64,000 nucleotides of DNA from Gordius sp. MW1 (Eukaryota > Nematomorpha > Gordioida > Gordea > Gordiidae). Under the pieces are notes generated by a model that had not been told where the DNA came from, ran no database searches, and was given only the letters and a program-made list of their open reading frames with translations. Of the stretch, positions 1-64,000 are shown piece after piece (position 1 is the stretch's first letter; each line of letters opens with the position of its first letter). The translations under genes were made by a program, and so were the position numbers. The stretch is taken from the NCBI GenBank assembly GCA_964036665.1, contig OZ038526.1, positions 36,146,001 to 36,210,000 of the forward strand, written 5' to 3'.

Positions 1-1245
1 GGTTCACCTATAGGCGGATCTCCGTGCTTGCAGGACTTTTTAAATAAACATTTAGCTTTTTTGGCCTCAGAAATGGATCTTTTAAAATTGTTACCTATAC
101 ATCACGCTTTTTTTATGATTAAAAACTTTTTTAATATCTCCAAGATTCAGCATTGTTTTAGATCAGCTGCTGCTTTTTTACATACAGATATTCTTAAATT
201 ATACGAATCCACAATTAAAAATCTCCTAGAAAAAATTTTAAACTTATCTTTTAATGATACTAGCTGGTTACAAGCCACACTTCCAACTAAATATGGAGGT
301 TTAGGAATAAGGTCCCCTTTGACCATTAGCCTAGTAGCTTTTCTCTCGTCTTACAATCTAGTTAAAGATCTCGTTTTTAAATTGACCACCCAAACTGAAG
401 ATTTTTTAACGCAAACTGCTTTAACATCATGGCTTGAAAATGTAATGCCAGGAACCATTATTCCAAATTCAGTCAGACAACGAGATTGGGATGCCAGTAT
501 AGTGTCACGCTCCGTCGCTTACCTACTTTCGAGTTGTGACGCCGTACAGCATTTCAATCTCAGGTCACTAACGACTGACTCTGGTCACGAATGGCTGGAA
601 TGCATTCCAAGCAAGTTCTCCGGGCTCTTACTATCAAACCCCGAAATTACTTATGCGATCGCCTTGAGACTGGGGATCCCAATTTGCAAGCAATTGATTT
701 GTAAAAATTGTAAGAAACAAATGGATGTTTGGGCCCACCACCCCTTACATTGTAAACTTAACAAATTCCGTTTCATTCGCCATCAAAAGATCAACCTTTT
801 GATTCAAACCGCTTTACTAAAAGCCGGCTTCCCTTCCATTCTCGAACCATCAGAACCCACTCTTGAGGGTAGAATGCGCCCCGATGGAACATCCACAATT
901 CCATGGGATGACGGTAAGTTCCTATCTTGGGACTTTACCTGCATCGACGTATTTGCACCCTCTAACAATAACGCTGACCCGTTAGCTCTAGCGGAAGCAC
1001 GCAAAACTCATAAATACCGTGATATAATTCCTTCTAAAATTTTTATCCCTATCGTGGCTTCATGTTCCGCCACTTTTGGCAAACAGGCATTAGCCTTCTT
1101 TAAATTGATAGGAAAAAGATCTCCCGAAGGAAAATACTCAGCAAGTTTTCTTTTGCGCCAAAAAATAGGAATTTTAATTGCCAAATACAATTATAAGGCA
1201 TTTTCCGACACCTGGCCTCTGGCCCTCGATGAAGATGAAGAGTAG
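1..1245 (+). CDS. R2-like LINE ORF, 3' part (post-RT region, CCHC zinc finger, restriction-like endonuclease)
   Basis: The frame is already open at base 1 (it begins GSPIGGSP), so the reverse transcriptase core lies outside the window. What remains is the post-RT thumb region (HHAFFMIKNF, GGLGIRSP), then a CCHC-type zinc motif (CKNC ... HHPLHC near base 710-755), then RPDG followed by WDFTCID (880-950), which fits the PD-(D/E)XK-type restriction-like endonuclease of R2/CRE-group non-LTR retrotransposons. The ORF is uninterrupted to a stop at 1245. Four further relics of the same family lie at 3519-4010, 33985-34160, 57532-57971 and 61390-63115, and the last also shows the RT motifs. This copy looks the least decayed over the part that can be seen. 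The assignment to an RLE-bearing clade rests on motif order; the exact clade is not determined. Confidence 0.8.
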   Translation, partial: GSPIGGSPCLQDFLNKHLAFLASEMDLLKLLPIHHAFFMIKNFFNISKIQHCFRSAAAFLHTDILKLYESTIKNLLEKILNLSFNDTSWLQATLPTKYGGLGIRSPLTISLVAFLSSYNLVKDLVFKLTTQTEDFLTQTALTSWLENVMPGTIIPNSVRQRDWDASIVSRSVAYLLSSCDAVQHFNLRSLTTDSGHEWLECIPSKFSGLLLSNPEITYAIALRLGIPICKQLICKNCKKQMDVWAHHPLHCKLNKFRFIRHQKINLLIQTALLKAGFPSILEPSEPTLEGRMRPDGTSTIPWDDGKFLSWDFTCIDVFAPSNNNADPLALAEARKTHKYRDIIPSKIFIPIVASCSATFGKQALAFFKLIGKRSPEGKYSASFLLRQKIGILIAKYNYKAFSDTWPLALDEDEE

Positions 1246-1349
1246 TCACGCTTTTTATTTATTTATTTATTGATCGTGTTTTATATTTTTTATATATATA
1301 GATTTTACCTAATAAAGATTTTAACTTAAAAAAAAAAAAAAAAAAAAAA
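1..1349 (+). mobile_element. R2-like LINE copy, 3' end with poly(A) tail
   Basis: The ORF is followed by a short AT-rich 3' UTR, an AATAAA signal at 1311-1316 and a pure A tract at 1328-1349, which marks the 3' junction of a retrotransposed copy. The 5' junction is outside the window, so no target-site duplication can be checked. Confidence 0.8.
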
Positions 1350-1740
1350 TGGGTGAAGGGGACAATAGCAGCCAAGCGCGGAGCGTGTTCCCACGATGCA
1401 TGGACGCTAGGAAGACGACACCTTCGCAACGTGGATCTGTTTAGGGAAAGAAAAACTTGGAATTAGAGGATGGGAAACAAGAAATTGGTTGGCCAAATCG
1501 AAATATCTAGTGGACGTCGCATCCACCTAGACCGCTCGATCCTATAATTCTCCGATAGCGGCACGTCAATATAAAGTTAAATCCTCGCTATTAGAGCTTA
1601 GATACCTAGAGCCGATACGACATACCCCAGGCTATCTAAAGCATTCTAATGTGAAAGATGGGGGGGGAGGGGGGGGGATGTTGAGGGTTAAAAGATTGTA
1701 AGATTACGTGGGTGCAATGTTTCTTTTAATTTGTTAATTA
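1350..1740. other. Unidentified stretch, partly GC-richer than its surroundings
   Basis: Bases 1350-1640 immediately after the LINE poly(A) are noticeably richer in G and C than neighbouring DNA. They may be another decayed LINE coding region or the interrupted target, but no frame is convincingly open. A G run lies at 1660-1678. No gene is supported. Confidence 0.3.
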
Positions 1741-1898
1741 CACGGGCGTAGCCAGGGCCCCCCCCCCCCCTAAATGACGAGAAAAAAAATTTCCAATGAA
1801 AAACCTTTAAATTAAAAAAATTTGTGTTTTGCCCCCCCCCTATTTAAACTTTTAAACGTTTTGCCCCCCCCCCTAATCCAAAACCTGGCTACGCCCAT
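1741..1898. mobile_element. Short MITE with GGGCGTAGCCAGG termini
   Basis: The inverted termini GGGCGTAGCCAGG and CCTGGCTACGCCC flank an AT core containing C runs after 'TTTTG'. No clean target duplication is visible here. A close relative lies at 63640-63809, and more distant ones at 7473-7616, 52065-52227 and 59331-59541. Confidence 0.6.
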
Positions 1899-2269
1899 TT
1901 ATATTTATATTTCGTTATTTCTCGTGATGTGATGTTAAGTTTATATTTCGAACTTAATCTGAATCCATCGCTTGAATTGTGAGGTGAGTAAATGGCATCG
2001 ATTCTTCTGCCCTTTCCTTCCCTAATAAATATATCGTTCCTTCCTTCCTCAACAAAAGTTTTGCCCCACCCCCCCCCCCCCTTTAAGATCCAAAATCCCA
2101 ACTCCCTTTCTGAATCTGAAGATATAGAACCGATTGATTGATATGATTACAAACTTAAATAAAAATTATCTTTTCCCGGGTACCTTCATTTCCAGTAATT
2201 ATTGATTTAAATTATTCCTGTCCATTCATAGTATATTCCCATACAACTTTAGCCGATTTTTGTTATGTT

Positions 2270-2600
2270 TTCCTAGGTCAAATACCCATTTTTGTCCTGA
2301 GATACTCATTGTCATATGGTCAAGCTTAGTATGTCCCAAGATCCGCCGTTTTACTCTCCTCTCCGTGGCTTACAATTGCTTTTCTTAAGTGATGTTTGGT
2401 TCGCATGCTTGTCTTCCATAGTATAACACCGGTTTTACGATGGATTTGTAAGCTTTACTTCTCAACCATATTGACATTATCTTATCGCACATTACAGCAG
2501 ATATACTTCTTGAGCCATCATTTTTGGATCTGGAGAGTGACTTATTTGCAACCTGTTTCCTGATGTAGCATCGAGCGCGAGCCAAGATATATAAACATAT
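2270..2600 (-). pseudogene. RTE-type LINE fragment, C-terminal region
   Basis: The minus strand reads like the post-RT region of RTE/BovB-type elements: CDKIMSIWLRSKAYKSIVKPVLYYG, which can be split as CDKIMSIWLRSKAYKS and IVKPVLYYG, resembles the common 'KGKVYKTVVRPVLLYG' stretch. Frames are broken and no 5' part is attached. A second copy of the same region is at 29040-29930. Confidence 0.6.
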
Positions 2601-3518
2601 CTACTTTTGAGTACTTTAGATGGTCATCTAGCGATGGGGTGCGTATAACGTTCATATACATGACCGTTTACTTTTCGGTTTCTTTAAATCCTTTCTCCTT
2701 TGGCTCGCTTAGTACTGTGTTATAAATCATAGCGATAACTCTTGTCTTTTGTTATCGTGTTTATAATTTTTTTATTCGACGCAGAAACTTTATAAAGGCA
2801 AAGTATAAAAATAGGGATATATAAAAAATAAAAGCCGCTAAGAAATAAAAGTATATAAATTTAGGGGAAGGGGGGGGGGGTAAATTTTGTGTCAAAGAAT
2901 TTCGATTAAACATAAAGTCATCAAAATTATATAAATTTAATATCTACGATGGGTTTTTGGTTAAAATGCATTAATAATATCTTCAGAAACGCAAATTGCA
3001 AAGAGCTCTTTTTAAATTTTCTGTTTGCACTAAATAGGGCTCTTGTGTATTGGACTTTAAGGCTTAAATTTCCCACCAGAACCAATAATTGTCCCGCCCG
3101 GGACCGTTTAAATGAAATTATAAGCCCAAGTTCGCCCCGCTGCTAAAATTTGGCTTGTATCAGCATCTTCCTCGTTTAATTTAGAGGTTGTGATAATTTT
3201 TTAGGGAAATAATTAAAAATTAAATTTTTTCTTATTAGAAAACACGCACTCGGGACATAAGTTTTTTGTATAAATAATGTTATAATTATAAGATTTCATC
3301 TAAAATGAAATATCAAATTAATTAAGATAATATATTATTTCTATATGCGCAACACACACAAGACTCCCTTTAATTTTTTCCGTATAATTTGAAAAAAAAT
3401 TTATTTATTTTGATGGGGGGGGGGGGGTGGTCCTAACCCAAAACCCCCCCCCTTCCCTACGCTACTGCAAATTAGTAATATATTTTGTACATTAATTAAT
3501 GGTTTTTTAAATAATAAA
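2601..3518. other. No gene recognised
   Basis: AT-rich DNA with G runs at 2868-2880 and 3414-3427 and a C-run relic near 3440. No frame has family-like content; the short open frame at 2949-3146 looks accidental. Confidence 0.4.
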
Positions 3519-4010
3519 TCACAATAAAGCGTCACATGTATCATCCGTTAAAAGCAGCCAACTGTCGGCCAGGGAATTAAAGTCATACTTCGCAATTAAA
3601 ATACTTATTTTTTTAAGGTAAAGAGTTGATAAAATATTTGGGGACCGGGCAGCGCCGGCTAATTTCTTTAAATTGTTCAATGGTGGCTGGTCCAAAAGTC
3701 GCAGAGCATGAGGGAACAATAGGGATGAATATATTTAAGGATAGAAGGCTGATATTGGCCATTTTAAGGGCTTCTACCAAGGTCAAAGCATTTAAATTTT
3801 GGTTGGACAGGGTGAAAATATCATACAAGTGAAATCCCATTAAAGGGGTACACCAAAAAATGCAACGCGTATTGGCCTCTAAGATCTCGTAATGTCCCGA
3901 AGCCCACCAAATTAGCATTTTAGATGGTTTATTTATACTATTAATCCACCTACAATAGCTGGAACCATGTTTCTTATGGGGATTTAGAGCAGATCCTTGA
4001 TATTTCAATT
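3519..4010 (-). pseudogene. R2-like LINE fragment, endonuclease C-terminus
   Basis: Minus-strand frames contain FIPIVPSCSATFG, then ILIAKYDFNSLADSW, colinear with FIPIVASCSATFG and ILIAKYNYKAFSDTW of the copy at 1-1245. A frame change around 3615-3640 splits it. It abuts an RTE relic at about 4010, so one insertion probably truncated or landed in the other. Confidence 0.65.
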
Positions 4011-5490
4011 TTACCCGAAAAGGTTTTGAGTCTCCAACTGTCGTCCATAGGCACGAATTTAAAGCTTTTTAAATATATTTATAAGTCGCAAATATGCATC
4101 AGGGATATTTTGTTTTCTCAACCACCACTATATTGAATGGCGAGGGACCGTGTCATAAGCTTTCATCAAGTCGATAAAGATCATATATGTCTTCTTTCTC
4201 TTTTCCCCATATTTATCCATCATTAAACTTAGTGAGGTCGGTTGTGAATTTGCCGGCCACAAATCAAAATTAATTAGCGGATATTTCTCCTCGCTTTTCA
4301 GCCTGGTTTCTAAGGTCGTCTCCATAAGTTGTAAGGAGTGGAAATTCAGCTTACCTCTGTAATTACCAAAGTCCTAAGGGTCTCCTTTACTTTTGAATAA
4401 GGGGATCATCGTGCTTGATCTCATTAATAAAGAATTCGTTCTTCTACCAATATTAAGGAGGTTCGTCATGGTGGTGCCTCCTTCACTCCTTCTTCACGAC
4501 ATCCGAGCAATGCTTCCATAGGTATTCCATCTGGGCCATTAGTTCTTTTTTGCATCTTGTTCATGTGTGTTCTAACTTCATCCTACTGAAAGAGTTCGAT
4601 GATATTGCTGTTTGGCTCAACATGGGGAAGGGAATCTTTGTCATTTGCAATACTCATAAGTTTTTTAAAATATCCTTTCCACCTTTCCATCACTTCCTTC
4701 GGTTTTAAAAAAGGTTTGACCCTCTCTAATTTAAGGGCTCTGACATCGCGAGTTTTCTTTTCCCTTAACTTGACCAATTTGTACTGTACAAATTATACAT
4801 CAGCCTATCCCCTTTATGATTCAGTTTGTTTGCCATCTCGGGGTACGCGGCATTTTTGGCTATTGCAGCGACCTCATTTGCTTACCATTGATAATCATCC
4901 GACTTCTTTAATTTATGCCATTATCTATAAGGATTTTTCTTTCTTTTGATGTAATTTCTTACCGATTGATCCCACCACCATATTCCATATTCATAGCTTT
5001 CGTCTGCCCAAGAAGCTTCGCTGTTTCCTTTATATCCGCACTTAGCGTCTCCCAGTCATCGCCTACGTACTTTTGCAATTTCCTAGCACCCAGAAGGCTT
5101 TTTGATGATATTTAATGTTCGTCGACTTATCCTTTATCGTTTCGTAACGAAATCGAGGTTTATAAATCTTTCTTCTGTTGGGAAATAAGATTCTTTCAGG
5201 ATCCATAAAAAGTCAACGATGTTGCATGACAATTTATTCTCTCTTTGATGCTCCATAATTATTTACGCCTTACAATAGATAGTAAATTTGACTCAAATGA
5301 TTCATATTGTTTTACGCTCACCATGTATATGCTTTGAATATTTCCCTTTGTATTCAGGCCACGCCCAGAGGCTCCATGATTTTGTTCATACCCGAAGTTA
5401 TCTTTTCCTACTTGAACGTTTAAGTCCGTCCCAATATTAGCATTTCCTCTAGTCCTATTCCTTGTATTTCCTTGTAAATAAATCAAAGAA
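4010..5490 (-). pseudogene. RTE-type LINE, decayed (APE endonuclease to RT)
   Basis: Read on the minus strand, in 5' to 3' order: an endonuclease segment with LNVQVGKDNFGYEQNHG (5380-5440), typical of the APE-like domain of RTE/BovB elements; a linker segment with WKGYFKKLM (about 4680); then an RT segment KYGEKRKKTYMIFIDLMKAYD (4150-4220, quoted here in two parts: KYGEKRKKTYM and IFIDLMKAYD), which is RT motif A with its catalytic aspartate. Stops and frameshifts separate the parts. The 4010-4130 stretch aligns with the relic at 29750-29880. Confidence 0.7.
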
Positions 5491-5590
5491 TATGTCTTTC
5501 ATTAATTTCATTCACCAAATTTGAGTAGCACACGCGCACAGAGGGGGAGGCCGCCTCACTGATGTGCAACAGTCACATTAGCCTATCTCA

Positions 5591-6100
5591 ACTAGTGATG
5601 CGGAAAATCCGAGAAAACCCTCGATCTCGTATGGTCTCGTCTCGTCTCGATAAACGGAGAGGAGATGAGACTAGACTTTGAAAAATTGGGTCTAGATTGC
5701 GATGAGAATTTTGACCTCGTGACGAGACAATACGAGATTTTATCGGCGTGATCTCAGCTTAAAATTGTTTGATTTCATCATAATAAAAATATACTAAAAT
5801 TATCTGTGCATTTTTTATAATTCACATTTAGGATGTTAAATATAAATTAATAAAATAAAAATATTTTCGTTATTTAAATTTACACCCAAGTAGCCGCGTA
5901 TATAAAATTTGAATAAATTTAGCTCGTTGAATAAAAAGTGGCTTATAGGACATGTAATTAATTTTTCAATATATTTATTGCATATTTATATCCTTAGCAT
6001 TAAAATATTAAATAAACACACAGATTTTAAATGAGTGTTTATGAAGTAGTAAATATTCCAAAAGCATCTTCAAATTTCGCAATGATTTTTAAATCGGTGG
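5591..6100. mobile_element. hAT-like element relic with CTCGT subterminal repeats (one end)
   Basis: Begins TAGTGATGCGGAAAA, followed by dense CTCGT/GAGAC repeats on both strands up to about 5750. The following AT-rich body matches sequence at 10440-10705 and 12145-12440. No partner end with a matching 8-bp duplication was found. Confidence 0.55.
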
Positions 6101-6229
6101 TTAATCAAAAAATTATATAAATGGCTAAGGCCAAAGATTTTTTATGCACCCCCGCAACTTCTGTGCCTGCCGAACATAGCCCACAAAGCATTAGATTAAA
6201 TCATTAGACTAGGAGTTTGTAATGCTTAA

Positions 6230-6381
6230 CCCGACAGGTACCACTAACGGTTTGGCCGAACCAATTCATATAAAATTTTTTGGGGCATCTCAATATGCTC
6301 TAGATGACTAAACAATTTAAAATTCTGGAAAAATTGCCTAGTTTCGGAAATAAAGGGGTGTCACCTAAAGGTTAAACTGGG
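6230..6381. mobile_element. piggyBac-type MITE
   Basis: The left end, TTAA then CCCGACAGGTACCA, is identical to the terminus of the piggyBac at 12462-15303. The right part (GTCACCTAAAGG) matches the inverted subterminal region of the same element but lacks the outermost bases. A TTAA at 6372-6375 may be the eroded right target site. Confidence 0.65.
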
Positions 6382-6526
6382 ATGCATAAAAATGCTAATT
6401 TTAAAATTTTATTAAATGACTAAGATAAGTGAAAAAGTTAGTTAATTATATTGAAACGATGATCAACAATAAATGTAAAATCAAATATTTCAATATGGGC
6501 ATAAAATTCTGGTTGCTTAGCTGCAT

Positions 6527-7280
6527 AGAGGTGTGCATGGATCAATCCGATCCGACATCCGATCCGATCCGTCCGAACTCGGATCGGATCGGATCAACAT
6601 TTTAATTTTGGAAGTCGGATCGGATCGGATCGAATCAACATTTTATTTTAGTCGGATCGGATCGGATTTTCAAATTTAAAATAAACAATAATAAGTTCTT
6701 ATTTATTAAATTAATAATTTTTATTATACCTTTTCATAATTATCTTGAAATGAAGATTGCAAATATGATTCAAAAAAAGATTTGCTGAAATGGTGGGTTT
6801 CATATCAAACAGTCCTGGCAAGGGTTTATAAGCTGGCAAATAAAGTTTTAGCTATACCTGCTACCTCTACCACTTCGGAAAGAAATTTCTCGGTGGCTGG
6901 AATAACATTAGAAGAAAGAAGAACGCGAATTAAACTAGAAAATTTACATTCTTTATATTTTTATATGATAATATGGAATTAGTCAAATAAAATTTTATAT
7001 TTATTTCGGGTCTATTAAAATTCTATACCTTATTTTTATGTATTTTAAATTTAATCATCAATAAAAAGTTCTGTTCGTAAAATTTTAATTTAAAAATTTC
7101 GGATCGGATCGGATTTAGATTTTAAAAAATTCGGATCGGATCGGATTTAGATTTTAAAAAATTCGGATCGGATCGGATTTAGATTTTAAAAAACTCGGAT
7201 CGGATCGGATGGATATAGAATTTTTCAAAAACCCCTCGGATCGGATCGGATCAAAAAAATTTGATCCGTGCACACCTCTA
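6527..7280 (+). mobile_element. hAT element with GATCCGATCC subterminal repeats
   Basis: Termini AGAGGTGTGCA and TGCACACCTCTA are flanked by a perfect 8-bp duplication AGCTGCAT (6519-6526 and 7281-7288). Many copies of GGATC/GATCC fill both subterminal zones (6540-6670 and 7098-7262). The only coding remnant is the hAT C-terminal domain, so this is an internally deleted copy. Confidence 0.85.
6782..6982 (+). pseudogene. hAT transposase C-terminal (hATC dimerisation) remnant
   Basis: The frame gives ANKVLAIPATSTTSERNFS followed by AGITLEERRTRI, the classic hATC pattern (small-residue run, SER-FS, then RR). The upstream RNase-H-like catalytic region and the BED finger are missing. The frame ends at 6982. 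Confidence 0.8.
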
Positions 7281-7472
7281 AGCTGCATACAGAACAGAGC
7301 CGTTGAGTTCACTGTCTTTCGTTGTTAACCGTCTATCGCGTCTCTGACCTTGGGATAGCTAAAATTTGGAGTTCATTTAAAGAAGTTGCCCGTATTTTTA
7401 ATAATTTGGACAATTCATTTTTTAAAACTGCAGAGTTTAATGGTTTTGTTTAGACAATAGAGCTGGTCAGGC

Positions 7473-7616
7473 ATGGGCGTAGTCAGCATTGGAATTAGAG
7501 AGGGGCAATAATGATTTAGGGACGGCATGATCTTTTTTGAAACTTTAGCCATAATTTTAATAAATTTAAATTAATTTTTGGATTCAGAGGGAGGCAGCCG
7601 CCCCTCCTTGCCCTAT
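7473..7616. mobile_element. Degenerate MITE of the CATGGGCG family
   Basis: Starts CATGGGCGTAGTCAGC and shares the 'GGGGCAATAATGATTTAGG' type interior with the elements at 52065 and 59331. The right end is eroded and no target duplication is readable. Confidence 0.45.
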
Positions 7617-7650
7617 GCACATGCTGGCAGGCATTGTAGTAAGCGACATC

Positions 7651-7932
7651 CATAGACTAATAGACTGCTCATCTCTTATCTATTCACGCATCAAAAGTGT
7701 TGCCAAAAACGACCGCCATTTTGATAAGTGAAGTAGAGTTTGTATAGCGATGGATTGTATTGGACAATAATAATTGATCTTATAACATGAAACAACCCAT
7801 TTTAATCATTATAGCGATTTTAAAAATTCTTCAAACCATATAAATTGGTCAAAATTCATGTTTCACTTTTCAAAATGGCTGCCAAAATGTGGAACACTTT
7901 TTAAAAGGGAATGAGCAGTCTATTAGTCTATG
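7651..7932. mobile_element. hAT-type MITE with 8-bp target duplication
   Basis: Perfect inverted termini begin CATAGACTAATAGACTGCTC and are flanked by direct repeats GCGACATC at 7643-7650 and 7933-7940. The 282-bp element has no coding capacity. The 8-bp duplication points to hAT mobilisation. Confidence 0.85.
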
Positions 7933-8255
7933 GCGACATCTAATCCAAATAATGGGAAGCACCAATTTCTACCCCGAAAAGATACTTTTGTGGCATCAAC
8001 ATTTAATCAGAGCATTCTACGCAGCCCATAAACTTATTACATAACTATGGGCATTGAGAAGTATTTTCTTGGACTTTTAAAGAGGCATGATTCTACTACA
8101 GGTAATAGGTTTAACAATTAAAAAGCCTCGTTATCGTGCCTACGTACTAGCATGACATTAGAAATTTTCCTTTGCTGAATAAATCCTTTCTTTTTTTAGG
8201 GATTCTATAGCAATCAATAGGCACTTGAAACGATTTAAACGCACTGTTTTCGTAG

Positions 8256-8930
8256 TATCGTATCCCTTGATACGTGGATTCCCCATTTCCCCCAACCCCT
8301 CGTAAAACAGTGTATCTCATTCGATTAATTACAACATTTATTGTTAGAATTCTTAACATTGTCGGATCTTTTGATCTTATATCTCGAGTACATCTGCCTA
8401 TCAGAGGCATACTCACTGGGTAACCCCTTTTCCTGTAACCTTAAGTTCATAGTAATACTCTTACTTTCTATTTAATTTCAATACGTGTGTTACTTTACCC
8501 CCCTCCCCCCGACGCGCTCATACTTATTTATTTACTTCTCCCCATATTTGATTGTTTATAACATGAACACGCACCAGTAATTTTTAATATATACGCGTGT
8601 GATCGTATTAATTATTTAATTCTTGTGTGATTTAATTCATTATTTTAATTCTCGGATTTGATTATCAATAAAATATATATAAAGGATCTAAAGAGAGAAT
8701 TAAATGTAAGTCCCCCTTTTGGGGGGGGGACAAGGTTTATCCCTTTACGGCCCAATATATCCCTCTATCTTTCCTTTCAATTCGCCAAATATTTATTCCT
8801 ATTCTTCATATCTTAAATCCCATCCTGCACAAATACAAAGAGTTCATCATCTTGTTTTAGAATTGGAAATTAAGAATTGGAATGAACAAAATATAAAGAT
8901 TGCATCATCATCTTATTCGAAAACACAATA
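8256..8930 (+). repeat. 5' LTR
   Basis: 675 bp, paired with 9522-10196. A TATA-like stretch (AAAATATATATAAAGG near 8668) could be its core promoter. It contains a C tract near 8500 and a G tract near 8720; length differences in these tracts and a few substitutions are the main differences from the 3' LTR. Short frames inside it, on either strand, are not genes. Confidence 0.85.
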
Positions 8931-9521
8931 ATGGTGTCAGAAGACAAATTCTCCCACTCCTACCCTCGGAACAATCATTTAAAAATAATTGGCAACAAAT
9001 CCCCCCTTCTGCTGAATGAAATAAATCATATTCTAGAGATTAAATTCTTATAACTGGAGAAGAACAACGAACAAATTATCACCTGATTGCGTCAAAACTA
9101 AGGGAAAACTAAATCGGACTCAAGCGTCAACCATGTTAGTGCTAATAAAGCTATAGATAAGGTCGAATCTGTGCCTATGATCATAATTGTTAAGGAAGCG
9201 GGTGTCTCCGTATTTTTCAGATGAGGGCAAGAGTTCCTCATGTATGGAGGTAAAGGCATATACAAATGCTGAGAATTCCTCATTTATGATGGATCGTAGG
9301 ACAAGAGTATCCGATAACGAATGGCAATACGCACCGATTAAAGGATTATTCGTATATAATATTACGCGAGGTTAATTTTTATAATTAGTATAATATTGTT
9401 GATATATTATATTATGGCGATGATAATATGGTTTAATATTGTAAGTCAGTCGAATTTAGCAGATAGATTTTTGTCTAAAAATATCCCTACCCCTGGCCCT
9501 AATTTTTGGAAAAAGGGAAGG

Positions 9522-10196
9522 TATCGTATCCCTTGATACGTGTATTCCCCATTTCCCCCAACCCCTCGTAAAACAGTGTATCTCATTCGATTAATTACAA
9601 CATTTATTGTTAGAATTCTTAACATTGTCGGATCTTTTGATCTTATATCTCGAGAAGTACATCTGCCTATCAGAGGCATACTCACTGGGTAACCCCTTTT
9701 CCTGTAACCTTAAGTTCATATAATACTTTTACTTTCTATTTAATTTCAATACGTGTGTTACTTTACCCCCTCCTCCCGACGCGCTTATACTTATTTATTT
9801 ACTTCTCCCCATATTTGATTGTTTATAACATGAACACGCATCAGTAATTTTTAATATATACGCGTGTGATCGTATTAATTATTTAATTCTTGTGTGATTT
9901 AATTCATTATTTTAATTCTCGGATTTGATATCAATAAAATATATATAAAGGATCTAAAGAAAGAATTAAATGTGAGTCCCCCTTTTTGGGGGGGACAAGG
10001 TTTATCCCTTTACGGCCCAATATATCCCTCTATCTTTCCTTTCAATTCGCCCAAATATTTATTCCTATTCTTCATATCTTAAATCCCATCCTGCACAAAT
10101 ACAAAGAGTTCATCATCTTGTTTTAGAATTGGAAATTAAGAATTGGAATGAACAAAATATAAAGATTGCATCATCATCTTATTCGAAAACACAATA
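9522..10196 (+). repeat. 3' LTR
   Basis: Direct copy of 8256-8930, immediately preceded by a polypurine tract and followed by the CGTAG target duplication. Confidence 0.85.
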
Positions 10197-10285
10197 CGTA
10201 GCTTCAATATTTACTTTTGAAAGACAATTTAATAATTAAGCTATTATAAAGGATTTTTAGAATCATTAAAAGAGACAAAATTGAA

Positions 10286-10876
10286 AGTAGTGATGAGGAA
10301 AACCCGAGAAATCTAAGTCTCGTCTCGTCTCGTCTCGAATTTGAAAAATGGAGTCGAGATCGAGACGAGAATTATGATGTCGAGACGAGACGAGACGAGA
10401 TTTTTTCGGCGAGATCACGACTTTTTATTGATCGTTAGATTTTAGTAAATGTTTTGTTATTTTAATTTGCATGATTTACATTTAAGGTATTAAGTGTAAA
10501 TCAATATGTATGGAATATATTTGATATTAAAAAAATTCCTAAGTGTAGTAAATAATATAATTTTTGCAAAAAAATTTAAAATCTGGCAATCATTTACCTA
10601 TGTAAGGTTGACCCATAGGGTATGTTAATAATTTTATAATATTTTTATCACAAATTTGTATCCATAGCATTATTAAATATTAAAAACTTTAGAATGAGTT
10701 CTGATGTAGTGATGCGGAAAAACCGAGAAAAATCTCATTTGAAAAATGGAGTCGAGATCGAGACGAGAATTTTGATGTCGAGACGAGAAGATACGAGATT
10801 TTTTCGGCTAGATCTCGACTTTTTATTGATCGTTAGATTTTAGTAAATTATTGTGTCTTTTGATTTGCATGATTCA
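10286..10876. mobile_element. hAT-like ends with CTCGT/GAGAC subterminal repeats, partly duplicated
   Basis: Two successive left-type ends (TAGTGATGAGGAAAA at 10286 and TAGTGATGCGGAAAA at 10706) each open into CTCGT/GAGAC repeats and share the same AT-rich body. The second body is interrupted at about 10877 by another hAT and resumes at 12145. Right-type ends of the same family lie at 16150-16311 and 16690-16785. Confidence 0.6.
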
Positions 10877-12144
10877 AATACCCCCCCCCCCCGGAGAGTT
10901 TTGATTGAAGGAAGCATGAACTCAAGTTCCATCATGAAGTCATAAATTATATTAATAGGCTAAAATGAAAATTCAATAAATTAATTTAATTTGTCAATAA
11001 AAAAATATAAAATTGGCGAAATTAAATTTTTTTACAAATCAGGTGGAATTCATTCATAGACATCATTTTTTAACATCTGTTAACCCTAATTTACAATCTT
11101 GAAAGTTACAAAATATCTTTAATTAAAAAATATCAATAGGTAAATAAACATAAATAAATGCTTTTAGAATTATTAAATCTCTATCTTACTTATAAACTTA
11201 AAAAGAATTATTATTAATAATAGATTCTATTGTTTGTTTTTTATTGATATAATATGCTTATTTTGAATTGCAGATGTCTGGTAAATTAAAAGTACTCTTT
11301 TACACTACTTTAGTAAAAAGGAAAAGCCTAATAAAAAAGATCGTAAATATGATTTATTTTGGAATAATTTTAATTGTGTATGGGTATTTGTGTTTATATA
11401 AAATAAGACATGAATATGTTTGTCTGTAAAGGTAAAGATGGGACTGAATTAAAAAAAACTCTTGTTTTATTCCTTACTATGGGAAATTATGGTAATTATT
11501 TTTAAGCATTAGATATTTTAAATTTATATAAGTTAAAGGCAGATATTATTCTGCTTCCAACTCACATAAACTTTGAAAGAGGCAAGAAAGATTTTGGTTT
11601 TAATATAGAAGTATTATATATATTTTCATGTTTTAGGTCAAGATGAAAATTGTAATTCTGCTGGAGTGGGGAAAACTGTCTCTTCTTTTTCTTATGATAA
11701 AAATGCTGGTAATTAAAATTATGCAAGTTGTTTTCATTTATTAATGTATATTGATAAATATGAGTGTATTGGCAGCTCTACTAATTGCTCAGTCTCTGAA
11801 AGTGAAAAACATGGGCAAAATTTAAAACTTAAACCATCATATAAATTTATGATTTCATGGACATCTAAATACAAATGGCTAATTTTTGATGAAGCCTTAG
11901 GTGGGGCTTTATGCTCTGTCTGTTCTCTTTACAACATACTTTCTTAAAAGAACACTTGCCCGTTTAAATATTACATGTATTTATTTAATGATTATGCGTG
12001 TATGTATCTATTTATATATCACTTATATCACCAATAAAAATCAATAAATATTATACAAAATAATTTACCAATTAAAATTTTTTTACCCCCCCCCCCCCGG
12101 AAGTTGAAAATACCCCCCCGGAGCATTTTTTCTGAAAGAAACCC
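10877..12144 (+). mobile_element. hAT fragment of the zf-TTF type, inserted in another hAT-like element
   Basis: The flanking body resumes colinearly on both sides (compare with the uninterrupted copy at 10440-10500), so this is an insertion. Its right end reads TTTCTGAAAGAAACCCTG, a hAT-like terminus; the left end looks truncated. C runs occur near both ends. The coding remnant at 11744-11947 contains FMISWTSKYKWLIFDEALGG and ALCSVCSLYN, resembling the TTF-type finger region at the N-terminus of a subset of hAT transposases (the pattern 'F..SW...YPWL.....GA.C..C.LF'). Confidence 0.6.
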
Positions 12145-12457
12145 TGTTTACATTTAAGGTATTAAGTGTAAATCAATATATAATGGAATATATTTGATAT
12201 TAAAAAAATTCCGAAGTGTTGTAAATATTATATATTTTTGCAAACAATTTAAAATTTGGCATTCATTACCTAAGTATGGTTGACTTTTAGGGTATGTGAA
12301 TAACTGTATAATTCACATATTTATATCCATAGCATGATTAAATTTTACAAAAGTTTAGGCTTAGAATGAGTTCTGGTAGAATAGTAAATATTACCAAAGC
12401 ATATTTAAATTTCGCAGTTACTCATCCTGCATAATGCGGTAATTATAAATTTGAACC
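12145..12457. mobile_element. Continuation of the CTCGT-type hAT-like body
   Basis: Matches the body of the copies at 10480-10700 and 5990-6100. It ends at the TTAA target of the piggyBac insertion. Confidence 0.55.
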
Positions 12458-12461
12458 TTAA

Positions 12462-15303
12462 CCCGACAGGTACCAGTGTAACTTTTAGGTGACGCAACTT
12501 TAAAACCACATTTCTTAAAAACTACAGAAGATAAAAACATTTTTTAAATTAAATTTGAAAGAACGAAATGCGATAAATCAGCTGATATAATTTCATAACT
12601 CCTTCTTCCTTCATTCGTGAATTATTCTCATTCAAAAATCGCAAAATCTGCATTTTCTACCTCCCTTCTTAAATTCAATATTTATGGATACTCAACTGTA
12701 AGTTTTTGCAATTTAATTTGCATATTTATAATCTCTATAATTTTTCCAACATTTTGATAGTAATTTTGAATTTATTTGAGTACTTTAAAGCCTTTAAATT
12801 TTGCCTTAAAGTTGAACATAACCTAAAGGTTACACTGGGCAGAGCTAGTTTGCCGAGCATATCTTTTTAAGTGTTTTCATTTTAAAAGTATGGATCTTTT
12901 ATATATATTTTTGTCTTTTTCTCGTAAACCTTAATGGTTTATAAGGGGTGGGGCTAGGAAAGTCAAGAATATCGCAAATTTTACACCTATAGGAAATAAA
13001 AATTAGTCTAGGTAAATTTTCATTTTCAAATTTTTGCTAATTTTTTAGTAGGAAATATGCAAAAAACAATATTTATATATATATTTACACATCCTATCAC
13101 CACAAATAAGTATGAGAATAAGGAGGTCGAACTCAATTGATAAATTTCATGCGATTTTTGTTATTCATTCGGATTCTATCTGTCGTTTTAAAAAGTTAAA
13201 AGTGATTTATAATAGAATTTGAGACATAAGTCCCCTTTTTAAATATTATGTACTATTATTAGTTTTATTATTTTGCGTTAGAACTTTGATAGACATTATA
13301 GAGGAATTGGACACACCGAATGAAAATATTGACGAAGTACTGATTTTTCCGCCTCAAGACGAAGGGGACACGGATATGGAAAGTGGGGATGAAATGGACT
13401 TTGATCTGCAACATTTGCCACGATCTATGCTTAATTCCTGTATTGAGGTGGTTAGGTCAAATGAGCTCGATAACTTTCAAGATATAGACGGTAAATGGAC
13501 CGATAATGACGTCATATTTAGGCCACGGGGTTGTGGGGACTCTGATGAAAATCGTATATTCAACCCCATCGTTTTAGAGCATCCTGAAGACTATTTAGAA
13601 CAGTTTATCTCAAATGATGTTATTACACTTGTTGTAAATATGAGTAATTTATATGCAAGACAACACAACCATGATCTAAATTTAACGATTAGCGAATTCA
13701 AAATCTACATTTCAATCCTTTTTTTAACTGGTTACTTGTCCCCAAAAAATATCAAAATGTTTTGGGAACTTCAGGCCGATTCATTTAACAAAATGGTATC
13801 CAATGGTATGCGCAGAAATCGGTTTCAAGAGATAACTAAATATCTCCATCTGTCAGATAACTCGAAATTGTTCCCATCAGACAAATTTTCCAAGATACGC
13901 GGTTTTCTAGATATTTTGAATGATAGGTTTAAACCAATTTTAAATATTGCAATTCCTCCCACATTGCTATGGATGAATCTATGGTCCCTTATTATGGACA
14001 CCACATTGCAAAGCAATTTATAAAAGGCAAGCCTTTTAGATTTGGCTTTAAAATGTGGTGTGCGGCCACTAAAACCGGCTACCTAATTAATATGCAGCCT
14101 TACCAAGGAGCCTCATATTTGATGACCAAGCAAAAGGATTTTGGATTAGGAGGAGCTGTAATATTAGACCTTGTAGAAAAACTCCCTCCCGATTTCGCCC
14201 CGTATAATATATATTTCGATAATTATTTTACCAGCTCCAAGTTATTGAAATGTCTTTCACATATGAATATTGGAGCTACTGGGACAGTACGAGTAAATCG
14301 TATCAAATGTCCCTTGATTGATATAAAGACCATGAAAAAAAAGGAAAGAGGGTTTATTTCAAAGAAGAATACACCTAACATCATGGCACTACGTTGGAAC
14401 GATAATAACATAGTGACATTGCTTTCTAATTGTCATGGTGTCACGCCCATAACTAATATAGCAAGAATTGCAACAGTTCAAAAATCAAGGAAAAAGATAT
14501 CAGTTCAATGCCCATTTATGGTGAAAATGTATAATAAATTCATGGGCGGCGTTGATCGCTTGGATCAGAACGTCGATGCGACTAGAATATCTTACAGGGG
14601 CAGGAAATGGTATTTTCCATTATTTGCGTTTGGATTAGATACAGCGTGTCAAAATGCTTGGCAACTGTATTGCATGAACAAAGGAAACATGACACTTTGT
14701 AACTTCAAACGGGAAATCGTCCAAAATTATTTTAAAAAATACGGCCAACTTCCGAAAAGAACGTTGAATCCTAGATTGACAAAAATTAGAAACGTCGTAG
14801 ACAATCATCAACGACAGCATTGTACTCAACGGCGCTGCGTTGTTTGTAAAAAAGCGACTAGAATATTATGTTCTTATTGCAATGTTGGACTTCACATGCA
14901 TTGTTGGTTATCGTTTCATAATAACTAAATGTTTTGCGCATATTTCGTTATATAATAAAATTTACAATTATGCTTATATATCTCTCGTTAACACACCTTT
15001 ATTTCCGGAAGTAAGTTATTTTTCCAGAAAATTTTTTTGTTTATCTAATAAGAACATATCGAGGTGCCCCGAAAAAAAATTTCATAAAAATTGGTTCAGC
15101 CGAACCCTTAGTGGTAGCTATCCGGTTAAATTTCCCTATATTTGTGTCTACCAGTGTAACTTTTAGGTGACACCCCTTTATTTCCAAAAGTAAGCTATTT
15201 TTCCGAAATTTTTTTTTGTTTATCTAATAAGAGCATATCGAGATGCCCCAAAAAAAATTTCATTGAAATTGGTTCGGCCGAACCGTTAGTGGTACCTGTC
15301 GGG
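12462..15303 (+). mobile_element. piggyBac transposon, nearly complete
   Basis: Flanked by TTAA on both sides (12458-12461 and 15304-15307) with inverted termini CCCGACAGGTACCA and TGGTACCTGTCGGG. The right subterminal region is present twice in tandem (about 14996-15135 and 15172-15303). It carries a single-frameshift transposase gene. The element sits inside the body of a CTCGT-type hAT-like element. Confidence 0.92.
13286..14928 (+). pseudogene. piggyBac transposase with one frameshift
   Basis: The DDE/DDD transposase would cut the transposon at TTAA. The first frame (13286-14023) has an acidic N-terminus and the DDE_Tnp_1_7-type helical region. The second (13969-14928) begins at the first catalytic aspartate (MDESMVPYYG), followed by the second (NIYFDNYFTSS, about 14210) and the third (GGVDRLDQN, about 14550). 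A C-terminal cysteine-rich domain follows (CVVCKKATRILCSYC, then HMHCWLSFH). A single indel between about 13950 and 13968 shifts the reading frame; otherwise both frames are clean. The first frame has no in-frame ATG near its 5' end, so the start codon or a 5' exon is unresolved. All catalytic aspartates are kept, so this is a recent casualty or contains a sequencing error. Confidence 0.88.
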
Positions 15304-15307
15304 TTAA

Positions 15308-16311
15308 TAAGACATTATGTGAAGTGAATACATAGTTTTGTCATATGCATTTTACATTTCACATTACAAGCTGGGTTGGCAAGTGAATTCAAATTTACTA
15401 TAATTTCTATAATTGTGCAATATAAAATAAATACACAAACCTATATTGTATTAGATAAATAACTATTTAATGGCAAAGTTAGTTAGCATTTGAAGGTAAT
15501 TATTTGGAATATAAATTTGATTATAATGATTTTTGTCACAAATTTAAATACGTGCACTTTAATTTAAAGTTTAAAACCTTATGTTCTTAATCAGATAATG
15601 CTGCTTTTATTGTTGTTTTTATAACGTATTAATATTTACAACAAGTTGATCACTCGCACTTTGTGGTTTATAACGCTATAGTGAACATGCAATAAACACT
15701 ATGGGCTATAATTGATGACGGTAATATCAATGGACTTAAACGTTGCCTTAAATATGTTAAGGTCTACTTTGAAGCTTTAGCCAGGGTTTATAGCGTGTCT
15801 CAATTTGCTCAATTGTGCAACTAACTCAACTATAAACGAACTCATAGTTTTCTCAGTCTATTTAGAGTTGACTAACACAGTGAATTTGATACAAATGTTA
15901 TAGTTTGCTAGAACAATAAAATTTAATTTTCTATACTTCAAATTTATTTTTAGTTTGCACTTTCCATAGAAATAATTTCTCTATGAATTAAAATATCTTT
16001 ATATTGTCAATGAGATGTCGTGTCCCGCTAAATCTTTAAAAAGTTTGTGTATTAAGTTTTTTAAAAAATATAAAAATTTTCCATTTGGATTTTTAACACT
16101 TATTTAATATTTTTAATAAAACAAGCGAGATTTTTATTTCGTATATATATTTTTTTAAAAGTCGAGACGAGACTAGAATTCTCGTCGAGACGAGACGAGA
16201 CCGAGATTTTTCTAGACCGAGACAAGACGAGATCGAGATTTTCATAATCGCTCCCGAGACGAGACGAGATTTTGTTTTCGAGACCGAGAGGAGACGAGAT
16301 CGCAACACTAG
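15308..16311. mobile_element. Right part of CTCGT-type hAT-like element
   Basis: Continues the interrupted body and ends in a GACGAGAC-rich zone (16160-16300) closing with GATCGCAACACTA, the inverted counterpart of the TAGTGATGCG left ends. The 8-bp duplications do not match between this end and any left end in the window. Confidence 0.5.
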
Positions 16312-16680
16312 TAACAATGTTACTTTTATTGTTGTTCTTACAACGTTGTAATGTGTGCCGCTACATACTATAAATATTTATAAAAGATATAAACCCGTAC
16401 CTATTAGTTTCTATAACATTGTAATAACATTCGTAAAATATATTAGGAGCGAAGTGATGAAGGTTATTTTAGATGGCCACAACTATTTTCTTAAATTATT
16501 AATCAAAGAACTTTACATATTTTTGCCAATACTGACTAAGGATTCCAGCTATTTCAAATATGCAAATGACATGTTTGCACAGGAATGAAAAAATGGGACG
16601 TCATTTTAATTTTCAGATTTTATTTAATTATATAACATTATAAATAAGTTAGGGGAATTAAGCTGGTTTAATTTATTTTT
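16312..16680. other. AT-rich spacer, no gene recognised
   Basis: Starts with a stretch resembling 15600-15650 (TTTTATTGTTGTT...ACAACG). A 77-residue open frame at 16355-16588 has no recognisable family content. Confidence 0.35.
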
Positions 16681-16689
16681 ATAAAAATT

Positions 16690-17060
16690 GAGACATGTTG
16701 GAGATCGCGATTCTCATATTGGCACCCGAGACGAAACGAGATTTTGCTTTTGAGACCGAAACGAGACGAGATCGAAACACTAGTTTGAACAACGCTTGAC
16801 TGCCTTTACTTGTCCTTGAACAATTCGCTTACAACGATGTCGACCTCTACTATTTGGTAATCCATAGCTCTCAACACCCGAGCTTAAATTCCATTCCACC
16901 TCGTCTTTCATAGGCAGGCGATGTGTACCTAGTGCCCTGCAAAATGAAATCTCTTCGGCCCAAGCCCGGCCCGAGCCCAAAAAACCATTTATTTTTTGGC
17001 CCGACCCTAGCCAGAAAGACTTTATATTTTTGGCCCGACACAAGCCTAACCCAATTTTTT
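16690..17060. mobile_element. Two hAT-like right/left end fragments
   Basis: 16690-16785 is a second right-type end of the CTCGT family (GATCGAAACACTA). 16930-17060 starts TAGTGCCCTGCAAAATGAAA and carries GGCCCGA-type subterminal repeats like the element at 40630-41738, but no partner end is seen. The DNA between the two is unassigned. Confidence 0.5.
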
Positions 17061-17107
17061 AATCAACACGTTTGAAAATTTTTTTTTGAATATTATTTCA
17101 CCATATA

Positions 17108-17251
17108 TTTTTATTTTTTGAGACTTCATCTTCTCCTTTTTTTTTTTCCTGAAGATGGACCATAAGTGTCCGAAATATTGCGTTCCATTTCCCTCTACCT
17201 ACGCTATCAATCCAAATCCACCGTATTTATACAATGAAATTTATATAAACG
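17108..17251 (+). repeat. PLE pseudo-LTR, left copy
   Basis: Direct repeat with 25249-25392. It covers the first 30 or so codons of the ORF as well as the leader, so the right copy represents the start of a second, truncated unit. Confidence 0.8.
17149..17175 (+). ncRNA. Candidate hammerhead-ribozyme-like motif in the PLE leader
   Basis: CTGAAGA (17149-17155) is followed by a 4-bp stem GGAC/GTCC (17157-17160 with 17168-17171) and then GAAA (17172-17175), matching the CUGANGA-stem II-GAAA core order of hammerhead ribozymes, which are known from PLE pseudo-LTRs. One extra U lies between CUGANGA and the stem, and I could not identify convincing stems I and III. The ORF ATG overlaps the motif. 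Treat it as a candidate only. Confidence 0.35.
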
Positions 17252-19718
17252 GATTGAAAATTATTGACTATATACACAATACCTTCGGTAAAGGTAAATT
17301 CATATTTTATGATTTTATTAATTCTTTACTTAAAATATATATTGTTCATAATAAAATCTACTTCTTAAAAACCTGCTTAAAACTAAATTTAATACCTAAT
17401 TTCATCAATAATATATCTTTTCCAACTAATATTTTCAATACTAAAATTATTCATAATTTTAAAAAAGACTTAATCAAATCTGAAATTACAACACATTATT
17501 TTACCAAATTATCTTTACAATATAAACTAGCTAAACTTCAAAAACTATTGCTCAATAAGACTGAAATATCGTTTTATAACATATTTATAAAATACTCTAA
17601 CATTTTAGTCTACAATAAGATGCGTGATCCAGCTCAAAAGATGTTAAATAAATTAGACAAGTTAGTTAAACACAATGCCCTTCCCGTACACCCTATTAAT
17701 AAGCCTCCAGATATTTTTATAAAGAAACCTATAACAAGCATTAATAAACCATCATTTGTAAATTTATCAAGTGTTAACTTTGATCAAACTCAGACTAATT
17801 TGCTTAATCTTGGCCCTAAATTTTGTCTCAGCAACAATAAAATAAATTTACTATCTACTTTGAATAGCTTCAATAATATTTTAAACACAATAAACTATAA
17901 ATATCCTGACAATACACATTTAAAAAATTCATTAGAATCTTTTCTCTCTAATACTTTAAACAATGACTGTCCTTCAAAAGTTGACAAATGTAAATTAAAA
18001 AAAGAAAAAGAAGCCTTTTTAATTGTCAAATCAATAAAGTCTAATAGTAATATAAGAATATGCAAAGCAGATAAAGGAGGACAGCTAGTAGTAATGAATA
18101 CAGAAGATTATAACAAAAAAATGCTTGATATTTTAAAAGATAATAGTTTGTTCAAGGAGTTAAAAAAGAATCCTACTAATGTTCGAGAAAAAAAGTTACA
18201 AACTTTTTTATTAAACTTATCTAAAAATAATATAATAAGTTCTTCTTTATATTGGAAGTTAAGACCCTCCACTTCCCGCACTCCTCAAATTTATGGGTTA
18301 CCCAAAATTCATAAACCTTCAATTCCATTAAGACCAATAGTATCTTCATATAATTCCTACAACTTTAATGTTAGTCAGTACCTAATATCAATTTTACAAC
18401 CATATGTTGATATACCCTTAATTCTTAAAAACTCTTTGATTTGATTAATCGCTTGAAAAGCTTCCCTTTACCAGATTCATTTTCACTTGTAAGTTTTGAC
18501 ATCCAATCACTATTTACAAACATTCCTCTAGATTATGCCATAAATTATTGCTTGAAACTTTATGACAAAATTCAACAACCCCCCTTTACCAAAACTATCT
18601 TTAAAGATTTATTAAATTTTTGCAAAACAAATAACTTTCAGTTTAATAACATTAATTATGATCAAATTGATGGTACTGCAATGGGTAATCTTCTTGCTCC
18701 AATTATTTCTAACATATTCCTTAACGAACTAGAATCCTACATACAAACTGCCAGTTTATTCCCCCCTTTTTATGCCAGATACGTTGATGATATTTTATGT
18801 ATTTGGCCTCATAACCTAACCACTGACTTAAACGACTTCTTAAATGTGTTGAATTCATTTCATAAAAAGATAATCTTTACAGTGGAAATAGAAACCAACA
18901 AACAGTTACCATTTTTAGATGTAACCCTCCACAACCTAAATGACAAAATTATCACAACAGTTTATCGTAAACCAACTGACTCTTCTCAATTTATACCATG
19001 GCACAGCCACTCCCCCTCATCTTTTAAAATCAAGACTTTTAGGATGATGGTTAAAAGAGCTATAACTCATTGCTCTCTAGAATCTGATAGAGACATTGAA
19101 ATGGATAATATAACACAAAGATTTTTAGAGCTAAATTATCCCCTTGATTTGCTCACAAACATTAAAAATAAATTTTTAACATTCCCAAAAATGTCAACTA
19201 ATGTAGACTCCACTCCTAATACAGATCATTATATCTCTATTCCCTTTCACACTAATCTTAGTAATAATTTCCTAAAAGAAATCAAAAAGATTTTACATGT
19301 TCACAAAATAGACAATTTCAAGTTTTCTCAGAAAACCACATCCAACCTATTCTCATTAATTAAGCCCTTTAATAACATTACAGATAAAAATCTTGTTTCT
19401 AATTTAATTTATAAAATCTCCTGCGCCGATTGCGACCAATTTTACGTTGGAGAAACTAAAAGAACCTTAGCACAAAGAATCCAAGAACACAAGGCCCCGT
19501 TAACAAGATGCGCAACACATTCCGCCGTGGCCGAACACTCGCTAACCAATCAACATAGCATGGATTGGGACAATCCGACCGTTCTTTACAAAGCACGATT
19601 CAACCAAGAAAGAAAATTCGTAGAAAGCGTCCTGATCGATCGCCTCAAGCCGAAAATTAACGACCAACCCGGCCAATTTCGAAGCTACAAGCACACCCAT
19701 CCTCACTTACCTTCATAA
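17155..19718 (+). pseudogene. Penelope-like reverse transcriptase with C-terminal GIY-YIG endonuclease, one frameshift
   Basis: The N-terminal 250 residues are Asn/Ile/Leu/Lys-rich and family-specific. The RT follows: ICKADKGGQLVVMN, then PQIYGLPKIHKP and LRPIVSS (18270-18345), motif A SLVSFDIQSLFTNIPL (18485-18535), motif B GTAMGNLLAPIISN (18670-18715), motif C YARYVDDILCIW (18770-18808) with the catalytic YVDD, then TVYRKPTDSS. The C-terminal GIY-YIG domain has LIYKISCADC and FYVGETKRTLAQRIQEH (19400-19490), with the conserved glutamate in RKFVESVLIDR. The first frame stops at 18444, and the second is open from about 18441 and continues the homology. Restoring one T in CTCTTTG (18430-18440) would join them, so this is a single-base frameshift. 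Everything else appears intact. Confidence 0.92.
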
Positions 19719-19764
19719 TATCATAACAGATAATACTCTAATTTTAATTAATGTATTCTCCTGT

Positions 19765-20031
19765 GTCGATTACTATCAATTTTTAGACTTGGAGCGACAA
19801 CAACAACAAAAAAGAACACTGACACAAAGCTCCAAAAATGCGCGACCTACTCCGCCTTACCCTAAGCCTAACTATCGTTAAAGATTCAACATGGCAGATT
19901 GGATAACCCGACTGCCATTCACATAGCGCGATACAACAAAGGAATTTCGTAGAAAGCGTTTTAATCGACCGCGTCAAGCCCAAAAAACAAACAAACAAAA
20001 TCAACGACCATCCAATTTCATTACCACAAGC
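19765..20031 (+). pseudogene. Second, diverged copy of the PLE GIY-YIG 3' segment
   Basis: After the ORF stop, the sequence repeats the GIY-YIG region in degenerate form: TCTCCTGTGTCGATTA matches TCTCCTGCGCCGATTG (19415-19432), and TTCGTAGAAAGCG with CGTCAAGCC match the 3' end of the ORF. Stops interrupt it. It continues after the foldback insertion at 24948. This implies tandem PLE units of different ages. Confidence 0.75.
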
Positions 20032-20494
20032 TAGTGTTGTAAAAACGGCTGGCTGGTTTTTCCCAGCGTATTGCTAAGCTTAGTTGTTGGCGTTTTTTTT
20101 CACCCAACCTTTTCAGTGTTAGGTGAATTTTCTTGGGAGGGCTTTGGCGTTTGGCGTTTTCGTAAAAAACACCCAAAGCGTTTTGGGTGTTTTTTTTGGG
20201 GCACCTTTGGCGTTTAGGTTTGGGTGTATTAAAGAGCTAAAGGGTTTGGGTGGATAATATTATTAACCTTTTGGTTTGGTTTTGGTCGTTTTGGGTTGGG
20301 CATGCAAATATATCAATTTGTTTATCATATTTGTGTATTTAGATTTAGGTAATGAACTTTTAATTTAAGAAAATAAAAATAAATGTATCATGACGTCACA
20401 ATCTAGTAAATTCAGTAAATTATAATTAATTATTATGCATTATAGAAGTAGGTAGTAAATTAATATGTTTTATTTATGAAAAAAATTTGTGAAG

Positions 20495-21835
20495 ATTTGC
20501 CCCCCCCCTTATTTTTTACCCTCTTTCTCACCTGGGGAGGAACGGCGGGCAGGTGGGGTGTTTGCCCCCCCCCCTAATTTTTTACCCTCTTTCTGATGCG
20601 GGGGAGAGGGGGGCGTTTTGCCCCCCCCCCCAATTTTTTACCCTCTTTCTGATGCGGGGGAGAGGGGGGTGTTTTGCCCCCCCTAATCTTTTACCCTCTT
20701 TCTGATGTGGGGGAGAGGGGGGCATGGGGGGTGTTTTGCCCCCCCCCCACCTAATTTTTTACCCTCTTTCTGATGTGGGGGAGAGGGCGGGGGGCATGGG
20801 GGGTGTATTGCCCCCCTGTCCCCCCTACTTTTTTACCCTCTTTCTGATGCGAGGGAGAGGGGGGTGTTTTGCCCCCCGCCACCTAATTTTTTACCCTCTT
20901 TCTGATGTGGAGGAGAGGGGGGGCATGGGGGGTGTTTTGCCCCCCCCCTAATTTTTTACCCTCTTTCTAAGGCGGGGGGGGGGGGGGGGGCAGGGGGGTG
21001 TTTTGCCCCCCTCCCCCCTAATTTTTTACCCTCTTTCTTAAGTGGGGGAGAGGGGGGCATGGGGGGTTTTTGCCCCCCCCCCCCAATTTTTTACCCTCTT
21101 TCTGATGCGAGGGAGAGGGGGTGGAAGGGGGGTGTTTTGCCCCTTCCTAATTTTTTACCCTCTTTCTTAAGTGGGGGAGAGGGGGCAGGGGGTGTTTTGT
21201 CCCCCCCCCCTCCCCCCTAATTTTTTTACTTTCTTTCTGATGTGGGGGAGAGGGGGGCATGGGGGGTGTTTTGCCCCCCCTAATTTTTTACCCTCTTTTT
21301 GATGTGGAAGAGAGGGGGGCATAGGGGGTGTTTTGCCCCCCCCCTAATTATTTACCCTCTTTCTGATCCGGGGGAGAGGGGGGCATGGGGGGTGTTTTGC
21401 CCCCCCCCCCCAATTTTTTACCCTCTTTCTGATGCGGGGGAGAGGGGGGGGGGGGCAGGGGGGTGTTTGGCCCCCCTCCCCCCTAATTTTTTACCCTCTT
21501 TCTGATGCGAGGGAGAGGGGGTGGAAGGGGGGTGTTTTGCCCCTTCCTAATTTTTTACCCTCTTTCTTAAGTGGGGGAGAGGGGGCAGGGGGTGTTTTGT
21601 CCCCCCCCCCCTCCCCCCTAATTTTTTTACTTTCTTTCTGATGTGGGGGAGAGGGGGGCATGGGGGGTGTTTTGCCCCCCCTAATTTTTTACCCTCTTTT
21701 TGATGTGGAAGAGAGGGGGGCATAGGGGGTGTTTTGCCCCCCCCCCTAATTATTTACCCTCTTTCTGATGCCGGGGAGAGGGGGGGGGTGAATCGCCCCT
21801 CTTCTTATTTTTGACTCTCTTTCTCACCCGGGGGG
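20495..21835 (+). repeat. GC-rich minisatellite array, left arm
   Basis: About twenty tandem copies of a unit of roughly 60 bp: TTTTGCC, then a C run, TAATTTTTTACCCTCTTTCT, GATGCGGGGGAGAGG, then a G run. C and G runs vary from unit to unit. A block of several units (from about 21115) recurs almost unchanged about 390 bp downstream (from about 21505), showing block duplication within the array. Confidence 0.9.
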
Positions 21836-23125
21836 GGGGGACCGGAAAGCCCTTTTTAACCCTTTCAAAATATTTTTGTGAATTTTTGCGGTTACGGTGG
21901 TGACAAATGTCATAATCAACATTTTCTATTGAAATTAGTATTTTTTTTTGAAAATAGACTTCTTATGTTTATGTTCTACTATTATAAAAAATATTTTTGG
22001 GAAGATTTGCGGTCACAGTGGAGACAAATGTCTTAATCAACATTTTCTATTGAAATTTATTTTTTTTTTGAAAATTGACTTATTATATGACAAAGATTTT
22101 CTAAAATTCGAAAATATATTTTTGAAGATTTGCGGTCAACAATTGTCTTAATATACCATATCAATTAAAATAAATTTTTTAATTTAACTTAATTTAAGAA
22201 TAAGATGTATTATTAAATATAATATTAATATGAAATTTTACCAATTTAAAAAAATTTGCCATCATGGGTAAGTAAGTTTTACTATTTAAGTTATCTGGGC
22301 ATTTAATGGAAAAACTTAAGGTATTTCCAAAAAGCATATCATGCTATTAATTACTATGCTTTCACAAGACAAGGCACCAACACTCTACGTCCTGTTGACT
22401 TAGACCTCGCGTTTACAATGCTTATAAGGATCATAAAAAAACGGACTTTTCTGAGTAACAAAAATGAGTTAAGCATCTTAATTTAAATTGTTGCTTATTA
22501 TTTAATAAGAAACTTAATTTTCTAATTGCTTATGACTTAATTAGTAGTTGACATAATAAAAAAAAGTTTAATTTTCATTAATTTTATTTATAATAATATG
22601 ATTTGCAACTTCTACATACCTTGATATGTTACGTTAAAAAAGAAATGAATGTAAAATGATGTAATAAAGAGCCTAGCCAGCCCACGCCACACCATGCCTT
22701 GTTGTGCCTTATTTTTTTATATATTTAGTTTAGTACTTATCTTAAATCTGATAGGTTGCGCATGCATTGCAACGAGAAAGGGAGAGAGAGGGTGGATTAG
22801 TACATGAACATGTACATGATACATGGGAGTGGTGATATTTCGAGTCGCGCGGGATGCCGTTCTCTCATATTGAAAATATAGTTTAAATATAAAATAAAAG
22901 GGATATTATATAATTAATAAGTCTTTATCTTTTACAAGAGGCGAGGAATTCAAAATATATTTAAATTAAATTTTGTGATTAAAATTGCTATTGCCGGGAA
23001 TATTTAAATGGGGGTCTGTTAGCTGTCATTAATTTAGAATGAATTAAAATATTAATTTTTAATTGAAGGATTGAATTCAAAATCTGCTCTCGAATGGCCA
23101 GATAAATCTCACTTTATAATCGTTT
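21836..23125. other. Central loop of the foldback element
   Basis: Contains three imperfect tandem copies of about 110 bp (21865-22160) with the shared stretches AAGATTTGCGGTCACAG and AATCAACATTTTCTATTG. The rest is AT-rich. No transposase frame is present, so mobility must have been supplied in trans. Confidence 0.6.
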
Positions 23126-24480
23126 TCTATTTATTGAAAACACCCCACCTGCACCCCTCTCCCCCGCATCAGAAAGAGGGTAAAAAATTAGGGGGGGGGG
23201 GGGGGGAGGGGGCAAAACACCCCTGCCCCCCTTCTCCCTCGCATCAGAAAGAGGGTAAAAAATTGGGGGGGGGCAAATAATCCCCCATGCCCCCCCTCTC
23301 CCCCGCATTAGAAAAAGGGTAAAAAAGGGGGGGGCAAAACACCCCCCATGCCCCCCCCCCTCTCCTCCACATCAGAAAGAGGGTAAAAAATTAGGGGGGG
23401 GGGGGGCAAAACACCCCCCATGCCCCCCCCTCCCCGCATTAGAAAGAGTATAAAAAATTAGGGGGGGGGGGCAAAACACTCCTTGCCCCTCTCTCCCTCG
23501 CATCAGAAAGAGGGTAAAAATTAGGGGGGGGGGCAAAACACCCCTTGCCCCCCCCCTCTCCCTCGCATCAGAAAGAGGGTAAAAAATTGGGGGGGGGGGC
23601 AAAACACCCCCCATGCCCCCCTCTCCCCCACATCAGAAAGAGGGTAAAAAATTAGGGGGGGGGCAAAACACCCCCCATGCCCCCCCCCCTCTCCTCCACA
23701 TCAGAAAGAGGGTAAAAAATTAGGGGGGGGGGCAAAACACCCCCCATGCCCCCCCCCCCTCCCCGCATTAGAAAGAGTATAAAAAATTAGGGGGGGGGGG
23801 CAAAACACTCGTTGCCCCTCTCTCCCTCGCATCAGAAAGAGGGTAAAAATGGGGGGGGGGCAAAACACCCCCCATGCCCCCCTCTCCCCCGCGGCGGAAC
23901 ACCCCCATGCTTCCCTCTCCCCCGCATTAAAAAGAGGGTAAAAAACTAGGGGGGGGGGCAAAACACCCCCCCCCCCCATGCCCCCCTCTCCCCCGCATTA
24001 GAAAGAGGATAAAAAATTAGGGGGGGGGGGGCAAAACACCCCCTGCCCCCCCTCTCCCTCGCATCAGAAAGAGGGTAAAAAATTGGGGGGGGGGGCAAAA
24101 CACCCCCCATGCCCCCCCCCCCTCCCCGCATTAGAAAGAGTATAAAAAATTAGGGGGGGCAAAACACCCCCTATGCCCCCCCTCTCCCCCACATCAGAAA
24201 GAGGGTAAAAAATTAGGGGGGGGGGGGGCAAAACACCCCCCATGCCCCCCTCTCCCCCACATCAGAAAGAGGGTAAAAAATTAGGGGGGGGGGCAAAACA
24301 CCCCCCATGCCCCCCCCTCTCCCCCGCATCAGAAAGAGGGTAAAAAATTAGGGGGGGGGCAAAACACCCCCCTCTCCCCCGCATCAGAAAGAGGGTAAAA
24401 AATTAGGGTGGGGGGCAAAACACCCCACCTGCCCGCCGTTCCTCCCCAGGTGAGAAAGAGGGTAAAAAATAAGGGGGGGG
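23126..24480 (-). repeat. GC-rich minisatellite array, right arm (inverted)
   Basis: Same repeat unit as the left arm, in reverse orientation (AGAAAGAGGGTAAAAAATTA flanked by G and C runs). Internal block duplications also occur here (23330-23520 compared with 23660-23850). Confidence 0.9.
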
Positions 24481-25248
24481 GGCAAATCTTCACAAATTTT
24501 TTTCATAAATAAAACATATTAATTACTACCTACTTCTATAATGCATAATAATTAATTATAATTTACTGAATTTACTAGATTGTGACGTCATGATACATTT
24601 ATTTTTATTTTCTTAAATTAAAAGTTCAATACCTAAATCTAAATACACAAATATGATAAACAAATCGATATATTTGCATGCCCAACCCAAAACGACCAAA
24701 ACTAAACCAAAAGGTTAATAATATTATCCACCCAAACCCTTTAGCTCTTGAATACACCCAAACCTAAACGCCAAAGGTGCCCCAAAAAAAACACCCAAAA
24801 CGCTTTGGGTGTTTTTTACAAAAACGCCAAACGCCAAAGCCCTCCCAAGAAAATTCACCTAACACTGAAAAGGTTGGGTGAAAAAAAACGCCAACGCTTG
24901 CAGGCAACCAATAGAAACCCTTGGTTTTTTACAACACTACCACAAGCCCATACATCCACACATATTTTTAGATTATTCACTATGTCTACCTACCCGTTCA
25001 ATACTCAAAACTATAATTTGTTAAGCACAGTTATTATATTTATATATTAAATAACTCTGCTCCCCCCTTTTCTCTTATTATTTAGCTATTTACTTTTTTC
25101 GCACCTTTTTCCTATCTCCATATGTATCTACTCTATTCTTATAAAAAACATCCATCCCTACAATCGCTATTGTTAATTTCTCGCTATAACCAGTTTTTGT
25201 AATTTTTTTTTTGTATCTATATCATCGTTGTTATAATCACTTTACTTC

Positions 25249-25392
25249 ATTTTTATTTTTTGAGACTTCATCTTCTCCTTTTTTTTTTCCTGAAGATGGA
25301 CCATAAGTGTCCGTAATATTGCGTTCCATTTCCCTCTACCTACGCTATCAATCCAAATCCACCGTATTTATACAATGAAATTTATATAAAAT
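25249..25392 (+). repeat. PLE pseudo-LTR, right copy
   Basis: Near-identical to 17108-17251. In this copy the hammerhead-like GAAA core reads GTAA (CCGTAATATT near 25312), so the motif would be inactive here. Confidence 0.8.
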
Positions 25393-26101
25393 GCTATTGT
25401 TATTAAATTAACGTACATTTCTAACAATAAAAAGTTTAAAATAAAAATTCCGTTTCACTTGCTGCAATTTATTCAGCAAATAATTTAAAACTAAAAAGTA
25501 AAATATATTTTTCAGCAGTTCCAAATAAAAAACTTTTAGAATTTATCTATTTTATTTCCAAAGCTTTAACAACTGCTATGATTTGCAATTTAGGCCAAAA
25601 TATTAAAATAGACAGGGAAAAAAGAGGAAGTTTAAAAGCTATATTATGTACGCTGTGAGAAGATAATTATTTAGTATCGAAAGAGTTTATTTAAATCATA
25701 TTTTATAAGAGATTAGTTTGCTTTAGTGCCGTTCAGGCCGGACTCAGTCTTTGATTGGGGCCGCCTTATTAGGCTCAATTATTTTGTTACATTCTGACCT
25801 ATTATTTATAAAGAAAAATAACATATCCAATGCCTGGCAATTTTTAACCTTTTAAAATATAGACCTAGGGTTCATTGATCTTCTGTGTACAAAATAAGCG
25901 CAGACGTTTAATAATATAAGTAAAATTTAAACTGTTTTTAATTTTAAATGTTAAACTGAGCCCTAAAATCAACTTAGATAGAAACAATGCAGGACCAATG
26001 TTTAGACGCACATTTACCTCACTTTAGTTTTTAGCTCGGTTAGACATCACTAAAAACATCTGTTAAGCCTATTTTCAAAATTTTACAAATTGCTCGTAAT
26101 C
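25393..26101. other. Intergenic spacer upstream of the aldo-keto reductase
   Basis: AT-rich, no open frame with recognisable content. It should contain the promoter of the reductase gene, but no element can be assigned. Confidence 0.4.
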
Positions 26102-27355
26102 ATGAATGCGGTAAAATCTATAAAGCTTAATTCTGGATATGGAATGCCAATGATAGCATGTAATTAGGAATTTATATTTTAAATAATTTTTAATAGTGGG
26201 AACATATCTGGTTAAAGAAAAAGATGTAATTATGAAAATAATTGAAGCTGCCCTTGCTGCTGGATATAGGTCATTTGGTAATTTACCTTAAAAAAACATT
26301 TTTAATTATTAGACACTGCTGAGGTTTACGAAAATGAAGCTTATATAGGTGAAGCCTTTGAAAGATACCTGCCACAATTTAAACTTGAGAGGGAGGATAT
26401 ATTTATTACATCAAAATTAGGTTTTATTTTTAATTATGTCTTTCAAAATTTACTCCTTTTGTGCTATGTATTTTATATTAAATTAATTGCTATTATGTTC
26501 CAAAAGCCACTAGTAATCAAGGTTCCGCTGCAGCTAAGGCTATTAAGGAAACCATGGCTAATTTGAAAACTCCTTATTTGGATCTTTTCTTAATCCATTT
26601 TCCAGCAACTCAAGGGCTTCAGCATTCAGACCCAAAAAATACTCTAAATAGGGCAGAGAGTTGGAAAGCTATGGAAGCTGCAGTTAAGGAGGGTGTTTTT
26701 CGTAGTATAGGTGTTAGTAATTATACCATAAAACAGTTGGAAGAATTATTAAAAAATTGTAATATTAAACCTGCTGTGGATCAAGTAGAATTTCATCCGT
26801 ACTTATTCCAAAAGGATTTACTAGATTTTTGTGAAAACAATGGCATTGCCTTAGAGGCATATTCTTCTTTAGGATCTCAAACTAGCCAAGATCTTATTAG
26901 TAATGTTCAAAATTTTATTTTTAACTAAAAACTCTTAAAATATATGTTAATCTTTTTTAATATAAACAATCTTATTATTGTATTTTGCTTTTATTAATGA
27001 TATAATTCTTTTATATTTTAATAATTAATTATACCCTTTTCTTTTTTCCACCCATGACATATTAAATTTGTTGCATTTAAGGTGCAATTTCTAAAATTTC
27101 ATATATATATTTAACTTATTAGATGATAAAACTGTAGCTGAAATTGCGAAAAAACATCATAAAGAACCTGGTCACATACTATTAAGATGGGCCATACAAC
27201 ACAATGTACTTATTATTCCAAAATCAAAAAACCCAGAAAGGATCATGAAAAATATTCAAATTTTTGATTTTAACATTGATGATAAAGATATGGCTGCATT
27301 AGATGGCTTAAATCAAAACAAAAGATATTCTTGGGACCCAACTGATGTTGTTTAA
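26102..27355 (+). CDS. Aldo-keto reductase, five exons
   Basis: NAD(P)H-dependent carbonyl reductase of the AKR superfamily, expected to be cytosolic. Exons with consistent GT-AG splice phases: 26102-26159, 26197-26277, 26313-26420, 26507-26899 and 27123-27355, giving 290 residues, a little short of the usual 310-320. The start is the ATG of MNAVKSIKLNSGYGMPM. The catalytic tetrad is readable: Asp and Tyr in DTAEVYENEA, Lys in ITSKL, His in FLIHFPA. Further family signatures are RSIGVSNYTIKQLEELL, the Q and E of VDQVEFHPYL, and the cofactor-binding IIPKSKNPERI near the C-terminus. The 3-to-4 junction (TSKL joined to ATSNQG) is the least certain. No truncation or frameshift is seen, so the gene is probably functional. 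The precise substrate class cannot be told. Confidence 0.92.
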
Positions 27356-28634
27356 ACCATTGTTACTTCAAAAATTAGAAGAATTATATGACTTAACATA
27401 AAAGTTAAATTATTAATATTAAATTAGTGACTCACATTTTGAAATTATTATTACAATTAGTTGATGTTTCAATTATTGTAGTTTGTAATGATATTGTTGA
27501 AACTTTCTCTTTAATTTTGACTAGTGTTTATGGCAAAACATTTGTTAATAGTTTAATAAATTGTTGATTTTTAGTTTTAGTCGTTTTTCATGTGTAAACA
27601 TTAATTGCTATGCAATTTATGGGCTCGTGTTTGGTTGTCCCTCCGTCCTGTCCAACTTGTATATTAGGTTTTTAATGGATGTGGACTTATGCTTCTGTAA
27701 AAGACTTTTTTTTCCCAAAGAGACTAGATAATGACCGCTGATTGGCTTTAAATTTTTCGACCTCGCTCGAGCTCAAATTCCATCTTTGTTTGCCCGACCC
27801 TTGGGTGAAAAAGAGGGTAAAAATATTCATCATGCGAATTAAATTCTTTTCGAAATTGTGACTTATTAATGGCCTAAAAAATGTTTTACACCTTAGAAAT
27901 TTATATTTTAAAAAGTTTAGGGGTCGCACAGGTGACAAATGTCATAATCCATATTTATGATACGAATTTAATTCTTTTTCGAAAATGTGACTTATTAATG
28001 GCCTAAAAAATGTTTTACACCTTTAAAATATGTGTTTTATAAATTAATTTTTTTAAACTGAACTTAAACTAGTTGGTTTTTTTTAAAGTAGAGCTTGAAC
28101 TAGTTATTTTGGATTATTCGGAACTTGAACTTTACAATATAAACAAACTAGTTCATCACCAAGCTTTTCTTTTAAAAAAATTGAAAGCCGAGTATAATGG
28201 ATTTTATTAACAAGAACGATTTATTTCACGCGCATTTTTAAAAATGAATTCACATATTTGAAACAAATTTTTTTTTAAATAACATCTGCCTTTCATATAG
28301 TGCTCCTGTTCTGTTGAAAGGTTTCTTGAAGGAAACTTATCTTTTAAGTTAGACGTCTTCTTATTAAATGATTATCCTAAAAATAATATTTTATTTTAGT
28401 CCAATTTTCATCTACTTCCCGCTGATTGTCTTATATATTATATTGTTTAAAATGAAAAATAAAAGTTTTACATATAGCAATGTTAAAAATTTTGCTGAAA
28501 AAAGCTTGTTAGCTCATGAAAAAAGTTTATTACTAAATTTTATAATAGACTATTTCTAAATTAACAAATTTGCTTAAGACGAATAATTTTACAAGAAAAA
28601 TATTTATTATATATGTAAATTACGTGTTCATACT
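27356..28634. other. Spacer with small repeat fragments
   Basis: 27592-27650 carries TTAATTGCTATGCAATTTAT, the end motif of the Helitron-like family found at 31526-33445. 27830-27935 and 27945-28040 are two tandem copies sharing TGTGACTTATTAATGGCC. A 63-residue frame at 28368-28559 has no recognisable homology. Nothing else is supported. Confidence 0.45.
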
Positions 28635-28860
28635 AGAGGTGTGCATGGATCAAATTCTTTCCGTCCGAAGTCGAATTAAATCAACATTTAATTTTAGTCG
28701 GATCGGATTTTCAATTAAACAATAATAATTTTAATTGATTACCGTGAATCATCAATAAAATTAAATTCATAGAACTTGATTTTAAAATTGCGGATTAGGT
28801 ACAGATTTAAGAACTAATTTTAAATCAGATAAAAAAATTTCAATAACCCTTCGTATCGTA
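28635..28860. mobile_element. hAT end fragment (GATCGGATC family)
   Basis: Begins TAGAGGTGTGCATGGATCAA like the element at 6527-7280 and retains GTCGGATCGGATTTTCAA, but most subterminal repeats are eroded and the other end is missing. Confidence 0.5.
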
Positions 28861-29039
28861 TTAAATTTCATAAGTATTATATATAATGAAAAAATAAACT
28901 TTAGATCTCACAATATTCACAAATTTTTATTAAGTAATAATTTTAGGAAATTAATGTTATATACATACAATAACAAACGTTAAACATATTTATTCAGTAA
29001 AATAAATATTTCGCCAAGATTTTAGGCACGTCATAACAC

Positions 29040-29930
29040 GAACTGTAGTAGGTGACGAATTACGCCTGGCCTTCTTCGGTACCTCCATGTCCAATACTTT
29101 TCGATTTATGTGTTTCGTGTCCCTTCATAGAAAATTCCCGTACCACCATAGCCGATTTTCATTAATCATGTCCGCCTTAGGTTGAATACCCATTTTTGTA
29201 ATGACATATGGTCGGGCTTAGTATACCCCAAGCTCCACCTTATCATACTCATCTCTGTGGCTTGTAATAGCTTTTTCCGTGGTGTTTTTAATGAATATGT
29301 TCTACTTCCATAGAGTAAGACTCGTCTTACGATGGATCTATAAGTTTTGCTCTTCAACCATTGTGGCACATATTATCGGATATACTTCGCCATTTAATCC
29401 ATTCCTTTTGGATTCGGGCAATGATTTCTGTTGCGCAACCTCCCTCTTGATATAGCATCGAGTCGAAGGATGGAACCCTGTCTACTTTCGGGCACTTTAG
29501 ATAGTCATCTAAAATGGGCTACCTGTAACGTTCATTTCCATGTATACGATCGTTGACCTTTAAACCATATCCAGCTAAGTGCTTTGACCACTTTTCGACT
29601 CTTCGAATACTTTCTACTTTATTTCCTCGCATAGTACTATATCATCGGGATGTGGCATACACCATGGCTAGCTTTTGAATGTCTCTCGTTGTTGTGTCTA
29701 TAATTATATTAAATAAAAAAGGGACTCAAATCAGATCCTTTGATGTAATCCCATTTTAACCCGAAAAGGTTTAGAGTCTCCAACTGTCGTCCTAACGCAA
29801 GAGTTTGAGGCATAAATATTTTTCATAAGCCGTATAGATGCGTCAGGGACATTTTGTTTTCTCAGGCACCACATTAATTCGCGATAGACCGTGTCATAAC
29901 TCAGAAGCTTTCTCCAAATCGATTTTAGCT
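29040..29930 (-). pseudogene. RTE-type LINE relic (RT to C-terminus)
   Basis: Minus strand, 5' to 3': an RT segment with VPDASIRLMKNIY and VKMGLHQ (about 29750-29850), then the thumb region WLKSKTYRSIVRRVLLYGS, then LWWYGNFL and KVLDMEVPKKARR near 29080-29160, matching the 'RLRWFGHV...RRVLEMEVPGRR' end of RTE elements. Multiple stops and shifts show that it is long dead. It aligns with the relics at 2270-2600 and 4010-5490. Confidence 0.7.
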
Positions 29931-29946
29931 ATATAATTTCAAAAAA

Positions 29947-30058
29947 ATTCCGCTATGGCTAATGAATTATATTTACAGATAGTTATGCCGATTTTCTGTC
30001 GTATAAAAAACGATTCGCGGGGATAACTATCTATAAATATAATTAGCCATAGCGGAAT
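29947..30058. repeat. Near-perfect 112-bp hairpin
   Basis: ATTCCGCTATGGCTAAT at the left and ATTAGCCATAGCGGAAT at the right continue inward as complementary arms of about 40 bp with few mismatches. The loop (about 30 bp) contains GTCGTATAAAAAACGA. It lies inside or at the edge of the RTE relic. It may be a tiny MITE; no target duplication is clear. Confidence 0.7.
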
Positions 30059-30593
30059 GTTTTCTCAATAATTACAATTATTGATTTTTTAATTAATTTA
30101 TCTCACCTTCACAAAATATGTAATTCTTTTTTATAAAAATAATAAATGATTGGATTTACAAAAAAAAATTCAAAAATGTATTTTATAACAAAATGATATA
30201 CAGTTTTTTAACATTAATCATAGCGTTAAACTATATTTTAAAACTTAATTTTTTATCACTTTCATTTCTTATAATATTATTAAGATCATTTAGCCATATA
30301 AAAAACATTTGATGTGATTGCATTAACTGGAGGCAGAGGCAACAGGGGTCAACTGCCTCCCTCCTGTAGATCTAATTAAGCTGTTGCCAACTCTGGCCAA
30401 TCTCATTATAAACTTAATTTAAAGAATAAATAAAAGATAAAAATATAAATAGTTTAATTAAATAAATAACTTTAAAGATTACATAAATCCTTATGATTTT
30501 GAAAGGTGTCTATAGGTTACATAAACGACTTCGATTACACCACGTTGCCATTGTAATGCCTGAATCTGGGATGATATCAGAACAGACGGGACC

Positions 30594-30784
30594 GGGTCAA
30601 AATAACAGAAAAAAATAGCCAAATTGGTCAGAACTGGTCAGATCAAGATTGGTCAGGAGGGTTAGTGTTTTAGGTCAGTATTTTAGGTTTAGGGTTAGAT
30701 GCACATCAAATTCCCTCCCCATTTGAGATATAATTCTAATATATTGATTATCTAAATCTCATATTTTTCTGCTATTTTGACCCC
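30594..30784. mobile_element. MITE with GGGTCAAAATA termini
   Basis: Inverted ends GGGTCAAAATAACAGAAAAA and TTTTTCTGCTATTTTGACCC. A related, reverse-oriented copy lies at about 34635-34790. No target duplication is readable. Confidence 0.55.
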
Positions 30785-31079
30785 GATTCAGAAATTTAAG
30801 GATAAAATGTTGATAAGAGATATCAAATGATCAATGCCAAAGTCATGAGTATGTGATATCAACTTACCCATAAAATTTTCCATCAGGGTGAGCATGTGGT
30901 ATATAGCACAGTGATTCTTAACCTGGGGAAGTTTGCCGGGGGGTCGCCAAATTTTTTTAGAATAAAATAAAAATATTCAGAAAAGCTTTAGAAAAAATAC
31001 TCACCAGGGGATTCGAACTCGTTGTCTTAAGATTCATTATTAGAATTAATAAATGATTGTAATTTAAAATCTTTGTTTA

Positions 31080-31329
31080 AAACTAAAAGTTTGCCTCAAT
31101 ATTGGATACAAATTCGTGCAGAATATCTTCCATTATTTTCAGCAGCAATTCGAAATTTGCTGCCTTTCGCTAGTACATATTTGTGTGAAAAGGCTTCTCA
31201 ACTATGGTGGATATAAAAACTAAACGCAATCGATTGCGACTAGATTCCTGCATGAGGATAGCATTACAATCAATGGAACCTAGAATAAACAAATTGGCTG
31301 AAGATGTTCAGCAGCAGAAATCTCATTAA
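31080..31329 (+). pseudogene. C-terminal remnant of a ZBED5-like hAT transposase
   Basis: Plus-strand reading gives FSAAIRNLLPFASTYLCEKA, then after a shift KLNAIDCD and CMRIALQSMEPRINKLAEDV ending QQQKSH-stop at 31329. This matches the 'LLPF.TSYLCE..FS......K.RNRL......LR.AL....PRI..L' tail of ZBED5/SCAND3-like proteins. Indels disrupt the frame. Confidence 0.7.
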
Positions 31330-31525
31330 ATATATTTCCGAATGCATATATTTTTTATTTTAAACATTGTTTTTATGTTTAATTATGAAGTTTTCATGTT
31401 ATTATTATTTCATTATTTATTTAAATTTTAAATAGATAATGAAATAATAAAGTTGTGTTTTATGTTTATTATATAATAAAATGAAAAAATAATAGAAAAT
31501 CAATATATTATAGATAATATAACAA

Positions 31526-33445
31526 ATAACTCGGGCCTTCGGCCCTCGTGGGAAGGGGGAGAAGGGAAGGGAAGAGGGGAAGGGAAGGGGGGACGACTCA
31601 TCTGTACTTCGTATAAATGTATCATATTTGCTATGCAATTTATGGGCGAGAAAGGTGGGAAGGGGCGAGAATGCCTATAGGGGGGTATTAAATGCCTAAT
31701 GATTAATTAATTATTTATACAAATTTTTCATTATAGGCAAAATGTAATAAAGGCAAAATGTAATATAGGCAAGGGTTAGGGTTAGATTTAGTGTTTGCAT
31801 CTAGTTGCGTATTACATTAGTTTTTATGGCCTTTAGTGATTATGGGTCTAACAAACATTATATTATAAAACAACACAATGTTAAGAATTTGCAGAATTGT
31901 TGGGAGAAGGTTTTTGTTGAATTTGAACAATTTTTAATTAAAAAAATCAAAAATTTGGCCAATGGTCACTTTTTCTCTATTGGTCAGTACCAACAGATAC
32001 TCTATAAGTCAATGATAGCCAAAAAAAACGGAAAAAAAAATTTTGATGCTCACTTTGGCCAATGGTCATTTTTTTCCATTGGTCAGCAGCCAGCACACGG
32101 TAAAAGTGGATATAAATTCATAAGAGTAAAAAAACGAAAAAAAAAATTTCGAATCACATTTTGGCCAATGGTCATTTTTATCCATTGGTCAGCAGCCAGG
32201 ACACGGTAAAAGTGTCTATAAATTCATAATAGTCAAAAAAAAACGAAAACAAAGTTTTCGAATCACATTTTGGCCAATGGTCATTTTATTCCATTAGTCA
32301 GCAGCCAGCGGACGGCCAAAAAGTCATAATAGCAATGGTAGGAACAGGAACAATCATAATAGTCAAAAAAAACGAAAAAAATAATTTCGATTCACATTTT
32401 GGCCAATGGTCATTTTTTCAATCGGTCAGGAGCCAGCGAACGGCCAAAAAGTCATAATAGCAATGGTAGTAACAGGAACAATCATAATAGTCAAAAAAAA
32501 CGAAAAAATAAACTCGGATTCACATTTTGGCCAATGGTCATTTTTTTCATTGGTCAGCAGCCAACGGACGGCCAAAAAGTCTTATTATCAATGATAGTAA
32601 CAAGAACAATCATAAAAGTCAAAAAAAACTCCGGGATTCTAACCCAAAAACTAGTTAAATTGCATAGCAATTAAAAGTAAACAACTTTTATTTATGTTTA
32701 TTATATAACATTGGTCAGCAGCCAGCGGACGGCCAAAAAGTCATAATAGCAATGGTAGAAACAGGAACAATCATAATAGTGAAAAAAAACGAAAAAAATA
32801 ATTTCGATTCACATTTTGGCCAATGGTCATTTTTTTCATTGGTCAGCAGCCAGCGGACGGCCAAAAATTCTTATTATCAATGATAGTAACAAGAACAATC
32901 ATAAGAGTCAAAAAAACTTCCGGGATTCTAACCCCAAAACTAGTTAAATTGCATAGCAATTAAAAAGTAAACAACTTTTATTTATGTTTATTATATAACT
33001 AGTTAAATTGCATAGCATTAAAAGTAAACAACTTTTATCTATGTTTATTATATAACAAAAACTAGTTAAATTGCATAGCAATTAAAAGTAAACAACTTTT
33101 ATTTATGTTTATTATATAACTAGTTAAATTGCATAGCAATTAAAAGTAAACAACTTTTATTTATGTTTATTATATAATAGATAATTTAACAAATCTTATA
33201 TATAACAACATATAACACACCGAGAGAGATAGAGATGAGGGGTGGGGCACCTCTTATGCATTAATTCAAAAAATAACACAACGAAGGAGATAGAGATGAG
33301 GGGTGGGGCACCTCTTTCTCATCCATTAATTTAAAAAAGCGATAACCTAATATACCCAATGCCAATAGATAGGGATGGACGGACGGACGGACAGACAGAC
33401 GGACGGACGGACGGACAACAAAAAACGAGCCCATAAATTGCATAG
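31526..33445. mobile_element. Helitron/Helentron-like repeat, copy A
   Basis: Begins TCGGGCCTTCGGCCCTCG (a GGGCC-TTC-GGCCC hairpin), followed by a purine-only tract GGGAGAAGGGAAGGG..., then five to six tandem units of about 120 bp (GGCCAATGGTCATTTTT, CATTGGTCAGCAGCC, GGACGGCCAAAAAG) at 31960-32900, then three to four copies of a 63-bp unit with the palindrome AATTGCATAGCAATT (32940-33180), and a (GGAC)n microsatellite. Copies B (about 44125-46405, inverted) and C (48438-49660) share this order. Termini-plus-minisatellite architecture resembles non-autonomous Helentrons, but the class is inferred. Confidence 0.55.
33372..33418. repeat. GGAC tetranucleotide microsatellite
   Basis: About eleven tandem GGAC/GACA units, located near the end of Helitron-like copy A. 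Confidence 0.85.
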
Positions 33446-33984
33446 CAATTAATATAAATTATTATGAAAAAATGGGGGGCCGCAAACAAATTATAAAATA
33501 TTTGGGGGGTCCCGTGTATAAAAAGGTTAAGAACCACTGATATAGCACATACCACTAATATTGCAATACATTTTGGGACAAGTATCGAAATAACAAGTTT
33601 GGACTAAAATGAATTTCATATTTAATTAAACAATTTCAATATTAATCTTTTACACTTTTTTTAAATTATTTATTTTTGAAAATAGGTAAACAATTTTTGC
33701 AAATTTATGGTTGTAAAAACACGCATTTTTATGACTTGAATGCCATAAAGCACCTATTTCAAATAAAAAAAAAAACATTCTTACTAGTATTAAAATCATC
33801 AATATGTGGTTGAACTTTGAATTAGAGGTCTGCATGGGCCGAAATTTTAGGTTCAGGCCCGGCCCATACCCGCACAAATATTATTTTTTGCTCGCACCCG
33901 GCCCGCATAAAAATCCCAAAAATTGCGCCGCATCAGGCCCGCACGATTAAAAACAAGTCTACGTTGTTTCAAAATTATTTATTT

Positions 33985-34160
33985 TTTTTTATATGAAGAA
34001 GTCTTTATTAAATGGTATACGAAAAATTACATTCACGACAAAAAATATACAAAAACGCGCTATAACTAAACGGATGGCCTTGATCCGTGTATGGAAATCG
34101 TGTTGGATTTAACGATTTTCATTGTGATCTTTTGCCTATTTGTATAAAAACTATTTTTTA
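33985..34160 (-). mobile_element. R2-like LINE 3'-end fragment
   Basis: GGATGGCCTTGATCCGTGTA and ATGGAAATCGTGT match the 3' end of the LINE at 61390-63115 (61494-61525). A T-rich tract at 33980-33992 is the inverted poly(A). It is severely 5'-truncated. Confidence 0.6.
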
Positions 34161-34224
34161 GTGTTCATGAAATATTTTGCTATAGCATATAATATCGGTA
34201 TTTATCAAAAATTACAATTTAATA

Positions 34225-34500
34225 TTGTCATTTAAAACTAAAAGTCTTCAATCAGGCAATAATTTCGTTCTTCTCTGTTCAGTAAGGCGACTTGCCTTAC
34301 TGAATGTGCTTTCACTCGTAGCACTGTTGGCTGGAATTGACAAAAACCGACTAGCTAATTTTGTTAAATTTGGTAGCATAATTTGGAGTTCCTTCCACCA
34401 TAAAATTACATTTAATTCAGCATCTTCAGGTTTAGATTTAGATCTATCAATCTTTTCCGTTTCATCATCGTCCCAAATAGAAAATAGGTAATTGCTTAGT
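34225..34500 (-). pseudogene. hAT transposase C-terminal domain remnant of the 15.9-kb unit
   Basis: The minus strand reads FSIWDDDETEKIDRSKSK, then LTKLASRFLSIPANSATSES and TFSKASRLTEQRRTKL, the hATC dimerisation motif. A minus-strand frame upstream (34835-35059) may be an eroded inner part. The N-terminal half is absent. Confidence 0.75.
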
Positions 34501-34634
34501 GTGGCACACCTGAGCTGGATTACTCATAGTTTTAAATTTCTTTAAACCCATCTTGAAAAATCGATCGGCTATTATGTTAACGTAGTTTTTAAGAAGCTTC
34601 TTTCGAAAACCCATCAAAGTAGCAGAATGATGAA

Positions 34635-34790
34635 AAAGTAGCAGAAAAATATTTTTTTAGATAATCAAGATATTAGAATTAAATCTCAAATGGGGAGGGA
34701 ATTTCTGATGTATTCCTGACCCTAACAATCTTGATAAATTCTGACGATATCTGACCAATTTGGCTGCTATTTTTTCTGCTACCTTGACCG
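34635..34790. mobile_element. MITE related to 30594-30784, reverse orientation
   Basis: GTAGCAGAAAAATA at the left and TTTTTTCTGCTACCTTGACC at the right mirror the other copy, with shared interior CTCAAATGGGGAGGGAATTT. Confidence 0.5.
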
Positions 34791-35311
34791 GGTGCCCTTC
34801 TTTCATAATCGGGTAGCATTTTTAACGTGCAGAACTAAGAAACAAGAAAGTTTGATATTTTATGATAAATATCGATAATAAACATTGAAATTAGCATAGT
34901 TTGGGCTCTTAACTTCAATTTGTAGATCTTTAAGTCAACAAGATCATCAATACAAGTAGGAGATGGAAACAAATTTGGGATACATTTTAATGATGTATAA
35001 AAGGGTAATATTTTATAGAGCGTTGGTGTCTTACTCCAACTCGATGCTTGCCTTTTCATAAGGTCAAAGCATACTAATTATGAACATGATATATTTTATG
35101 GGAATGCCTTCAAGTTTTTCCATTAAATCTTGCAAGATAAAAAATGACAATTTCATCATACATCTCATGCCAACTTTTTAACAGAATGATTTTTGAGTTC
35201 CACCAAATTGTTGTTTGGAAAAATAAATTTTTTTTATCATATGGCTAATAAGTGCATTTTTTGTTTCTATATTATAATTAGAGTATAAAGTTAAATAAAT
35301 TTCATCTCTTG

Positions 35312-38300
35312 ACATAAGATTGGATTTTGGGGGACATTAATTAGAAGCGGGGGGGGGGGGCACGGCATTTATTTCATCTAGAGATCAGTTGGTGGGGATT
35401 TTTGTAACGGGGGAAAGGGGCACATATCATTTGTTTCATCGTTTGACGTGATTGTATATTCGACTTTAGTGGACATTGATTAGAGGGGGAAGGCACACGT
35501 TATTCGTTCGATTTTGGTGTGATTTTTGTAACGAGGGAAATAAACACACATCATTTGTTTCATCGTTTGACGTAATTGTATATTCGACTTTTATATGGAC
35601 ATTGAATAGAGGGGGAAGGCACACGTTATTCGTTCGATTCTGGGGGTGATTTTTCGTAAAGATGGGGGGGGTGTACGGTCCTCGCAGCAGCTTTTGAGGT
35701 AAAATTTGGGGTTAGGATAACTATTTGTGGGGGCACACGTTTAACTTCATCTCTTGACATAAGATTGGATTTTGGGGGACATTAATTATAAGGTGGGGGG
35801 GCACGACATTTTTTTTTTATTTTTTTTTTTATTTTTTTTTATTTTTTTATTTATTTTTTTTTTTGTAAATAAAATTAATTAGAAGCGGGGGGGGGGGCAC
35901 GGCATTTATTTCATCTTGAGATCAGTTGGTGGTTATTTTTGTAACGGGGGAAAGGGGCAAAAATCATTTGTTTCATCGTTTGACGTGATTGTATATTCAA
36001 CTTTGGTGGACATTGATTAGAGGGGGAGGCACACGTTATTCGTTCGATTCTGGGGATGATTTTTGTAACGGGGGAAATAGGACACATCATTTCTTTCATC
36101 GTTTGACGTAATTGTATATTCGACTTTGGTGGACATTGATTAGAGGGGGAAGGCACACGTTATTCGTTCGATTCTGGGGGTGATTGTTCGTAAAGATGGG
36201 GGGGGTGTACGGTCCTCGCAGCAGCTCTTGAGATAAAATTTAGGGTTAGGATAACTATTTGTGGGGGCACACGTAATTAACTTCATCTCTTGACATAAGA
36301 TTGGATTTTGGGGGACATTATTTAGAAGCGGGGGGGGGGGCACGGCATTTATTTTATCTTGAGATCAGTTGAAGGTGATTTTTGTAACGGGGGAAAGGGG
36401 CACACATCATTTGTTTCATCGTTTGACGTGATTGTATAGTCTACTTTGGTGGACATTGATTTTAGGGGGAAGGCAGACGTTATTCGTTCGATTTTGGTGG
36501 TGATTTTTGTAACGGGGGAAAGAGCACACATCATTTGTTTCATCGTTTGACGTAATTGTATATTCGACTTTGGTGGACATTGATTAGAGGGGGAAGGCAC
36601 ACGTTATTCGTTCGATTTTGGTGGTGATTTTTGTAACGGGGGAAATAGGCACACATCATTTGTTTCATCGTTTGTCGTAATTGTATATTCGACTTTGGTG
36701 GACATTGATTAGAGGGAGAAGGCACACGTTATTCGTTCGATTTTGGTGGTGATTTTTGTAACGGGGGAAATAGGCACACATCATTTGTTTCATCGTTTGT
36801 CGTAATTGTATATTCGACTTTGGTGGACATTGATTAGAGGGGGAAGGCACACGTTATTCGTTCGATTTTGGTGGTGATTTTTGTAACGGGGGAAATAGGA
36901 CACATCATTTCTTTCATCGTTTGACGTAATTGTATATTCGACTTTGGTGGACATTGATTAGAGGGGGAAGGCACACGTTATTCGTTCGATTCTGTGGGTG
37001 ATTGTTCGTAAAGATGGGGGGGGGTGTACGGTCCTCGCAGCAGCTCTTGAGAAAAATTTAGGGTTAGGATAACTATTTGTGGGGGCACACGTAATTAACT
37101 TCATCTCTTGACATAAGATTGGATTTTGGGGGACATTAATTATAAGGTGGGGGGGGGGGGCACGACATTTTTTTTTTTTTTTTTTTATTTTTTTTTTATT
37201 TTTTTTTTTAAATAAAATTAATTAGAAGCGGGGGGGGGCACGGCATTTATTTCATCTTGAGATCAGTTGGTGGTTATTTTTGTAACGGGGGAAAGGGGCA
37301 AAAATCATTTGTTTCATCGTTTGACGTGATTGTATATTCAACTTTGGTGGACATTGATTAGAGGGGGAAGGCACACGTTATTCGTTCGATTCTGGGGGTG
37401 ATTTTTGTAACGGGGGAAATAGGACACATCATTTCTTTCATCGTTTGACGTAATTGTATATTCGACTTTGGTGGACATTGATTAGAGGGGGAAGGCACAC
37501 GTTATTCGTTCGATTCTGGGGGTGATTGTTCGTAAAGATGGGGGGGTGTACGGTCCTCGCAGCAGCTCTTGAGATAAAATTTAGGGTTAGGATAACTATT
37601 TGTGGGAGCACACGTAATTAACTTCATCTCTTGACATAAGATTGGATTTTGGGGGACATTAATTATAAGGTGGGGGGGGGGGCACGACATTTTTTTTTTA
37701 TTTTTTTTTTATTTTTTTTTATTTTTTTTTTATATTTTTTTTTTTGTAAATAAAATTAATTAGAAGCGGGGGGGGGCACGGCATTTATTTCATCTTGAGA
37801 TCAGTTGGTGGTTATTTTTGTAACGGGGGAAAGGGGCAAAAATCATTTGTTTCATCGTTTGACGTGATTGTATATTCAACTTTGGTGGACATTGATTAGA
37901 GGGGGAAGGCACACGTTATTCGTTCGATTCTGGGGGTGATTTTTGTAACGGGGGAAATAGGACACATCATTTCTTTCATCGTTTGACGTAATTGTATATT
38001 CGACTTTGGTGGACATTGATTAGAGGGGGAAGGCACACGTTATTCGTTCGATTCTGGGGGTGATTGTTCGTAAAGATGGGGGGGGTGTACGGTCCTCGCA
38101 GCAGCTCTTGAGATAAAATTTAGGGTTAGGATAACTATTTGTGGGGGCACACGTAATTAACTTCATCTCTTGACATAAGATTGGATTTTGGGGGACATTA
38201 TTTAGAAGCGGGGGGGGCACGGCATTTATTTTATCTTGAGATCAGTTGAAGGTGATTTTTGTAACGGGGGAAAGGGGCACACATCATTTGTTTCATCGTT

Positions 38301-39475
38301 TGACGTGATTGTATAGTCTACTTTGGTGGACATTGATTTTAGGGGGAAGGCAGACGTTATTCGTTTGATTTTGGTGGTGATTTTTGTAACGGGGGAAAGA
38401 GCACACATCATTTGTTTCATCGTTTGACGTAATTGTATATTCGACTTTGGTGGACATTGATTAGAGGGGGAAGGCACACGTTATTCGTTCGATTTTGGTG
38501 GTGATTTTTGTAACGGGGGAAAAAGGCACACATCATTTGTTTCATCGTTTGTCGTAATTGTATATTCGACTTTGGTGGACATTGATTAGAGGGGGAAGGC
38601 ACACGTTATTCATTCGATTTTGGTGGTGATTTTTGTAACGGGGGAAATAGGCACACATCATTTGTTTCATCGTTTGTCGTAATTGTATATTCGACTTTGG
38701 TGGACATTGATTAGAGGGGGAAGGCACACGTTATTCGTTCGATTTTGGTGGTGATTTTTCGTAAAGATGGGGGGGGATGTACGGTCCTCGCAGCAGCTCT
38801 TGAGGTAAAATTTAGGGTTAGGATAACTATTTGTGGGGGCACACGTAATTAACTTCATCTCTTGACATAAGATTGGATTTTGGGGGACATTAATTATAAG
38901 CGGGGGGGGGGGGGGGGGCACGGCATTTTTTCTTTTTTATTTTTATTTTTTCTTTTTTTTATTTTTTTTTTCTTTTATTTTTTTTTTCTTTTTTTTTTTT
39001 TCTTTTTTGTAAATAAAATTAATTAGAAGCGGGGGGGGGGCACGGCATTTATTTCATCTTGATGTCAGTTGATTCTGATTTTGTAACGGGGGAAAGGGGC
39101 ACAAATCATTGGTTTCATCGTTTGACGTGATTGTATATTCGACTTTGGTGGACATTGATAGATGGGGAAGGCACACGTTATTCGTTCGATTTTGGTGGTG
39201 ATTTTTGTAACGGGGGAAAGAGGCACACATCATTTGTTTCATCGTTTAACGTAATTGTATATTCGAATTTGGTGGACATTGATTAGAGGGGGAAGGCACA
39301 CGTTATTCGTTTGATTTTTGTGGTGATTTTTCGTAAAGATGGGGGGGGGGGTGTACGGTCCTCGCCAGCTCTTGAGATAAAATTTAGGGTTAGGATAACT
39401 ATTTGTGGGGGCACACGTAATTAACTTCATCTCTTGACATAAGATTGGATTTTGGGGGACATTAATTAGAAGCGG
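35312..39475. repeat. Satellite array with nested periods (about 125 bp and about 1.88 kb)
   Basis: Basic unit of about 125 bp, visible three times in a row at 36540, 36665 and 36790 and again at 38417, 38542 and 38667 (TTTGTAACGGGGGAAA, CATCATTTGTTTCATCG, GTATATTCGACTTTGGTGG, GGCACACGTTATTCGTTCG). Blocks of units alternate with a linker (GTGTACGGTCCTCGCAGCAG, TAGGGTTAGGATAACTATTT, TGACATAAGATTGGATTTTG) and a T-rich tract, then a G run. Whole blocks recur about 1,877-1,880 bp apart (36349 and 38226; 36540 and 38417). Open frames on the minus strand are by-products of the 125-bp period. Confidence 0.9.
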
Positions 39476-39547
39476 GGGAAGGGCCCCAAGATCCCAAACT
39501 AAAATTTTGGGGCTAGATTCAAACTCTAGCCCAAAATCTTAGGTCGG

Positions 39548-39978
39548 TGTGGTACGATACTAATTATTATAAGTTTTATTAATATGGTAGAAAAAATTTA
39601 ATCGACAAAAAAATTAATATAGATTTTTGGGGGATTTAAAGTTTAATTTATAAAGAAATTATTTAATAGTTTAAGAGAGGAATTGGATATGAAGAGAACA
39701 ATACAAATTTTAGTATGCAAAAAACTAATAATGTGCTTTTTGGGTAGTTAAAGTTTAGTACAAGAGAGGAATGATTTATTTCCTACATAAGAACAATGTC
39801 TCAGTAGTAACACGACGAACGCTGGGTGTTAACACGAGCTAAAATTCTCTCAAAAAATCTCATTAATCATGCTTCTACCCAATCTCATGGGAGGGTGAGA
39901 GTGTGAAAAAATCATTAAAAATTCCTTTACCCAATTAAAAAGGGGTGTTTGAAACGCGCTGGCTGCTGACACCCTACA
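39548..39978. mobile_element. Solo LTR
   Basis: 431 bp beginning TGTGGTACGA and ending CACCCTACA, flanked by TCGG on both sides (39544-39547 and 39979-39982). The opposite arm of the inverted repeat (near 47605-47625) carries the uninterrupted sequence with a single TCGG equivalent, a natural empty site. No second LTR or internal region is present. Confidence 0.8.
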
Positions 39979-40629
39979 TCGGAACGAATCCCAAAACCCT
40001 GACGGTTTCAATTCATAAGGTATGTTTTTTAAATGCAAATATTTAGACTGAACTACGGTCACTAAGTAATTTTTTTATTAAATTAATAATTATCATTTGT
40101 TTAAATTTAAAAAATAATTAAAAAAATATATTATTTTAATACCAATATATAAAAAATAACATTAAGTCAATACTTTACTATATTGTAATCCTAACTGTAA
40201 ATGCGTTATTTACATTAGCAGCATCTGTAAACTATTTTAATTTATATCAATTCGCATTGCCCTTCATATATGTTAATGTTAGTTGCTGTGTGTGGTGTGT
40301 GTTGTGTTGTAGTAGTAGTAGCACAACACCATAGAAATAGAACTCCCCCACTCCCCTTATCTTTCCCTTCTCATACAACCCAGCTTATAATGAGAGCATG
40401 GGGATACCCTTGCTCCAATATATTCACACCCAAATAGTAAGGCTAGTCGCCTTGCTCCAACCCTGCTCTATCCCGGGCCATCCCTGATCGACCCCGTTCC
40501 AACCCCACATCACCTAAATATTATTTTGTATGGGAGGCGATGCCGATGCGCTACTATGCTATGACGCATATGCAGAAGTTAAGAGAGGGAGGGAGGGGTA
40601 GTGGATACTGGATAGTGCGTGGTGCTGCT

Positions 40630-41738
40630 TAGAGACCTGCAAAATCAATTTTTTTAAGGCCCGGCCCGGGCCCGGAATTAAAATCGGGAAATAGGCCCGG
40701 CCCGGGCCCCTATTTTAGCATCTTTAAAAACAAGGCCCGATCCCGGCCCGGGCCCGGCCCGAAATTTTGGTAATTGCAGAAACTTAATTTTGGTAAAATT
40801 TTTTATTAAATAATAAAACGCACATAAAAAAATTATAAATGGATAAAGAAAACTATTTTGATGCAAAAAACACAGGCATCAAAAATTTCCGTGTTTTAGA
40901 TTTGTTCTCCGCTCTTCATAAATGCGGCCAGCTGACGAAAAACACCTCTCACTCGAGGCCAAATCAAGTGTCGAAAAAATCTTACAAACAAGAGGGCTAA
41001 GCGCTGCAAATGACCACTGTGGTCTTTCGACCAATCCGATAATTTTATTTTTTTTCTCATTGATCTTTAACATTGTGTTGGTTTCAACTTCATTTTCCTC
41101 TACCTCTTTCTTCCTAGAAGATGTTCCATGCCATATCCATTCAACAAAATTGGGCTATTGAGGATATGAGATCTTTTGTGATTTTTGCAGGATTTGTAAG
41201 TTTTGTTAAAAGTGGCTTGCATAGGTAATTGTCCAATTTTTATTTTCCTGGACTTCTTTACAGCATTTATGTTTTTGGAGATGGGTATTCTAAGCATTAT
41301 CAAAACTAACATAAATATTGCATGATGAGCAGGAATTATAGGATAACACATTCCTGCAAATCTTACAAAAAACAAAATTTATTTTCTTATAATCTTTTCC
41401 ATACTTCACTCTTTTCTCTAAGATTTTCCTTTACTTTACAAAATTCTTTCTGAATATTTTCAGCTATTAGCAGTAGATTTTTTTGTTCCATACTTAATTA
41501 ATTGTATATTAGATTAAGCGCGAAATGAATAAATGAGTGTTTAACAAATTCAATAACTTGTAATTAATTTTTTGAATTGTTTTAAACAGAATAAAAGACT
41601 ACTTAGACTCTTCTAAATTATTCCGGGCCGGGCCTATAATTTATAAATTATGCCCGGCCGGAATTTTAAAGCCTAAAAATTTAAGGCCCGGGCTTTTTCG
41701 GGCCGGACCGGGTCTCAGGCCGCCCGTGCAGGTCTCTA
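40630..41738 (-). mobile_element. hAT element with GGCCCGG subterminal repeats
   Basis: Termini TAGAGACCTGCA and TGCAGGTCTCTA with a perfect 8-bp duplication GTGCTGCT (40622-40629 and 41739-41746). Subterminal zones are dense in GGCCCGG. An internally deleted transposase gene remains on the minus strand: an N-terminal finger region and a C-terminal domain with nothing in between. Confidence 0.9.
40879..41375 (-). pseudogene. Internally deleted hAT transposase (BED finger plus hATC)
   Basis: On the minus strand the upstream part contains a CxxC pair followed by a downstream HxxxxC-type pair (CKICRNV ... LQKHKCC, about 41280-41390), as in a BED zinc finger, with a frameshift. The downstream frame 41073-40879 reads LSPLVCKIFSTLDLASSERC then FSSAGRIYEERRTNL, the hATC domain. 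The central RNase-H-like catalytic region is missing. Confidence 0.7.
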
Positions 41739-41870
41739 GTGCTGCTACATGTTATGCATATGCTATATGCAGTAGTTAAGAGAGGGAGGGAGGGGATAGT
41801 GATTGTTAATAAATATGGTGCGTGCTCTGCTGTGCACCCATTTTAATTTTGAAAGATAATAGTGAATGGA

Positions 41871-42530
41871 TAGTAAATTTGATTAACCAATTAAAAGCTG
41901 AACATAGAACCCCTAGATGAAAAAACTTGAAATTCAAGATTTTTTATGAATTTTATACCAAAATAACATCTGCAAATTATTTTTCGAAAAAAAATTTTTA
42001 ACTATAGTTTTTAAGGCGTGGCATATATCATACGCTGGTATACTCATATTTACCCCTCTATGTAATCATTTTAAATTAAACGTAGTTAGTAAATTTATCT
42101 GCTAATACCTTCTCATAATAAATTATAATATTAAGATGAATGAAATCAACTAGGGGCGGCGATATAATGAGAATGACAAAGAAGAGATCCCGGCTGGCTA
42201 GTAGAACTCCGAGGGCTCTAAAACCTATATGTCTTTCGCGATGTTACTTATATATCTATACCAATGTTAATCTGTATGAATAAACATTACATGGCGTTTA
42301 GATGAATTTGCTAATTTAGATTTTCCTGGAGATTTTTCCTTAAAAAAGCAACAAAATCACTATTATCATCAAAAAAGGCATTAATTTCTTAGGGAAATAA
42401 TTATTAAGCCGTAACCCATTTGATGCACAATTACAAATAAATTTTGTGTTTTGCCCCCCCCTCCCAATTGAACTTAAAAGTAAAACATTTATTTTTTTTC
42501 CTACTTTTACGCATCCATTTTTACTTATAG
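41871..42530. other. Loop of the inverted-repeat element
   Basis: AT-rich with a GC-richer patch at 42150-42225 (AGAGATCCCGGCTGGCTAG). No frame of interest. A 'TTTTGCCCCCCCCTCCC' relic near 42450 resembles the MITE family of 1741-1898. Confidence 0.4.
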
Positions 42531-42606
42531 AGGTGTAACACCACTATAATAGTTAAAAATTAAAATCGGTGCACGCTGCCTGCACAGCACGCACCATATT
42601 TATTAA

Positions 42607-43910
42607 CACTCCGTCGGTCGGGACGCTGTACAAAAAAATAGTGAATATTACAATTTCATTTTTTCAGTAGCTTAACAAAATTTACCCTAGAATATCTCTG
42701 CAAAATTTGGCTAATTTTTATCCAATAGTTTTTAAGATACAGCATGTTTTAGATGCCCGGGGTCTTCCACGGCCCCACCTTCCATAATATGAACAAAAAA
42801 AATTTTAAACATTTTTTTTGAAATATATTATTAAAACCCATTATCGTAAACCCATTTGTGAAGAATTTTTTTGTATACATTTCTTTTTATTGAAAATATT
42901 CAAATTCTAAACTCTAATTTTCACATGTTAATTTTTCCTCGTGGTAATTCAAAGTGCTTATTTGTGTGATTTTTATTGCATTTTTTGATTTTTCAATAAG
43001 TCTAATATTAAAAAGTGCAGTTTTTTTATAGTTCTTCGTCTGAAGATGGTATATGAACATAACAGTTATAACATTTTATCAAGTTCTTGATGATTCTATG
43101 ATTACATATACTGAGTAGTCATGAATCTGTGAATGAGTTAACAGGATATTAAGAAGAGTTAATTGATATGCCTAACAAAGTTAGTTACTTTTATAGGAAA
43201 TAACTTAGCTTTTATTATGTGATGTATTTCAAAGGAATACTAAGTGCCACAAAAATTGTCCTAATTAAAATGTTAGAACAAAATAGAATTGTGTATTTCA
43301 TTTACCTGGAGTAAAGCCATATGGATGGGCAACCAAAACTCCTCTTGATTGTTTTAAATTACTCATTACAGATGAAATAATTAAAAGAAGAGTGAAATTT
43401 AGCAAATTTATGACTATATAAATACATGTAGAAAATGTATATGTAACTATTTTTATAGCCTCATAAATTTCTTATATAACATTTTTCATTTAAATTTATA
43501 AAAGTATGAGTTGAGACCAATAGTAACTTTTTTGCCTTAAAAAATTAAAAGCCAAAAATGTTTTGTTTTTGGATTATTTTTTACCAGATTTTCCACATTT
43601 ATAGTTTCAACCTTCTTTTATAAGATCTTATTAATTAAACCATAAAATATAATATAGTTTTTTGGGTATGAGGCAAAATAGTCATTAGAAAAATATTTTT
43701 TGGGGTTGTTCTAAATATAGATATAAAATTTTAACCTTTATTAAATAGCCTAATTAATATATTAATGAATGTATAAGAGTTGAAATTTTATTCTTGCAAA
43801 TTTTGACAAGTTTCTATATAAAATATGGAAGTTATAGCTATTTAAAGTTTGGGGTAATTATAACCCCAAATACCATCCGTGTTAGCATTTTAGACCCGAC
43901 CGACGGAGTG
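42607..43910. mobile_element. TIR DNA element with CACT termini
   Basis: Perfect 16-bp inverted termini CACTCCGTCGGTCGGG and CCCGACCGACGGAGTG. The left arm of the surrounding inverted repeat (near 41800) shows the uninterrupted sequence, so this is an insertion. The interior of 1.3 kb has no coding capacity. CACT ends suggest a CACTA-type relation, but no clear 2-3-bp target duplication could be fixed. Confidence 0.65.
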
Positions 43911-44309
43911 ACAATAACTATCCCCTACCCCTCCCTCCCTCTTAACTTCTGCATATGCGTCAGAGCATAGTAGCGCATCGGCATCGCCTCCCATACAAAA
44001 TAATATTTGGGTTAGAGAACTGCGAAGTCACTTTTTTTCAACCCGAACCCGACCCGACCCGAAAAATTATTTAAACAAATTACTTTCGAGCGCGAAAATT
44101 GCGGTGTGTAAAATTAAATCGACAAATAACCATAAATTGCATAGCAATTAAAAGTGCTATTAATGAAACAAATTGTAACCACAGATTTTGTGTAATGAAT
44201 TTACTATTAACATCAAATCATTGTTATTAGAAACCTTTTAATTGCTATGCAATTCCACTGTTTTTTATCGATTTTTTAAAAAATTAATGCATAAGAGGTG
44301 CCCCACCCC

Positions 44310-45029
44310 TAGAGGCCTGCAAAATCACTTTTTTTCAACCCGAACCCGACCCGACCCGAAAGCGTTTTAAAATTTCAACCCGAACCTGACCCGACCCGAA
44401 AGCGTTTTTAAATTTTAAACCCGAACCCGACCCGACCCGAAAGCGTTTTTTTTCAACCCGGACCTAATCAAGTTGAAAAATTTGAGGATGAAAAATTTAT
44501 ACGGCAGAAATGATCATAAAAATTTGATTAATAAATTTATTAAATTGATTTACTATAATTATGTATAAATATTGTCGCGCCTACAATTTCGGGGCGTAAA
44601 TTAGCCCTTCTCTCTTCTAAAATTATCCCAGCACTGGAAAAAGACCTCTCGCTACTGGTAGAAGAAGCGGATATGTCCAAATATTTACGAGCCAATTTGG
44701 ACAATGTAGGATATCTACATGAATTAATCTTCAACCATTCCAAAAGCTCGTAATTTTCATCCTTCTTCGTGATTTTATGATTAATGTATTCTTCAAGTTC
44801 GCCCTTTCCTTCCACATTTACGTTTCGTTCATTTTGTAATGTAAGATTCATATCCTTTGACCCGACTCTATAAATCCAACCCGACCCGACCCGAATGCAT
44901 TCTAAAATTTTCAACCCGAACCCGACCCGACCCGAAATTTTTTAACCCCAACCCGACCCGACCCGACCGACCCGACCTCGGGTCGGGTCGGGCCGGGTTC
45001 GGGTTTCGGGTGACCCGTGCAGGCCTCTA
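44310..45029 (-). mobile_element. Young-looking hAT element with CCCGA subterminal repeats
   Basis: Termini TAGAGGCCTGCA and TGCAGGCCTCTA, with a perfect 8-bp duplication CCCACCCC (44302-44309 and 45030-45037). The uninterrupted target (GGTGCCCCACCCCTCATCTC) is present in complement in copy A at 33235-33320. At 720 bp it keeps only the C-terminal part of the transposase. Confidence 0.92.
44540..44914 (-). pseudogene. hAT transposase C-terminal domain, intact frame
   Basis: One continuous frame of 124 residues containing YPTLSKLARKYLDISASSTS, then SERSFSSAGIILEERRANL and ATIFIHNY, a textbook hATC dimerisation domain. The catalytic core and DNA-binding finger are absent, so no transposition activity is expected. 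Confidence 0.85.
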
Positions 45030-46309
45030 CCCACCCCTCATCTCTATGTGTTAGAATAGTAATACATACGCGTGTCTCCTCCCCACATCATCTCTCTCTC
45101 GTTATCGATTTTACGGGTAGGGTCGGGTTTTAATAATATTCACATTCCATTTTGTTTTGTCCCGCTATTCGGTGTCTTGCACCGAATGTCTTGTCTTGCA
45201 ACGAATGTCTTGTCTTGCACCGAATGTCTTGTCACGTTGTTTACTTTTAATTTTTGTTAATTTAACTAGTTTTTGGGTTCGAATCCCGGCGTTTTTTTGA
45301 CTCTTATGATTGTTCTTGTTACTACCATTGATAATAAGACTTTTTGGTCGTCCGTTGGGTGCTGACCAATGAAAAAATGACCATTGAACGTGAATCCAAG
45401 TTTTTTTTCGTTTTTTTGACTATTAGGATTGTTCCTGTTACTACCATTGCTATTATGACATTCTGGCCGTCCGCTGGCGCCTGACCGATGGAAAAAAATT
45501 ACCATTGGCCAAAATGTGAATCGAAATTTTTTTCCGTTTTTTTTGGCTAACATTGATAATTACCCTATGCCCTCTCCGAGCAGAGCCTATGCCTCTACTG
45601 ATATGGGTCCCTGTGCCCCCCCCCCTACAAAAGCCTATGCCTTACCTGATGTGGGTTCGAATCCCAAAGAGGCCAAATTTTTTTTTATTTTTTTTGTTAA
45701 AATTAATAAATTGTTCTTGTTAATACCATTGATAATAAGACTTTTTGGCCGTCCGTTGGCTGCTGACCAATGGAATGAAATGACCATTGGCCAAAATGTG
45801 AAGCAAAATTTTTTTTTCGTTTTTTTTGACTATTATGATTGTTCTTGTTAATACCATTGATAATATGGCTTTTTGGCAGTCCGTTGGCTGCTGACCAATG
45901 GAAAAAAATGACCATTAGCCAAAATGTGAATCGAAAATTTTTTTATCGTTTTTTTTTGACTCTTATGAATTTATATCCACTTTTACCGTGTCCTGGCTGC
46001 TGACCAATAAAAAAAATGACCATTGGCCAAAATGTGAATCGAAAATTTTTTTTCCGTTTTTTGACTCTTAATAATTTATATCCACTTTTACCGTATCCTG
46101 GCTGCTGACCAATGAAAAAATGACCATTGGCTAAACTGTGAAACGAAGTTTTTTTTTCGTTTTTTTCGACTCTTTTTGTATAAATAATTAAATAATCATT
46201 TTGGATTTAATACCCCCCCCCCCTATAGGCATTCTCGCCCCTTCCCACCTTTCTCGCCCATAAATTGCATAGCAAATATGCTACCTTTATACAGAGTATA
46301 GAAGAGTTC

Positions 46310-46382
46310 GCCCTTCCCTTCCCCTCTTCCCTTCCCCTCTTCCCTTCCCTTCCCTCCTTCCCTTCCCCTCTCCCCCTTCCCA
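46310..46382. repeat. Pure pyrimidine tract
   Basis: About 70 bases of only C and T (CCCTTCCCCTCTTCCC repeats), mirror-like. The equivalent purine tracts are at 31548-31592 and 48468-48502 in copies A and C. Such tracts can form triplex DNA. Confidence 0.8.
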
Positions 46383-47680
46383 CGAGGGCCGAAGGCCCGA
46401 ATTTTTTAAATAGCAAATTATTATATATTTATTATAATATTAATGTTTTTTGTTGTTTTTTTAAATTAAATTTTTACATGCAATTATTTTTTAATATTAA
46501 CTTTATGCTTTAAATATATTGTCTTAGGGTAAAATATCTAGATGTTGCACATGATTCAAAATATTTTATAAATAAACAAGTTATCATACCATAGTAATTT
46601 ATTTCGCAAATGAAACATTTATAAAATTATAACTTACTTTTATGTTGGCTTTTGAATATGTATTAAATGTAATATAAATTAACGATGAGAAATATAACTT
46701 TATTGAAATAATTTACCTTTTAATAGTCAAATTAAAAACAGGATTAATTTATGTAGCTTGAATTAGTGATGAGAATTAGCTAGCACTTCAGAGTTCGGAG
46801 TTTTAAAATTTAAAAAAAGAGGAAGAGAATTAAATAAAAAATGATCCAAATTAGTTGTACATTTCGATATTTAAAAAAACACTCTTTGCTTAGCAATTAA
46901 CATTAATTAAAAAAATAGGTCTCGCGTGTTTTTTACAATGTATAAACCTTGGACCCGACTCTATAAATTTGACCCGACCCAAAAGCATTTTCAAATTTTA
47001 AATTCGAACCCGACCCGTCCGGGTCGGGTCTCGGGTCACCCGTGCAGTCTAATTTAAGTAATGTGGGGTTGGAGCGGGGTGGAACGGGGTTGGGAACAGG
47101 GATGGCCCGGAGTAGAGCAGGGTTGGAGCAAGCGACTAGCCTTACTATTTGGGTGTGAATATATTGGAGCAAGGGTATCCCATGCTCTCATTATAAGCTG
47201 GGTGTGTGAGAAGGGAAAGATAAGGGGGGTGGTGGAGTTCTATTTCTATGGTGTTGTGCTACTACTACTACAACACAACACACACCACACACAGCAACTA
47301 ACATTAACATATATGAAGGGCAATGCGAATTGATATAAATTAAAATAGTTCACAGATGCCGCTAATTTAAATAACACATTTACAGTTAAGGTTACAATAT
47401 AGTAAAGTATTGACTTAAAATTGTTTTTTATATATTTATATTAGAATAATATCTTTTTTTAATTATTTTTTAAATTTAAACAAATGATAATTATTAATTT
47501 AATAAAAAAAACCTTAGTGACCGTAGTTCAGTCTAAATATTTGCATATAAAAACCATACCTTATGAATGGAAACCCCAAGGTGACCTGACCCAACCTTTA
47601 GTCAGGGTTTTGGATTCGTTCCGACCTAAGATTTTGGTATTTGTTTGGGATCTTGGGGAACCCTTAGGTGGATCCAAAAC

Positions 47681-48437
47681 CCAGCCTAAACCTAAAAGGT
47701 TTTAGGTGGGGTTGTTTTAAAACCGATAACCTTGCGGAGACATTTGCCAATTCATCATTTCTCGAGGGCTGGCATGGCATATGCTAAAGGAGCCAATGGT
47801 TTGGTGTGGGCATAGCTATCTCCCACAATTGGTGATTCGATAAATAATTTGGTGGTACATTGATAAATAAATCATTAATGATGTTATATTGCCATTTGCA
47901 AAATTCATCACGTTTAATAAGCATTCTTTTAAACAATCATTGTTGATGACATCATACTAACGCTATATGCGTTTTATTATTACGCAAAATCTATTTACAG
48001 TGATCAAATTACGATTTTTATATCTAAATAATCACAGAAACACCAATTTGATAGTTACTTTAAATGTCAATTTTAATGGGGTAAGATGAGTAAGATTTCA
48101 ATAAACCTTTTTATAAATATTGGCTGAAAAAATTAAAAGCAAAAAATTTAGGACATAAATATCGATAATATGATATTTGAATACTAATTATCAACTCTTA
48201 CATATTTTAGAGACCTATATTCCACACTCTGCAGGTGTTAAAAATATATCAAAAATTTAGCTTCATAAACAAATTTAAATGAGTGGGGGTGCGTCTAGAA
48301 TAGGAATAAATTAATAGGCTATTAATTAGTATATATAAAACTTTGAATGCAAACATATATTTTATGAAAGTGCAATTTAATTTTGTTACGCTTGGGAATC
48401 TTATTTACTACAGGTTATGAAGCGATACAATAATAGA
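47681..48437. other. No gene recognised; inner DNA of the 15.9-kb hAT unit
   Basis: AT-rich DNA between the inverted-repeat element and Helitron-like copy C. The missing N-terminal half of the hAT transposase would be expected here on the minus strand, but no BED finger or catalytic motif could be read. Confidence 0.4.
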
Positions 48438-49660
48438 GACTCGGGCCTTCGGCCCTCGTGAGAAGGGGGAGAAGGGAAGGGAAGAGGGGAAGGGAAGGGG
48501 GGACGACTCATCTGTACTTCGTATAAATGTATCATATTTGCTATGCAATTTATGGGCGAGAAAGGTGGGAAGGGGCGATAATGCCTATAGGGGGTATTAA
48601 ATGCCTAATGATTAATTAATTATTTATATAAATTTTCCATTTATAGGCAAAATGTAATATAGGCAAGGGTTAGGGTTAGATTTAGTGTTTGCATTTAGTT
48701 GCGTATTATATTAGTTTTTATGGCCTTTAGTGATTATGGGTCTAACAAACATTATATTAAAAACATCACAATGTTAAGAATTTGCAGAATTGTTGGGAGA
48801 AATTTTTTGTTGAATTTGAACAATTTTTAAATAAAAAAATCAAAAATTTGGCCAATGGTCATCTTTTCTCTATCGGTGAATACCAACAGATACTCTATAA
48901 GTCAATGATAGCCAAAAAAACAGAAAAAAAAATTTTGATGCTCACTTTGGTCAATGGTCATTTTTTTCCATTGGTCAGCAGCCAGCACACGGTAAAAGTG
49001 GATATAAATTCATAAGAGTAAAAAAAAACGAAAAAAAAATTTTCGAATCACATTTTGGCCAATGGTCATTTTTTCCATTGGTCAGCAGCCAGCACACGGT
49101 AAAAGTGGATATAAATTCATAAGAGTAAAAAAAACGAAAAAAAAATTTTCGAATCACATTTTGGCCAATGGTCATTTTATTCCATTGGTCAGCAGCCAGC
49201 GGACGGCCAAAAAGTCATAATAGCAATGGTAGGAACAGGAACAATCATAATAGTCAAAAAAAACGAAAAAAATAATTTCGATTCACATTTTAGCCAATGG
49301 TCATTTTTTCCATCGGTCAGGAGCCAGCGGACGGCCAAAAAATCATAATAGCAATGGTAGTAACAGGAACAATCATAATAGTCAAAAAAAAACTAAAAAA
49401 ATAATTTCGATTCACATTTTGGCCAATGGTCATTTTTTCATTGGTCAGCAGCCAGCGGACGGCCAAAAATTCTTATTATCAATGATAGTAACAAGAACAA
49501 TAATAAGAGTCAAAAAACTCCGGGATTCTAACCCCAAAACTAGTTAAATTGCATAGCAATTAAAAAGTAAACAACTTTTATTTATGTTTATTATATAACT
49601 AGTTAAATTGCATAGCATTAAAAGTAAACAACTTTTATCTATGTTTATAAATTTTTTACT
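48438..49660. mobile_element. Helitron/Helentron-like repeat, copy C
   Basis: Direct-orientation relative of copy A, starting ACTCGGGCCTTCGGCCCTCG and ending in the AATTGCATAGCAATT units. It shares the TAATATAGGCAAGGGTTAGG stretch and five tandem units with GGCCAATGGTCATTTTTTCC. It lacks the GGAC microsatellite end. Confidence 0.55.
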
Positions 49661-49738
49661 TTTAAAAGCCCAAGCCCGGCCCGCACTTTTTTACTTCCTC
49701 TATTTTAGGCCCGACCCATGCAGACCTCTACTTTGAAT

Positions 49739-50798
49739 AAATCCGAAAATTAATTTTTATACAGAGTCTTACTTTGAGTAGAATACAACACATAAATGAT
49801 TAAAATAATTTAAATCATTCTTTAAAAAGTGATTTTAAAACATCTTGTTATACTATTGAACCTAAGTTGTTTACAAAAATGTACTCAATTATAACACATA
49901 TTAATTTTTAATAATGTTATTAGATTTGGTTTAAATTAATTACAAATTTATAAACTGTGGTGAAAAAAATATTTCAAATAATGGGCTAATATTTTAGGTA
50001 TATTTTTTGGGGAGATGTTTGCTAAGTTAATTTGCTTTAATTTGGCATGTTTGTATTAATAAACTATCAACTTATTCATAATTGCCTTGAAATATTTTTG
50101 GTACCTGAGAAAATTTCAGTCTATTTAAACATAATTTTATTAAAGCACAAATTTATTTATTTCAACAAATACTCTAATAATTAATTTAGTTTAATTCAAG
50201 CCCCAAGCAAAAAATTTTTACACTGAGCCCTAATAAAAAAGGTCCCATTTAATAATTTAGTTTGCAACAGGCAAGTATGTGCAATAGGTCTCACTAATTA
50301 ATTTGTTCATTGATCATTTAACAAAATAATATATGTAACTTTTAAAATTTATAATAAAAATACTTGCAAACATCCACTCAAAATAAAACTACTTGAATTG
50401 AATAAATTATTAATATGCAAACTTTGCAGTGAAAAAAAGTTTTCAATTAAAATTTTATGTTTAAACAGATAAATTGTATTAATTTTAGGATAATTTAATT
50501 TTGCAATGTAGAGGTGATTAAATCTGATGTACATTCATTGTAAAAGTAAAAACAATGCCTTAAAATCTAAAAAATAATGAATAACAATTTGTTTGAGAAT
50601 ATTTCTAAGTGCATTTAATTAATTTTAATCATTAGAATATTTTTCTACTAATCTACAAAAACGACATTATTATTTAACACAAAAATATCTATAGGGCTTA
50701 ACCCTCCCTCCCCTAATTTAAAGCTTAGTCCACCTCATCTTTGATATATTAAAAAAAATCATACTAAGTAACATAAGATAACACTTGTATGTATAAAT
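49739..50798. other. Intergenic DNA downstream of POLR1F
   Basis: AT-rich, no repeats or frames of note. The 61-residue minus frame at 50349-50534 has no recognisable content. Confidence 0.4.
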
Positions 50799-51386
50799 TC
50801 ATACAATTTCTCCATTTATTGAAAGGAATCCATTTGCGTATTTAAAGGATTTAACAATAAATGGCAATGTGTGACCAATTTGAATCATACTATATTGTTC
50901 AAAAGAAGTAGAATTTGTCCTTAATCTTTTTTTCTTTGGTGAGAGCACAGGATCAGAAAATGCTTCATATATCCCAGGTGGATATACAATTGCGTTTATA
51001 AGTGGTTCCAAGACTTGGCATGTAAAACATTGATAATTATTGGTAATTTTAGACACTTTTCCCATTAATAGAGATTCAAGTTTAGGTATAAATTCTTCAA
51101 TTTTATACCTTATATTTATATAAATTGAAGGAAAGTCAGAAAATAAAACTGCTTTAGTTGAGAGAAGTTTAATATTGCTATATGATAAAATTAAGGATCC
51201 CACTCCCTCATTATATGTTCCAATTTCTTTATCCAAAATTGAATGAATGCCTATTATCATTCTTGGAAATTTGTTGCGTAGACCCCCTTTGTGTGCTACC
51301 GAATCTGTATAAATTGGGGGCAAAGAAAGGCTTCTTTCAATCGTTCTGGTGCTAATACCCAAATTTTGACTTTGATCAGGTTTCAT
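50799..51386 (-). CDS. POLR1F: DNA-directed RNA polymerase I subunit RPA43 homologue
   Basis: Pol I stalk subunit (partner of RPA14 in yeast; contacts Rrn3/TIF-IA), acting in the nucleolus to transcribe rRNA. The 195-residue product from ATG at 51386 shows the family order: LSLPPIYTD; an N-terminal SHS2-like domain with VGSLILSYSNIKLLSTKAVL and IYINIRYKIEEFIPKLES; then the OB-fold start LLMGKVSKITNNYQCFTCQV. It ends in YANGFLSINGEIV. At about 195 residues it is shorter than vertebrate RPA43, which has a long basic tail. The reading frame stays open upstream to an AG at 51401-51402, and a GT donor at 51470-51471 follows an exon-like frame (VEVFDLKRKFEKR) in compatible phase, so translation may begin in an upstream exon. 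The identification is by pattern, without alignment. Confidence 0.8.
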   Translation of the reverse strand: MKPDQSQNLGISTRTIERSLSLPPIYTDSVAHKGGLRNKFPRMIIGIHSILDKEIGTYNEGVGSLILSYSNIKLLSTKAVLFSDFPSIYINIRYKIEEFIPKLESLLMGKVSKITNNYQCFTCQVLEPLINAIVYPPGIYEAFSDPVLSPKKKRLRTNSTSFEQYSMIQIGHTLPFIVKSFKYANGFLSINGEIV

Positions 51387-51539
51387 TTCATAATACTTTG
51401 CTCTATAAACAAAATTGATATACAAAAATTATTTCGTGTTATAAATGTGAGTTTATTTAAAAATACCTTACCACGTTTTTCAAATTTGCGTTTCAGGTCA
51501 AAAACTTCAACTCGCCCCTTATCATCTCATTAGATTAGA

Positions 51540-52056
51540 ATATGTGCGTTTTCTTTGTTGATAAACACTCAACTTTTAAGTACTATCAAAATCACCAGCT
51601 TGCTGCTCTAGTCACCTAAAAAAAAATATATATATATAAACAAATAATGTAAATCATATAGTATTGGACATGTTACATATAAACGACTAATCGATAAAGT
51701 TATGATTGATCTGTACATGGGTCTTTAAAATTATGAATTGAACAAACTTAACAACTATAGGATCAGATACACTGTATGATATGAAGGTAAAGCCAAATAC
51801 TGCGAAAAAATATTTGCAACATGTTAATTTGCGTGTAGACTTTATAATACAGAAAAAATGATAACCCCTATACATCAAATCACTCAGATTATTTAACAAA
51901 ATTAATTTAAGTTTTTTGTCCGGCTATAAATAAATCTTAAAATAATTAGATAATCACATCTCTATAGCTGGGCACAGAGTTCATTTTTAAATAATTAATT
52001 GTTTAGCTATTAAAAAAAAGGATTGTTTAATTCATTTTAATTTTTAATAAAATGTC
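51540..52056. other. Spacer upstream of POLR1F
   Basis: Probably includes the 5' exon or promoter of POLR1F near 51470-51610. A minus frame at 51687-51899 has no recognised family. No promoter motif can be assigned. Confidence 0.35.
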
Positions 52057-52064
52057 ATTATCTA

Positions 52065-52227
52065 CATGGGCGTTGCCAGGGGGTGACATGTAGAAGCGGA
52101 TGCCTCCTTCTAAATCTAAGAATCTTTAAAATTTAATACAATTATAGCTATAATTTCAAAATTATTATTTTGCCCCACCCAAAATCATTATTGCCCCTCT
52201 CCAAATCTAATCCTGGATATGCCCATG
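52065..52227. mobile_element. hAT-type MITE with 8-bp target duplication
   Basis: Termini CATGGGCGTTGCCAGG and CCTGGATATGCCCATG, flanked by perfect direct repeats ATTATCTA (52057-52064 and 52228-52235). 163 bp, non-coding. This copy reveals the target-site length for the CATGGGCG group in this window. Confidence 0.85.
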
Positions 52228-52446
52228 ATTATCTACAGATTGTATTATGGCTATAATTATATATAATAATATTGTTAAAATTGTGGTATAAAATATATGT
52301 TATTTGCTATTTTATAGTTTTATGCCACTTTATTTTTTTTTTTATTTTATCCTTTGTTTATATTTCAGGCCGCCCCCCTTGCTAATAATTTAGTAATTAA
52401 TAAAAAAATTATATAATTATTCAAGTATTCCTTTATCAAGCTTATT

Positions 52447-52749
52447 CTAATCGAACATTTGTTGTTGAGAGCGTTCAGTGTTAAGTAATTCGCCAAGGTC
52501 AAGCAGCTCATAATAGATCATACCTTTAGGTTCCTCTAAAAAGGGACCATAGCCTCTTGACTTATTATCTCTTGACCAGAGTGATTTGGTCTCATAGTTT
52601 GAGTTGATGGTTCTCATGGACTTATTAATGATCTTTTGAGCAAAAGTTTTTAAAACATACCCTATTATTACCTCCAATCGCACTGGGGAAATATCTTTTT
52701 TGTTACTGGCTAACAGCATTTTGCAAGTGGATTTGTTTTTTCCCTTCAT
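52447..52749 (-). CDS. Unrecognised protein or exon, 100 residues
   Basis: Open frame from ATG at 52749 (MKGKNKSTCKMLLASNKKD) to a stop at 52447. Composition is ordinary protein-like rather than repeat-derived: an amphipathic stretch VIIGYVLKTFAQKIINKSM, then RGYGPFLEEPKGMIYYELLD, ending NTERSQQQMFD. No transposon family is recognised and it lies in a gene-bearing interval between POLR1F and the IGFBP-like gene. It might be a terminal exon of a spliced gene; no convincing upstream acceptor could be fixed, and an in-frame stop lies just 5' of 52774. The function is unknown. Confidence 0.4.
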   Translation of the reverse strand: MKGKNKSTCKMLLASNKKDISPVRLEVIIGYVLKTFAQKIINKSMRTINSNYETKSLWSRDNKSRGYGPFLEEPKGMIYYELLDLGELLNTERSQQQMFD

Positions 52750-52773
52750 TTCATTAATTTCATGTGGATCCAA

Positions 52774-53149
52774 AATTTAGATATTTCTCATGGTTTGCAA
52801 AAGTATATATACCTTCTCGTGTCACATTAAATTATTCCGCATATTATCCACAGCCAGCAGTGTTTTTATATCCGCCTCTACATTTTTTGTTTTTCGCGCC
52901 AAATTTCATTTTTAATTTACCAAAAGGATGTTCACGCAGGCACTTGGTAAGAATCTGCAGCCCCACCCTTCAAATGGTAAAACAAAATGATGATCCCCAC
53001 AAATCGTAATTTCTAGGCAGGAAATTGTACATTTTAACGCTAATATATTAAGTATAAAAATTATGGTGTAATTAAAAAAAGCATTATAGTAATACAAGAA
53101 GAAATTCGTTAAGTTAATTTGCCCATTACTATATATATTAACCCTAGGG
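52774..53149. other. Spacer, no gene recognised
   Basis: Mixed-composition DNA between the unknown ORF and the hAT insertion. Open frames on both strands have no family-like content. Confidence 0.35.
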
Positions 53150-53878
53150 TAGAGGCCTGCAAAGTCACTTTTTTTCAACCCGAGCCCGACCCGACCCAAA
53201 GCATTTTTAAATTTTCAACCCGAACCCGACCCGAAAGCGTTTTTAAAATTTCAACCCGAACCCGACCCGACCCAAAAGCGTTTTTAAATTTTCAACCCGA
53301 ACCCGACCTGAAAGCGTTTTTAAATTTTCAACCCGGACCCGACCAAGTAGAAAAATTTGAGGACGAAAAATTAATTCGTCAGAAATGATCATACAAAATT
53401 TGATTAATAAATTTATTAAATTGATTTACTATAATTATATGTATAAATATTGTGGCGTCCACAATTTCGGGGCGTAAATTTGACCTTCTTAAATTGAATA
53501 TTTAATTATATCTTTATAATTTACTCTATAGACTATAAACAATAATATACTCATTTGGTAATATTTTACCTTTCGTGATTCAGCTTTAAATTTAAATTTG
53601 CCTCCAAATTAAACGAATTAAAAAAATAGAAAAGGAAATTGATTATATGAATGAATGATTATAATTAGTTATACATTGTTTTACAAAAATTATAGATAAT
53701 AGCATTAACAAATTCGTTTCGTTCATTTTGTAATGTAAGATTCAGATCCTTTGACCCGACTCTATAAATCCAACCCGATTTGACCCGACCCGAATGCCTT
53801 CTAAAATTTTCAACCCGAACCCGACCCGACCCGAAATTTTTTAACCCAGTTCGGTCGGGTGACCCGTGCAGGCCTCTA
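53150..53878. mobile_element. hAT element with CCCGA repeats, no coding remnant
   Basis: Termini TAGAGGCCTGCA and TGCAGGCCTCTA with a perfect 8-bp duplication CCCTAGGG (53142-53149 and 53879-53886). The body shares AGAAATGATCAT and CACAATTTCGGGGCGTAAAT (as CTACAATTTCGGGG in the other copy) with the element at 44310-45029, but the hATC region has been replaced by unrelated AT-rich DNA. Confidence 0.9.
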
Positions 53879-53886
53879 CCCTAGGG

Positions 53887-55059
53887 CTATCAATCAAAAA
53901 ATTCCTGTTTAATGCTTACACCTCTGGTAAACTTCCATTGAAAATAAAATTTTACATAGAAATAAACGATAAGTTTCCGAATGGAAAGCAACATTTTTCA
54001 ACTCAAACAAACATTATAAGTTAAACTCGCAAAATTTACAATAAATAGTCTTAGTAAAATAAAGATTATTATTTAAACAAAAATTAATACCAAACCTTAG
54101 TTTCATCTATAAATAAATTATAAACATGTACTTTTCGTTTTTTAAACCTTGCATACGCGTAATCAAAGGATTAAAATTGAGGGATAATTTACCCTCCCAT
54201 TTTCCTAAAATTCTAAAATATAATTTACATTTTTAAACTTTTTAAAAAACAACATTTTCTATTGTCATATCATTAAAGTATAAAAATTTGTTACAAATTG
54301 AATTTAAGTTACCCCCTTTCTATTATTATAGTGTTTTATTTCTTAAAACTTTATTAAAGTAGTTATGTACCCTATGACTTCACTAATATTCCTTTTTATC
54401 ATTCAATTTCAGCTTGAAATTAAATAGAAATTTGATGAATTATATATTTTGATGTTATAAAGACATATGTTTGTAAGGAATACGTCACAATACCTCATAT
54501 AAGTATCATATCAATATCGTCTCATAATTAGTATAATTAAATTTAATGTTTTCTAATTATTTCATCCTTATACTAATTTTGTTTATATCAGAACCAATGG
54601 GTAAATGCAATTTATGTTTAATAATTCAATTAATTTTTTTTTTTCAATAAAGAATGCCTTAGAAATCGAACTAAAGTTAAATTTATGGGTACAAATCGTT
54701 CTCGCACAGCACTCGTTATAAAAAAGTAGTTAAACTTTATAATTGTATAATAAACAAAAACTAAATAAAAATGAATCTGAAGATTCAACAAAATGAATTG
54801 AATTATATGACTTATTATTTGATGTAATATAAACACATTTCTTTCTAAAACTTTTGTACAATACCAATTACTAACAGTATAAAAAATTTATGGATTATAA
54901 AAAATATTAAAATTTACCATTAAATGTTATAGAAGAACCATCAAACCGAAAACAAATATTTCGTTGGCTACTCCGTCATCGACAGCAACACCGTAATATA
55001 ATTCAAACATGCTTCATATTTGCGAGATATTTTATTGAGGAAATAAATTTTTTGCACAG
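53887..55059. other. AT-rich spacer
   Basis: No repeat or gene recognised. It may hold the 5' exon(s), including the signal peptide, of the IGFBP-like gene; an open but methionine-less frame runs from about 54905 into the first recognised exon. Confidence 0.35.
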
Positions 55060-55582
55060 GTGGTTAGACTATCAACAACTTCTGGAAACATGTTTTAAAT
55101 GTTCCGATGTAGGTTGTAAAATTGCAAAAACAAAAACCACTAATTGTAAGGGAGGCCTGGTTCCCGATTATGGTTTCTGTTGCAAGGAATGTGGCAAAGT
55201 ATAATTACATTCATCTATTCATTAATATTGTTTTCCATAAAAAGTTACTAAAATTAGTCTAATTATAACAATGTAAAATGTAATACAAATATAGTATGTT
55301 AAAAAAATAAGAGCATTAAGTATCTAATATATCTTCATTCCTTTTTTAAGGAAGGACAAAAGTGAATTTTTGATTTAAATCGCAATTGATTGTTCGTTCA
55401 TTCATTTATTCATTCATTTGTAGCTAGAAGGGGAAGATTGTGAGGGCAGAGAACCGTGGTTAGGGCAATGCGAAAAAAATTTAATTTGCGACCACGCATT
55501 AAATGATCGTTTGGAAAGCATGTCAGGTGTTTGTCGTAAAAGAGGAGACTTACTTACTGCCCCACCAGACTATTTCTATTAA
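55060..55582 (+). CDS. IGFBP N-domain-like cysteine-rich protein (3' two exons)
   Basis: Exons 55060-55198 and 55424-55582 join in phase across a GT-AG intron (GTATAA donor, TTGTAG acceptor). The joined sequence has eleven cysteines: ETCFKCSDVGCKIAK, TNCKGGLVPDYGFCCKECGK, LEGEDCEGREPWLGQCEKNL, ICDHALNDR and SGVCRKRGD, ending DYFY. The CC-x-x-C block followed by EGEDC and a spaced G-x-C resembles the N-terminal domain of insulin-like growth factor binding proteins and the single-domain IGFBP-like proteins of arthropods; the family's GCGCC motif is only partly kept (GFCC). A secreted protein is expected, but the first exon with a signal peptide was not found. The exact ligand and role are unknown; a neuroparsin-like protein is an alternative. 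Confidence 0.6.
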
Positions 55583-55974
55583 ATTGTATTGTTCAATGAG
55601 ACAATCTATTTTATTGTAAACTCATCTCAATATCACTTATAATAATATGTTATTTTACCATGCTTTATATACTTTTCATCGTTTCTTTATGTATGTTATT
55701 AATCAATTAAAACATAACATTACATTACCTCTTTTAATTTTACTTATCCTCAAGTTTCAGTCCATCTACCTTTTATTCTTTAAAAAAAATATATTAATAT
55801 TCGACAAATGAGAGTTCATTTTAACTATAGTTAAGCCTTATCGTCTTAACCGCAGGCAAAATCATTGTAAATAGTTAACCATTTTCAAATTGCCCTTATA
55901 TAAGCATATTTTAGCTATGCCAATGATTAAAACAGTAAAAAATAAACTTTTCTCAACACTTTTCGAATATACAA
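55583..55974. other. Downstream spacer of the IGFBP-like gene
   Basis: AT-rich, likely 3' UTR and intergenic DNA. No features beyond candidate AATAAA-like signals. Confidence 0.35.
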
Positions 55975-56647
55975 TCTATATATATAAAGTAAAGTCATGT
56001 AAGTGTGTATGTATGTGGATAAGGGCTAAATTCTGAAACTACCGGCCCGATTCGCGCGAAAATTTAGCCATAGATGCCCAGGACGGCCAGGGGTAAAATA
56101 GCTTTTTCAGAATCCTAAAATTCCTTTAGTTTTAAAAATATCGGACATTTCCCCACCAGTTTCATTTATAGCATCATATACAATAATGACGTCATACATA
56201 CAAGGCTGAATTAGATATTTAAAAGTATAAAAAATATGTTATGTATGTAAGGGTTAAATTCTGAAACTAACTGCCCAATTCGCGCGAAAATTTAGTAGAT
56301 GCCCAGGGCGGCCAGGGGTAAAATAGCTTTTTCAGAATCCTAAAATTCCTTTTAGTTTTACAAATCTCGGACATTTCGTTTTACAAAAGGGCTAAACTCT
56401 GAAACTACAGGCCCGATTCACGCGAAAATTTAGCCATAGATGCCCAGAGCGGCCAGGGGTAAAATAGCTTTTTCAGAATCCTAAAATTCCTTTTAATTTT
56501 AAAAATATCGGACATTTCCCGGCCAGTTTCATTTATAGCATCATATACAATAATGACGTCATACATACAAGGCTGAAGTTTTCTCGAATTTTATTATATA
56601 AAAGAAAATTGTATTTTTAGCAAAACAACGTTTGCCGGGTCAGCTAG
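55975..56647 (+). mobile_element. Non-autonomous Helitron with three internal tandem units
   Basis: Starts TCTATATATATAAAG and ends TTTGCCGGGTCAGCTAG before a T, fitting the TC...CTRR ends and A-T insertion of Helitrons; 'GCCGGGTCAGCTAGT' is a commonly seen Helitron end in insects. The interior has three tandem copies of about 175 bp sharing GGCTAAATTCTGAAACTA, TTCGCGCGAAAATTTAG and GGCCAGGGGTAAAATAGC. No coding capacity. Confidence 0.65.
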
Positions 56648-57467
56648 TGTATAATAAAAGGCAAAATGTTTGGGCCATGTTAATATGCCTTGAAGAAATA
56701 TGTGTACAGTTATAGGCAGTGGCGTACGCAAGGGGATGGTTTTGGGGTTCAAACCCCCGCGGACAAAATTTTATAAAACTTATGTAATGCATATAAAATC
56801 TAATAAGTAAGATAGCGGCGTAATATTCAAAAGATTTTAAAGTAAGTGACAGAACGTAAGAAATAATGATATTAATACAATAATAATTGCATCAAGTATC
56901 AATTGATCGGGCTCCAGAAGATTCCTGTATCTTGGATTCTACTAAAATTATCGGGCTTCTCAAATTATATTTTAAATAATTTTTCTTAACTGCAAAGCAA
57001 AGAATTTTAATATGGAATTGAAAAATAAGTTGATTCAATCGTTGCAAAATAATTTAATCTTCAACAAATCATTTATCGAAATTTTTATGTTTTCTCACTA
57101 ATTAATAGCAATTAACTTTATTGTATGCTACGAGATAAATTTATTCTGAATTTTTGATTTGTTTAAAAAACATAATTTTTTAGACTGGCATAAACTCCAA
57201 GCTTGACTTGAATTAAGCTCAGCCCAATGAAAAACAATTTGCAGGATTCTAAATTCGCCTACGCCTGTGTTATTAATAACTAATTTAGAACCTAATATGT
57301 TAATTTACGCGGCATTCGTGATGACGCGCGAAGCAAAAAAAAGCGATGTGAATATTTGGGCTAATTTATCAAACTCTTCATTCTTTTTTCTTAATATCTT
57401 TACATTAATCGTTAAATTTAACATATATCACGAAAATAACAATTGGAAATAGGAGGTGTTCATAGTA

Positions 57468-57531
57468 AAACCGCAGACGATTATTTTCGCTCGCGGCAAA
57501 AAGCGAACGAAAATAAGATACAAATCATTTT
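57468..57531. repeat. 64-bp LINE target-site duplication, left copy
   Basis: Identical to 57972-58035 (ACCGCAGACGATTATTTTCG ... AGATACAAATCATTTT). It contains the hairpin ATTTTCGCTCGC / GCGAACGAAAAT. The last few T are ambiguous with the adjoining T tract. Confidence 0.9.
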
Positions 57532-57971
57532 TTTTTTTTTTTTTTTTTTTTTAAAAATGTTTATTTGTTAAAAATCCGCTGACAGTAATATAATATAAAT
57601 ACATGAAATATAAAAGGCAAAATGCGCCGAATAAAATAATACACTATTCGGATATATCATCATCGAGGGGATCTTCCAAAATTGGCCAAGAATCCGCGAA
57701 CGATTTAAAGTTGTACTTGGCTATAAGAATACCAAGTCTTTGTTTTAGTAAAAAGGGTACCGAATGTTTAGACGGGGGAGAACGTCTTCCAACCTCTTTA
57801 AAAAAAGCTAAGGCCTGTTTGCCAAAGGTGCCTGAACACGAAGCAACCAATGGAATAAAAATATTTGAGGATAATAGGGCTTTGTATTTATTGGTTTTCC
57901 GCCCCTCTGCAACAGCTAAAGAATCATTGTTGCAGTTAGAGGGGGCAAATAGGTCAATACATGTGAAGTCC
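57532..57971 (-). mobile_element. 5'-truncated R2-like LINE with long target-site duplication
   Basis: The T tract from 57532 to 57552 is the inverted poly(A). The minus-strand frame from about 57971 to 57644 reads GLDFTCIDLFAPSNCNND, FIPLVASCSGTFGKQALAFF, ILIAKYNFKSFADSW, an intact end of the same endonuclease as at 1-1245. The copy is cut off exactly at the right copy of the 64-bp duplication, so target-primed reverse transcription stopped early. Confidence 0.88.
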
Positions 57972-58035
57972 AAACCGCAGACGATTATTTTCGCTCGCGG
58001 CAAAAAGCGAACGAAAATAAGATACAAATCATTTT
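57972..58035. repeat. 64-bp LINE target-site duplication, right copy
   Basis: Second copy of 57468-57531. It continues directly into the body of the DNA element (GTACTTTTCGCGCGAAGG). Confidence 0.9.
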
Positions 58036-58697
58036 GTACTTTTCGCGCGAAGGTTAAAAAATTGAATTTGGTATGTATGTATTTTTTATATAATTTTATA
58101 TGTTTATAGAATAATTACGATCTTATCAATGAATACCATTGATGTATGATAAATTTCACGGTGAATATAAAGATATTAAGAACAATTAAAAAGAATAAAG
58201 CGTTTGATAAATTAGTCCAAATATTCACTTCGCTTTTTTTCGCTTCGCGCGTCATCACGAACGCCCCCTTACACCTATCAAAGGCATTAAATGCTGTCAG
58301 GTTGAAAAGGGGAAACTACTGAAAAAATATTTTATTGAGGAAATTTATGTTAGTTTTGAAAGTGGGTATTTAATTTATTATCCAGATAATTTTTTTGTAA
58401 TTATTAGAACAAATGAAGGAGAATTACAAAGTGAGACTTTACAACATATTAATGTGTTGTGTTATAATTTTTAAATACCAAATTAGTTGTTTTTTTTCAT
58501 TTCACCAGCTTCGATAGAATTTAAAATCTAAATTTGGCTGGACAAACTTAAATGGATGCTACATTATGTATATGGATCTGTAATCAAAAAGCAAAAAAAA
58601 AATTTACTATAAATTTTTTTGATATTTGAAGATAAAAATTAACCCCCCCCCCCGAAATAAAATCCTGCGTACGTCCCTGGTTATAGGGGCTTACTCA

Positions 58698-58912
58698 ACA
58701 TAATGTAAAAAGGGCTGGGTTTTGTTTGGTCGATCTTTGGTTTTAGTCGACTAAACATAAACAAACGAAAGGTTTTTTGATCTGTTTATGTTAAGTAGGC
58801 ATTAGCATTCATACTAATGTTAGACTTTTTACCAGCAGCGGTGTGCTTGGTGACGAAAACCAATGGTCGACCAAATAAAACTCAGCCGTTTTTACAACAC
58901 CGCTGCAACAAT
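58698..58912. mobile_element. MITE related to the foldback hAT ends
   Basis: The right end AAACTCAGCCGTTTTTACAA then CACCGCTG is the complement of a TGTTGTAAAAACGGCTG terminus, nearly the same as the start of the foldback element at 20032 (TGTTGTAAAAACGGCTGG). The left end is degenerate (AATGTAAAAAGGGCTGGG). Approximate duplications CAACATAA and CAACAATA flank it. Confidence 0.55.
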
Positions 58913-59330
58913 ACAATGCAAAACTAAAACATTTATCAATCTCGACATTCTTTTTGTCTAATTTAAGCCAGTTTATAATTAAGAATAATCCCTGAGCTAT
59001 TTATAAGTTTTTAAAACCTGCCCGAGACTTTAAGGGTTTTAAGTTCTATAAAGTATCCGCGGTTTCTATATTTCACCGTTGCTATACAATGAAAACTTAT
59101 TCTTGGGGGGATTTCTAGCTTAAAAAAGAGTAGATATAATTTATTTATTTTCAAGTGGCTTCTTAAACAATTGGTTTTTTTTAATAAAGCTGCAATTCAT
59201 AAAAAATATCGAGCCGGGCAATAACTAAACGAAATTTCGGGCTCGATGAAAATATGAATTCACGGCGGAGTAGGGCCGATGAAAAGCATTTTGCAAGGCT
59301 CTATGTATACATAAAACCCAACCATGGGCG
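58913..59330. other. Spacer, no feature recognised
   Basis: AT-rich single-copy-looking DNA. Confidence 0.35.
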
Positions 59331-59541
59331 TAACCAGAGAGTGGCAGGGAAAGGCGACTGTTACCTTCTAAATCCAAAAAAACTTAGACATATAACCTTC
59401 ACAAAATATGTAATTTTTTTATAAAAATAATAAATGAATCTTTGTTTTTATTAAATTATGGCTAAAATTTAAAATAATTGCTATTTTGCCCCTCCCTAAA
59501 TCATTATTGCCTCCCTGGAATTCCAATCCTGGCTAGGCCCA
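59331..59541. mobile_element. MITE of the CATGGGCG group
   Basis: CATGGGCGTAACCAGAGAG at the left and AATCCTGGCTAGGCCCA at the right, with 'TTTTGCCCCTCCCTAAATCA' inside as at 52065-52227. The right end is eroded and no duplication is readable. Confidence 0.6.
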
Positions 59542-60179
59542 ATATGATTAAATGAAATAATAATATAGGTATTATGATCTTATTAAAATTAGGACAAAAA
59601 AGGTAAAACTGTAAAAAATATTTAAATTAGATTAGTATATGTATGAGCTAGTTAAATGACAAATCAAAACAATTGAGAGTGTATGATGTGGTAAATGCAT
59701 TACATTATATCCACATATATATGTGTGTGTTGTGTTGTTTTAATCTAATTTTTAAAATTCTACATAAGAAACATACTTGTAAAAAATTTTTACATATTTT
59801 TTGCTTGCTTTTGGCATGCGAGCACCTTGAAAAGATGGCATTGGCCTATTTGTGATTTCCATACTGTCAAAACTACCCTTTAAATGTGAAACAATTATGT
59901 TTTTATGAATCTCTTTAAATGATAAATTTCTTTCTAAACTTTTGTTATGTAATTTACACTTGACCATATGAGTTATTAATTCATAATGTTCACAAAAACT
60001 GATTGTATTTTACAAATAAAAAAATTGAAGCAAAGTAATAAACATTAAGGTTGCTGAAATTACACCTAATTCCGAATGTTTATTTAAACTAGGCAAGTAT
60101 AAATAACGTGGTTGAAGAGAGCTAACAATCAATAATCTATACAATAACAGCTTGAAATCCTAGTTCTTGCTAATGAAAA
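59542..60179. other. 3' flank of the GrpE gene
   Basis: AT-rich. Probably contains the GrpE 3' UTR. Short frames on both strands (59673-59967) are not recognised. Confidence 0.35.
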
Positions 60180-61314
60180 TTAATTGTATACACCCACGAG
60201 AGCTGGGCGTATTGTACGATCTTTTAACTGATACCCAATTTTGGTAACTACAGATATACTTCCTGAACTATACTTATGTGATTTTGTTTTGTCTACTGGA
60301 TCTTTAGATTGGACATCATTCAATGTTTGAGACTTTTCTTGTGCTTGTTCTGGTATCGGAGATGAAAATAATGCTTCATGGATATGTGGATTGAATTTAT
60401 CACCTGGTGATGGATTTATTTGAATGAGTCCATTTTTATTAAAAACTTTTTGCAATTGTTGTGACGTCATTTTAAGGCCTTCATTCAAACTTATAAATTG
60501 TGTTTTTAACAAATTATCATTGTCATTTGTAGATTGTTCCTCCTGAATTTGTTTAAGTAACTCTGGTGGCACACTTTCACATGCTTTAGCAAGTATGTCT
60601 GCAACTTCTAATAGATCCTTGCAAAACCCTTGAATGGCATATACCTTTACTTTTTCCACTTCTTTGGTCATGCGTTGCCTGGTATTTTCAGTTTCAGCCA
60701 AGGCTCGGGCATACCTATCCTTATATATAAATTAATAATAAATTGTAAAATAAAATTGAAAACAAATTATTTAAAACTGGATACTACCTAAATAACATAA
60801 AAGATTCACAATTTAAACATGACATAAACTTTGTAATAGTTATTTTTTACCTTTAAATCTTTAATACTTTCTTGCAAGCTTTTGTTTTCTTGAAGAATTT
60901 GTTTTAAATCAATTTTAGTTGTATCCTCATTTAAAGAATCTTTTTTTCCTTTTAAAATTCTAGAAAATACACCACCTTCCTCTTTTGGCACCTGGCTTTC
61001 TTCTGAATTAACACCTTCTGGTGGGGCAGAACGTTCATTAGTTTGATTGCTTATTTTTCTACATAAATTGTGACAAGGCCCAAAGGGATCCCTATTTTTT
61101 AAACTAAAATATAATTAAGGATATACTTTTATATAAAAATCCTTGGAAAATTATTTTCAAAAAATACCACAATTATGCTAATTTCAAACTTGTTTATTAA
61201 TATAAAACACGTAAGCAAGTTTATTTACAATTAGGAGCATAATTTATATTAATTATACCAGCGCTGAATTAATGATGCAAGAAATTTTGATTTAACTTTT
61301 GTGAAAGGCAACAT
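60180..61314 (-). CDS. GRPEL1: Mitochondrial GrpE homologue, three exons
   Basis: Nucleotide-exchange factor of mitochondrial Hsp70, working at the matrix side of the protein import motor. Exons on the minus strand: 61314-61259, 61103-60851 and 60719-60180, all with GT/AG boundaries and matching phases, giving 282 residues. The N-terminus MLPFTKVKSKFLASLIQRC is basic and hydroxylated with no acidic residues, fitting a matrix-targeting sequence. A long coiled coil follows (LKQILQENKSLQESIKDLK into DRYARALAETENTRQRMTKE). The GrpE head contains GFCKDLLEVADILAKACES, GLKMTSQQLQKVFNKNGL, FNPHIHEALF and a C-terminal IGYQLKDRTIRPALVGVYN. The protein is longer than typical GRPEL1 (about 217) because of a Ser/Asn/Glu-rich segment after the presequence. 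It is probably functional. GRPEL1 rather than GRPEL2 is inferred. Confidence 0.93.
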
Positions 61315-61389
61315 GAGAATTTTAAAAAATTTATAAATACGGAATATGGATAACTGACATAAATTAATATAATTTTATAAATTTAGCGG

Positions 61390-63115
61390 AACTTTTTTTT
61401 TTACAAATTAATAATTTATTAAGTTATTGGTATCACGTGAGTAAAATACATTGGTAAATAAAATACTAATAAGAAAACGCGTTAAAATCTAATTGGATGG
61501 CATTGATCCGTGTATGGAAATCGTGTGAGATTTGACGATTTCGATAGTGATCTTTTGCCTGATGTAGAAGAATTCCTTAGGTTCTAAAGAAGAATTCGTC
61601 ATAGCTTTCCCGATTAGTTTGAGGAAAGCGAGAGCCTCTGAACCTAGGTTTCTAATAGTCGTGGTCGTGGCCACCACGGAAATGAAAACTGTATTGGTGA
61701 GAGTGGAATATTTTTCGGTTTTTCCTCTCTGTGTTGATTATAAGGCAGGGGAAGAGTTTGAGGGGGCGAAGATGTCGACCGTAGTAAATCCCAAGTGAGA
61801 TTTAGACCGCGGGACCAAGGTATGAGCGTTAGCCCGTCTGGTCTTTTCCCGTCGGTCGTACTTAGGCCGACAGGCTCAAGGGTATTGGGAAAACCGGCTT
61901 TTCGAAGATACTGACCTATGATTTTGTTAATTCCCGCATGTCTGGGGTTGCGGCCTTTGCTGTACTGCAGTGAAGAGGATGGTGTCCATTGGGTTGGACC
62001 GGCTGTTTGCAGAGCTCGCACATATATTGGGAAACGATGTCGCAGCCGAGGCGGAGGCCTATGGCGATGCGTAACTCTTCACCAGACATAGGAAGACCCA
62101 AATTCCTGCTCGGGATCGCTTCGAGCCACTCGTAACCGCTGTTGGAGGAGGCCCAATTGAAAAGGAGTTTTCCCTGGCATAGTTCGTTCGAGGAGAGGAA
62201 AGCTACGGAACGTGCTATTAGGGGAAGGTCCCATTCCTTTTGAGTCACTCCAAGTGGTCGTTCGGCCGACTCGTGCTTGTCGGCATCCCACATGTAAAGA
62301 GCCTCTTGAAGATGCGGGTCTGAGAGGGATGTGATCCCTGATTAGACCGTCGGTACTCGTACGAGATGAAATGAATCCCGCTAGTGCAATCTGTCGTGGG
62401 GATCTAATTCCGATTCCCCCAGTTTTAGAGGGAAGGGATGCCTGAAGCCATTGTAGGGGACTAAATTTAAGGTTGAGGCAGGTTTCGAAAAGGTTTTGTA
62501 TGCTCCGTTCGATGAGGTTGAGTTGCTCGGGGCAACTGAAGATAGGGGATGTAGGCAGGGCGTGGTTAAATTTAGGGATTAAAAGGAAGTTTTTTGCCAA
62601 AAAGAAGGCGTGGTGAGGGGTAAGTTTCAGTAGTGTGGGTTTAATGGCCTCTATAAAGGTTAAAAATTTGGTCAAGAAGCGCTCGGAAGATGTGGGTCCT
62701 CCTAGTGGTGCGCCAAGGGGGCTGAACTGGTCTAGACTGACGACGGGAAAGGGGAGCGTTGAGAAATCTATTGATGGATCCCTACTGTTTCTAAGATGGT
62801 TGAGCTCGAGGCCTATAGAGTCTAAAAAGGACTCAATAACAGACGGTATTTTGCTGATTTCGCTAGCGAAGCCAACCAGGAAGCCGTCATCCATGTACCA
62901 TAGGTTGCAGGAGAAGCTACCGGTGCTAGAGAGTTTTTGGATGATATCTTGTATAGCTAGACAAAAAAGTGCGGGAAGGGGATCGCCTTGCTGTATTCCT
63001 TTGGATGAGTTGATGACCTTGTCTTCAAAGAGGAGAATTGATGGGGATCCGTAACTATTCAGAACATATGGGTAAAATTCTGGGTATGTTTTTTGAAAGG
63101 GCTGTCTATTTTAGT
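61390..63115 (-). pseudogene. R2-like LINE copy from RT motif B to 3' end
   Basis: Minus strand, 5' to 3': YPEFYPYVLNSYGSPS, then RT motif B KGIQQGDPLPALFCLAIQD (about 62970-63030) and catalytic motif C WYMDDGFLVGF (62875-62905). Then come LGAPLGGPTSSERF, TPHHAFFLAKNFLL and SKTGGIGIRSPRQIALAGF (to about 62350), GYEWLEAIPSR, a CCHC finger (CELCKQPV ... HHPLHC, about 61960-62030), and the endonuclease motif KRPDGLTLIPWSRGLNLTWD (61795-61860). Frameshifts near 62310, 61990, 61760 and 61670 break it. The 5' end is truncated at about 63115 and the 3' poly(A) (a T tract) is at 61390-61401. The copy lies head-to-tail upstream of GrpE, with its 3' end about 75 bp from that start codon. Confidence 0.85.
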
Positions 63116-63639
63116 TTTAAAATTTATGCAACGGAGGGAAAATAACTTGTAGTGGTTGTTGTACTTATATACTCCCATTATTAAAAAGTTTATTTATTTG
63201 GTGGCAAAGCACCACTGAGTTACCTATTGATTGGGTAGTCTTATTGGTATGGTTTTGAAAGATACCGTTAAGTTGGTGATTCGCTCCTACCAAGCGTAAT
63301 CATATATCTCACGTATTTTTCTCTACGCGTAAACTACATCTATTATCGTAAAGTGCTCGAGGAGCTAAGTTGAGACAGCAAAAACAAGCACAGGCATTAA
63401 GCACTGTTAAGCCTGATTAACACTTAATATAAAGACGATATTTGTGAAAACAAGTTGCTTTTTTAATCTACTTGGCGAATTTATAAGCAAGTTGTCCTTA
63501 ATTTTGTTCAAAACAATGCATCATATAGAATTTTGAGTACCTAATTAATAATTATGTTAAACATACATTCAATCTTTCTCCCTATTTTTCATTATCACCT
63601 ATTTGGATTTAAAAAGAATTTTATATGGATAATGTTGAT
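63116..63639. other. Spacer, no gene recognised
   Basis: AT-rich DNA upstream of the truncated LINE. No frame or repeat identified. Confidence 0.35.
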
Positions 63640-63809
63640 CATTGGCGTAGCCGGGGGGGGGGGGGGGTGGGCCCCCCCTAATTTACGCGAAAAAAAAATT
63701 GTAAATTCAAAAACTTTATAAAATTAACAAATTTTATGTTTTGCCCCCTCTAATTAAACTTTTAAACGTTTCCCCCCCCCCACCTAATCCAAAACCTGGC
63801 TACGCCCAT
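63640..63809. mobile_element. MITE of the GGCGTAGCC group
   Basis: CATTGGCGTAGCCGGGGG (the G run reaches 63667) at the left and AAACCTGGCTACGCCCAT at the right. The interior ATTTTATGTTTTGCCCCC closely matches 1741-1898. No target duplication was resolved. Confidence 0.65.
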
Positions 63810-64000
63810 AAAGTTGGTGAATAAACTAAGTCAATCTATTCATTTGTGTTTTGAAACAAGATGGAAAGTTCGTCTTTAATTGCTTTAAGTTTATGAATTT
63901 TATTTGTGAAAGAAAAAATGAACTTCAAGGCTCGACACTTATATTAAAATACAATAAGATCAACAAATTGACGCTTTAATCACCTTTTTAAAGGTTTTTA
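63810..64000. other. Window end, no feature recognised
   Basis: AT-rich sequence with no readable feature. Confidence 0.35.

Follow-up and report, generated by a model that had tools for sequence, protein, structure and literature searches.

A recently mobile family of foldback transposons with hAT-like ends and G/C-run minisatellite arms in the genome of Gordius sp. MW1

The foldback elements of Drosophila known as FB carry long inverted arms that consist largely of tandem repeats and vary in length, and most copies lack a transposase; they are flanked by a 9-bp duplication, and their repeats are not homopolymer G/C-run units. The sea urchin foldback TU has tandem-repeat outer arms with a 15-bp unit and makes 8-bp target duplications. 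Miniature hAT elements, for example mar, have short hAT tips and 8-bp duplications and are moved in trans. The terminal motif of hAT elements is YARNG. Duplications of about 8 bp are also made by a few other superfamilies, and those of Mutator are typically 9 bp.

Tetris of Drosophila virilis, according to excerpts of its description (PMC4079207), has arms composed of an outer flanking domain and a tandem-repeat domain with 220-bp units, a non-coding middle without a conserved ORF, duplications of 8-10 bp, and tips in common with the miniature element DAIBAM; its authors suggest Mutator, its repeats also build longer satellite-like arrays, and the same text mentions a sea-urchin foldback. Galileo, in the excerpted account (PMC3573991), belongs to the P superfamily, with a known P-type transposase and 7-bp duplications. 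Its internal tandem repeats grow and shrink independently in the two arms, the longest arms being found in non-autonomous copies; chimeric copies lack matching duplications, and in the F subfamily a 210-bp repeat is present two or three times (PMC3573991). For Hermes, excerpts give a target duplication preference of nTnnnnAn and left and right ends that are dissimilar past the terminal inverted repeat (TIR) (PMC10368747).

We analysed a 4908-bp element, at positions 20032-24939 of a 64,000-nucleotide stretch of contig OZ038526.1 (the window), which has mirror-image arms and no enzyme of its own. Foldbacks with tandem-repeat arms are thus already known (FB, Galileo, Tetris), and the present one is a hAT-like variant whose arrays carry G/C runs; no hAT foldback with G/C-run minisatellite arms was found in the open-licence literature, going by titles and the beginnings of abstracts. 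Compared with FB and TU as commonly described, the element has tandem-repeat arms like FB but a duplication of 8 bp rather than 9 bp, and foldback arms and 8 bp like TU but a unit of about 60 bp rather than 15 bp. It resembles Tetris, as excerpted, in its arm layout, its non-coding middle, a duplication length inside the 8-10 bp range and the tips that it has in common with miniature relatives, and differs in its unit length (about 60 bp versus 220 bp) and in its unit clusters, 9 of 11 among the first listed being inverted pairs. The excerpted Galileo is alike in its long tandem-repeat arms of variable length and in having some copies without matching duplications, and differs in its 7-bp duplications and 210-bp repeats. 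The hAT miniature elements such as mar, unlike the element, have no long arms or arrays; relatives that share the tips and measure about 190-205 bp are present in this genome. The owners of foldback elements are often unclear and, in our judgement, there is little information on what keeps two long arms alike. The present family is young and high in copy number, with hAT hallmarks and empty sites, and in its sister copies arm conversion and array turnover can be clocked by the middle region. The features of the window copy are as follows.

20024..20031, no strand: left target site duplication CCACAAGC, present as a single copy in the joined-flank empty site
20032..20045, plus strand: left TIR, 14 bp, TAGTGTTGTAAAAA (exact tip match)
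20046..20085, plus strand: left-end-specific 40 bp, absent from the right end (end comparison)
20086..20499, plus strand: outer unique part of the left arm, matching the inverted right arm at about 98.5% identity
20500..21788, plus strand: minisatellite array of the left arm: 18 units, each about 60 bp long and bearing runs of C and of G (TRF 20502-21788; motif count)
21789..23139, no strand: middle, about 1.35 kb, A+T-rich, without a recognisable gene (frames, copy comparison)
23140..24482, minus strand: minisatellite array of the right arm: 17 units in inverted orientation to those on the left (TRF 23203-24486; motif count)
24483..24895, minus strand: outer unique part of the right arm (arm comparison)
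24896..24925, minus strand: right-end-specific 30 bp (end comparison)
24926..24939, minus strand: right TIR, 14 bp (exact tip match)
24940..24947, no strand: right target site duplication CCACAAGC (flank 8-mer match)

Strict inversion stops at the end of the 14-bp TIRs. The next 40 bp (left) and 30 bp (right) are not mutually inverted, and the long arms begin thereafter: 20086-20583 and 24398-24895 are 93% identical over 498 nt without gaps, and the inverted outer parts are 98.5% identical over 407-415 bp by blastn. The initial annotation had described each arm as a unique segment plus about twenty units of about 60 bp; this composition was confirmed, with 18 and 17 units, but the arms do not reach the tips, as they start only after the TIR and the non-inverted stretches. 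Exact TAGTGTTGTAAAA occurs only twice in the window, at 20032 (plus strand) and 24939 (minus strand). With up to two mismatches it occurs six times, and because this is close to the 4.8 expected from shuffles, only the exact pair counts. The perfect 8-bp duplication that had been claimed is present, CCACAAGC abutting both tips and occurring nowhere else in the window. At least two such 8-mers appeared in 19 of 100 shuffles, so the pair alone is not rare; its weight comes from the fact that both copies touch the element tips, an 8/8 match with a chance of 3.4e-5. Of the stop-to-stop frames that touch the element, the longest spans 104 aa and is composed of array units, and none of the element's six frames of 62-104 aa had a Pfam match at E 0.01, in keeping with the earlier statement that no transposase is encoded.

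The element is one copy of a large dispersed family that was recently mobile. In the 212-Mb genome, exact matches to its 33-bp left end number 216 and those to its 35-bp right end 101 (controls, 0 for each); TAGTGTTGTAAAA has 5208 occurrences and its reversed control 50. On C1-C4, 53 of the 96 exact left ends lack an exact right end within 15 kb, and therefore many copies have diverged, are truncated or have a different right end. Besides the window copy, which ranked first of 40 scored, we fetched 19 copies (ranks 22-40); ranks 2-21 (L002-L021) were viewed only as 3.5-kb one-end pieces. The comparison of 19 full copies comprises the window copy and 18 others, L034 being omitted with its right end out of view. 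Selection required the 469-bp left arm, and arm-less copies are thus outside the sample. In each of the 18 other copies, 1307-1351 of the 1351 bp of the element's middle were matched at 91.7-99.9%. Further copies with the same ends and 8-bp duplications, as the initial annotation would lead one to expect, do exist: a perfect duplication flanks 17 of the 19 copies with both ends in view (the window copy and 16 of the 18 fetched), and L032 and L037 lack matching duplications.

We read the element as a non-autonomous cut-and-paste foldback transposon mobilised in trans by a hAT-type transposase, with a rough probability of 0.85. Its membership in hAT, as first proposed, is argued from the length and preference of the duplication, the end motif and the asymmetric ends. 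The duplications are 8 bp long and show the nTnnnnAn preference: when the 17 were oriented by the element, position 2 was T in 15 (P about 4e-6), and position 7 was A in 11, G in 5 and C in 1 (A/G in 16/17, P about 1.4e-4). The short TIR begins with TAGTG, which fits YARNG, and the ends are dissimilar past it, with end-specific stretches (40 bp left, 30 bp right) as in Hermes. The mover is probably a trans-acting hAT transposase. Such an enzyme, encoded elsewhere, would recognise the tips together with the end-specific 40- and 30-bp stretches, and the arms and arrays would be passengers or amplifiers that strand cleavage does not need.

The arrays are unequal between copies, as a comparison of their lengths had been expected to show, with 11-42 units on the left and 10-24 on the right across the 19 copies, although long G/C homopolymers are hard to sequence and these lengths may be wrong. 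Sister copies with 0-2 middle substitutions have many array indels between them; the middles of L041, L044 and L046 are 0-1 substitutions apart in 1331 bp, and their arrays show 7-16 gap events each. Within subfamily B (12 copies), the differences between the two arms of each copy sum to 34 against a permuted mean of 52, and 0 of 20,000 permutations were as low (P 0.001 with 8 clade representatives). One variant private to the left arms of L041, L044 and L046 is found in the right arm of L046 alone, and the two arms of L046 are identical to each other. In this subfamily, private variants are common to both arms of single copies. Because own arms are more alike than permuted arms, these data indicate arm-to-arm conversion in subfamily B. 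In subfamily A (7 copies) the permutation test is powerless, own and mean permuted differences both being 30 with every permutation at or below the observed value, and no arm-shared private variants were found among these seven copies. The long palindrome may allow one arm to template the other, by gene conversion or by template switching during repair or replication, which would keep the arms alike, and array length could shift when G/C-run units slip or exchange unequally.

Alternatively, selection for transposition could maintain the arrays as multiplied sites for transposase binding or for chromatin, in which case they would not be passengers; we consider this possible but doubtful. In excerpted accounts the arm tandem repeats of Galileo hold secondary transposase binding sites (PMC3573991, PMC4079207) and the BED domains of Hermes bind subterminal repeats (PMC10368747), and at least 10 units are present per arm in all 19 full copies compared. 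However, these copies were chosen through the left arm, which left arm-less copies unsampled; one left-right end pair lies just 229 bp apart (known from positions), and three short elements that we read have only the tips in common. A bolder and still more tentative idea is that the G/C-run arms are an active engine. They might stall forks or break and be repaired from the element's own other arm, making a self-homogenising, length-shifting hairpin that travels on the hAT transposase of others; the unit would then be either a multiplied binding site for the transposase or a hot spot of programmed recombination.

The quadruplex structures proposed earlier keep motif-level support: canonical motifs are enriched in the element but few (14 on both strands, against 25 in the window's other 59 kb). 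Folding of single units did not add to this: for four of them, the DNA hairpins did not clearly outperform dinucleotide shuffles (z -0.3 to -1.5).

It is improbable that the same foldback architecture is moved by another superfamily whose duplications measure about 8 bp (P/Galileo, Mutator, Merlin or Zisupton). All 17 duplications are exactly 8 bp, 15 of them with T at position 2, against 7 bp for Galileo and typically 9 bp without the hAT preference for Mutator; the element contains no recognisable P-type or other transposase, its tips fit YARNG, and the genome is rich in hAT dimerisation domains (PF05699; 3413 first-look candidates, of which the best 150 were scored). What speaks for another mover is that no transposase owning these ends was found among the domain matches and ends listed. 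None of the best 150 PF05699 matches lay within 10 kb inward of an element end in a scripted comparison with 100 of the 216 left and 100 of the 101 right ends, so the autonomous hAT with these ends that had been suggested was not found among them. By eye, no DUF659 (PF04937, 135 matches) or DUF4371 (PF14291, 129 matches) domain was seen inside the listed left-right pairs. Two candidate partners were followed up. L050 (3 kb, two convergent tips) resolved into one miniature element of about 205 bp and another of about 190 bp, separated by unrelated DNA, and the 8.6-kb left-right pair C1:15199961-15208526 showed no hAT gene in the 2.4 kb read from its middle (L051). In L051, a reverse-transcriptase-like frame, judged by eye, adjoins an arm. 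A pattern for tips distinct from both the miniature and the left-end type matched 94 times (a few places counted double) against 3 in the control, and one hAT domain, at C5:8221681, is correctly oriented at 1.4 kb from such a tip, where we estimate about 0.3 cases by chance.

That the arms are an assembler-made inverted duplication or a collapsed repeat, a concern raised in the initial annotation, is refuted for the element itself and is very unlikely overall. The G/C homopolymers (as long as 17 in the window copy and 26 in L032) may make array lengths err, yet ends, arms and middle are common to copies on different contigs whose 8-bp duplications differ, and five copies, the window copy included, have clear empty sites. 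For the joined 160-bp flanks of the window copy there were 147 candidates, of which 40 were scored, and 44 matching rows resulted: 40 extended over the full length at 99%, and the remaining 4 were partial and likewise crossed the junction. The empty site of L039, read in L051, has one GTTCATAG and continuous flanks. Joined flanks of L041 matched over 300/300 bp (99.3%, ungapped), those of L045 over 300 bp (92.8%) and those of L031 over query 97-300 (90.7%), the last two without a gap at the junction. Flank relatives of L037 and L042 were rejected as empty sites, their best matches being gapped at the junction, as was that of L038, with a match of only 80%; the matches that the flanks of the window copy and of L047 had within their own stretches were discounted as flank repeats. 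Because of the duplications and empty sites, we regard the element as a real, recently mobile transposon rather than an assembly inversion.

An older inverted duplication or satellite fragment lying between transposons and never mobile as a unit, made conceivable by the 2362 exact genomic occurrences of a unit 21-mer, deserves almost no credence, as duplications and empty sites sit exactly at the tips and 9 of the 11 unit clusters among the first 100 listed places are convergent plus/minus pairs. No long free unit array was seen among these 11 clusters, of which one was one-sided and one only partly within the listing. Transposition can thus disperse long G/C-run minisatellites genome-wide, as inverted pairs.

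The element occupies 20032-24939 of the window (G000:C8:36146001-36210000 in a host genome of 211.8 Mb and 12 contigs), where the initial annotation had placed it, and the hAT-like structure described there was found at the sequence level. The exact tip TAGTGTTGTAAAA stands at both 20032 and 24939, and the 8-mer CCACAAGC adjoins both sides of the element and is absent elsewhere in the window; paired 8-mers by themselves are not rare, being found in 19 of 100 shuffles. The inverted arms are 98.5% identical excluding the arrays, and the two tandem arrays lie in inverted orientation, with 18 and 17 recognisable units and homopolymers of up to 17. When the two ends were aligned directly, 14 identical bases were followed by an end-specific stretch, of 40 bp on the left and 30 bp on the right, and then by the arms. 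No transposase was recognised: the longest stop-to-stop frame (104 aa) is encoded by the array, the second longest (101 aa) extends past the right end, and a Pfam search of six element frames gave no matches.

We searched the genome for other copies, and copies with the same ends and 8-bp duplications were found. Exact matches to the 33-bp left end number 216 and those to the 35-bp right end 101 (reversed controls, 0 each), and a 469-bp left-end query gave 647 candidates, of which the 40 scored were all full-length at 96-100% identity. Nineteen further copies (L031-L049) were fetched with their flanks, both ends being in view in 18 (the right end of L034 is missing), and 16 of these 18 carry a perfect 8-bp duplication. 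The exceptions are L037 and L032; the latter abuts a fragment of another copy, where 303 bp match the family middle, so its site is rearranged. All 18 other full copies match the window copy's 1.35-kb middle, over 1307-1351 bp and at 91.7-99.9%. Oriented by the element and with the window copy included, 15 of 17 duplications have T at position 2 and 16 of 17 have A or G at position 7, matching the hAT preference given for Hermes, nTnnnnAn (PMC10368747).

An autonomous hAT with the element's ends, envisaged in the initial annotation, was not found: of 3413 first-look hits to the hAT dimerisation domain, the best 150 were compared with the 100 left and 100 right ends listed and none was situated 10 kb or less inward of any of them, and none of the 135 DUF659 or 129 DUF4371 matches was seen by eye inside the listed end pairs. 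The duplication length and preference, the asymmetric ends and the tip motif YARNG, which is a hAT motif, indicate that the element is probably a hAT.

The left-end list is complete for contigs C1-C4, and of its 96 entries there 43 have a right-end partner within 15 kb, at sizes of 229 to 11,984 bp (3.3-6.75 kb in 36 of the 43); the other 53 are without a partner, as are 7 of the 50 right ends. Six exact left ends alternate in orientation at G000:C2:5564910-5659104, with start-to-start spacings of about 21.5, 15.8, 19.5, 15.8 and 21.5 kb, a pattern like that of an amplified palindromic segment. Convergent left-end pairs 1.36-1.81 kb apart, known by position only (G000:C2:15361662-15363021, C3:9758008-9759583 and C4:22696865-22698674), may be left-left derivatives of the family. 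The 13-bp tip has 5208 genomic occurrences (control, 50) and is found at the ends of short elements too. Of the three that were read, two lie in the fetched stretch L050, measure about 205 and 190 bp and have partly diverged tips; the third, of 203 bp, lies in L044 between the near-matching 8-mers CTAATATC/CTGATATC. Several convergent pairs among the tips listed are spaced 163-196 bp apart (positions only).

A 21-mer of the array unit occurs 2362 times in the genome, corresponding to about 140 copies at 16.8 per copy. In the sample of the first 100 places, the minisatellite occurs as inverted pairs: in nine of 11 clusters a plus array precedes a minus array at a distance of 223-2032 bp, a tenth is one-sided, and the last is incomplete, ending with the sample. 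In some paired clusters the array gap is shorter than that of the window copy (positions only).

An origin of the element by assembly inversion is excluded, because clear pre-insertion sites were found for five copies (the window copy, L039, L041, L045 and L031). With 40 of 147 candidates scored, the joined flanks of the window copy gave 44 matching rows, 40 of them spanning the full 160 bases at 99% and the other 4, though partial, crossing the junction as well. The L039 target is uninterrupted in the fetched stretch L051, with GTTCATAG present once. Joined flanks of L041 (300/300 bp, 99.3%, gapless), L045 (92.8%) and L031 (query 97-300, 90.7%) matched other fetched DNA with no junction gap and a single 8-mer. 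The flank match of L038 was weaker (80%), and those of L037 and L042 were gapped at the junction. These empty sites do not prove that every array length is correct.

The target repeat of the window copy adjoins an open reading frame with reverse-transcriptase and GIY-YIG domains, listed here with other features of the window.

Features of the window outside the element
13223-14928, PF13843 (DDE_Tnp_1_7) transposase split across two overlapping frames, which we take to be piggyBac-type
17122-19718, a pair of overlapping frames, of which the second has reverse-transcriptase and GIY-YIG domains (Pfam), presumably Penelope-like
31550-33184, 45173-46381 and 48462-49648, tandem repeats of 105-128 bp in three similar sets
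35389-39336, long, strongly G-skewed arrays (skew up to 0.41) of a 123-125-bp unit, interspersed with poly-T-rich stretches
60180-60731 and 62079-63110, GrpE exon (PF01025) and adjoining 343-aa open frame

The left flank of the element (19700-20031) is 68% similar to the 3' part of the frames at 17122-19718, and 25249-25390, within the right flank (24940-25400), matches their start at 98.6%; copies of these frames therefore seem to be arranged in tandem. A stop-to-stop frame of 508 codons in L051 (1-1840), reverse-transcriptase-like by eye, lies within or adjoins an arm of another foldback copy and is the repeat also targeted by L039.

Array lengths, which the initial annotation had proposed comparing, differ among 19 copies, from 11 to 42 units on the left and from 10 to 24 on the right. 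Sister copies (L041/L044/L046; L038 with L039 and L045; the window copy/L033; L031/L032) differ by only 0-2 substitutions over the 1.2-1.3 kb of middle compared and by 7-17 gap events per array, so the arrays turn over faster than substitutions build up in the middle; sequencing error in homopolymers may account for part of the gaps.

The unique parts of the arms fall into two subfamilies, whose diagnostic variants are present in both arms. In subfamily B (12 copies), differences between a copy's own arms sum to 34 substitutions; the permuted mean is 52, and no sum this low arose in 20,000 permutations. With eight clade representatives the sum was 27 against 37.7 (P 0.001). L047 and L049 each have variants private to both of their arms, a left-arm variant of L041/L044/L046 recurs on the right in L046 only, and the two arms are identical within L046 and within L039. 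The permutation results and shared private variants thus support arm-to-arm conversion in subfamily B. No signal was seen in subfamily A (seven copies), where no shared rare variants between arms were listed and the test was powerless, since the observed and mean permuted sums were both 30.

As to the suggested hairpin and quadruplexes, a giant hairpin is predicted from the pairing of the arms, and the element has 4 (plus strand) and 10 (minus strand) canonical quadruplex motifs, against 8 and 17 elsewhere in the window; folding of four single units as DNA gave z of -0.3 to -1.5, not clearly beyond shuffled sequence.

Foldbacks with tandem-repeat arms are already known. The sea-urchin TU elements, foldbacks with 8-bp duplications, may be the nearest precedent. 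Going by titles and abstract openings, no hAT foldback of this kind was among the papers listed in the literature searches. Tetris (PMC4079207) and Galileo (PMC3573991) closely resemble the element in architecture, and both papers discuss the tandem repeats as additional transposase binding sites. The element differs from both in its hAT-type signature, short G/C-run unit, high recent copy number and arm-conversion signal.

Among the three sets of 105-128-bp repeats, the first and third share an orientation and the one between them, lying about 13 kb away from the first, is apparently inverted; by eye and from consensus units, they may belong to a second, larger element with tandem-repeat arms. 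GrpE was the sole host-type domain among seven window frames searched against Pfam. The 343-aa frame next to it looks reverse-transcriptase-like by eye, with no Pfam match, and this stretch has a GC content of 49.5%.
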